Below are positions 1 through 37,292 of a stretch of 37,292 nucleotides of DNA, piece after piece. The stretch is taken from positions 1 through 37,292 of the forward strand of contig JAFUDV010000066.1 of assembly GCA_017464245.1 (NCBI GenBank), given 5' to 3'. Origin of the DNA: Bacteroidales bacterium. Lineage in GTDB: Bacteria; Bacteroidota; Bacteroidia; Bacteroidales; UBA932. Every line of letters starts with the position of its first letter. Position 1 is the first letter of the stretch. Position numbers and translations under genes: made by a program. The notes below the pieces were generated by a model, which had not been told where the DNA came from, did not search any database, and saw only the letters and a program-made list of their open reading frames with translations.

Positions 1-1803
1 AAGACCACCCTCGGGATGGACATGACCATCACCCAGCGGCTGGACTTCGTCACCCAGGGCCTCAGCGCCTCGGTGAAAGGCAGTTACGACACCGATATGG
101 CCCTCACGAAGAAGCGCACCGGCTCCGGCGGTTACCACCAGACCATCGAGTACGCCTCCTGGGCCGACGGCTCCGGCCTCGATATGGCCGACCCGGCCTT
201 TGACCGCACCTACGTCCCGGTGATCAGCGGCAGCCAGCCGACCCTGAGCTACGGCGAGTCCACCGACGACGACAAGAGCTGGTACCTGGAAGCCCGTCTG
301 GACTACAGCCGCAAGTTCGCCCGCAAGCATGCGGTGAGCGCCCTGTTGCTGTACAACCAGTCCCGCGACTACTATCCTTCCAAGTACAGCTGGCTCCCGT
401 ACGGTTACGTGGGCTGGGTGGCCCGCGCCACCTACGGTTACGCCGACAAGTACCTGGTGGATGTCTCCGCCGGTTACAACGGCTCCGAGAACTTCGCTCC
501 GGGAAAGACCCGCTACGGCCTGTTTCCGTCGGCCTCCCTGGGCTGGGTGGTTTCCGAGGAGAAGTTCATGAAGAAAGCTCCCTGGGTGGATTTCCTCAAG
601 CTCCGCGCCTCCATCGGCCTCGTCGGTAACGACCAGGGCAATTCCGTCCGCTTCATGTATATGGACGGCGTGTGGAACGACGCCGGCTCCTACTACTTCG
701 GCACCGGCAAGAGCGACGGCGTGCCGCGCTACGAGCTGGGCACCCCGGGCAACAAGGGCGTGACCTGGGAAACGGCCCTCAAGGCCAACGTGGGCCTGGA
801 TTTCGACCTCTTCAATTACCGCCTGCACTTCTCCGGCGACGTCTTCCAGGAGCACCGCACGGGCATCCTCATCGCTCCGCGCTCGCTGCCCGCCATCATC
901 GCCACCTCCCTCCCGAACATGAACCTCGGCGAGGTGGACAACCGTGGTTACGAACTGGAACTGGGCTGGAAGGACCACATCGGCAACTTTACCTATGACA
1001 TCAACGGGAACGTCACTTTCGCCCGCAACAAGATCATCTTCGAGGACGAAGTGGAGCCCGAATACGAATACCAGCGGGAGACCGGCGGTCCGACCGGCCG
1101 GTACATGCTGTACCAGTTCGAGCGCCTGTACCAGAAGAGCGACTTCTACACGGACGCGGACGGCGTCATGCGCCTCAATGCGGACCTGCCGCAGCCTTCC
1201 AACGCCGTGTATCCCGGCGACTGCATGTACAAGGACCTGAACGAAGACGGCATCATCGACGGCCGCGACCGCATGTACGACGGCTATCCGGACCGTCCGG
1301 AATACCTGTTCGGCTCCAACTGGAAGTTCGGGTACAAGGGCTTCAACCTGTCCCTTAACTGGATTGCGGCGACGAACGTGAGCCGCGTCTGGAACGACGA
1401 CTACCGCATCCCGTTCACGAACTCCGGCCACCGGGGCCTCCTGAAGATCTTCGCGGAGAACTCCTGGATCGACAATGACAACCCCTGGGCGCCGGGCCGC
1501 GAGGACGGTACCCTGCCGCGCTTCACCAAGACCAACTACCCGTGGAACTCGATGGACTCCACCCTGTGGACCGTCGATGCGTCCTACATCCGTCTGAAGA
1601 GCGCCAGCTTCGGCTACACCTTCTCCCGCAACAAGTTCTTCGACAGGCTCGGGATCAGTTCCGTGGGCCTGATGTTCACGGGCTACAACCTCCTCACCTT
1701 CTCGCATCAGACGCTGCAGGATCCGGAGGCGAAGGCGCGCTCTTCCAGCGGCCAGTACCCGCTGGTGAAGACCTACAACCTTGCACTCAACATCAACTTC
1801 TAA
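1..1803 (+). CDS. SusC/RagA-family TonB-dependent outer-membrane transporter, 3' part only
   Basis: This is the C-terminal portion of a SusC-like transporter. The reading frame is open from base 1, so the gene starts left of the window; the ATG at 16 is internal. About 600 residues are visible and all look like beta-barrel: alternating aromatic strands, the acidic turn DLNEDGIIDGRD that is common in SusC barrels, the late NPWAPGREDGTLPRF stretch, and a C-terminus ending in Asn-Ile-Asn-Phe, a typical outer-membrane beta-signal with terminal Phe. The N-terminal regulatory domain and plug lie outside the window. SusC proteins import oligosaccharides across the outer membrane with energy from TonB. 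The SusD partner starts 12 bases after the stop, so the two form the usual pair. The substrate cannot be read from the sequence. Confidence 0.93.
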   Translation, partial: KTTLGMDMTITQRLDFVTQGLSASVKGSYDTDMALTKKRTGSGGYHQTIEYASWADGSGLDMADPAFDRTYVPVISGSQPTLSYGESTDDDKSWYLEARLDYSRKFARKHAVSALLLYNQSRDYYPSKYSWLPYGYVGWVARATYGYADKYLVDVSAGYNGSENFAPGKTRYGLFPSASLGWVVSEEKFMKKAPWVDFLKLRASIGLVGNDQGNSVRFMYMDGVWNDAGSYYFGTGKSDGVPRYELGTPGNKGVTWETALKANVGLDFDLFNYRLHFSGDVFQEHRTGILIAPRSLPAIIATSLPNMNLGEVDNRGYELELGWKDHIGNFTYDINGNVTFARNKIIFEDEVEPEYEYQRETGGPTGRYMLYQFERLYQKSDFYTDADGVMRLNADLPQPSNAVYPGDCMYKDLNEDGIIDGRDRMYDGYPDRPEYLFGSNWKFGYKGFNLSLNWIAATNVSRVWNDDYRIPFTNSGHRGLLKIFAENSWIDNDNPWAPGREDGTLPRFTKTNYPWNSMDSTLWTVDASYIRLKSASFGYTFSRNKFFDRLGISSVGLMFTGYNLLTFSHQTLQDPEAKARSSSGQYPLVKTYNLALNINF

Positions 1804-1815
1804 AACGGGCGTACC

Positions 1816-3645
1816 ATGAAAAGATTCGTACAGATACTGACTGTCGCCCTCGTGGGCGCCGCACTGGTCGCTTGTGAAAGCCTGAAACTGGGAGACGCCG
1901 GCCTTTCCAAGGCCCCGGAGACTTCCGGCGCCACCATCGACACCCTGTTCGCCTCCCTGAAGGACGCCGACAAGGTGCTGACCTCGGCCTACTACTACCT
2001 CCCGTACGGGCTGGTCTCCGACTTCGACTCCAAGATGGGGTCCGACTTCCTGGAGTCCATCACCGACCACTTCATCTCGAACAAGCATTCGGACAGCGAC
2101 GGTCCGAACAACCTCTACTATTCCGGCGGCCTGTCCGCCAACCTCACAGGCTCCTATGCCGGCGGCGAGAACTACCGCTTCGGCAGCGAGAAGGACTACA
2201 CGGCGATCCGCTACGCCTGGCTGTTCCTGGAGAACGCCGACCGTATTCCGGATGCCGATCCCGCCCTGCTCGCGCAGAAGAAGGCCGAGGCGAAGGTGTG
2301 CATGGCCATCGCCTATGCCAACATGCTCCGCTACCTCGGCGGCGTCCCGATCCTGGACCACGCCGTGAACCCGGACGAGGAAATGGTCTATCCGCGCAAC
2401 ACCTTCGCCGAGACGGTCGATTTCATCGTCCGGCTCTGCGACGAGGCTGCTCCGGACCTTCCCTGGGCCGTGAGCGCCGCGGACGACGGCCGCATGACGC
2501 GTGCCGCCGCCCTGGGCCTGAAGCTCCGCATCCTGTGCTTCGCCGCCTCCCCGACCTTCAATTCGGACAAGAAGTGGCACCCGCAGGCCGATGAGTACAC
2601 CTGCTACGGCAACTACAGCGCCGCCCGCTGGCAGGCCGCGAAGGCCGCCGCCGACGAGTTCATGCGCCAGCAGCTTGCGAACGGCCACTACGCCTTGTGT
2701 GAGGCGCAGCCCGACGCCGTGACCGGACTCATCACCCCGCGCGCCTACCGCCTCGCGTACCGCAAGGGCTATTTCGAGCGCGGCAGCTCCGAGTGCATCA
2801 TCTCCATCCGCAAGTCCAACAGCACCAGCTACCACGACAAGCACTTCGAGATCCAGGGCTCCTACGGCAGCGGCTGCTCCCTGAACTGGGTGAACAAGTT
2901 CCCCTGGGCCGACGGCACTCCGTTCCCGGAGGACTTCCCCTGGGAGGACAAGGCCTCCTGGCCCGAGAACCCCTTCTTCCGTCCGGACCCGAACGGCACG
3001 CTCAAGGTGGGCGGCGCCGGCTTCACCGAGACCCGGGATCCCCGTCTGTACGAGAACGTGGGCGTTCCCGGCGACATCTGGCGGGACGGCACCGTGGGCC
3101 GCGCCTACGACAACCACAAGTACCACCAGGACGGCTGCCCCGGCTTCCTCATGATGAAGTACGTCCTGCAGCAGAGTTCCGACCGTACCCAGCCCCCGCA
3201 CTGGTGCATGATGCGCTTCGCGGAGGTGCTCCTGAACTGCGCCGAGGCCTACAATGAGGCCGACGGCGGTCCCTCCGACAAGGCCTATGCCTGGGTCAAT
3301 GCCGTCCGCGCCCGCGTGGGCCTGCCCGGCCTGCCCGAGGGACTGAGCCAGGAGGAGTTCCGCAAGGCCCTCATCCTGGAGCGCGAACTGGAGTTCGGCT
3401 TCGAGGAGGTGCGCTGGTTCGACATGGTGCGCTGGGGCCTGACCGAGGCCTTCACCACCCCGCTCCAGGGCCTCACCTCCTACGGTGACAAGGACCGCGA
3501 GGCGACCGTGTTCACCTTCAAGGCGAAGGACGCCTATCCGCCGCGCAAGTGGTACACCGACTTCGACACCAAGTGGTATCTCGCCCCCATCCCGGCCATC
3601 GAGATCAACAAGAACTACGGGATGACGCAGAATCCGGGTTGGTAA
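1816..3645 (+). CDS. SusD/RagB-family glycan-binding lipoprotein
   Basis: This 609-residue lipoprotein forms the lid of the upstream SusC and binds the oligosaccharide before import. It has a lipoprotein signal peptide with Cys20 in LVAC as the likely lipidated residue. The helical TPR-like part includes KAEAKVCMAIAYANMLRYLGGVP. Near the C-terminus is the SusD hallmark ILERELEFGFEEVRWFDMVRWG (about residues 525-545), followed by the usual LAPIPAIEINKN...NPGW ending. The length is at the long end of the family's usual 500-600 residues. The ATG is 12 bases behind the SusC stop. The family assignment is firm; the ligand is unknown. Confidence 0.95.
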   Translation: MKRFVQILTVALVGAALVACESLKLGDAGLSKAPETSGATIDTLFASLKDADKVLTSAYYYLPYGLVSDFDSKMGSDFLESITDHFISNKHSDSDGPNNLYYSGGLSANLTGSYAGGENYRFGSEKDYTAIRYAWLFLENADRIPDADPALLAQKKAEAKVCMAIAYANMLRYLGGVPILDHAVNPDEEMVYPRNTFAETVDFIVRLCDEAAPDLPWAVSAADDGRMTRAAALGLKLRILCFAASPTFNSDKKWHPQADEYTCYGNYSAARWQAAKAAADEFMRQQLANGHYALCEAQPDAVTGLITPRAYRLAYRKGYFERGSSECIISIRKSNSTSYHDKHFEIQGSYGSGCSLNWVNKFPWADGTPFPEDFPWEDKASWPENPFFRPDPNGTLKVGGAGFTETRDPRLYENVGVPGDIWRDGTVGRAYDNHKYHQDGCPGFLMMKYVLQQSSDRTQPPHWCMMRFAEVLLNCAEAYNEADGGPSDKAYAWVNAVRARVGLPGLPEGLSQEEFRKALILERELEFGFEEVRWFDMVRWGLTEAFTTPLQGLTSYGDKDREATVFTFKAKDAYPPRKWYTDFDTKWYLAPIPAIEINKNYGMTQNPGW

Positions 3646-3663
3646 CCTGAAATGTGCCTGAAT

Positions 3664-6408
3664 ATGATGAAAAGATTATTTACATACCTGACACTTCTGC
3701 TGCTCTCCGCCGCAGCGGTTTCCGCCCAGGAAGCCGTCTCGCCGCTGGATTCCGTGGACCTGGGGAACCTGTTCCGGATCCGGGCGAACGGGAATGCGGA
3801 CGCAGGCAGCCTGCTCTTTGACAAGAGCCCCGAAGTGGATATCGCCAACGCCCTGTACGGGCAGTTCTCCGGCCTTCTGGTGAAAAGCAGCTCCAGCGTG
3901 TATGACTCCAACCAGTCCCGCCTGAAGCTCACCCTCCGCCTGCACGGCCACAGCCCGCTCGTGCTGGTGGACGGCTTCCCCCGCGACCTGGACGACCTCA
4001 GCGGGATTGAGATTGAGGATATTACCATTCTCAAGGACGCGGCCGCTTCCGCCCTCTACGGCGTGAAGGGCGGCAACGGGGTGGTCTCCATCACGACCAA
4101 GCGCGGCAAGGACGCGAAACTGAAGGTGACCGCCGACTACCAGTACGGCTTCCAGACGATGTTCCGCGCCCCGGAATTCGCCGACGCCTACACCTACGGT
4201 TTCCTCGTGAACGAGGCGCGCACCCTGGACGGCCTGCCCGTCAAGTACAACGATGCCGAGCTCCTGGCCCTGTACAGCGGCCAGTACCCGTACGCCTATC
4301 CGAACGTGGACTGGTGGAACGAAGTGTACCGTGACCACGGGGACAACCACCAGGCCCGGTTCACCTTCACGGGCGGCAACCGCAACTTCCGCTACTTCGC
4401 GGCGGTGGACTACCTGAAGGAGGATTTCCTGTACCGGAAGGCCACGGCCGACGACCGCTACAACGCGAACCATTATGACAACCGCCTGGGCATCCGCGCC
4501 AACGTGGACGTGAACCTCACGGCTTCCACGCTGATGAAGATCGGCGTGAAGGCCCGCCTGGCGGAATTCAACCGGGGTAACTACGGCGGCCGGATCGAGA
4601 GTACGCTGTACTACCTTCCTTCAGCCGCCTTCCCGGTGAAGCAGGCCGACGGTATCTATGGCGGGACCTCCATCTACGGGTCCTTGAACCCCGTCGCACA
4701 GATGCAGGAGCTGGGCCAGAAGCAGTACTCCCAGACCAAGGTGCTGGCCGACATGCTGCTCCGCCAGGACCTCGGGACCCTCCTTCCCGGCCTCTCCGCC
4801 GACGCGACGGTCGCCTTCGACTACATCGGCCGCCTGTCCGAGGATGCCACCAAGGAGTTCCAGTATTCCGAGCTGGTGAGTTCCGTCGCCACGGAAGGCG
4901 ACCGGAGCTGGATCCTCAGCGAGCAGAAGTACTACGGGACGAACTCCAAGACCGTGAGTTTCAGCCACTGGTTCTCCTCCCTGGCGATGAAATTCGAACT
5001 CCAGGGCCGTCTGAACTGGGAACGGGACTTCGATGCCCACCACGTGGAGGCGCACGCCGCCTACCGGCAGCGCTCCTGGATCCTCAGCGGACAGAACAAT
5101 TCCTCCAAGACCCAGGAAGTCCTGGGCACGGTGAGCTATAACTGGAAGAACCGGATCTTCGCCGACGCCGTCGTGAACTACTCCGGCAGCGCCTATATGC
5201 CCAAGGGGCAGCGGTTCAATCTCTATCCGGCCCTGAGCCTCGCGGCCGTCGTCCTGGACGGCGAGCCGTACCTGAAGGTCTATGGCTCCGCGGGCCTCTC
5301 CGGCTCCGACGGCGACCTGGAGCACGAGCTCTGGCGCCAGAACTATGTGAGCGGCAACAGCTGGTACTTCGGCGCGAACGGCGGCACGGGCTACAGCGGC
5401 CGCACGGAAGGCGACATGGCGGCCGTCACCCTGGCCCCCGAGCTGTCCCGCAAGGCGACCGCCGGCATCGACCTGGCCTTCTTCGGGAAGCGCCTCTCCC
5501 TCAATGCGGAAGGCTTCCTGGAGGACCGCCGGAACATCCTGATCTCCCCGTCCACCATCTCCGGGGTCATCGGCGTGGGCGTGCACGAGCAGAGCATCGG
5601 CGAGCAGACCTACAAGGGCTTCGACCTGGGCCTTGGCTGGAACGACCGCCACGGCGAGGTCGACTACGGGGTGTATGCCAACGGCGGCTGGCTCTTCACG
5701 AAGGTCATCGACGACGGCCAGGCCTACCAGATGTACGACTACCTGTACCACAAGGGCAATCCCGTGGGCCAGCGCTACGGCCTGGAGGTGATCGGCATCT
5801 TCCAGAACCAGGTGGAGATCAACAACAGCCCGCAGCAGACCTTCGGCGCGGTCCGGCCCGGCGACCTCAAGTACCGCGACCAGAACGGGGACGGGGTCAT
5901 CGACAAGCAGGACCGCGTGAAGATGTTCGGCTCCTCGACGCCGCTTCTCCAGTTCGGATTCGGCCTGCACGCCGGCTACAAGGGATTCAAAGTCTATGCT
6001 GATTTCCAGGGTGTTACCGGAGTCACGATCGACCTTTTGGATTCCCCGCTGTACCAGCCGCTGGTGTCCAATTCGACCATTTCCATGACCTTCCTGAACC
6101 GGGAGGTAACCTGGGCGCCGGGCCGCGAGCAGGTGGCCACGATGCCTCGGCTCACCACGCTGGAGAACCCCAACAACTACCAGGCGAACTCCCTGTGGTA
6201 CCGCGACGGCTCCTTCATCAAGCTGCGCAACCTGGGCGTCTCCTATACGATTCCGAAGAAGGCCCTGAAGGTGTGCGACGCCACGGTCTCCCTGACCGGG
6301 ACGAACCTCTTCAGCCTGGACAACATCCAGTTCGCCGATCCGGAGCAGCTGGGGGCCTACTATCCTTCCACCCGGGTCTTCTGGGCGGGCATCAAGTTCA
6401 ACTTCTAA
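3664..6408 (+). CDS. Short SusC/RagA-like TonB-dependent transporter lacking the N-terminal carboxypeptidase-regulatory-like domain
   Basis: This is a 914-residue outer-membrane transporter. I chose the ATG at 3664 because it starts a clean signal peptide (MMKRLFTYLTLLLLSAAAVSAQ); the frame is open from an ATG at 3652. After the signal there is only a short stretch before the plug, which has LVLVDGFPRDLDDLSGIEIE and then ILKDAAASALYGVKGGNGVV (about residues 99-150). The roughly 80-residue CarboxypepD_reg-like domain normally found at the N-terminus is absent. The barrel carries DQNGDGVIDKQD and ends in Gly-Ile-Lys-Phe-Asn-Phe. A SusD follows after 13 bases. This is the second SusC/SusD pair of the same operon, so the locus may handle two ligands, or this pair may have diverged in function. 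Confidence 0.92.
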   Translation: MMKRLFTYLTLLLLSAAAVSAQEAVSPLDSVDLGNLFRIRANGNADAGSLLFDKSPEVDIANALYGQFSGLLVKSSSSVYDSNQSRLKLTLRLHGHSPLVLVDGFPRDLDDLSGIEIEDITILKDAAASALYGVKGGNGVVSITTKRGKDAKLKVTADYQYGFQTMFRAPEFADAYTYGFLVNEARTLDGLPVKYNDAELLALYSGQYPYAYPNVDWWNEVYRDHGDNHQARFTFTGGNRNFRYFAAVDYLKEDFLYRKATADDRYNANHYDNRLGIRANVDVNLTASTLMKIGVKARLAEFNRGNYGGRIESTLYYLPSAAFPVKQADGIYGGTSIYGSLNPVAQMQELGQKQYSQTKVLADMLLRQDLGTLLPGLSADATVAFDYIGRLSEDATKEFQYSELVSSVATEGDRSWILSEQKYYGTNSKTVSFSHWFSSLAMKFELQGRLNWERDFDAHHVEAHAAYRQRSWILSGQNNSSKTQEVLGTVSYNWKNRIFADAVVNYSGSAYMPKGQRFNLYPALSLAAVVLDGEPYLKVYGSAGLSGSDGDLEHELWRQNYVSGNSWYFGANGGTGYSGRTEGDMAAVTLAPELSRKATAGIDLAFFGKRLSLNAEGFLEDRRNILISPSTISGVIGVGVHEQSIGEQTYKGFDLGLGWNDRHGEVDYGVYANGGWLFTKVIDDGQAYQMYDYLYHKGNPVGQRYGLEVIGIFQNQVEINNSPQQTFGAVRPGDLKYRDQNGDGVIDKQDRVKMFGSSTPLLQFGFGLHAGYKGFKVYADFQGVTGVTIDLLDSPLYQPLVSNSTISMTFLNREVTWAPGREQVATMPRLTTLENPNNYQANSLWYRDGSFIKLRNLGVSYTIPKKALKVCDATVSLTGTNLFSLDNIQFADPEQLGAYYPSTRVFWAGIKFNF

Positions 6409-6421
6409 ACCGGGAAACGAC

Positions 6422-8101
6422 ATGAAAAAGATACTCAGCATGCTCTTTGTGGCCGTCCTCGCGGCCGGATGCAATTTCCTGGATTTCGACGAATCTTCCT
6501 CCGACTATACCCGGGAGGACATGTACAAGACGTACAGCAACATCCAGCGGATGCTCACCAACATCTACGGATACCTGCCCGGAAAGGACATCGCCGACGT
6601 GGGCAGCGCCCTGCGCGACTGCGGCTCCGATGACGCCGAATACGGCGACCCGGAGGCCAGCGTGCAGCGCTTCGTGAACGGCAACTGGAGCGCCCTGAAC
6701 ACCGTGGACGACAAGTGGAGCCTCTGGAACGGCATCCGCTCCGCCAACGAGTTCCTGGAGTCCATGGAGACCGTGGACCTGTCCATGTACAAGTATGACA
6801 CCAACTACCAGCGCTGGCTGGACCACCTGGCCTACTATCCCTACCAGGCCCGGGTCCTCCGCGCGTACTTCTTCTTCGAGCTGGCCCGCCGCTACGGCGA
6901 CATCCCGATGCCGCTGACGATGCTCACGGCCGAGGAGGCGAACGGGATCGCGAAGACACCCTTCGACGAGGTCATCGACTTCATCGTGAGCGAGTGCAGC
7001 GAGTCCGCCGCCCACCTGCCCGACACCTATGTGGGCATGCTCAACGACGAAATCGGCCGCGTCACGCGGGGCTTCGCCCTCGCGGTGAAGGCCAAGGCGC
7101 TCCTGTACGCCGCCTCCCCGCTGCACAACCCTGCGGGCGACAAGTCCAAGTGGCAGAAGGCGGCCGCCGCGGCGAAGGAGCTCATGGACCTGAACCTGTA
7201 CCGGCTGGATCCCGAGGAAAAGGCGAACAACTACATGTCGCCGGAAGTCATCTTCGCCATCATGCGCTCCGAGAGCGCGAGTTTCGAGCGGAACAACTTC
7301 CCGGTGCGCTTCACCGAGGGACAGCGTTCCTCCATGTCCGGCACCTATCCCACGCAGAACCTCGTGGACGCCTTCCAGACGGCCGGGGGCTATGACATCA
7401 CCCTGACGGCGAACGGCTGGCAGACGGCCGACCCGGACTTCGACGTCACGAAGCCCTACGAGGGCCGCGACCCGCGCTTCGCCCGGGCGGTCCTTGCCAA
7501 CGGCATGAGTTTCAAGGGTTCCACGATCGAGACGTTCGTGGGCGGCCGGGACTATTCCGCGACCCGCAGCGAACTGGGGTCCCCGACGGGCTACTATCTC
7601 CGCCGGTACATCCAGGAGACCACGAGCTTTACGCCCGAGAATACGTGGACGGAAAAGCACCAGGTCATCGTATTCCGCTATGCGGAGACGCTCCTGACCT
7701 ATGCAGAGGCGCTCAACGAGTACCTGGGCGGTCCGACCGCCACGGACGGAACGTTCTCCGTCAGTGCGCTGGACGTCCTGAACCAGGTCCGGGCCAATGC
7801 CGGCATGCCGGATGTGACGGCCTCCACGCAGGACGCGTTCCGCGAGGCGGTGCGCCGCGAGTGGAGAGTGGAATTCGCCTTTGAGGACCACCGCTTCTGG
7901 GACGTGCGCCGCTGGGATATCGGCGCGGCCACGCAGGGCCAGGTGGACGGCGTGGAGATCACCCGTGCCGGCGGACAGTTCAGCTACCGGCGGACGACGG
8001 TGTCTCACCGTACCTGGTCCGCCCGCCAGAACCTGTACCCGATCCCGCAGAGCGAACTCTTCTGCAACCCGAACCTCAACCCCCAGAATACCGGATGGTA
8101 G
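6422..8101 (+). CDS. SusD/RagB-family glycan-binding lipoprotein (second pair)
   Basis: This 559-residue lipoprotein has Cys17 in LAAGC as the likely lipidation site, followed by the acidic NFLDFDES. The helical core includes YPYQARVLRAYFFFELARRYGDIP, the classic SusD N-domain segment, and FRYAETLLTYAEALNEY. The C-terminal hallmark REWRVEFAFEDHRFWDVRRW is near residue 485, and the protein ends LYPIPQSELFCNPNLNPQNTGW. It lies 13 bases behind its SusC. It should cap that transporter at the cell surface. It differs clearly in sequence from the SusD at 1816-3645, so the two pairs are not a recent duplication. Confidence 0.95.
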   Translation: MKKILSMLFVAVLAAGCNFLDFDESSSDYTREDMYKTYSNIQRMLTNIYGYLPGKDIADVGSALRDCGSDDAEYGDPEASVQRFVNGNWSALNTVDDKWSLWNGIRSANEFLESMETVDLSMYKYDTNYQRWLDHLAYYPYQARVLRAYFFFELARRYGDIPMPLTMLTAEEANGIAKTPFDEVIDFIVSECSESAAHLPDTYVGMLNDEIGRVTRGFALAVKAKALLYAASPLHNPAGDKSKWQKAAAAAKELMDLNLYRLDPEEKANNYMSPEVIFAIMRSESASFERNNFPVRFTEGQRSSMSGTYPTQNLVDAFQTAGGYDITLTANGWQTADPDFDVTKPYEGRDPRFARAVLANGMSFKGSTIETFVGGRDYSATRSELGSPTGYYLRRYIQETTSFTPENTWTEKHQVIVFRYAETLLTYAEALNEYLGGPTATDGTFSVSALDVLNQVRANAGMPDVTASTQDAFREAVRREWRVEFAFEDHRFWDVRRWDIGAATQGQVDGVEITRAGGQFSYRRTTVSHRTWSARQNLYPIPQSELFCNPNLNPQNTGW

Positions 8102-8131
8102 TCGTCTAACCATGGAAAAAACATACGAGAC

Positions 8132-9841
8132 ATGAAAAAGATAGCAAGAACCATTGCCAGCCTGTCCTTCCTCGCCGCCCTAGCCGCCTGCCAGCAGTTC
8201 GAGATCGACACGCAGATGACGCCCGAGAAGGAGTACGCGAACCTCCGCCTGGTGTGCGACGCCGTGGATGCGTACACTTTCGCGTCCACCGGCGCGGAGA
8301 GCGCCACCTTCAACGTGAGCGCCAACACGCCCTGGACCATCACCCGTTCCAGCGGCGCCGACTGGTGCAACGTCACGCCGTCTTCCAGCTCCGCGTCGGC
8401 CCTCATCGCCGATGTCACCGTGAGCGTGGACGACAACAACAGCGGGGAAGACCGCACGGCCACCCTCACCATCGCGGGCGAGCGGATCAACAAGACCTAC
8501 ACCGTCACCATCACCCAGTCCCGCAAGGGCCGGCTGTTCGTCACGCCGGTCGCCCAGGACTATGCCGCGACGGGCGGCCCCCTTTCCTTCACCCTCAACA
8601 CGAATCTCCCCTGGGAGGTCCGTTCCGACGTCTCCTGGCTCTCTTTCGACCGGGAGAACGGACAGCCCGACCCGGACGGCCGCACGATCACCATCGTCGC
8701 CACGGCCGAGCCCAGCTCCGTGATGGAGCGCGTCGCCACGGTGACGGTCGTCGCCGGGAATGACGAGGAGTCCTTCGAGGTCACGCAGAAGGCCAGCTTC
8801 GAGATGACCGCCATCACCGGGGAGTTCCCGGGCGCCGGCGGCACCCAGGCCCTCAAGCTCCGCACCGACCTTCCCTGGACGGTGAGCGCCGACAAGGACT
8901 GGGTCTCCTTCGACAGGGAGTCCGGCGAAGGCAGCATCGGCCAGACCGTCATCACCGTCACCGCGGCGCCCAACGACGACGCGGCCCGCAAGGCGGTCAT
9001 CACCGTGACGGCGGGCGGCGAGGCCCACTCCTTCGAGGTAGCCCAGGGCGGTTCCGCCTTCGCGATCGTCCCTCCGGCGGACCCGACCATCGACCGCAAG
9101 GGCGGCGAGCTCGTCGTGGAGGTGGACGCCACCAAGGCGTGGGAGCCCAAGACCGAGGTCCCGGGCTTCACCGTGGAGAAGGTCGATGACGCCCACTTCA
9201 AGGTCGTCGCCGGCTGGAACAACACCTTCGCCCCGCGCTCGGGAGCCGTGAGCATCGTCTCCGTCTCCGGCGCCACCGACAGCATCGAGATCACCCAGGA
9301 CACGAACTTTACCGTCCAGAACGGCGAGGTCCTGGAGGACGGGTCCGTGAAGCTCTCCGGCGACAAGGGCTCCCGCGTGTACTTCAAGGACGGCCTCCGC
9401 TGCATCACCCTCACCCTCACGATGGGCGAGAAGAACTTCGGCGACAAGGGCCAGCTCTGGGTCCAGGGCGCCATCGGCAGCGTGAACCTGTACAACCAGC
9501 TCTCGCTGGGCGGCAACACCCGCATCCGCACCGACGGCAACATGGCCGACGAGGCCGGGTCCAGCGCGTACAAGAGCACCTCCTACTCGATCACCAAGGA
9601 CGAGCTGAACGCGATGGGCACCTACGAGTACGGCTTCAAGCCCAATGCCGAGGATCCCGCCAAACTGGACATGTGGTTCGGCGTGGACGGCACGCAGAAG
9701 ATCTCCCACACCGGCAACAACCCGTTCTTCTACAACCCTGCCGAGGTGAGCTACTACTTCGGATTCTACAGCACGACCTCCGACGGCAGCTGGTATGTCG
9801 TCAAGGCCTGCGACGTAACTGTCAACGAGGAAGCCTATTAA
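8132..9841 (+). CDS. BACON-repeat surface lipoprotein, likely surface glycan-binding protein
   Basis: This 569-residue lipoprotein has Cys20 in LAAC as its likely lipidation site. From about residue 35 there are three clear and one degenerate BACON-type Ig-like repeats of roughly 85-95 residues. Each has a TPW or LPW core (NTPWTITR, NLPWEVRS, DLPWTVSA), an SWLSFDREN or DWVSFDRES turn, and a closing T-hydrophobic-T-Q strand. Residues from about 390 to the end form a different beta-rich, LamG/concanavalin-like domain, judged from its pattern only. BACON proteins in PULs usually hold carbohydrate-binding domains away from the membrane. Its position right behind two SusC/SusD pairs fits a SusE/F-like role. 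No catalytic motif is visible. The neighbour at 9855 has the same plan. Confidence 0.82.
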   Translation: MKKIARTIASLSFLAALAACQQFEIDTQMTPEKEYANLRLVCDAVDAYTFASTGAESATFNVSANTPWTITRSSGADWCNVTPSSSSASALIADVTVSVDDNNSGEDRTATLTIAGERINKTYTVTITQSRKGRLFVTPVAQDYAATGGPLSFTLNTNLPWEVRSDVSWLSFDRENGQPDPDGRTITIVATAEPSSVMERVATVTVVAGNDEESFEVTQKASFEMTAITGEFPGAGGTQALKLRTDLPWTVSADKDWVSFDRESGEGSIGQTVITVTAAPNDDAARKAVITVTAGGEAHSFEVAQGGSAFAIVPPADPTIDRKGGELVVEVDATKAWEPKTEVPGFTVEKVDDAHFKVVAGWNNTFAPRSGAVSIVSVSGATDSIEITQDTNFTVQNGEVLEDGSVKLSGDKGSRVYFKDGLRCITLTLTMGEKNFGDKGQLWVQGAIGSVNLYNQLSLGGNTRIRTDGNMADEAGSSAYKSTSYSITKDELNAMGTYEYGFKPNAEDPAKLDMWFGVDGTQKISHTGNNPFFYNPAEVSYYFGFYSTTSDGSWYVVKACDVTVNEEAY

Positions 9842-9854
9842 ACCCGTCCGAACC

Positions 9855-11363
9855 ATGAAAAAGACAGCCATCCTCCTCTGCTGCGCCGCCGCCCTCGTCA
9901 CGGGGCTGGCCGGCTGCGGGCAGAAGGCCGAGGAACCCGATAAGGTCGTGGACCTCCGCTACCGGGCGGAGGACACCTACGACCTGCCGGCGTCCGGGGC
10001 CAAGGCGTTCACCGTCCTGGTGGCGTCCACCGACCCCTGGACCATCACGAGCGAGCATCCGGACTGGTGCATCATCAGCGACGAGGAGGGTGCCGCCTCC
10101 GACCCAGCCGCCGTGCATGAAGGCAAGGCGGAAGCCACCACCATCCGGATCCAGTACTACGACAACACCTTCCTGGACGACCGCGTGGACAAGATCACCA
10201 TCCGGAGCGACTACTGGGTGGGCAAGGTCATCACCGTGCGCCAGAAGGGAAGCGCCTTCCTCACCGTCTCCGAGGACGACCTCGAGCAGGACGTCACCAA
10301 GGCGGGCGGCGACCATTTCATCCACATCAAGTCCAACCAGGACTGGAGCGCGAGAGTGACCGGCGGCGACTGGGTGACCGTCACCGAGGGCGCCACCGGC
10401 AACGGCACGGGCACCGTCACGGTGAACGCCGCCGAGAACTCCGCCGAGCTCCGCTATGCCGAGGTGACCGTTTACGACCGCCTGAACGAGCCGCAGGCCC
10501 TTATCAAGTTCACCCAGGACGGCGTCCAGCTGGTCCCGCTCTCCACGGAGATCCGGGCCGGCTTCGACCAGGCTTCCGCCGAACTGGACGTCCTGTCCAA
10601 TTCCAAGTGGCAGGTGGTCAAGGAGTCCGCGGCCGACGACTGGTTCGACATCGTGACCCCGCAGGGCGAGGGCGACGGCACCATCCGGCTCTCCTTCCGC
10701 CAGAACGACGGCGAGGGACTCCGCAGCGCGACCATCCTCCTGAGCAACGTGGTGGCCCATGAGGGCGACTTCGGCGTGGTGAAGGAAATCGTCGTGAAGC
10801 AGGCCTACGAGATCACGCCGGTCCGCGTGGCGATGAACGCCGACGAACTGAGCCTGTGGACCTCCGACTGGGCCAACAAGCCCGTGGTCCTCAAGGACGT
10901 GGGCCTGCAGTTCGACTCCAAGGCCCGCCTGAACCGCTCGATGCCGTTCGGCAACTACACCTTCCGCTGGAGCGCCATCGGCGCGGGGGCCCGCGTCCGC
11001 CACTGGTTCTGCTTCAGCGAGGGATGCGAGCTCAAGGCCGACATCCGTCCGGCGGACGGCAAGATCGGCTACGACTTCAATGCGGCCGGCGACGGCAACA
11101 AGCCCAGCCTGAGCGGTTACACGGACGTGGACTTCAGCCAGCCCGTGGAAATCACCTACAAGTTCGACCCGAGCGGCGCGAACTACTGCCATGTCACCTA
11201 CTATGTGAACGGCGTGGAGGCCGGCAGCTTCGACACGGCGGCCGACATGCTCCGTACCGTCACCTGGGGCGCCTCCGTCAACATGTACATCGGCGTCCAG
11301 GACGAGGGTTCCGCCATCTGCGAGTGGTATGAATACACGGCTCCTATGAATTGGGACGAATAA
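9855..11363 (+). CDS. BACON-repeat surface lipoprotein, likely surface glycan-binding protein
   Basis: This 502-residue lipoprotein has Cys21 in LAGC as its likely lipidation site. Three BACON-like repeats occupy about residues 35-320: DPWTITSEHPDWCII, then QDWSARVTGGDWVTV, then SKWQVVKESAADDWFDI. Each is followed by a strand ending near VRQKG, FTQDG or VKQAY. The C-terminal ~180 residues form a beta-sandwich-like domain (for example FGNYTFRWSAIGAGARVRHWF and YVNGVEAGSF) that resembles concanavalin/LamG folds; this is a pattern-based inference. It starts 13 bases after the preceding BACON gene. It is probably a second cell-surface binding protein with a different ligand-binding head. It looks like a binding module, not an enzyme. 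Confidence 0.8.
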   Translation: MKKTAILLCCAAALVTGLAGCGQKAEEPDKVVDLRYRAEDTYDLPASGAKAFTVLVASTDPWTITSEHPDWCIISDEEGAASDPAAVHEGKAEATTIRIQYYDNTFLDDRVDKITIRSDYWVGKVITVRQKGSAFLTVSEDDLEQDVTKAGGDHFIHIKSNQDWSARVTGGDWVTVTEGATGNGTGTVTVNAAENSAELRYAEVTVYDRLNEPQALIKFTQDGVQLVPLSTEIRAGFDQASAELDVLSNSKWQVVKESAADDWFDIVTPQGEGDGTIRLSFRQNDGEGLRSATILLSNVVAHEGDFGVVKEIVVKQAYEITPVRVAMNADELSLWTSDWANKPVVLKDVGLQFDSKARLNRSMPFGNYTFRWSAIGAGARVRHWFCFSEGCELKADIRPADGKIGYDFNAAGDGNKPSLSGYTDVDFSQPVEITYKFDPSGANYCHVTYYVNGVEAGSFDTAADMLRTVTWGASVNMYIGVQDEGSAICEWYEYTAPMNWDE

Positions 11364-11381
11364 CCTTTAAATGCGAAGACC

Positions 11382-13211
11382 ATGAAAACGATTCATAGGA
11401 CAGCTCTCCTTCTCACGGCCCTCCTGGCGGCTTTCGCCTGCCAGGAAAAGCCCGTGGACCCGGTGGATCCCACGCCTGCGGCGCCCCAGCCCGAATCCCG
11501 TACGCTCACCTTCGTCCTCCCCGCCGTCCCGGCCGGGGAGGGGGAGGTTCCCGCAGCCCTCAAGACCGCCTGGAAGGCCGGCGACCAGATCGTCGTCCAC
11601 GGCGAATATGCCAAGGACCAGGTGACCGTGACCCTCGCCGCCGGAGACATCTCCGGTGACGGGAAGACCGCCACCGTCACGGTGGACGGCCTGTATCCCT
11701 ACCGGCGGGACGACTGCGCCAGCACCCTGTACGCCTCCTATCCGGCCTCCGTGGCCGACAACCTGAAGCACTGCTTCTTCTACAGCAAGTTCTCCACGAC
11801 CAACGCGCAGCTCATGGCCGCCAGCAACGACGGCGACACCTTCCGGTTCCAGAACATCTGCGGCATCCTGTCGATGTCCGTGGAGGGGGACTTCGGCGGG
11901 TACACCATCTCCACGCCCAAGAAAGAGGCACTGGGCTATGAGTTCCTGCAGGTGAAGCTCACCGACAACGAGCAGAACTACCGGCAGTACGTGGGCAATC
12001 CCGTCCTCCAGCTGGACGGTACCGTGAACGGGTCGGACATCCTCGTCTTCGTCCCGGAAGGGACCTCCTTCGAGAGCGGTTTCGTCATCAAGTTCAAGGA
12101 GGGTGACGACTACACCCGGATCTTCAAGTACACCGAACCCCTGGAGATCGCCCGCGGCGAACTGGTGGACCTCGGCGACATCACCGCGGACGTCCAGCAC
12201 TACGACAACCCGTTCTCCAGCGACATCATCGACCTGGACGAGAAGGGGAACGCGAACTGCTACGTCGTCACCGCCCCCGGCGGCTACAAGTTCAAGGCGG
12301 TCTATGGCAACGAGCCCACGAACTACCTGAAGGACGTGGACGCGGCCGAAGTCCTCTGGGAGACCTGGAACGACGTTTCCGAGGTCACCCCGGGCAGCGT
12401 CGTCGCCTCCGCCTCCTTCGCCGAGGACTACATCATCCTCCATACGCCCGCCACCCTGCATCCCGGCAACGCGGTCATCGCCGCGAAGGACGCCTCCGGC
12501 AAGATCCTCTGGAGCTGGCACATCTGGGTGCCCGCCACGGAGATCGTGACCGCGGGTTTCGGCGGCATCATGGGCAACGACCTGATGGACCGCAACCTGG
12601 GCGCCCTCGTGGCCGCCGAGGCGACGGACGCCACCGTCGATGTGCGCTCCTACGGCCTGATGTACCAGTGGGGCCGCAAGGACCCGTTCACGGGTTCCGG
12701 CGTGGCGATGCAGAACACCGTCGCCACCGTCGCCGGCGCGCAGGACGAGGTCGCTCCCGCCCAGATCACCCTGGAGGAATCCATCGCGAACCCGCGCCTG
12801 CTGGGCCACATGAACAACGGCGACTGGCTTCTCGTTCCGGACAACACCGCATGGGACGACATCGACAAGACCCTCTACGACCCCTGTCCGGCCGGTTACC
12901 GGGTCCCGCCCATGAACACGGCGGTCCCGTTCTGGAACGGCATCTCCACCCAGGCGGGCTGGAGCGTGAACCTCACGGCCGGCTGGCTGACCGTCGGCGT
13001 CCCCGCCACGGTCCTGCCGATCGCCGGCTACCGGGACGACTATTCCGTGGGCGGCATGTCCAAGGTGGGTCTCCGCACCCTCATCTGGACGGCGAAGAAC
13101 TCCACCGACGCGGCCGGCAGCGGCAACGACCTGCGGCCCGACGGCGGCACCTTCTCGCTCAAGGGCGCCCCGAAGGCGCGCCTGGGATCCGTCCGTTGCG
13201 TCAAGGAATAA
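11382..13211 (+). CDS. Fimbrillin-like lipoprotein with C-terminal FISUMP-like domain
   Basis: This 609-residue lipoprotein has Cys20 in LAAFAC and a Pro-rich linker after it. Residues about 35-280 look fimbrillin-like: AWKAGDQIVVHGE near the start and DTFRFQNICGILSMSVEG in the middle, both typical of Mfa-type Bacteroidetes proteins. The C-terminal half begins with GNANCYVVTAPGGYKFKAV and contains ILWSWHIWVP, DRNLGALVA, SYGLMYQWGRKDPF, YDPCPAGYRVPP and GYRDDYSV, ending SVRCVKE. That arrangement resembles the Fibrobacter succinogenes major paralogous (FISUMP) domain. The next gene shares this half closely, with perfect DNA repeats. It is probably a surface adhesin or glycan-binding protein; its ligand is unknown. 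Confidence 0.72.
   Translation: MKTIHRTALLLTALLAAFACQEKPVDPVDPTPAAPQPESRTLTFVLPAVPAGEGEVPAALKTAWKAGDQIVVHGEYAKDQVTVTLAAGDISGDGKTATVTVDGLYPYRRDDCASTLYASYPASVADNLKHCFFYSKFSTTNAQLMAASNDGDTFRFQNICGILSMSVEGDFGGYTISTPKKEALGYEFLQVKLTDNEQNYRQYVGNPVLQLDGTVNGSDILVFVPEGTSFESGFVIKFKEGDDYTRIFKYTEPLEIARGELVDLGDITADVQHYDNPFSSDIIDLDEKGNANCYVVTAPGGYKFKAVYGNEPTNYLKDVDAAEVLWETWNDVSEVTPGSVVASASFAEDYIILHTPATLHPGNAVIAAKDASGKILWSWHIWVPATEIVTAGFGGIMGNDLMDRNLGALVAAEATDATVDVRSYGLMYQWGRKDPFTGSGVAMQNTVATVAGAQDEVAPAQITLEESIANPRLLGHMNNGDWLLVPDNTAWDDIDKTLYDPCPAGYRVPPMNTAVPFWNGISTQAGWSVNLTAGWLTVGVPATVLPIAGYRDDYSVGGMSKVGLRTLIWTAKNSTDAAGSGNDLRPDGGTFSLKGAPKARLGSVRCVKE
12583..12617 (+). repeat. Direct repeat, copy A, in FISUMP-like domain
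   Basis: A 35-base stretch encoding MDRNLGALVAA is identical to 14725-14759 in the next gene. A second perfect block of 29 bases (12504-12532 with 14649-14677) encodes ILWSWHIWV. The blocks sit in matching places of the two C-terminal domains and show a recent duplication or gene conversion. Confidence 0.85.
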
Positions 13212-13241
13212 CGTGAAACAAACAAATAAAGCAAACCACAT

Positions 13242-15359
13242 ATGAAAAAGTTTTTCACACTCGCTGTTCTGGCGCTCCTCGCTGTGGGCTGCGCCAAGGA
13301 ATATGACGACACGGGCCTCCGCGACCTGATCGCCGGCCTGGACGTGCGCGTCGGCCAGCTGGAGTCTTCCGTCTCGGCCCTCCAGTCCGCCGTGGGCGAC
13401 GGCAAGTTCGTCCGCAAGGTGGAGGAGTACAAGGATCCGGACACCGGCCGCACCACCGGCGTCACCGTCACCTATACCGACGGGAACATCGTGCATTTCA
13501 ACATCGTCCCGACGGATCCCACCCAGGGCCCCGTGTTCTCCGTGATCCGCAACGGCGCGGGCGAACTGGTCTGGGCCGTGGACGGAGTCACCGTCAAGAT
13601 GAACGGACAGGACGTCCCCGTGTACCAGACTCCGACCTTCTCCATCGACGAGGAGGGCAACCTGCTCGTGGAGGTCGACGGACAGACCTCGAACCTCGGA
13701 CCGGTCAAGAGCGAAGGCGCCACCCTGCAGGACGGCATCTTCACGAACCTCGCCGTCACGGATGAGGCCGTGGTGCTCACCCTCTCCGACGGCTCCACGG
13801 TGAACATCCCGTTCGCCGAGGCTTTCAAGCTGGATGTCGGGACGACCGCGTTCACCTTCGGCACCCTGGAACCCATCGAGATCCCCTACACCGTGTCCGC
13901 GAAGACGGAAGGAACCGTCGTCGGCGTGGCCGGCTACAGCCCCAAGGAGTTCAGCGTGGCCGTAGAAGCCGACAAGATCGTGGTCACCCCGCTCAGCCTG
14001 CGTGCCGCGGCCGTGATGATGGCCTATGCCGATTCCAAGGTGGGCCTCGTCTCCGTGGTGGACCTCACCTTCGAGGCCGAAGGCTTCGAACTGACGGACG
14101 AGCCGTACAGCGCCCAGTATGATTACCTGGCCGAAGGCGAGGACGCCGTGGTCGTGGCCAACGCCGTCTCCAACATCGCCTTCGACATCATTCCCGTCGA
14201 GGAGTGGATCCACGTCGCGGGCGTGAAGAGCCAGGCCTACGTCATCACCCTCAAGCTGGACGACAACACGACCGGCGCCGTCCGCGAAGGCACGGTGAAC
14301 GTCGTGAAGGCCGGCACCGAGGACGTGGTCCAGACCATCCGGCTGGTCCAGCTTCCGAAGCAGGAAGAGGCGGGTCCGAAGGACCTCGGCAAGAAGGGCA
14401 CCGCCAACAGCTACATCGTCACGGCGGCGGGCGAATACAAGTTCAAGGCCGTGAAAGGCAACGGTGAAGAGGCGGTCGCCGCCGCTTCCGCCGAGATCCT
14501 CTGGGAGACCTGGAACAACGACGAGGAAGTCACCGCGAACAGCGTGATCGCCTCCGTCTCCTATGCCGACGGATACGTGACTTTCTCTACGCCCGAGACC
14601 CTGAAGCCCGGCAACGCCGTCATCGCGGCGAAGGACGCCGCCGGCGTCATCCTCTGGAGCTGGCACATCTGGGTGCCGGAGACCGCCATCGAATCCAACA
14701 CGTACGGCCTCTGGGCCACGCCGATGATGGACCGCAACCTGGGCGCCCTCGTGGCCGCCACGGCCGATGCCGCCGCCCCGGTGGCCTCCTACGGCCTGAG
14801 TTACCAGTGGGGCCGCAAGGATCCGTTCCCGGGAGCCAAGGGCGTGACCAGCAGCAGCAATGCCACCGTGGCCGGCGCGGCGCTCACCGTGGCCGAAGCG
14901 ACCGTCACCGTGGCCGAGTCCATCGCCAACCCGACCCTCATGGGCCACACCAACGACGGCGACTGGCTGCCCGAGCCGGACAACACCCTCTGGCAGAACG
15001 AAGTGAAGACCATCTACGACCCGTGCCCTCCGGGCTGGCGCGTTCCCGCCCGCGACAAGACGCAGCCCCTGTTCAGCGGCGACCTCTCCGCCCTGGCCGG
15101 CTGGCAGGACGTGAAGGACAACTGCTGGTTCACCCTGGGCGACCCCGTCGCCGTGTTCCCGTTCGCGGGCTACCGCGACGACTATTCCGTGAAGGGCTTC
15201 ACCCACACCGGCGACCGCGCCGTGTACTGGAGCGCCTATGCTTCCGGGACGGCCAAGGGCTATGGCCTGAACGTCCGCTCCGGCTCCACCCACACGCTGG
15301 GTGAAATGCCCAAGGCCCGCGGCGGCTCCGTCCGCTGCGTGGCGGAAGCCGCTGAATAA
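13242..15359 (+). CDS. DUF4988-BACON-FISUMP-like surface lipoprotein
   Basis: This 705-residue lipoprotein has Cys17 in LAVGC followed by AKEYDD; acidic residues just after the Cys resemble the Bacteroidetes surface-export signal. Residues about 20-60 are a predicted coiled coil (LRDLIAGLDVRVGQLESSV), followed by a DUF4988-type region with VVLTLSDGSTVNIPFAEAFKL. A BACON-like segment (ANAVSNIAFDIIPVEEWIHV) is near residues 305-375. The C-terminal FISUMP-like domain repeats that of the preceding gene: SYGLSYQWGRKDPF, YDPCPPGWRVPA, GYRDDYSV, SVRCV. The N-terminal two-thirds is instead related to the protein at 30300-32984. A 30-base A-rich leader separates it from the gene before. It is likely a surface-exposed binding protein of the locus. 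Confidence 0.78.
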   Translation: MKKFFTLAVLALLAVGCAKEYDDTGLRDLIAGLDVRVGQLESSVSALQSAVGDGKFVRKVEEYKDPDTGRTTGVTVTYTDGNIVHFNIVPTDPTQGPVFSVIRNGAGELVWAVDGVTVKMNGQDVPVYQTPTFSIDEEGNLLVEVDGQTSNLGPVKSEGATLQDGIFTNLAVTDEAVVLTLSDGSTVNIPFAEAFKLDVGTTAFTFGTLEPIEIPYTVSAKTEGTVVGVAGYSPKEFSVAVEADKIVVTPLSLRAAAVMMAYADSKVGLVSVVDLTFEAEGFELTDEPYSAQYDYLAEGEDAVVVANAVSNIAFDIIPVEEWIHVAGVKSQAYVITLKLDDNTTGAVREGTVNVVKAGTEDVVQTIRLVQLPKQEEAGPKDLGKKGTANSYIVTAAGEYKFKAVKGNGEEAVAAASAEILWETWNNDEEVTANSVIASVSYADGYVTFSTPETLKPGNAVIAAKDAAGVILWSWHIWVPETAIESNTYGLWATPMMDRNLGALVAATADAAAPVASYGLSYQWGRKDPFPGAKGVTSSSNATVAGAALTVAEATVTVAESIANPTLMGHTNDGDWLPEPDNTLWQNEVKTIYDPCPPGWRVPARDKTQPLFSGDLSALAGWQDVKDNCWFTLGDPVAVFPFAGYRDDYSVKGFTHTGDRAVYWSAYASGTAKGYGLNVRSGSTHTLGEMPKARGGSVRCVAEAAE
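14725..14759 (+). repeat. Direct repeat, copy B, in FISUMP-like domain
   Basis: Identical over 35 bases to 12583-12617; see copy A. The offset between copies is 2142 bases here and 2145 for the 29-base block, so a single codon of insertion/deletion separates the two blocks. Confidence 0.85.
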
Positions 15360-15368
15360 CACTGCCTT

Positions 15369-17414
15369 ATGAAAATGACATCTCACATATTGTTCGTGCT
15401 GCTCCTGGGCCTTTGGACGGCCCAGGGGTGCACCGACGACCGTATGGGGATGGCCGTTCCGAATCCCGATACCAAGCCGACGGCCGGAGAATTCCCCTCC
15501 GACGACGATACGCCCAAGCCGCCGGTGGACCCGACGGATCCTACGGATCCCTGGTCCACCGACCCGGCCCGCCTCGCCCGCATCGGCAAGACGCCCATCA
15601 TCGAGGTCTATTACACCGAGTACACCCGCGAGGACCTGTTCCCCTCCCTGGAGGAGGTGCGCAACTTCACCCACATCAACGTGGGCCACGTGCGCTTCGT
15701 GGACAAGGACAACGGCGTAGGCATCGAGATCGACGCCAAGACCATCCCGCTGGTGCAGCGGTTCGTCGCCTACAAGGCGCAGTACCCGGAGCTGAAGGTG
15801 AAGCTGCAGATGGGCGGCTGGGGCAAGAATGCCGACGGCTGGTCCCAGATGGCCCGCGACGCGGCCAAGCGCAAGGCCTTCGTGGACGAGTGCGTGGCCA
15901 TCTGCGCGCAGTACGGGATCGACGGGTTCGACATCGACTGGGAGTATCCCACCTATGCGGCCAAGGACGGGGACCACGTGAACGGGGCCAGCCCCGCGGA
16001 CTGGGAGAACTTCGTCACCCTGTTCAGGGAGATGCGCGAGGCGATGCCCGACAAGATCCTCTCCTACGCGGCGTCCGACAGCGGAAAGTACACCGACAAC
16101 TACGGCGTCCTCCCGTACATCGACTACATCAACGTCATGACCTACGACGAGGGTAACCCGCCGTACCACAACGCGCCGCTGTACCGGAGTTCCATCACGG
16201 GCAGCCGCTGCTGCGCGGAGGCCATCGATGACATCTTCCACGGACAGCAGAAGATCCCGTACCAGATGATGAACTTCGGCCTGGCGTTCTACGGCCACGG
16301 CGATGGCTACAAGCTCAAGACGGGGAACCGCTATCCCTCTTCCGTCGATTACAGCAAGCTGGACGACATCTTCTTCAAGGGCACCTGCGACGGCTATGAC
16401 GTCAAGGGCGTGAACTACCGCATCTGGGACGACGTGGCCAAGGTCCCGTACCTGGCCGACGCCCTGGGCAAGATGTACGCGAGTTACGAGGACATCGAGT
16501 CCATCAACGCGAAAGTGGAGTTCCTGAAGTCCCGGAAGATGCTGGGCGCGATGATCTGGGAGTACCGGCACGACAACGACGCCGGCACCCTCCGCCACGC
16601 GGTTAAGCACGCCATGGACGGAAATCCCGATGCGCCGGGCAAATACGAGCGTCCGGAAGAGTACCATCCCAAGGAACTGCCGGTCATGGGAGCGGTGGAG
16701 TTCTCCAAGAAGCTCCAAAGCGGGAGCGCCATCGTGGAGGAACTCTCCGGCCTGTGCCTCAGCAAGGACGGGGACTTCCTCTGGGGCGTCGGGGACAACG
16801 GCCACCTGTACCGGATCAACTTCGACGGCTCCTTCTCCGAGCACTGGACTTACGACGCCGACATGGAAGGCCTGTGTATGGACCCGACCACCGGGACGAT
16901 GTACATGGCCATCGAGCCCAAGCGCGTGTACAGCCTCACGCCCCCTTACCAGTCGAAGACTACGCTGTGGGACGTCGCCGAGGCGGAGAGCATGGGCAAT
17001 TCCGGCATCGAGGGCATCGCCTGGCACAAGGGCAACCTGTACCTGGGCGCCCAGACCGGCGCGACCCTGTGGGAATACGCCCTGGACGGCACCCGGCTGT
17101 GGAAGCGGAGCCTCCGCGACGTGACCCCGACCATCTCGGAGATCGCCGGCCTGGACTATGACGCGGAGAACGACTGGCTGTGGGTCATCGACTCCAATTC
17201 CAACAAGGACCGTCCGGAGTACCTGGGCTACACGGTGTACCTGTTCAACGGGAACGCCACGGAACTGCTGGCCACCTACTACGTGGGCGACTTCGCCAAC
17301 TGGAACCCGGAGAGCATCTGCGTGGACAAGAAGAACGGCTGCATCTGGGTGGCCGACGACTGCGGCGACGCCACGCCGTCCATCCTGCACAAGATCCTCT
17401 TCTCGGGCCTGTAG
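15369..17414 (+). CDS. GH18 glycosidase fused to an SdiA-regulated-like beta-propeller, lipoprotein
   Basis: This 681-residue lipoprotein has Cys21 in TAQGC and a DPTDPTDP linker. Residues about 75-410 are a GH18 TIM barrel: KLQMGGWG in place of the usual SxGG, the complete catalytic DxxDxDxE at Asp185, Asp188, Asp190 and Glu192, and MTYD near residue 257. GH18 enzymes cleave beta-1,4 bonds next to GlcNAc (chitin or the N-glycan core) by substrate-assisted catalysis. Residues about 440-681 form a second domain with repeated LSKDGDFLWGVGDNGHLY, MEGLCMD, IEGIAW and PESICVD units, like the SdiA-regulated/esterase-like propeller. It is the last gene of the operon, directly before a terminator. 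Chitinase and endo-N-acetylglucosaminidase cannot be told apart here. Confidence 0.85.
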   Translation: MKMTSHILFVLLLGLWTAQGCTDDRMGMAVPNPDTKPTAGEFPSDDDTPKPPVDPTDPTDPWSTDPARLARIGKTPIIEVYYTEYTREDLFPSLEEVRNFTHINVGHVRFVDKDNGVGIEIDAKTIPLVQRFVAYKAQYPELKVKLQMGGWGKNADGWSQMARDAAKRKAFVDECVAICAQYGIDGFDIDWEYPTYAAKDGDHVNGASPADWENFVTLFREMREAMPDKILSYAASDSGKYTDNYGVLPYIDYINVMTYDEGNPPYHNAPLYRSSITGSRCCAEAIDDIFHGQQKIPYQMMNFGLAFYGHGDGYKLKTGNRYPSSVDYSKLDDIFFKGTCDGYDVKGVNYRIWDDVAKVPYLADALGKMYASYEDIESINAKVEFLKSRKMLGAMIWEYRHDNDAGTLRHAVKHAMDGNPDAPGKYERPEEYHPKELPVMGAVEFSKKLQSGSAIVEELSGLCLSKDGDFLWGVGDNGHLYRINFDGSFSEHWTYDADMEGLCMDPTTGTMYMAIEPKRVYSLTPPYQSKTTLWDVAEAESMGNSGIEGIAWHKGNLYLGAQTGATLWEYALDGTRLWKRSLRDVTPTISEIAGLDYDAENDWLWVIDSNSNKDRPEYLGYTVYLFNGNATELLATYYVGDFANWNPESICVDKKNGCIWVADDCGDATPSILHKILFSGL

Positions 17415-17435
17415 GCCGCCTGCTTCCTGAGAGAA

Positions 17436-17469
17436 ATCCGCCTGTTCCTGCGAATGGGCGGGTTTTTTT
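17436..17469 (+). terminator. Rho-independent terminator of the first PUL operon
   Basis: A 12-base stem (17436-17447 with 17452-17463, G-U pairs included) closes a CTGC tetraloop and is followed by seven T residues from 17463. It sits 21 bases after the GH18 stop codon and ends the operon that enters from the left edge. Confidence 0.88.
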
Positions 17470-17471
17470 CG

Positions 17472-17479
17472 TATCTTTA
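17472..17479 (+). promoter_or_regulatory. Bacteroidetes -7 box upstream of the patatin gene
   Basis: TATCTTTA matches the TAnnTTTG consensus at all but the last base, and it directly follows the terminator of the previous operon. Transcription from about 17486 would give a leader of about 26 bases to the ATG at 17512. I see no convincing -33 TTTG at the right distance, so this is a moderate call. Confidence 0.45.
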
Positions 17480-17511
17480 CAGGATTAATCAAAATGCCAG
17501 GTTCGTATTCC

Positions 17512-20040
17512 ATGAAAAAGATCATCTCCCTCCTGTTCCTCCTTACCGCTTTCTCCCTGGGCGTACAGGCCCAGATCCTGTCCAGTGCCACCCCCGAGGT
17601 CGATTCCGTCGCTTTTGCGAAGGTCCGCGCCCGGATGGACTCCATCCGGCAATACCGTCCCACGGTGGGGCTCGTCCTCGCCGGCGGCGGCGCCCGCGGC
17701 CTGGCGCACCTGGGCGTCATCAAGTACATGGAGGAGATGGGCATCCCGGTGGACGTGGTCACGGGTACCAGCATGGGCGGCCTCGTGGGCGGCCTGTATG
17801 CCCTGGGCTACAAGCACGACCAGCTGGATTCGCTGGTGCGCGAGATCAACTGGCCCGTCATGATGTCGGACAACGTACCGGACGAATACATCTCCTACGA
17901 CCTGAAGAAAAACCGGGATAAATTCATTGTCCGCATTCCGAACCACTATGACGACGAGGACCTGGCGGACCGCCTGAAGAACGAGCGGATCGCCGAAAAG
18001 ATGGCCAAGGAATCCGGCAGCAACTCGGCCGACATGCTCAAGGAATCCATGGCCCGGATGGGAGCCGGGATGCCGGACGGCTACCTGTACGGCCTCAATG
18101 TCCGGAACATGCTCAGCAGCGTGAGCGTCGGCTACCAGGACAGCCTGAGTTTCGCGGACCTGCCCATCCCCTTCGCCTGTGTCGCGACGGACCTCTATGC
18201 CATGACGCCCAAGTACTGGACCTCCGGGAACATTACCGACGCCCTGCGTTCCACGATGGCCATCCCCTTCTATTTCAGGGCTGTCCGCAAGAACGGGGAA
18301 GTGCTGCTGGACGGCGGCATGCGGAACAATTTCCCGGCGGACATCGCCAAGGCCATGGGGGCGGACATCATCATCGGGTCCGACATGTCCATCCACCGCG
18401 AGCTGAACGAGCTCAACACCCCGGTGGACTTCCTCCTGCAGACGATCACCCTCCTGGCCTCCTCCGCCAACGGTCCCGCCCGCAAGATGCTGGACCTGGA
18501 CGTCCATCATGAACTGAAGGGATACACCATGCTTTCCTTCGACGACGAGAGTGTCGATGACATCATCGACCAGGGCTACAGGAACGCCCGGGCGAACAAG
18601 GAACTGTTCGAGGCCATCGCGGCCGCCGTGGCCGGCAAGGCCGACCCCGCCGTCTCCCGGCATGTCCCGGCGGTGAACCTCGCCCAGGGAAAGGTGCGGG
18701 TGAAGGAACTCCGGTTCGAGGGAATCGGCCAGCGTGAGGAGGAACGGATCCAGTACAGGCGCGACATCCCCAAGGACGGCCTGTACGACCGGGCGACCGT
18801 CGAGCGGATCCTGAACGACATCTACGGCACCAACGCCTTCGAAGCCGTCACCTACCACATGGAAGGGAGCGAAGAGCCCTATACCCTGGTCTTCGAATGC
18901 CAGAAGGGACAGACGAACGAGTTCGCCCTGGGTCTCCGGGCCGATATGGACGAGACCGTGGCCATCGCTCTCCGCTACGGCCTGGGCACGCGCCGGCTCA
19001 CCGGCATGCGCATGATGGCGGATCTCAAACTGGGCACGAATCCCTCCCTGTCGGTGGACTGGGGCACGAAATCCCGGATCGGGCTTCCCTCCTACGGACT
19101 CGTCGCCCGCGCCGGCCTGATGAATGCGCTGGTCGGCTGGGTGGGCGAAACCAACTACCGGCTGTTCACCACGGCCCTGGACGCTTACCTGGAGGACACC
19201 ATGATCCGGAACGGAAACGTGCGGGTGGGCGTGACGGCCGAGATGACCCCCTATGAGCACCGGCTGGGGGTGAGCGACCTGGTGTCGAGCTGGAACTGGA
19301 AGTGCTACTGGCTCTCGGGATTCGCGAGATTCAAGTACGAGACCTTCGACGATGGCTATTTCCCCACACGGGGCGTACGCTTTACCTTGAACGGACGGTA
19401 TGTCTTCAAGGGAAAGAGGAGGGTCGAGGATCAGGACGAATGGTACGACGACTGGGGCGGTTTCGTTCCCGACGAGACGCTCGCCGAGGCCCGGAGCGAC
19501 GATCCGGGAGAGGTGACTCCGGATGACGAGGGTCCCGGACCGGAAATCCCCGAGGATTGGGATCCCTATAAGAAAGTGACCCCCTACGGCAGCGTCCTGG
19601 GCAGCATCGAGGCCGCTTTCTCCATCGGGGACTCCTTCAGCATCCTTCCCAGCCTGTACATGGGATTCAATACGATGCAGATGTCTTCGTTCATGCATCC
19701 GCAGCATTGTGTCGTCGTGGGCGGCATGATGCCTGGCCGTTACACCGAACGGCAGATCCCCTTCTTCGGATTCCCCATCGGATACCGGTCCACCAGCCGG
19801 GTCACGACCGTGCCCAGGCTGGACCTGAGATACCGTTTCCTCCGCAAGAATTTCGTATCGGCCAGGGCTTCGGCCTTCCTCCGGGACGACACGTTCCGGG
19901 ATCTGTTCCTCGGTGAGCCGATCTATGCCTTCGGTGCGGAATACGCCCGCCAGTCCATCGTGGGACCGCTCCGGTTCGCCGTCCAGTGGTGCAACATCAA
20001 CGGTCTTACCGCCTACGCCTCCATCGGTTTCGACTTTTAA
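17512..20040 (+). CDS. Patatin-like phospholipase with POTRA and outer-membrane beta-barrel (type Vd layout)
   Basis: This 842-residue protein starts at the ATG at 17512, which begins a proper signal peptide (MKKIISLLFLLTAFSLGVQAQ); the frame is open from 17494. The patatin domain, about residues 48-330, has the oxyanion-hole GGGARG near 58, the nucleophile elbow G85-T-S87-M-G, and the dyad Asp267 in DGG. A POTRA-like segment (KVRVKELRFEGIGQREEE) begins near 390, and an Omp85-type barrel runs from about 470 to the terminal Phe-Asp-Phe. The family is PlpD-like: an outer-membrane lipid hydrolase, probably phospholipase A1. An acidic, Pro-rich insertion of about 55 residues lies within the barrel (about 636-690). 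It has its own promoter region and probably no functional tie to the flanking PULs. Confidence 0.9.
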   Translation: MKKIISLLFLLTAFSLGVQAQILSSATPEVDSVAFAKVRARMDSIRQYRPTVGLVLAGGGARGLAHLGVIKYMEEMGIPVDVVTGTSMGGLVGGLYALGYKHDQLDSLVREINWPVMMSDNVPDEYISYDLKKNRDKFIVRIPNHYDDEDLADRLKNERIAEKMAKESGSNSADMLKESMARMGAGMPDGYLYGLNVRNMLSSVSVGYQDSLSFADLPIPFACVATDLYAMTPKYWTSGNITDALRSTMAIPFYFRAVRKNGEVLLDGGMRNNFPADIAKAMGADIIIGSDMSIHRELNELNTPVDFLLQTITLLASSANGPARKMLDLDVHHELKGYTMLSFDDESVDDIIDQGYRNARANKELFEAIAAAVAGKADPAVSRHVPAVNLAQGKVRVKELRFEGIGQREEERIQYRRDIPKDGLYDRATVERILNDIYGTNAFEAVTYHMEGSEEPYTLVFECQKGQTNEFALGLRADMDETVAIALRYGLGTRRLTGMRMMADLKLGTNPSLSVDWGTKSRIGLPSYGLVARAGLMNALVGWVGETNYRLFTTALDAYLEDTMIRNGNVRVGVTAEMTPYEHRLGVSDLVSSWNWKCYWLSGFARFKYETFDDGYFPTRGVRFTLNGRYVFKGKRRVEDQDEWYDDWGGFVPDETLAEARSDDPGEVTPDDEGPGPEIPEDWDPYKKVTPYGSVLGSIEAAFSIGDSFSILPSLYMGFNTMQMSSFMHPQHCVVVGGMMPGRYTERQIPFFGFPIGYRSTSRVTTVPRLDLRYRFLRKNFVSARASAFLRDDTFRDLFLGEPIYAFGAEYARQSIVGPLRFAVQWCNINGLTAYASIGFDF

Positions 20041-20059
20041 CCGTCTCCTTCCCGGCGGC

Positions 20060-20094
20060 TTGTCCGGGACAAATGGCCAAGGCTCTTGTCCAAG
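20060..20094 (+). promoter_or_regulatory. Possible operator: TTGTCC repeats upstream of the fucosidase promoter
   Basis: A 13-base perfect palindrome (TTGTCCGGGACAA, 20060-20072) is followed by a second TTGTCC at 20086-20091, 26 bases downstream of the first and overlapping the -33 element. That second copy is part of CTTGtcCAAG. The spacing of about two and a half helical turns and the overlap with the promoter suggest a regulator-binding site. No T-tract follows the palindrome, so it is not a terminator. Confidence 0.35.
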
Positions 20095-20116
20095 TGATGA
20101 AAATTGAGTATCTTTG
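20086..20116 (+). promoter_or_regulatory. Bacteroidetes-type promoter of the second PUL
   Basis: TATCTTTG at 20109-20116 is a perfect match to the -7 consensus TAnnTTTG, and TTG at 20086-20088 lies 20 bases upstream in the -33 position. The expected start near 20123 leaves a short leader to the ATG at 20138, which also supports that start codon. Confidence 0.72.
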
Positions 20117-20137
20117 TGGTGCCAACCATAATAACCA

Positions 20138-21967
20138 ATGATACTTAGTTTTCATCTTTTTTACAAAAAGGTACTCGTTTTTCCAATCGCGGTTCTCCTT
20201 TCCGGAGCCTGCTCGTCATGCTCGGAAACGGCTCCGGTGCAGGAAGATACGAGGGGCGGAAAGACCGTCCCGGTGACGGGGGTGAACCTCCTGAAGAACA
20301 CCCTCGAACTTACCATAGGGGACGTGACCCGGCTGGGGATCAAGGTGACCCCTTCGAACGCCACGAACCCCCGCGTGACCTGGAGTATCGACGATACGGC
20401 CGTGGCGACGGTGGAAAAGGAGAGCGGAGCGATCAAGGCCGTCAGTGCCGGCAGCGCCGTCCTCACCGTGACGACCGTGGACGGCGGATTCACCGACTCC
20501 TGCACGCTGACGGTGAAGGAGACGGCGACGCCTTCGCAGCCCACTCCCACCGATCCCGGCGCCCCCGCCGCCTATGGGGCCGTGCCTACGGAGGGCCAGC
20601 TGGCCTGGCAGCGCCAGGAACTCCTGATGTTCTACCACTACGGTCAGGCCACCTTCTCCGGCTGGGACGGCGAGAACCCTACCTGCAACGGAAAGCCCTG
20701 GTCCGAGAGCCTCCTTCTCCAGAATTACGCTCCCGCGACGGTGGATGCGGACCAGTGGGTGAAGGTGGCGAAGGACAACGGCTTCGGCGAGGTGATCATC
20801 ACGGCCAAGCACCATGACGGCTTCTGCCTGTGGGACAATCCCGAAAGCACGACGGACGTGGCCAACGCTGCCTGCAAGAACCATACGGACGTGGTCCAGG
20901 CTGTCCGCGACGCCTGCAACAAGTACGGCGTGAACATGGGCATCTATCTCTCCCCGTGGGACCGGATGATCGAGGTTTCCGGGAAGAGCACGTCCCAGTA
21001 TGAGACGATGTACAAGAACGCCCTCAAGGACTTGATGACCCGTTATGCTCCGGTCGTGGAGATGTGGTTCGACGGCAACCATGCCGGAAACTTCGACTGG
21101 CCGGCGGTGAACAGGACCGTGCTGGATGTCAACGACCAGTGCGTCATCTTCTCCAACGGCGGTCCCGGCTGCCGCTGGGTGGGCAACGAGCAGGGTGTCG
21201 CCGGCGAGACCAACTGGTCCACCCTCGACCGCGAGGGCCGCGGTCTCACCCCGGGCAACCTGCCCGGCAACTACGAGTCCTACCTGGGCTCCGGCGACAA
21301 GGGCGCCTCGTCCTGGGTCCCTGCCGAGTGCGACTTCTCCATCCAGCAGATCGGCGACCCCAACGGCTGGTTCTACGGCGCGAACGACAGCCGGAAGACC
21401 GCCCGCGACCTGATGGAACTCTACTACAAGAGCGTGGGCCGCAACTCCGTGTTCCTGATGAACGTCCCGCCGTCCGACAAGGGCGTCATCGACGCGAAGG
21501 AAGTGAAGGTCATCGAAGAATTCACGAAGATGCGCCAGGCGGTGTTCGCCACGAACCTCGCTGACGGAGCCACCGCCTCGGCCTCCAGCATCCGCGGCAA
21601 CTATGCCGAGAAATACGGCCCCCAGCACCTCCTGGACGGGGATCCGGACACCTATTTCGCCACGGGTGACGACGTGAAGACCGTGGACATCGAGTTCACC
21701 CTCGCGGGCGCCAGGACCTTCAACCGCGTCCAGCTGCAGGAGTACATCGCCCTGGGCCAGCGGGTGGAAAGCTTCGACATCCAGGTCCATGTGAACGGCG
21801 CCTGGCAGTCCTGGGGAAGCGGCGCCAAGACCACCATCGGCCACAAGCGGATCATCCTGGGAGGCCGCGTGACGGCCGACGCCGTGCGCATTTCCATCAA
21901 GTCCTCCCTGGCCTGCCCGGTCCTGAGCGGCTTCGCCCTGTATGACGATACCGTTTCCGGCTTATGA
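20138..21967 (+). CDS. Alpha-L-fucosidase, GH29, with Big_2 and F5/8C-like domains, probable lipoprotein
   Basis: This 609-residue secreted enzyme should remove alpha-linked fucose from glycans. The N-terminus is hydrophobic and ends in SGACSSC, a probable lipidation site. Residues about 44-127 form a Big_2 Ig-like domain (PSNATNPRVTWSIDDTAVATV). The GH29 catalytic domain, about 145-455, has MFYHYGQATFSGW, ITAKHHDGFCLWD, GIYLSPWD, and VVEMWFDGN with the predicted nucleophile Asp312; the late FLMNVPPSDKGVID is also typical. Residues about 475-608 resemble an F5/8-type C (CBM32-like) domain (YGPQHLLDGDPDTYFATG). The sequence suggests the alpha-1,3/4-active branch of GH29 but does not settle it. 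It is the first gene of the second PUL and overlaps the next gene by four bases. Confidence 0.9.
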   Translation: MILSFHLFYKKVLVFPIAVLLSGACSSCSETAPVQEDTRGGKTVPVTGVNLLKNTLELTIGDVTRLGIKVTPSNATNPRVTWSIDDTAVATVEKESGAIKAVSAGSAVLTVTTVDGGFTDSCTLTVKETATPSQPTPTDPGAPAAYGAVPTEGQLAWQRQELLMFYHYGQATFSGWDGENPTCNGKPWSESLLLQNYAPATVDADQWVKVAKDNGFGEVIITAKHHDGFCLWDNPESTTDVANAACKNHTDVVQAVRDACNKYGVNMGIYLSPWDRMIEVSGKSTSQYETMYKNALKDLMTRYAPVVEMWFDGNHAGNFDWPAVNRTVLDVNDQCVIFSNGGPGCRWVGNEQGVAGETNWSTLDREGRGLTPGNLPGNYESYLGSGDKGASSWVPAECDFSIQQIGDPNGWFYGANDSRKTARDLMELYYKSVGRNSVFLMNVPPSDKGVIDAKEVKVIEEFTKMRQAVFATNLADGATASASSIRGNYAEKYGPQHLLDGDPDTYFATGDDVKTVDIEFTLAGARTFNRVQLQEYIALGQRVESFDIQVHVNGAWQSWGSGAKTTIGHKRIILGGRVTADAVRISIKSSLACPVLSGFALYDDTVSGL

Positions 21968-22701
21968 GGAGACGGCTGATCCTCCTGCTGCTCGCAGCGG
22001 CCGCCGCGTGCGCGCCCAAGGACGGTATCCGGACCATCCGGACCGTCGAAGGGAAGGATGCGGACCTGGGGAAGATCCTGGAGGCTGACGGTCCCGTGAC
22101 CGTCCGGCTCGTGGCGAAGAGCGAGCTCTCCGACACCCTGTATCCCGTCCAGCTGTACACCCCCTGCGGATGCACCGAGGCGCGGTTCGACCGCAAACCG
22201 GTCGCGCCCGGCGAGGACGAGGTGATCGAAGTGACCTACAATCCCGCCTACCGGCCCGGGCCCATGCGGGAGGAGGTCCAGGTCCAGTACCGGAACTCCC
22301 CGGTGAAGGTGCGCACCTTCGCCATCAAGGGCCGGGTCGTGGGCTTCAACCATCCCATCGAGGAAGACCGCCCCTATGCCTATGGCGGGGGACTGTACAT
22401 GAGCCATAAGGTCCTGAGCTACGGCGCCTTGCGCCCTGGCGAGACGGGCGATTTCTTTTTCCGCCACGGCAACGGGAACACCCGCAGGGCCCGGATCGAA
22501 TTCGACATCCCCGATGCGTGGAAACCCTATCTCCGGATGCGCCAGCCCGGCAGGATGAAGGCCGACGAGCGCGACACCATCCATGTGAAGTTCACGATGC
22601 CCGACGGGCTGGATTCCGTGGAATTCACCGTCCAGCCCCGCGTGGACGGGAAGCCCACGGAAGAGGTCCTGACCGTCCGGGCGTACAAGAAACAACAATA
22701 A
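21964..22701 (+). CDS. DUF1573 domain lipoprotein
   Basis: This 245-residue protein has a short lipoprotein signal (Cys16 in AAAAC). The DUF1573 signature is visible: LYTPCGCTEARFDRKPVAPGEDEVIEVTYNP, about residues 60-95, then a strand ending in TFAIKGRVVGF. A second beta-rich domain, about 130-240, includes FFFRHGNGNTRRARIEFD. DUF1573 domains adopt an ASPM/SPD-2/Hydin-like Ig fold and are common in Bacteroidetes, but no activity is established. Its ATG overlaps the fucosidase stop (ATGA), so the two are translationally coupled. Its role in the PUL is unknown; it could be a periplasmic or surface assembly factor. Confidence 0.78.
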   Translation: MRRRLILLLLAAAAACAPKDGIRTIRTVEGKDADLGKILEADGPVTVRLVAKSELSDTLYPVQLYTPCGCTEARFDRKPVAPGEDEVIEVTYNPAYRPGPMREEVQVQYRNSPVKVRTFAIKGRVVGFNHPIEEDRPYAYGGGLYMSHKVLSYGALRPGETGDFFFRHGNGNTRRARIEFDIPDAWKPYLRMRQPGRMKADERDTIHVKFTMPDGLDSVEFTVQPRVDGKPTEEVLTVRAYKKQQ

Positions 22702-22732
22702 TCCTTTTATATATTAACCAACCAAACACCTT

Positions 22733-25700
22733 ATGAGTTTCCAACTTAAGAAAGTCCTGACAGGGGTCCTCGCGGCCGCTGCGGGGCTGTTCATCACTGG
22801 CGGACTCGCCCTGGCCCAGAACCGGACCATCACGGGTACCGTCACGGATGACTACGGTGAACCGCTCATCGGCGCCAGCGTCGTCGTGGAGGGGGACAGC
22901 TCGACAGGATCCATCACCGACCTGGACGGTCGTTATTCCATCACCGTCCCGGCCACGGTGGAGGCCCTGCGCTTCTCCTACATCGGCCAGGAAGACGTCG
23001 TGGAGCAGATCGGAGGCCGTTCGGTCATCAATGTCACCCTGGCAGCGGCCAACAACGTCCTGAACGCGACGGTGGTCACCGCCATGGGCATCCGAAAGGA
23101 GGAGAAATCCCTCTCCTACAACGTCCAGCAGGCCAAGATCGAGACCGTGAGCCCGGTGGGCTCCTTCGTGAACGGCCTGAACGGAAAGGTGGCCGGTGTC
23201 TCCATCAGCCAGTCTTCCACGGGCGCGGGCGGCGCATCCCGTATCGTGATGCGCGGTTCCAAGTCCATCTCCAACAACAACAACGCGCTGTACGTGATCG
23301 ACGGTATCCCGATGCAGAGCCTCCGCGGCTCCCAGCCGGAAGGCGTCTATGCCGGCGCCGGCCAGACCGGTGACGTGCTCGGTTCCCTGAACCAGGACGA
23401 CATCGAGTCCATCTCCGTCCTCTCCGGTCCGTCCGCGGCGGCCCTGTACGGTGCCAACGCGGCGAACGGCGTCATCATCATCACCACCAAGAAGGGCGGC
23501 AAGGACCGCCTGGACATCGACTACTCCAACTCCACGACCTTCTCCCGCGCGTACGTGATGCCGCAGTTCCAGAACACCTACGGCCCGTCCTCGCCCGGTT
23601 CCTACTACAGCTGGGGCGCGAAGCTGGACACCCCGTCCGCCTACAATCCGCGTGACTTCTTCCAGACGGGCGTGAACGAGGTGAACTCCCTCTCCCTGTC
23701 CACGGGTACGGAGCGCAGCCAGACCTATGTGTCCGCCTCCGTCGCGAACGCACGCGGCATCATCCACAACAACAATGTGGGCCGCTACAACCTCTCCTTC
23801 CGCAACACGACCGACCTCGTGAAGGACATCCTCACGATGGACGTGAACATGACCTACGGCCGCGTGAACGAGCAGAACATGATCGCCCAGGGCGAATACG
23901 GCAACCCGATCGTCCCGGTGTACCTGTTCCCCGCGGGTGACGACTTCTCCAAGGTGGGCGTGTACGAGCGTTACGACACCGGCCGCAACATCAAGACCCA
24001 GTACTGGCCCTACGACTTCGAGCACTCGATGCAGAATCCTTACTGGATCACCGAGCACCAGAAGTGGCAGAACCAGAAGAACCGCATGATGGCTTCCGGC
24101 CAGCTCTCCTACAAGCCCCTGAAGTGGCTCACCCTGAGCACCCGGGCTAAGTACGACCGTACCGACGAGATCCAGGAGCGCAAGTTCGACGCCTCCACGA
24201 ACACCCTCTTCACCGAGGGCTCCAAGCACGGTTTCTACGGCCGCGTGAACCAGTACACCGAGCAGAAGTTCGGAGAAGTCCTCGCCACCTTCAACAAGTA
24301 CTTCGGTGACAACGTGTTCAACCTCACCGGTGTGGTGGGTGCCAACATCGACGACATCACCTTCCGCAGCGACAACGTCTCCGGCCCGCTGAAGACCGTC
24401 AACAACAAGTTCGACTACACCAACATCGACCAGAACAGTTCCCATACGCTGCTCTCCTCCGCAGGTTACCGCTACCAGAACCAGTCCGTGTTCGCGAACG
24501 CCCAGCTGGGCTGGCGCAGCAGGGTCTATCTGGACATGACCTACCGCGTGGACTGGAACTCCGCCCTGTACACGGCCGGCGGCATCACCTATCCGACCGT
24601 GGGCCTTTCCGGCATCGTGACGGAACTGCTCCCGTTCATGAAGAGTTCCTTCTTCCCCTACTGGAAGATCCGCGCCTCCTATTCCGAGGTGGGTAACGCC
24701 CCGGATCCGTCCCTGTTCCTGCTGGATCCCCGCCATGAGCAGGTGAGCGGCAACGTCGCGACCAGCGCCCGCCGCCGCAACACCGAGCTCGTTCCGGAGC
24801 GCACCAAGTCCTGGGAGCTGGGTACGAACATCCACTTCTTCGACAGCAAGGTCCAGCTGGATGCGACGTACTACTATGCCAAGACCTTCAACCAGTTCTT
24901 CGATCCCCGTATCTCCACCACCTCCCTCAACACGGACATGTACCTGAACGGCGGCCGGGTGGACAACACCGGTATCGAGATGGCCCTCCGCTTCGACGAC
25001 AACCGCGGCAAGTGGAACTACGGCACCTATCTCACCTGGACCTGGAACAGGAACAAGATCGTGGACCTGAAGTTCAAGGATCCCGAGAGCGGCACCCTGC
25101 GTGACGGCAACGGACTGCCCATGGGCGGTTTCGGCGGCCTGAACAACTTCCTGTACGAAGGCGGCACCCTGGGAGACGTGTACGTCACGACCATCGCCAC
25201 CGACGAGCACGGCTTCTACCGCCTCAACGCCGACGGCATGATCATCGCCGACTACGACGAGAAGGACATGATCTACGCCGGCTCCACCGACGCCAAGCAC
25301 CGTCTCTCCTGGGGCGGCCACCTGGGCTGGAACGGCCTTACCCTGAACTGGTTGTTCACCGCCCGCCTGGGCGGTATCGCCATCTCCAAGACGCAGGCCA
25401 TCCTGGACTACTACGGCGTGTCCCAGGATACCGCCGACGCCCGCGAGAAGGGTTACTTCGAGTTCAACGGCATGAAGACCTCCGACGTCCAGGGCTACTA
25501 CCAGACCCTGGGCATCCGCGACGGCATCATGAGCCAGTATGTCTATGACGCCACGAACGCCCGTCTGGCCGAACTCTCCCTGAACTATGACCTTCCGGTG
25601 AAGAAGCTCGGTTCCTGGGTCAAGGGCATCACCCTCTCCGTGGTGGGCAACAACCTCGCCATGCTGTACCTCAAGGCCCCGTTCGATCCCGAAATGACCT

Positions 25701-26260
25701 CCAACGTGGGTACTTACAACCAGGGCGTGGACTACTTCATGCAGCCTTCCACCCGCAGCCTCGGCTTCGCGGTGAAGATGCGCTTCGGCGGCAGCACCGC
25801 TTCCGCAGTCACCCCGGCCAGCGCTCCCGTCTATGTTCCTTCCGAGCCCCAGGTGGTCGAGAAGATCGTCGAGAAGGTGGTCGAGAAGGAAGTGGTCAAG
25901 GAGGTCGTGAAGGAAGTCAAGGTCCCGGCCCATACCGTGGACGCCTACAATGACGACCTGTACTTCATCATCGGCAAGGCCGAGATCCGTCCGGAGGAAG
26001 CCCTCAAGCTGGGCCGCATGGTCCAGGTCCTCAACGAGAACCCGGATGCGAAGATCACCGTCACCGGTTACGCCGACAGCGGAACCGGCAACGACCGGAT
26101 CAACACCGTCCTCTCCGCCCGCCGCGCCGCCAAGGTCGTGGACATGCTCGTGGAAGCCGGCATCGACCGGAGCCGGATCACGTCGGGTTCCGTCGCCGGT
26201 GACCGCGATGCATCCCAGAGCCCCGAATCCAACCGCGTCGCCGTATGTATCGTCAAATAA
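22733..26260 (+). CDS. SusC/RagA-family TonB-dependent transporter fused to a C-terminal OmpA-like domain
   Basis: This 1175-residue outer-membrane protein has a signal peptide cleaved near Ala28. A CarboxypepD_reg-like domain (TITGTVTDDYGEPLIGASV, about 31-105) is followed by the plug (ALYVIDGIPM, then AALYGANAANGVIIITTKKG, to about 255) and a barrel to about 1023 that closes with LGFAVKMRFGG. Then, unlike ordinary SusC proteins, a Val/Glu/Lys linker (about 1035-1065) leads to an OmpA-like domain (about 1073-1175). That domain has ITVTGYAD with Asp1115 and LSARRAAKV with Arg1131, matching the Asp/Arg pair that contacts diaminopimelate in OmpA/Pal proteins. The last strand ends NRVAVCIVK. The SusD partner follows. 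It likely imports glycan while tethered to peptidoglycan. One uninterrupted frame covers the fusion. Confidence 0.93.
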   Translation: MSFQLKKVLTGVLAAAAGLFITGGLALAQNRTITGTVTDDYGEPLIGASVVVEGDSSTGSITDLDGRYSITVPATVEALRFSYIGQEDVVEQIGGRSVINVTLAAANNVLNATVVTAMGIRKEEKSLSYNVQQAKIETVSPVGSFVNGLNGKVAGVSISQSSTGAGGASRIVMRGSKSISNNNNALYVIDGIPMQSLRGSQPEGVYAGAGQTGDVLGSLNQDDIESISVLSGPSAAALYGANAANGVIIITTKKGGKDRLDIDYSNSTTFSRAYVMPQFQNTYGPSSPGSYYSWGAKLDTPSAYNPRDFFQTGVNEVNSLSLSTGTERSQTYVSASVANARGIIHNNNVGRYNLSFRNTTDLVKDILTMDVNMTYGRVNEQNMIAQGEYGNPIVPVYLFPAGDDFSKVGVYERYDTGRNIKTQYWPYDFEHSMQNPYWITEHQKWQNQKNRMMASGQLSYKPLKWLTLSTRAKYDRTDEIQERKFDASTNTLFTEGSKHGFYGRVNQYTEQKFGEVLATFNKYFGDNVFNLTGVVGANIDDITFRSDNVSGPLKTVNNKFDYTNIDQNSSHTLLSSAGYRYQNQSVFANAQLGWRSRVYLDMTYRVDWNSALYTAGGITYPTVGLSGIVTELLPFMKSSFFPYWKIRASYSEVGNAPDPSLFLLDPRHEQVSGNVATSARRRNTELVPERTKSWELGTNIHFFDSKVQLDATYYYAKTFNQFFDPRISTTSLNTDMYLNGGRVDNTGIEMALRFDDNRGKWNYGTYLTWTWNRNKIVDLKFKDPESGTLRDGNGLPMGGFGGLNNFLYEGGTLGDVYVTTIATDEHGFYRLNADGMIIADYDEKDMIYAGSTDAKHRLSWGGHLGWNGLTLNWLFTARLGGIAISKTQAILDYYGVSQDTADAREKGYFEFNGMKTSDVQGYYQTLGIRDGIMSQYVYDATNARLAELSLNYDLPVKKLGSWVKGITLSVVGNNLAMLYLKAPFDPEMTSNVGTYNQGVDYFMQPSTRSLGFAVKMRFGGSTASAVTPASAPVYVPSEPQVVEKIVEKVVEKEVVKEVVKEVKVPAHTVDAYNDDLYFIIGKAEIRPEEALKLGRMVQVLNENPDAKITVTGYADSGTGNDRINTVLSARRAAKVVDMLVEAGIDRSRITSGSVAGDRDASQSPESNRVAVCIVK

Positions 26261-26271
26261 GCATGTGCCCT

Positions 26272-27852
26272 ATGAAACAGAATATCTTCAAATATATGCT
26301 GGTGGCGGCCGCTGCGCTGGCCGTCCTTGCCGGGTGCACCAAGAATTTCGAAGAGCTGGCCAAGAACCGCTTCGGCGTGAGTGACGAGCAGATGGCCCAG
26401 GACGGTCTCGCCCTCGGCGGCATGCTCCAGCAGCTCGAGCGTTCCGTCATCATCTACCGCGACGGAACCTGGCTGGACTCCGACTACCAGATTATGTACA
26501 ACCTGTGCGCCGAGACCTGGTGCGGCTATATGGCCCCCACCCTGAGCGACGGCCACAACGCCGGCTGGGACGTGAACGACGGCTGGCACCGCCGGCTGTT
26601 TACCGTCAAGTACCAGTACGCGATGGGCGGCTATGCCAACTTCGAGAAATCCGCCCTCGAGTACGGGATGGAGAACGAACTGGCGCTCGCCAAGGTCCTG
26701 AAAGTGGCCTCGATGCACCAGGTGGCCGACTACTACGGCCCCATCGCCTATTCCCACACCGGAGACCTCTCCAACCTCTACGACCCGCTGGACCAGGTGT
26801 ATGTCCAGTTCTTCGACGAACTCGACGAGTCCATCGACATCCTCGAGAAGGTGGCCGCCTCCGGCGCCAAGCTCCTGGAGGACTACGACCTCGTGTACGG
26901 CGGCGACGCCACCAAGTGGGTCCACTTCGCGAACTCCCTGCGCCTCCGCCTGGCGATGCGCGTGAGCTACGCCGATCCGGGCCTCGCCCGCGAAGAGGCC
27001 GAGAAATCCATAGGCAGTCCCTTCGGCGTGGTGGTCTCCAACAGCGAGAACGCCGTCATCACGGAGCCGGGCATGCACCATCCGATCTATGAGATCAACG
27101 TCGCTTTCAATGACGCCGACACCCAGATGGGCGCTTCCATGGACAGCTACCTGAACGGCTTCAACGATCCGCGCAAGTTCCTCATCGCCAAGCCGGCCGG
27201 TGACGGCAACCTGCACGGCGTGCGTCCGGGCATCTCCCCGAGCGCCTGGACCAACTACAAGAACACCGCCGCGAAGGTCTCCGCCCCGAACGCCGGCATC
27301 TATAAGATCTGCTGGCTGAACGCCGCCGAGGTGGCGTTCCTGCGCGCTGAAGGCGCCCTGAAGGGCTGGAACATGGGCGGTATGGCCCAGGAGTTCTACG
27401 AGCAGGGCATCCGGCTCTCCTTCGAGGAATGGGGTGCCGAGGGTGCCGCCGCCTATATCGCCAATACGACCGCCAAGCCGGCCGACTTCCGCGACAACGT
27501 GGCCCGTGCCCATGCCTCCGCTCCCTCCACCGTCACGATCGCCTGGAACAACGGTGATTCCGACGAGAAGAAGCTCGAGAAGATCGCCACCCAGAAGTGG
27601 ATCGCCCTGTTCCCGAACAGCGCCGAGGCCTGGGCGGAATACCGCCGCCTCCACTACCCGGTGCTGATCGCCCCGGCGAACAACTTCTCCAACGGCGTCG
27701 TGAGCACCGAGCAGGGCATCCGCCGCGTCCCGTATCCCGTCTCCGAGCAGACCGACAACCCCGAGGGCTATGCCTCCGGCGTCGCGGCCCTGGGTGGTGC
27801 GGACAACGCCGGCGTACGCCTGTGGTGGGACGCCAAGCCGTTCAACAATTAA
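26272..27852 (+). CDS. SusD-like (SusD/RagB superfamily) glycan-binding lipoprotein
   Basis: This 526-residue lipoprotein starts at the ATG at 26272: it begins the signal peptide MKQNIFKYMLVAAAALAVLAGC (Cys22), whereas the longer open frame from 26245 would overlap the SusC stop. The sequence resembles the SusD-like branch often paired with N-glycan or OmpA-associated transporters: NLCAETWCGYMAPT, KVASMHQVADYYGPIAYSHTG, and KWVHFANSLRLRLAMRVSYADP are family segments, and the late KLEKIATQKWIALFPNSAEAWAEYRR replaces the classic SusD RxxE...RWxDxxRW motif. It caps the SusC-OmpA transporter encoded 11 bases upstream. The ligand is probably the GH18 product of this locus (inference). Confidence 0.9.
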   Translation: MKQNIFKYMLVAAAALAVLAGCTKNFEELAKNRFGVSDEQMAQDGLALGGMLQQLERSVIIYRDGTWLDSDYQIMYNLCAETWCGYMAPTLSDGHNAGWDVNDGWHRRLFTVKYQYAMGGYANFEKSALEYGMENELALAKVLKVASMHQVADYYGPIAYSHTGDLSNLYDPLDQVYVQFFDELDESIDILEKVAASGAKLLEDYDLVYGGDATKWVHFANSLRLRLAMRVSYADPGLAREEAEKSIGSPFGVVVSNSENAVITEPGMHHPIYEINVAFNDADTQMGASMDSYLNGFNDPRKFLIAKPAGDGNLHGVRPGISPSAWTNYKNTAAKVSAPNAGIYKICWLNAAEVAFLRAEGALKGWNMGGMAQEFYEQGIRLSFEEWGAEGAAAYIANTTAKPADFRDNVARAHASAPSTVTIAWNNGDSDEKKLEKIATQKWIALFPNSAEAWAEYRRLHYPVLIAPANNFSNGVVSTEQGIRRVPYPVSEQTDNPEGYASGVAALGGADNAGVRLWWDAKPFNN

Positions 27853-27865
27853 TGATGCGTGAAAG

Positions 27866-29017
27866 ATGAAAAAGATATTGACCTTATTCCCGATCGTCCT
27901 GGCGGCCGCCCTCCTGGCCTCCAGCTGCGACACCAAGGTGGAGAAGCTCGAAATCCAGCATTTCAACACGTACGACCTCGAGAAGGACGCCCAGGATCCC
28001 TATTACCAGGGTCTCCGCGAGTGGAAGCAGTCCAAGCATACCGTTTCGTATGTGTATTTCGCAGCCTGGGCCCCGCCGGAAGGTGCCACGAGCCTGTTCA
28101 TCGAGTACAAGACCATGCGGCCGCGCCTGATGGCCCTGCCGGATTCGCTGGATATCGTGAACCTGTGGATGGGCACCCCCATGAAAGAGGAGTATACCGA
28201 CGCCTGTTTCTACGGCAACGTGAAAAACCAGGAGACCGGCGAGATCGAGCATGCGCCCCTGCACACCTATGACTATTCCCCGAACGCCTACGCGGACCTC
28301 GAGTACTGCCAGAAGGTGAAGGGCACCCGCTTCGTCATGCATGCCGACGCTTCGCACTACGGCCAGGAATTCGACCTCGTGGACGAAGCCAGCGGCGAAG
28401 TCAAGCACTGGGTCGTCCAGCGCGGCGACCGCGCCTCCATCGAGGCCTATGCCAAACTCGTCGTGGACATCGTGAACACCCACGGCCTGGACGGCGTGGA
28501 CTTCGACTATGAAGGCTGGGCCTCCGGCGACATGACCATCTGCATCCAGAAGGCTGGCGAATACTTCGGCCCCAAGGGTTCCGACCCCTCGAAACTCCTC
28601 ATCGTGGACTACTTCGGCGGCTATCCCAGCGGAGACATCGAGCCGTATATCGACTACCTTGTGAAGCAGGCCTATTCCATGCAGGGCTCCGGTGTCGGCG
28701 GCCCTTCCTGGTGCCCCGAGTCCAAGATGGTCTACTGCGAGCAGTACGAACAGTCCTCCGACGAAGGCCCCAACTACCTGAACGGCGGCTATCCCACCAA
28801 CATGACCACCGAAGGCGGTGCTCCGATGTACACCCTCGAGCGTTACGCCCGCTATGCCAACGAGGCGGGCCAGGGAGAAGGCGGCTTCGGTGCCTACTAT
28901 ATCGACAATGACTATGCGAACGGCGTGGAGGCGCTCAAGGCCAAGGGCTATTCCGGGACCTACCTGAACTACGCGTTCCTCCGCCGCGCCATCCAGATCG
29001 TGAACCCTGCCAAGTAA
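27866..29017 (+). CDS. GH18 glycosidase, probable endo-beta-N-acetylglucosaminidase, lipoprotein
   Basis: This 383-residue lipoprotein has Cys21 in LLASSC. It is a compact single-domain GH18: the catalytic DxxDxDxE is intact at Asp209, Asp212, Asp214 and Glu216 (LDGVDFDYEGW), preceded by TRFVMHADASHYG and followed by LLIVDYFGG and VKQAYSMQG. Proteins of this size and layout in Bacteroidetes PULs, next to SusC/SusD and DUF1735-LamG genes, are typically endo-beta-N-acetylglucosaminidases that release N-glycans from glycoproteins by cutting the chitobiose core. The fucosidase in the same operon fits that. A non-catalytic GH18-fold binder is less likely because all acidic catalytic residues are present. 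It lies 13 bases after the SusD-like gene. Confidence 0.88.
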   Translation: MKKILTLFPIVLAAALLASSCDTKVEKLEIQHFNTYDLEKDAQDPYYQGLREWKQSKHTVSYVYFAAWAPPEGATSLFIEYKTMRPRLMALPDSLDIVNLWMGTPMKEEYTDACFYGNVKNQETGEIEHAPLHTYDYSPNAYADLEYCQKVKGTRFVMHADASHYGQEFDLVDEASGEVKHWVVQRGDRASIEAYAKLVVDIVNTHGLDGVDFDYEGWASGDMTICIQKAGEYFGPKGSDPSKLLIVDYFGGYPSGDIEPYIDYLVKQAYSMQGSGVGGPSWCPESKMVYCEQYEQSSDEGPNYLNGGYPTNMTTEGGAPMYTLERYARYANEAGQGEGGFGAYYIDNDYANGVEALKAKGYSGTYLNYAFLRRAIQIVNPAK

Positions 29018-29027
29018 GAGAAGCCTT

Positions 29028-30278
29028 ATGAAAAAGTATATCCTCATTTTCGGTGCCGCGGCCCTGAGCCTGGCTGCCTGCACCCAGAAGGCCGATCATT
29101 TCGACTATGGCCAGGAGATCGCCGTCATCACCGGGACCGACGCCTCGCCGGTCTCCAAGGACCAGATCCTGGCGGACGAGATTCCGATCAGCTACAACTT
29201 CTCCGTGTCCCTGACGGGCATCGCCGAGGAGGACGTGGACGTGCACATCTCCTACGACAGTCTTGCCGTCGCCCGCTACAACGACCTGAACAAGACCAGC
29301 TATGCGGCCGTTCCCCGCAACACCTTCGTCATCAACGACGAATACGTCACCATCAAGAAGGGAACCGCCACTTCTCCGATGACCTCCGTGACCCTGCGCG
29401 ACAACTCGTTCATCCAGGAAGGCGTGAACTACGTGATCCCGCTCTCCGTCGCCTACATGAACGGCGGCAAGGCCGGCATCCTGGAGTCCTCCAGAAACCT
29501 GTTCATCCGGATCGGAAAGACCATGGAGACTTTCTCCCTGGAAATTCCGAACATCGGCGTGTACTCCACCTACAATCTGGGGGCCGGGTACAACCTGGGG
29601 GACAACTGGACCCTCGAGATCAAGGCCCATCCGTACAACATGAAGTCCCGCGGTTCCGACCAGCTGTGCCGTCTGGCCTGCTGGAACGAAGACGGTGGCG
29701 GTCAGGTGCTGCTCCGTTTCAACGAGAACGGAAAGCCCTGGAAGACCCTGGACATCGTTTCCGTCAACGGCCGCTATGTCACGGGAGCCACGACCGCGGA
29801 CGCCAGCGGTGAAGGAGTCTTCAATGTGAACCAGTGGTACATGATCTCCATCGTCTGGAACGGTTCCGACATGAGCGTCTATATCAACGGTGAAAAAGAC
29901 ACCCCCTGGCAGAACACCATCTCCGGCAGCCAGGCGTTCAACCTGAACCGCTTCGAAATCGGCATGTCCTGGGGCGGTTACGGTTCCTCCCAGAGCTACA
30001 CCGGCCGCATGGCGGAAATGCGTATCTGGAACATCGCCCGCAGTGCGAGCGACATCGCTTCCACCCAGTGCTCCGTGGATCCCAAGTCCGAAGGCCTCGT
30101 AGGCTACTGGAAGATGAACGAAGGCGAAGGCCACATCTTCCACGACTCCGTGGCCGGCAACGACATGGACTGGGACAAGTCCGAGCGTCAGAAGGACGAA
30201 GCCAATTATGTCACGACCCCGGAGGCCGGCGCCTCCATCGTGTGGGTGAAGGACGAAAAGAACAAGTGTGCACAATAA
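29028..30278 (+). CDS. DUF1735-LamG surface lipoprotein, probable glycan-binding protein
   Basis: This 416-residue lipoprotein has Cys18 in SLAAC. The N-terminal part, about residues 20-165, is DUF1735-like: VSLTGIAEEDVDVHISYDS, YNDLNKTSYAAVPRNTFVIND, and the TSVTLRDNSF...YVIPLSVA strand pair. A LamG/concanavalin-like domain occupies about 175-405: DNWTLEIKAHPYN, WYMISIVWNGSDMSVYING, FEIGMSWGGYG, MAEMRIWNIARSASDI, and GLVGYWKMNEGEGHIFHD. DUF1735-LamG proteins accompany GH18 enzymes in N-glycan PULs and are thought to bind the glycan at the surface. The LamG part is related to the two LamG domains of the next gene. The two genes are adjacent with no gap in the reading region. Confidence 0.84.
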   Translation: MKKYILIFGAAALSLAACTQKADHFDYGQEIAVITGTDASPVSKDQILADEIPISYNFSVSLTGIAEEDVDVHISYDSLAVARYNDLNKTSYAAVPRNTFVINDEYVTIKKGTATSPMTSVTLRDNSFIQEGVNYVIPLSVAYMNGGKAGILESSRNLFIRIGKTMETFSLEIPNIGVYSTYNLGAGYNLGDNWTLEIKAHPYNMKSRGSDQLCRLACWNEDGGGQVLLRFNENGKPWKTLDIVSVNGRYVTGATTADASGEGVFNVNQWYMISIVWNGSDMSVYINGEKDTPWQNTISGSQAFNLNRFEIGMSWGGYGSSQSYTGRMAEMRIWNIARSASDIASTQCSVDPKSEGLVGYWKMNEGEGHIFHDSVAGNDMDWDKSERQKDEANYVTTPEAGASIVWVKDEKNKCAQ

Positions 30279-30299
30279 ATGAACAAAACTAATAATTCC

Positions 30300-32984
30300 A
30301 TGAAAAAGTTATTTACTGCTTTCGCACTGGGACTCCTCCTCGTGGGGTGCGCCCGGGAGTATGACGACTCCGAGCTCCGCAACCGGGTCACCACGCTGGA
30401 GACCAAGGTGGGCAACCTCGAGGCCAACATGAAGGCCATCCAGGACGCGACCAACGACGGCATGTTCGTCCAGAGCGTCGAAGAATTCACCGAGGACGGA
30501 AAGGTCGTCGGCGTGACCGTCACCTACACGACCGGCAAGGTCGTGCACTTCCAGATCTCCGGCGCCGGCGCCGAGACCAACCTCTCCGCCATCCGCAACG
30601 CCTCCGGCGCCCTCTGCTGGGCCCTGAACGGCGAAATCATCAAGGTGGACGGCAAGGACCTCGAGGTGGGCCAGACCCCTTCCTTCTCCGTGAAGGACGG
30701 CCACCTGCTGATGACCGTCGACGGCAAGACCACCGACATCGGCGCCATGGGCGGCGGCCTGGGCGACGCCATCTTCAAGGACATCAAGGTCACCGAGAAG
30801 GCCGTGGTCCTCACCCTGGACGATGGCAGCACCCTCGAGATCCCCTTCGCCAAGGCGTTCAAGCTCGTCATTGCGAAGACCCAGTACGCCGTGACCACCA
30901 CCGATCCGATCGAGATTCCCTACACCGTGGAGAACAAGACCGCCAACACCGTGGTGGACGTCTTCACCGACGCCAACTATGAGGCCACTGTCGATGACAG
31001 CAAGATCACCGTCACCCCGCTCGTCGTCGCGAAGGGTTCCGCCCTCGCCTATGCCGACTCCCAGGTGGGCCTGACCTCCATCGTGAAGCTCACTTTCGGC
31101 GCCGAAGCCGAGGCCGACAAGTTCGAGATCACGGACGCCGACATCAACTACATCGCCGAGGCCAAGGACGCCACCGTCGAGGCCCACGCCGTCTCCAACA
31201 TCGCCTTTGACGTCAAGCCGCAGGTGGACTGGATCCACTACGTGGAGACCCGCGCCCAGAACTACACCATCGTCCTCAAGGTCGATGACAACCCCACCGA
31301 GGAAATCCGCACCGGCGAAGTGAAGATCGTCCGTGCCGGTACCGACGAGACCCTCCAGACCATCACCATCGCCCAGAAGGCCGGTGAGGCCGAGCCCAAG
31401 CCCGAGATGGAGCCCTACACCCCGGCCGGCTGGAACAAGGTGTTCGACGCTTCCGACTACAAGGTGAATTCCACCTTCATCTGGGACACCCCGATTTCCG
31501 TGAATCCGGGCAATGTCACGCTGCAGGTGAAGTTCTGGTCCAAACACTGGAACGACCACAAGTTCAATGAGAAGGATGCCCAGGGACATACCCTGTACAG
31601 CAACCGCCTCGGTGAATTCGCTACGGCAGACGAGAAACAGTCCGTCCTGTTCCGCTTCTCCAACGACGGTGACGCCGACGGCCAGCTGTGCCTCAACGCC
31701 GGTGTCCTCGGTGTGAACCAGGCGCAGGTCCGCAAGGGCGACGCCCCGTACGTATGGCCCCTTGAAGAGTGGGTCGTGATGACCATCGTCAGCGACGGGA
31801 CCCAGGTCCATGTCTATGACGACGAGGAACTCATCGCCTCCTACAATGCCAGCCCGGCCGACAGTTGGGATCTCGCCCGCTTCGACATCTCCATGACTTG
31901 GGATGACGGCAGCAACTGGCCGCTCACCCAGGCGTTCAACGGTTACATCGGCTTCGCCCGTGTCTGGAACCGCGCCCTGAGCGTGGAGGACATCGCCACC
32001 ACCCTGTGCGAAGTCCCTGCCTCCAAGGCCGAAGGCCTTGTGGCCAACTGGGTCTTCAACGGCGCTGAGGACAAGTATGTCGCCAACACCGTGAATGAGG
32101 CCCAGAGCCTGGACTTCACCGAGTGCTGGGACGGCAACGGCAACCGCAAGGACAACGGCGATGCCGCCGCTGCCGCTTGGAAGACCCTCGAAGATGCCGG
32201 CATGGAAGGCATCTGCCTCCGCGAAAAGGGCAGTGTGACTCCGGGTGGCGATGACCCGCAGCCCACCGGCAACATGAAAGCCATGTACTGGGGCAACCCG
32301 CAGGCATCCGCCTGGTACAAGGAGTTCAACCGGGCCTTGAATCTCTCCGATGGTTACACGGTGATGATTCACTTCATTTATGAGAATGCCAAGGGACAGC
32401 GTCTGTGCAACTTCGGCAGCAAGGACGAGGCTCCGTGCAACATGTTCCGCTTCGGTGAACGCGGCGATGCGAACCAACTCGAATGGATGGTCGATGCTCC
32501 TACCAGCAGCAACCGCATCAAGCTCTACGCAGGCGGTTTCGAGGCCGGCAAGTGGGGCTCTGTCGCAGTTTCCTACGCCACGGACGGTACAGCCAAGATG
32601 TACGGGAATGGTATCCTGACCGACACCAAAGCCGGACAGTATCCCACCGGAGTCCAGTTCCAGGGCTTTGAGTTTGCCAACTCCTGGGGTGATTCCTATC
32701 GTTCCGCCTTCGACGGCGCCATTGCATATGTTTCTGTCTGGAGCCGCGTTCTGACGGATGACGAAATCGCGGCCAACGCTTTCAAGGAACCTTCCGGGAA
32801 CGGCCTTGAGGCTTTCTGGCCCATGAACGAAGGGGAAGGTTTCGTCTTCCATGACAAGACTGGAAAGTATGATGATATCGACCTTCACTACATGACTCGT
32901 TGCAACAACGAAGTCAGCTATGTGGACTTTGACTCTACCCCGTATGTAGAGTGGAGAGAGTATCCTGCCCTAAAGGCTGAGTAA
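30300..32984 (+). CDS. DUF4988-BACON lipoprotein with two LamG-like domains
   Basis: This 894-residue lipoprotein starts at the ATG at 30300 (signal MKKLFTAFALGLLLVGC, Cys17); the longer frame from 30279 adds seven unlikely residues. After the Cys comes AREYDDSELRNRVTTLETKV, a coiled-coil/DUF4988 start nearly parallel to the protein at 13242. VVLTLDDGSTLEIPFAKAFKL and a BACON-like segment (HAVSNIAFDVKPQVDWIHYV) follow to about residue 365. Two LamG-like domains, about 375-620 and 640-890, each end in a related RVWNRALSVEDIA or SVWSRVLTDDEIA motif; only the second finishes with the full MNEGEGFVFHD strand. It is probably a multivalent surface glycan-binding protein, and it is the last gene before the terminator. 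Confidence 0.83.
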   Translation: MKKLFTAFALGLLLVGCAREYDDSELRNRVTTLETKVGNLEANMKAIQDATNDGMFVQSVEEFTEDGKVVGVTVTYTTGKVVHFQISGAGAETNLSAIRNASGALCWALNGEIIKVDGKDLEVGQTPSFSVKDGHLLMTVDGKTTDIGAMGGGLGDAIFKDIKVTEKAVVLTLDDGSTLEIPFAKAFKLVIAKTQYAVTTTDPIEIPYTVENKTANTVVDVFTDANYEATVDDSKITVTPLVVAKGSALAYADSQVGLTSIVKLTFGAEAEADKFEITDADINYIAEAKDATVEAHAVSNIAFDVKPQVDWIHYVETRAQNYTIVLKVDDNPTEEIRTGEVKIVRAGTDETLQTITIAQKAGEAEPKPEMEPYTPAGWNKVFDASDYKVNSTFIWDTPISVNPGNVTLQVKFWSKHWNDHKFNEKDAQGHTLYSNRLGEFATADEKQSVLFRFSNDGDADGQLCLNAGVLGVNQAQVRKGDAPYVWPLEEWVVMTIVSDGTQVHVYDDEELIASYNASPADSWDLARFDISMTWDDGSNWPLTQAFNGYIGFARVWNRALSVEDIATTLCEVPASKAEGLVANWVFNGAEDKYVANTVNEAQSLDFTECWDGNGNRKDNGDAAAAAWKTLEDAGMEGICLREKGSVTPGGDDPQPTGNMKAMYWGNPQASAWYKEFNRALNLSDGYTVMIHFIYENAKGQRLCNFGSKDEAPCNMFRFGERGDANQLEWMVDAPTSSNRIKLYAGGFEAGKWGSVAVSYATDGTAKMYGNGILTDTKAGQYPTGVQFQGFEFANSWGDSYRSAFDGAIAYVSVWSRVLTDDEIAANAFKEPSGNGLEAFWPMNEGEGFVFHDKTGKYDDIDLHYMTRCNNEVSYVDFDSTPYVEWREYPALKAE

Positions 32985-33005
32985 TCCCCTGTCATGATTG
33001 CTTTG

Positions 33006-33038
33006 CAGGAGACCTGATTCCGGGTCTCCTGTTTTTTT
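33006..33038 (+). terminator. Rho-independent terminator of the second PUL
   Basis: A perfect 9-base stem (CAGGAGACC, 33006-33014, with GGTCTCCTG, 33023-33031) closes an 8-base loop and is followed by seven T residues (33032-33038). It lies 21 bases after the last PUL stop codon. Confidence 0.9.
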
Positions 33039-33047
33039 GTACAATCA

Positions 33048-33077
33048 TTGGTTATTCGGAAAAATTTCGTAACTTTG
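33048..33077 (+). promoter_or_regulatory. Bacteroidetes-type promoter of tRNA-Ser
   Basis: TAACTTTG at 33070-33077 is a perfect TAnnTTTG box, and TTG at 33048-33050 lies 19 bases upstream as the -33 element. The leader before the tRNA holds a small hairpin (TCCGCC 33081-33086 with GGCGGA 33092-33097). Confidence 0.75.
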
Positions 33078-33117
33078 CAGTCCGCCCCCGTGGCGGAGTT
33101 TCGCCAATTTGGCTCCC

Positions 33118-33206
33118 GGAGAGGTGGGTGAGTGGCTGAAACCACCGGTTTGCTAAACCGACGTACGGGTCATTCCGTACCACGAGTTCGAATCTCGTCC
33201 TCTCCG
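33118..33206 (+). tRNA. tRNA-Ser(GCU)
   Basis: The 89-base gene folds as a class II tRNA. Its acceptor stem is GGAGAGG (33118-33124) with CCTCTCC (33199-33205) plus discriminator G. The anticodon GCT is at 33152-33154 in the loop TTGCTAA. A long variable arm (GTACGG with CCGTAC) and a TTCGAAT T-loop are present, so it is tRNA-Ser reading AGC/AGU. The 3' CCA is not encoded. It marks the boundary between high-GC PUL DNA and lower-GC defence genes and is a plausible integration site. Confidence 0.95.
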
Positions 33207-33207
33207 C

Positions 33208-33243
33208 AAAAATCCCTTACAGAGCGTTCTGTGAGGGATTTTT
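33208..33243 (+). terminator. Terminator of tRNA-Ser
   Basis: AAAAATCCCTTACAGA (33208-33223) pairs with TCTGTGAGGGATTTTT (33228-33243), a 16-base stem with one T-G pair and a 4-base loop. The closing T residues form the U-tract. Confidence 0.85.
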
Positions 33244-33255
33244 CGTTAAAAGTGG

Positions 33256-33275
33256 CCCAAAAAATGTCCCAAAAA
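33256..33275 (+). repeat. Two CCCAAAAA boxes with 12-base period next to the tRNA
   Basis: CCCAAAAAA at 33256-33264 and CCCAAAAA at 33268-33275 lie in a stretch of about 50 bases that holds no gene, between the tRNA terminator and the vsr terminator. Short direct repeats beside a tRNA 3' end can be integrase arm sites; that role is inference. Confidence 0.4.
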
Positions 33276-33290
33276 TCAGAAATCTGCGAC

Positions 33291-33320
33291 AAAAAAAGTT
33301 GCTCGCAGGCGGGCAACTTT
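33291..33320 (-). terminator. Rho-independent terminator of vsr (minus strand)
   Basis: AAAGTTGC (33295-33302) pairs with GCAACTTT (33313-33320), and the stem extends inward to 33305/33310 with one G-T pair and a CAGG loop. On the minus strand the hairpin runs into seven T residues (complement of 33291-33297). It lies 24 bases past the vsr stop. Confidence 0.8.
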
Positions 33321-33344
33321 CGGTGAAGAACGAAGAAAGAATAA

Positions 33345-33881
33345 TCAGAGAGATTTCATCTCTTCCAAGAGAGATTGTTCTCTTTCCTTCCGCTCTCTTC
33401 TCTCCCGCCGATACTCTTCCCGCGCTTTTTTTCTTTCTTCTTGGACGGCTCGATAGGCTTCTCCGTTCCGGACAATCTCACCGGCTACCCGGTCGATGGT
33501 TTCTTCAAGGTTCGCCTTTTTCAGCTGACACTCCCAGACAATGATGACGCTCCATCCTTTTGCCTCCAGCTTACGCCAAACTGCCTGATCCCGCTCCTGG
33601 TTCCTCGCGATCTTGGCCCTCCAAAACTCCTTGTTTGTTTCAGGAATATGGCTAGTCGGGCATCCTTTGTGGCCATGCCAGAAGCATCCATGAACAAAAA
33701 CTACTGATCGATACCTAGGTAACACTATATCGGGTTTCCCTGGGAGTTTTTTATCATTGGTCCTATAGCGGAATCCTAAATGCCAAAGGGCACGACGCAA
33801 CTTCATTTCCGGCTTAGTAGAAACCGAATGAATTGCGGACATAATCCGATGCCGCTGGATTGGACTGAAACAATCTGTCAT
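33345..33881 (-). CDS. vsr: Vsr-type very-short-patch repair endonuclease
   Basis: This 178-residue enzyme nicks DNA at T:G mismatches that arise when 5-methylcytosine deaminates. With the ATG at 33881 as start, key residues fall on the E. coli Vsr numbers: Glu25, Asp51 (LPGKPDIV), His64, Cys66, His69 and His71 in VHGCFWHGHKGC, with Cys74 and Cys118 (WEC) completing the likely zinc site (73 and 117 in E. coli, as I recall them). A longer frame would need a TTG start at 33905. The last ~30 residues are a highly charged Glu/Arg/Lys tail, probably helical. A perfect -7 box (TATCTTTG, 33910-33903 on the minus strand) lies just upstream. The C5-methyltransferase at 35088 gives it a purpose: guarding methylated sites from C-to-T mutation. 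Confidence 0.93.
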   Translation of the reverse strand: MTDCFSPIQRHRIMSAIHSVSTKPEMKLRRALWHLGFRYRTNDKKLPGKPDIVLPRYRSVVFVHGCFWHGHKGCPTSHIPETNKEFWRAKIARNQERDQAVWRKLEAKGWSVIIVWECQLKKANLEETIDRVAGEIVRNGEAYRAVQEERKKAREEYRRERRERKEREQSLLEEMKSL

Positions 33882-33902
33882 TGTTATTGAGGGATTGCAT
33901 AA

Positions 33903-33910
33903 CAAAGATA
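33903..33910 (-). promoter_or_regulatory. -7 box of the vsr promoter
   Basis: TATCTTTG on the minus strand is a perfect TAnnTTTG. The predicted start near 33896 leaves about 15 bases to the ATG at 33881, the same distance as in the fucosidase promoter. No clear -33 element is visible. Confidence 0.5.
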
Positions 33911-34008
33911 GCAGTTTATCCTAAATGGTTCATGTTTTATTGAGCAGAATGAGCCAAACCAAGTCGGCGGTTTGCAAAAACTTTAAACCTCTTTTGAAGT
34001 AATTGTTG

Positions 34009-34016
34009 TATATTTG
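34009..34016 (+). promoter_or_regulatory. -7 box of the restriction-modification promoter
   Basis: TATATTTG is a perfect TAnnTTTG; the predicted start near 34023 leaves about 15 bases to the ATG at 34039. No TTTG lies at 19-21 bases upstream. The 33911-34008 stretch between this and the vsr box is AT-rich with no gene, so the two units are divergent. Confidence 0.5.
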
Positions 34017-34038
34017 TAATTATTAAAATGGTTAAGCC

Positions 34039-35091
34039 ATGAGTGACGATAAATACTTACGCTCCATAGAAGACCTGGAGAAATTAGCATGCAATTGGTG
34101 GCCGATTGAGGTTCGCGAGGAAGCTCAGAAAATGAGTATCCTTCAGTATTTACTAGACACCCAGGAAAGGTTTATTTCCATTTTGAAATTGGCCAATAAA
34201 AAGAAGCCAGAAAAGATTTTCGAGCTTCTTAAGGCTTCATCTTTTGATTACCATCTATTTCTAAAACACCTCATTCTTTTAACTGACCTTGGCGCAGAGC
34301 AATTACAACGCATTAACAAGGTTTTCGACTCTCTTTTCCCGGATCACAAACTCGTTTATAAACAGGGAAGAAAAGAAGAGTCATATCTGTTTTCTGCACT
34401 CCCGACAAAGGGAGCCCTTAACAACAAAAAACTAAAGATAGATACTCTAGAGCACCTGAAGTCCTCTTCCTATAATGAGGCCCTATGTAAAGACCTAATA
34501 ATGATGTTGATTTTCGGGGCGTCTTCTACGAACCGCCAAGTAAAGTCTGTCCTTTATAAGTGCAATTGTAACGAATACCTTGGGGACGACACGAAAATTG
34601 AGGACTTCGTCAGGAAGAATTATATACGTGTTAGCAGAATTATTGCGGGGAAGGAGTCCAATGACCTGGGTAATAAAGCACAAGAATATGCGATGAACTA
34701 TCTTTCAAAGAAATTGGGAGATGGTTATCGGCTACAGAGTAACGGCAAATTGCCCGATGTCTCCGAAAACGACGGGAAAACATGGGCGACATTTGACATT
34801 CTTGTTGATCGAATTGATGATACGAGCAAATATAAGCCTTACATTGCCGTAGAAGTTTCATTCCAAGAAACGTCAAACAGTGTCGTTGAGAGAAAATCCA
34901 AGTTGGCCAGAAACAGATTCGTCCAGGTTTCCGGGCGGCGTAGTTTTGTAGCGTACATTCTAGACGGGATTGGCAATTTCTCGAGGGCTGCTGCCATTCG
35001 CACTCTTTGCGAGAACAGCCACTGCACCGTAGCCTATACCCCAGAGGAATTTGATGTGTTGGCGGAGTTTATTCGCAAAAAGCTAGGATGA
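34039..35091 (+). CDS. Probable type II restriction endonuclease (PD-(D/E)XK-like C-terminal domain)
   Basis: This 350-residue protein has no signal peptide. Its N-terminal ~200 residues are helical and unrecognised. The C-terminal part looks nuclease-like: NDLGNKAQEYAMNYLSKKLG, then TFDILVD with Asp253, then YIAVEVSFQE with Glu272, followed by a basic ERKSKLARNRF stretch. That fits a PD-(D/E)XK fold in which the usual Lys is replaced (E-V-S, with Gln276/Glu277 nearby). The strongest evidence is context: its stop overlaps the ATG of a C5-cytosine methyltransferase (ATGA, 35088-35091), the usual layout of a type II system. Size and partner fit a BanI/HgiCI-like pair, but that link rests on memory of the methyltransferase. 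AT-richer than the PUL genes, so probably acquired. Confidence 0.68.
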   Translation: MSDDKYLRSIEDLEKLACNWWPIEVREEAQKMSILQYLLDTQERFISILKLANKKKPEKIFELLKASSFDYHLFLKHLILLTDLGAEQLQRINKVFDSLFPDHKLVYKQGRKEESYLFSALPTKGALNNKKLKIDTLEHLKSSSYNEALCKDLIMMLIFGASSTNRQVKSVLYKCNCNEYLGDDTKIEDFVRKNYIRVSRIIAGKESNDLGNKAQEYAMNYLSKKLGDGYRLQSNGKLPDVSENDGKTWATFDILVDRIDDTSKYKPYIAVEVSFQETSNSVVERKSKLARNRFVQVSGRRSFVAYILDGIGNFSRAAAIRTLCENSHCTVAYTPEEFDVLAEFIRKKLG

Positions 35092-36353
35092 TACGGTTTA
35101 TAGATTTATTCGCCGGTATCGGTGGTATACGAATAGGAGCGACTGAAGCCCTCAAAGAGTTTGGTATTCAGTCAAGGTGTGTACTCTCAAGTGAAATTGA
35201 TGAGAACGCATGCCTTACTTATAACCTGAACTTCAATGAAAAGCCCAGTGGCGATATCCGTTGTATTACAGAATCCGAACCATTTGACCTCCTGCTGGGA
35301 GGATTCCCTTGCCAACCTTTTTCATACGCGGGCAAACGTATGGGCTTTGGAGACACTCGTGGAACATTGTTCTTTGAGATTGAGCGCTTGTTGGAAAAAT
35401 ACCGCCCCAAGGCTTTCCTTTTGGAGAATGTCCGCGGTCTTTATTCCCATGATGGAGGCCGGACGTTTGAAACTATCATTGGAAAACTCCACGGTCTTGG
35501 ATACGGCACCTATGACCTATTGTTGAACAGCTCAAACTTTGGTGTGCCGCAGAACCGTGTAAGGCTTTATATTGTTGGGATATTAGGCGCGAATCCAGAT
35601 ATGTCTTTAGCCACTAATCTGGGCGCTGCGGATTCTCACAGCTTTAAGAATGAATATACTCTTTTTGATGACCAGACAATAATCCGTCATACCGTTGGAG
35701 ATATTCTTGAGAACAATGTAGACGAGAAATACTATTGCTCTGAGGACTTCCAGGAACGTTTACGTAGAGCAACGGGTGGTAACCTCTCTATGCTTCACGG
35801 CTACAGAATGATGGATTATCGCGGCGGCCAGTCTCTCCATTCTTGGGATCTCGGCTTGCGCGGTGAATGCTCTCCCGCTGAGCGCAATTTCATGACGCTG
35901 CTCATCCAGAATCGTCGCAAGCCAGAATTTGGCCGTCATCAAGACGGGAAAAAACTGAGCTTGGAGCAAATCAAGACATTCTATACTGACGATGATATCT
36001 TGGATGTGATTGAAAGCCTAAAGGCAAAGCATTATCTTAAGGAGGAGGGCGGAAAATACAACCCTGTTTGTGGTAACATGTCGTTCGAGGTGTTCAAATT
36101 CCTTGACCCGGACAGCATTTCTATCACCTTAACCTCTTCTGATTCAAATCGCCTTGGTGTAATCCAGAACAACCGTGCGCGTCATATTACGCCCCGAGAA
36201 TGTGCCAGGCTTCAGGGCTTCCCGGACTCCTTCAAACTTCATCCTTTGGACCAATACTCTTATAAGCAGTTCGGTAATTCTGTCTCGGTTCCCGTGATTA
36301 CCGCCGTCATGAAGGATTTCATTCGATCTAATAGAGAGGTGCTCAGATGGTAG
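35088..36353 (+). CDS. C5-cytosine DNA methyltransferase of a type II restriction-modification system
   Basis: This 421-residue enzyme transfers a methyl group from SAM to C5 of cytosine in its recognition site. All main motifs are in order: I (FIDLFAGIGG, residue 4 on), IV with catalytic Cys75 (GGFPCQPFSYAGKRMGFGD), VI with Glu113 (LLENVRGL), VIII (QNRVRLYIVG), IX (RECARLQGFPDSF), and X (FGNSVSVPVI). The target-recognition region lies about residues 190-345 and includes HSWDLGLRGEC and GRHQDGKKLSLEQIKTFY. From memory these segments resemble M.BanI/HgiCI (GGYRCC), a hypothesis only. It protects host DNA from the overlapping upstream nuclease. The neighbouring vsr would repair its deamination products. 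Confidence 0.95.
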   Translation: MIRFIDLFAGIGGIRIGATEALKEFGIQSRCVLSSEIDENACLTYNLNFNEKPSGDIRCITESEPFDLLLGGFPCQPFSYAGKRMGFGDTRGTLFFEIERLLEKYRPKAFLLENVRGLYSHDGGRTFETIIGKLHGLGYGTYDLLLNSSNFGVPQNRVRLYIVGILGANPDMSLATNLGAADSHSFKNEYTLFDDQTIIRHTVGDILENNVDEKYYCSEDFQERLRRATGGNLSMLHGYRMMDYRGGQSLHSWDLGLRGECSPAERNFMTLLIQNRRKPEFGRHQDGKKLSLEQIKTFYTDDDILDVIESLKAKHYLKEEGGKYNPVCGNMSFEVFKFLDPDSISITLTSSDSNRLGVIQNNRARHITPRECARLQGFPDSFKLHPLDQYSYKQFGNSVSVPVITAVMKDFIRSNREVLRW

Positions 36354-36361
36354 CACCTCTT
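36335..36361. terminator. Hairpin spanning both stop codons of the convergent genes
   Basis: AGAGGTGCT (36335-36343) pairs perfectly with AGCACCTCT (36352-36360) around an 8-base loop. It includes the end of the methyltransferase stop and the end of the DUF4209 gene. The plus-side flank is T-rich (TTATTCTTCATT), so it may end transcription in both directions; there is no long U-tract. Confidence 0.5.
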
Positions 36362-37175
36362 ATTCTTCATTAGGCTGGAGAAGTGTTGCCATAAGTATGA
36401 CTATATGGAAGACTCGGTCAGCATGACTGAGACTGAAAGATTCCTCTAGTCCATGGCAATAGAGATTCCTGACATTCCAACCGGTTTTCATCGAAAGTAT
36501 CAGCCTCAAATAGTTGCTGATGTTTTTCTCGAAAACAATTATATCATCATTATCTAGTAGCGTTCCCAAAGCATCACTTGTTGTCCCGGTTTTGTCATTG
36601 TCTGTGACAGTATAACCGTTTGATAGGAAAAACACTCGAATAAGGTGCTCGGTTTGAGGCACCAAGATAGATATACTTGTGATATAATCGTGATCCAGAT
36701 AAGCCGCCACGCCCTTTTCGATTATCAGAATCCGCTTCTCGGATAAATAAGGAACCCGAGAAACAAAGTCCATTATATTGTCTACAGAGAACAGTCCCTC
36801 TTCTTGTCCCTTCAAAATGATAATACGAAGCAAGACGCCAAGATATTGCAACACCGTTGAGCAAGCCTGGTCATATCGAGCATTGCTATCGCAAGAATCA
36901 GGGCCAACTTCATGAGAAAGGTTTCCATCCGTTCTGAAGTACATATGCCTAAACATGCTGAGGCTATCCGTTTCATTCAGGTACTTACGAGCATATTCGT
37001 TGATGAAACTATCATCGGGGACAAACCTAAGGGAAAAAATAGAAAGGGCTTCGTCCACGGAAAAGCCATCTGTCATTGATTTGTATTCTTTATCAATCAA
37101 ATCATTGGGCACGCTGAAGTTGAACGACGTTTGGCCCATTTCGTTCTTTATATAGGGTGTTAAGTTGTGATTCAT
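36360..37175 (-). CDS. DUF4209-like protein with RNxxxHG (HEPN-like RX4H) motif
   Basis: This 271-residue soluble protein has no signal peptide or membrane segment. Most of it is predicted helical. Near the C-terminus it carries RNLYCHG (Arg236 to Gly242), which fits the RNxxxHG signature of DUF4209 and also the RX4-6H motif of HEPN ribonucleases. The surrounding helices (ISNYLRLILSMKTGWNV before, HADRVFHIVILMATLL after) fit the two helices that flank a HEPN active site. Upstream, SILVPQTEHLIRVFFLSNGY is also typical of the family. Known function: none established. In a restriction cassette it could be an abortive-infection RNase (inference). It converges on the methyltransferase, six bases apart, and lies 16 bases behind another minus-strand gene. 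Confidence 0.65.
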   Translation of the reverse strand: MNHNLTPYIKNEMGQTSFNFSVPNDLIDKEYKSMTDGFSVDEALSIFSLRFVPDDSFINEYARKYLNETDSLSMFRHMYFRTDGNLSHEVGPDSCDSNARYDQACSTVLQYLGVLLRIIILKGQEEGLFSVDNIMDFVSRVPYLSEKRILIIEKGVAAYLDHDYITSISILVPQTEHLIRVFFLSNGYTVTDNDKTGTTSDALGTLLDNDDIIVFEKNISNYLRLILSMKTGWNVRNLYCHGLEESFSLSHADRVFHIVILMATLLQPNEE

Positions 37176-37191
37176 TTTTGATTGTATGATG

Positions 37192-37292
37192 TCAGCTAGC
37201 TTGGCTCAATATCCGCACTCGTTTGGCGGCAAGGTTCTCCGGGAGCGTTTTGCGTTCCCAGGCCTTGACGTCTGCAATGCGGTTGTGTTCAA
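37192..37292 (-). CDS. 3' end of an unidentified minus-strand gene running off the window
   Basis: The minus-strand frame entering from the right edge reads EHNRIADVKAWERKTLPENL and 12 further residues before a TGA at 37194-37192. The residue mix looks like genuine protein, and the stop lies 16 bases before the DUF4209 ATG, as expected in an operon. Only 32 residues are visible, too few to assign a family. Confidence 0.45.
   Translation of the reverse strand, partial: EHNRIADVKAWERKTLPENLAAKRVRILSQAS

Follow-up and report, generated by a model that had tools for sequence, protein, structure and literature searches.

An OmpA-like tail on SusC transporters of Bacteroidales that is exchanged between genes and can be lost

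SusC/RagA proteins are 22-stranded barrels that carry out TonB-driven import, and SusCD complexes represent a main route of glycan import in Bacteroidota. A single gene in the window, a stretch of 37,292 nucleotides (positions 1 to 37,292 of contig JAFUDV010000066.1 of a Bacteroidales bacterium), bears on whether such complexes move freely in the envelope or are held in place. As an earlier note on this DNA had pointed out, the gene encodes a full SusC, a linker and an OmpA-like domain in one frame, and the coordinates, the domains and the Asp1115/Arg1131 pair were all confirmed (Table 1).

A SusC frame that runs on into an OmpA-like domain

The NCBIfam models TIGR04056 (592 bits over residues 31-1018, cut-off 368.25) and TIGR04057 (58.2 bits, cut-off 46.2) both score above threshold, so the protein is a SusC/RagA variant despite its run-on C-terminus. 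The chain extends 157 residues beyond the last barrel strand, unlike the usual SusC end. PF00691 matches residues 1077-1166 of this tail with 51.5 bits (cut-off 27.2; model positions 1-92 of 98), and profile matches were also obtained to solved peptidoglycan-associated domains, namely those of Pal (1oap and 2hqs) and omp38 (3td3). The fold and the closure of the barrel are predictions read from such profile matches. At the other end of the protein, the Pfam name of the match in the N-terminal extension (residues 33-115) is CarbopepD_reg_2, and the plug is directly preceded by the motif NATVVTAMG, TonB-box-like by eye, which resembles the DEVVVTG of Bt1763 in the available excerpt of PMC7782687.

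Table 1. Features of the fusion gene and of its cluster, in positions of the window
Feature	Position	Strand	Basis
SusC-OmpA fusion protein, 1175 aa	22733..26260	+	single uninterrupted open frame, ATG at 22733 to TAA at 26258-26260, no internal stops; Pfam and NCBIfam domains
Putative signal peptide, residues 1-29	22733..22819	+	MSFQLKKVLTGVLAAAAGLFITGGLALAQ, by-eye reading only
N-terminal extension, CarboxypepD_reg-like (PF13715), residues 33-115	22829..23077	+	43.2 bits, cut-off 32.2
TonB-dependent receptor plug (PF07715), residues 131-247	23123..23473	+	53.4 bits, cut-off 23.9
Last barrel strand LGFAVKMRF, residues 1010-1018	25760..25786	+	end of TIGR04056 match at 1018; C-termini of untailed relatives
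Repetitive Val/Glu/Lys linker, about residues 1019-1070	25787..25942	+	VEK-type in 95 of 97 tailed frames
OmpA-like domain, residues 1071-1175	25943..26257	+	PF00691 match
Asp1115	26075-26077	+	within the OmpA-like domain
Arg1131	26123-26125	+	within the OmpA-like domain
Partner SusD lipoprotein	26272..27852	+	PF12741, E 1e-159, scored on the frame from 26245
GH18 BT1044-like / EndoS-like protein, same gene cluster	27866..29017	+	domain scan
Two surface glycan-binding-type proteins	29028..32984	+	BT_3987-like N-terminal and LamG; DUF4988, BACON and LamG

For the partner SusD, the start at 26272 (MKQNIFKYMLVAAAALAVLAGC) was preferred to the listed ORF start at 26245. A downstream ORF is present beside all 97 tailed frames collected and resembles the SusDs of the window by phmmer in 71 of them; five of the remaining 26 were scanned with Pfam, giving four SusDs and one BACON protein (L094).

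Where a SusC normally stops is clear from untailed relatives, whose stop position corresponds to the strand at residues 1010-1018. A stop codon lies within the available sequence in 27 of the 28 examined, and 25 of these end on the last strand, the final residue being F in 20, L in four and Y in one, which agrees with the statement of the earlier note that SusC barrels normally end there; the other two carry a scar, and in the 28th (L014) the contig ends immediately past the terminal F. The same note held that the C-terminus of the fusion must cross to the periplasm. In TonB-dependent barrels both termini are already periplasmic, so that no membrane crossing is required of the tail.

Distribution of the fusion

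A scan with tail patterns named 80 loci, 75 of which are SusC-OmpA frames, 900 or more residues long, that also match the SusC part, with four further loci hitting a contig edge. Among 400 genomes of the genus of the window, 110 of the 150 matches listed belong to frames no shorter than 900 residues, distributed over 41 genomes. One fusion was found in one further genus, whereas among the matches listed for the order and phylum samples none was found elsewhere, and others may exist. Three candidate frames of this length from outside the genus (G1160, G902 and G795) were rejected as SusCs, since two are VWA-OmpA proteins and one is a TPR/CarboxypepD/OmpA/SPOR protein. The host bacteria are ruminant-gut Bacteroidales. 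No published SusC-OmpA fusion was found in the openly licensed literature searched, in line with the earlier note, which knew of no described case; a review by Pollet and others from 2021 reportedly covers the domain structures of Bacteroidetes TonB-dependent transporters and may mention one.

Orthologues of the fusion gene, to which the earlier note had looked for support, are indeed numerous: in the 400 genomes, and leaving the window aside, rows with at least 76% identity comprise 17 tailed, two untailed and one cut by a contig edge, the tailed ones spanning 15 genomes, two of which hold two equal copies each. The underlying genomes are drafts, mostly metagenome-assembled wherever the title states it, and it could be argued that an error in sequencing or assembly fused two genes, or that the swaps described below come from chimeric assemblies. 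Such an artefact is highly improbable. The same fusion recurs across many separate assemblies, which excludes that it is limited to this one, and the dN/dS of the tail (below) likewise speaks against chance or error.

Most SusCs in the genome of the window are untailed, with two tailed frames against 37 TIGR04056 matches, and G271 has seven against 27; the number of tailed frames per genome rises to nine in G156, with seven also in G351. The barrels that bear tails are often only 23-30% identical to one another.

Loss and exchange of the tail

The two genomes G028 and G396 hold orthologues placed by the tree within the tailed clade, yet tail-less. Both retain the scar gttaaaTAA and a 3' flank resembling that of the tailed sister G133, which reveals a secondary loss of the tail. 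The orthologue tree was used for topology and for this placement only, the presence of a tail (including a second tail type) being assigned by HMM. Recent gain in the lineage of the window had first been favoured because the nearest orthologues in the first genus sample (G028 with 79% and G006 with 69%) lacked the tail, and it was abandoned in favour of loss in G028 and G396 once more genomes were sampled and the tree and the scar at the C-terminus were taken into account. A PF00691 search found no tailed SusC in either genome, which indicates that the tail is dispensable. Moreover, the cluster with its surface glycan-binding-type genes is collinear in G028, so the same cluster occurs with and without the tail.

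That the domain is exchanged between SusC genes that are not orthologous is most evident at the DNA level. The loci L174 and L178 are identical at 3030 of 3108 positions of the SusC (97.5%), at 126 of 138 of the linker and at 801 of 832 of the SusD part, and at just 215 of 332 of the OmpA domain (65%), with the 5' edge of the swap falling within the Val/Glu/Lys linker. The reverse situation is found between L108, the same gene as L174, and the distant L050, with 304 of 336 identical positions in the OmpA domain (90.5%) and 1489 of 2719 in the barrel. One swap seen on one contig might be chimeric, but for L174 and L178 this would require two joins within about 400 bases and a return to the same cluster, and several pairs combine a high tail identity with a low barrel identity. 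Tails from the same genome are more alike than expected by chance (66.4% versus 61.1%, 0 of 5000 shuffles), and the nearest non-orthologous tail lies in the same genome in 13 of 70 cases, against 1.8 expected. The tree of tails from the P0001 orthologues needs six changes, and their single clade appears in 0% of 200 bootstrap trees; the AU test does not reject this single clade (p 0.234), so the strongest evidence for exchange is the DNA comparison rather than the tree.

As for the origin of the domain, 95 of the 97 tails group together, apart from the sampled free OmpA domains except four long-branch ones, in a FastTree tree built on few columns in which the 39 rows labelled free include the tailed SusCs L210 and L038. 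No donor of the cassette was found among the free OmpA domains sampled. The remaining two tails, L060 and L061 of genome G012, differ from the rest in their alanine-rich linker and may represent a second origin.

A domain that passes between distant transporters and at times disappears cleanly resembles an exchangeable anchor. This cassette-like behaviour of the tail is new here, and the linker codons probably serve both as a spacer and as the homology where tails recombine. We somewhat favour a scenario in which, within one lineage of ruminant-gut Bacteroidales, a mobile OmpA anchor moves between distant transporters with the linker as recombination handle, so that in the course of evolution this lineage would set which of its SusCDs are nailed to the wall and which float. 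That the tail is common to many distant SusCs, exchanged, and losable within a constant cluster lay beyond what the earlier note had seen.

Selection on the tail and its possible role

The tail is under purifying selection, with dN/dS values of 0.00-0.40 in all 14 pairs computed. In five of six comparisons of the window with close orthologues, the tail value (0.26-0.40) exceeds that of the barrel (0.11-0.14), so constraint on the tail is weaker there. The Asp/Arg pair is kept in 97 of 97 tails, a count that is partly selected for the Asp, since this residue belongs to one of the two scan patterns used to collect the loci; the pair is also present in 13 of 13 rows fetched through SusC similarity instead of the tail pattern. 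Arg1131, Asn1124 and Gly1112 are likewise conserved in all 97 tails despite their wide divergence. These invariant residues and the low dN/dS values argue against a neutral tail, captured once and spread by gene conversion with no benefit, an explanation that we consider quite improbable even if the excess similarity of same-genome tails, the tolerance of clean loss and the constraint below that of the barrel are what it would predict.

In the OmpA of A. baumannii, according to the part of PMC5974059 available, an equivalent Asp/Arg pair binds diaminopimelate. Based on the sequence, the best reading of the tail would be a peptidoglycan tether, and the protein is probably a SusC importer whose periplasmic OmpA-like domain binds diaminopimelate through Asp1115 and Arg1131, tying SusCD to the wall. 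The chain runs on past the last barrel strand and, after a linker of some 50 residues, enters the periplasmic domain; Asp1115 and Arg1131 would most likely contact the diaminopimelate of peptidoglycan, and the bound domain would tie the SusCD complex to the cell wall. The gain would concern the envelope or the placement of the complex, either by holding the complex against the pull of TonB or by keeping it out of shed vesicles, and not the choice of substrate. In this regard, a tail common to many distant SusCs, exchanged among them and lost from an otherwise unchanged cluster is better read as an accessory of the envelope than as a component of substrate handling. The binding to the wall, the fixed position and the stability against TonB pulling that the earlier note had suggested may all apply. 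Its other suggestion, that the tail replaces a separate OmpA, is unsupported, because four further OmpA-domain frames, 220-437 residues long, are present in the genome of the window.

It is quite possible, though we hold it only tentatively, that the tail serves the envelope and not its carrier, the abundant SusCs of a lineage stapling the outer membrane to the wall at additional points and so reducing blebbing, with the identity of the carrier hardly mattering. The low identity among tailed barrels, the several tailed frames per genome, the occurrence of the same cluster without the tail and the lack of any tail in G028 and G396 fit with this idea, but the tailed genomes examined retain other OmpA-domain proteins too. 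A tail that bars selected SusCD complexes from outer-membrane vesicles and so retains them with the cell seems unlikely; it would agree with the tailing of just some SusCs in each genome, as in those of the window and G271, and a wall-bound protein should not be easily shed in a vesicle.

Nature provides matched pairs, either a cluster with and without the anchor or near-identical SusCs with different anchors, which make three questions directly testable: the effect of wall attachment on a TonB-dependent importer, on vesicle sorting and on the mechanics of the outer membrane. Moreover, the exchange reveals the OmpA domain as a swappable part and provides a natural linker with which outer-membrane proteins could be fastened to the wall.

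Compared with known systems, the protein of the window resembles SusC/RagA transporters such as Bt1763 in its N-terminal extension, plug, barrel, adjacent SusD and glycan cluster. The domains given in the available part of the Bt1763 levan SusCD account are NTE, STN, TonB box, plug and barrel (PMC7782687), whereas in the protein of the window a linker and an OmpA domain come after the barrel. With OmpA/OprF-type porins it shares the succession of a barrel, a flexible linker and, in the periplasm, an OmpA-like domain bearing the Asp/Arg pair; on the other hand, its barrel belongs to a TonB-dependent importer some 1000 residues long and is not a small OmpA barrel, its domain is exchanged between genes, and the equivalogs PRK10808 and Omp38 match the C-terminal stretch only (33.3 versus 277 and 25 versus 500 bits). 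Pal also has an OmpA-like domain, to whose solved structures the tail matches as mentioned above, but it is a small lipoprotein without a barrel, and its model gives 33.4 bits against a cut-off of 125.35. Finally, PorE (PG1058) of type IX secretion, as described in the accessible part of PMC5053529, is likewise part of a Bacteroidota outer-membrane machine and combines an OmpA_C-like, putatively wall-binding domain with a CarboxypepD-like one; unlike the transporter of the window, it is a scaffold lipoprotein that contains TPR and propeller domains, and its model NF052230 matches residues 1059-1151 only, with 50.6 bits (cut-off 600).

The fusion protein and its gene cluster

The SusC-OmpA gene of the window encodes P0001, a protein of 1175 residues with zero internal stops in the window translation, where residues 31-1018 cover the whole TIGR04056 (SusC/RagA) model (592 bits, cut-off 368.25) and the TIGR04057 signature is also found (NCBIfam profiles), together with an N-terminal extension and a plug detected by Pfam. 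Beyond the last barrel strand (LGFAVKMRF), a Val-, Glu- and Lys-rich linker of ~52 residues leads into a PF00691 OmpA domain (51.5 bits, cut-off 27.2, Pfam) carrying Asp1115 and Arg1131; linker and domain are here called the tail. The uninterrupted frame and the two profile scores uphold the proposal of the earlier note that SusC and an OmpA domain with this Asp/Arg pair share one frame. Judging from its gene families, the surrounding cluster looks aimed at N-glycans or similar glycoproteins. The window is one complete contig out of the 97 of a draft genome.

Features of the window, with their coordinates or relative location
Feature	Coordinates (strand)	Location	Basis and remarks
SusC-OmpA gene (P0001)	22733-26260 (+)		window translation
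SusD partner		immediately 3' of the SusC-OmpA gene	Pfam
BT1044-like GH18 protein, then two surface-binding-type proteins		downstream of SusD	Pfam
Fucosidase-like protein, second GH18, patatin		upstream of the SusC-OmpA gene	Pfam
Further SusC	3652-6408 (+)		TIGR04056 530.9 bits from model position 107, so N-terminal extension absent; Pfam blank; terminal F, no tail
Further SusC	16-1803 (+)	start truncated by contig edge	TIGR04056 463.9 bits; Pfam blank
BanI-type restriction enzyme adjoining C5 cytosine methylase	34039-36353 (+)	just past the glycan cluster	Pfam

An ORF lies downstream of the tailed gene in all 97 distinct tailed frames, and 71 of these ORFs resemble the SusDs of the window (phmmer). 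Nine of the remaining 26 were inspected by eye or Pfam, the latter returning four SusDs and one BACON protein (L094) for five of them. At four loci (L094, L128, L133 and L058) a BACON-type lipoprotein directly follows the tailed SusC with no SusD between, as seen by eye and, for L094 alone, by Pfam.

Distribution of tailed and untailed SusCs

The concern that the fusion might occur only in this assembly was dispelled by the finding of SusC and OmpA in one chain in other genomes. When named genome contigs were scanned with a profile built from 14 tails, 355 stretches matched, 261 of them encoding a relative; among the best 80 of these 261, the tail is carried in 75 by a frame of 900 aa or more, in four by one reaching the contig end and in the last (L109) by one of 683 aa, and BLAST matched 77 of the 80 to the SusC portion of P0001. 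The titles of these best 80 name Bacteroidales or Bacteroidia and, wherever an animal is given, a ruminant. In 400 genomes of the genus, possibly Cryptobacteroides, the best 150 rows included 110 candidate fusions, counted as matches lying in a frame of 900 aa or longer and coming from 41 genomes. A family sample (99 genomes, 25 genera) added one tailed frame beyond the genus (G850, same contig as L071), and 150 listed rows from order (393 genomes) and phylum (296) samples, checked where the frame spans 900 aa or more, held no tailed SusC outside the genome of the window. Fusions with another OmpA subtype could escape these last two samples, since they comprise best rows only and 11 to 15 scored candidates per genome. 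The genome of the window itself encodes a second fusion (L050, on G000:C55), whose SusC part is distant (24% over the barrel).

Counts per genome (TIGR04056 matches include partial genes; G000 is the genome of the window)
Genome	TIGR04056	OmpA matches (frame ≥900 aa)
G000	37	2
G271	27	7
G351	25	7
G156	39 (40 of 46 candidates scored)	9, two being equal copies
G365	39 (40 of 44 candidates scored)	5
G028	36	0
G396	39	0

A search for P0001 orthologues in the 400 genus genomes (E ≤1e-150) retrieved, at ≥76% identity and excluding the window, 17 tailed rows from 15 genomes, two untailed (G028, G396) and one cut by a contig edge (G358). The match stops short of the tail in five rows at 68-70% identity and in nine at 56-62%, and twelve tailed rows reappear alongside many untailed ones at 44-49%, so that both forms are intermixed within one subfamily. 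Two orthologues (L144 in G394:C43, L145 in G149:C19) each contain a single TAG inside the matching region, either a real loss or a sequence error. A second tail type, ending in NRRVTVSIVNE or similar, occurs on a related SusC subfamily (L171-L173, L176-L182), of which L182 clusters with untailed SusCs on the barrel tree; this second type lacks Cys1172 of P0001, a cysteine on the final strand of the domain (NRVAVCIVK) that all of the first 14 tails share. Three fusions of another genome (L060, L061 and L062 in G012) have an alanine-rich, coiled-coil-like linker rather than a Val/Glu/Lys one, and the architecture may have arisen a second time there.

Loss and exchange of the tail

On the barrel tree, the untailed G028 and G396 pair is nested within tailed rows, beside the tailed G133 (SH-aLRT 99). 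The stop lies on the last strand in 25 of the 27 untailed relatives with a visible stop codon, and the two exceptions are G028 and G396 themselves, which end in ..KFGSVNSVK and ..KFGHVSNVK. Their DNA retains gttaaaTAA and then a flank containing AGAGCGC (or something close to it) and ATGGATATGAAA, matching the tail end and flank of G133, unlike the six untailed outgroups compared. The rest of the G028 cluster is collinear with the window (72-80% DNA identity across 20542-32943), with an unaligned gap at 25777-26334 that contains the tail, and a PF00691 search of either genome found no tailed SusC. The simplest account is that a deletion removed, in frame, the stretch between the end of the barrel and the final codons of the tail.

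Other comparisons point to traffic of the OmpA domain between SusC genes. Between the genes L174 (G394) and L178 (G149), the SusC DNA is 97.5% identical (3030/3108), the linker 91.3% and the SusD part 96.3% (801/832), versus 64.8% for the OmpA domain (215/332), which indicates a replacement confined to that domain, with a 5' edge inside the Val/Glu/Lys repeats and a 3' edge no further than ~70 to 120 bases past the stop. The OmpA domain of this same L174 gene (also listed as L108) shares 90.5% DNA identity (304/336) with that of L050, versus 54.8% in the barrel and 47.7% after the domain. Close tails on unlike barrels were also found in L107/L112 (tail 94.9%, barrel 64.4%), L091/L105 (87.2%, 54.5%) and L083/L111 (86.6%, 54.4%), picked from 18 compared pairs, in others of which, such as the window versus L065 and L066, the contrast is absent. 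Among the 4656 possible pairs of the 97 frames, 87 combine tails at least 78% identical with barrels below 50%. Counting against exchange, a topology that unites the tails of 16 P0001 orthologues in one clade was not rejected by the AU test (p 0.234), although none of 200 bootstrap trees shows such a clade. In 92 of the 97 frames (five short rows omitted), tails on unlike barrels are 66.4% alike within genomes (75 pairs) versus 61.1% between genomes (3796 pairs; 0 of 5000 shuffles). In 13 of 70 cases, versus 1.8 expected, the closest non-orthologous tail comes from the same genome. This likeness fits gene conversion inside genomes, and shared genome ancestry may contribute to it.

Probable wall binding and possible role of the tether

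Asp1115 and Arg1131 are kept in all 97 tails, as are Gly1112, Ala1114, Thr1118, Gly1119, Asn1124, Leu1127 and others, conservation around the Asp being partly selected because it and its neighbours are covered by one of two search patterns (peptide motifs) used to find the scanned loci, and Arg1131 lying outside both. The Asp and the Arg are also both kept in 13 of 13 rows retrieved via SusC similarity. The nearest solved domains by profile include the major outer membrane protein 9uu2, 6top, Pal and omp38 3td3, and in A. baumannii OmpA the equivalent Asp271 and Arg286 bind diaminopimelate, as stated in an excerpt of PMC5974059. The tail dN/dS is 0.00-0.40 across 14 pairs, below that of the barrel in nine and above it in five, all five being comparisons of the window with close orthologues (0.26-0.40 vs 0.11-0.14). 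The OmpA domain is therefore retained for use, though under weaker constraint than the barrel within the clade of the window, and that use is likely wall binding.

The earlier note had also considered the tail as a replacement for a separate OmpA, which is unlikely, as the genome of the window has four other OmpA-domain frames (364, 437, 397 and 220 aa); shorter frames of this kind are also present in other tailed genomes examined. The existence of the cluster with and without the tail, and of the tail on many unlike SusCs, speaks for a tether serving placement or envelope mechanics rather than substrate choice. SusCD complexes of the levan system are dimers, according to an excerpt of PMC7618045, and a dimer would thus carry two anchors. 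Neither a fusion of a TonB-dependent importer to a wall-binding domain nor its movement between genes was found in the open-licence literature searched. The parts themselves, a TonB-dependent importer and a putative wall-binding domain, are already known, and what appears to be new is their joining and the traffic between genes.
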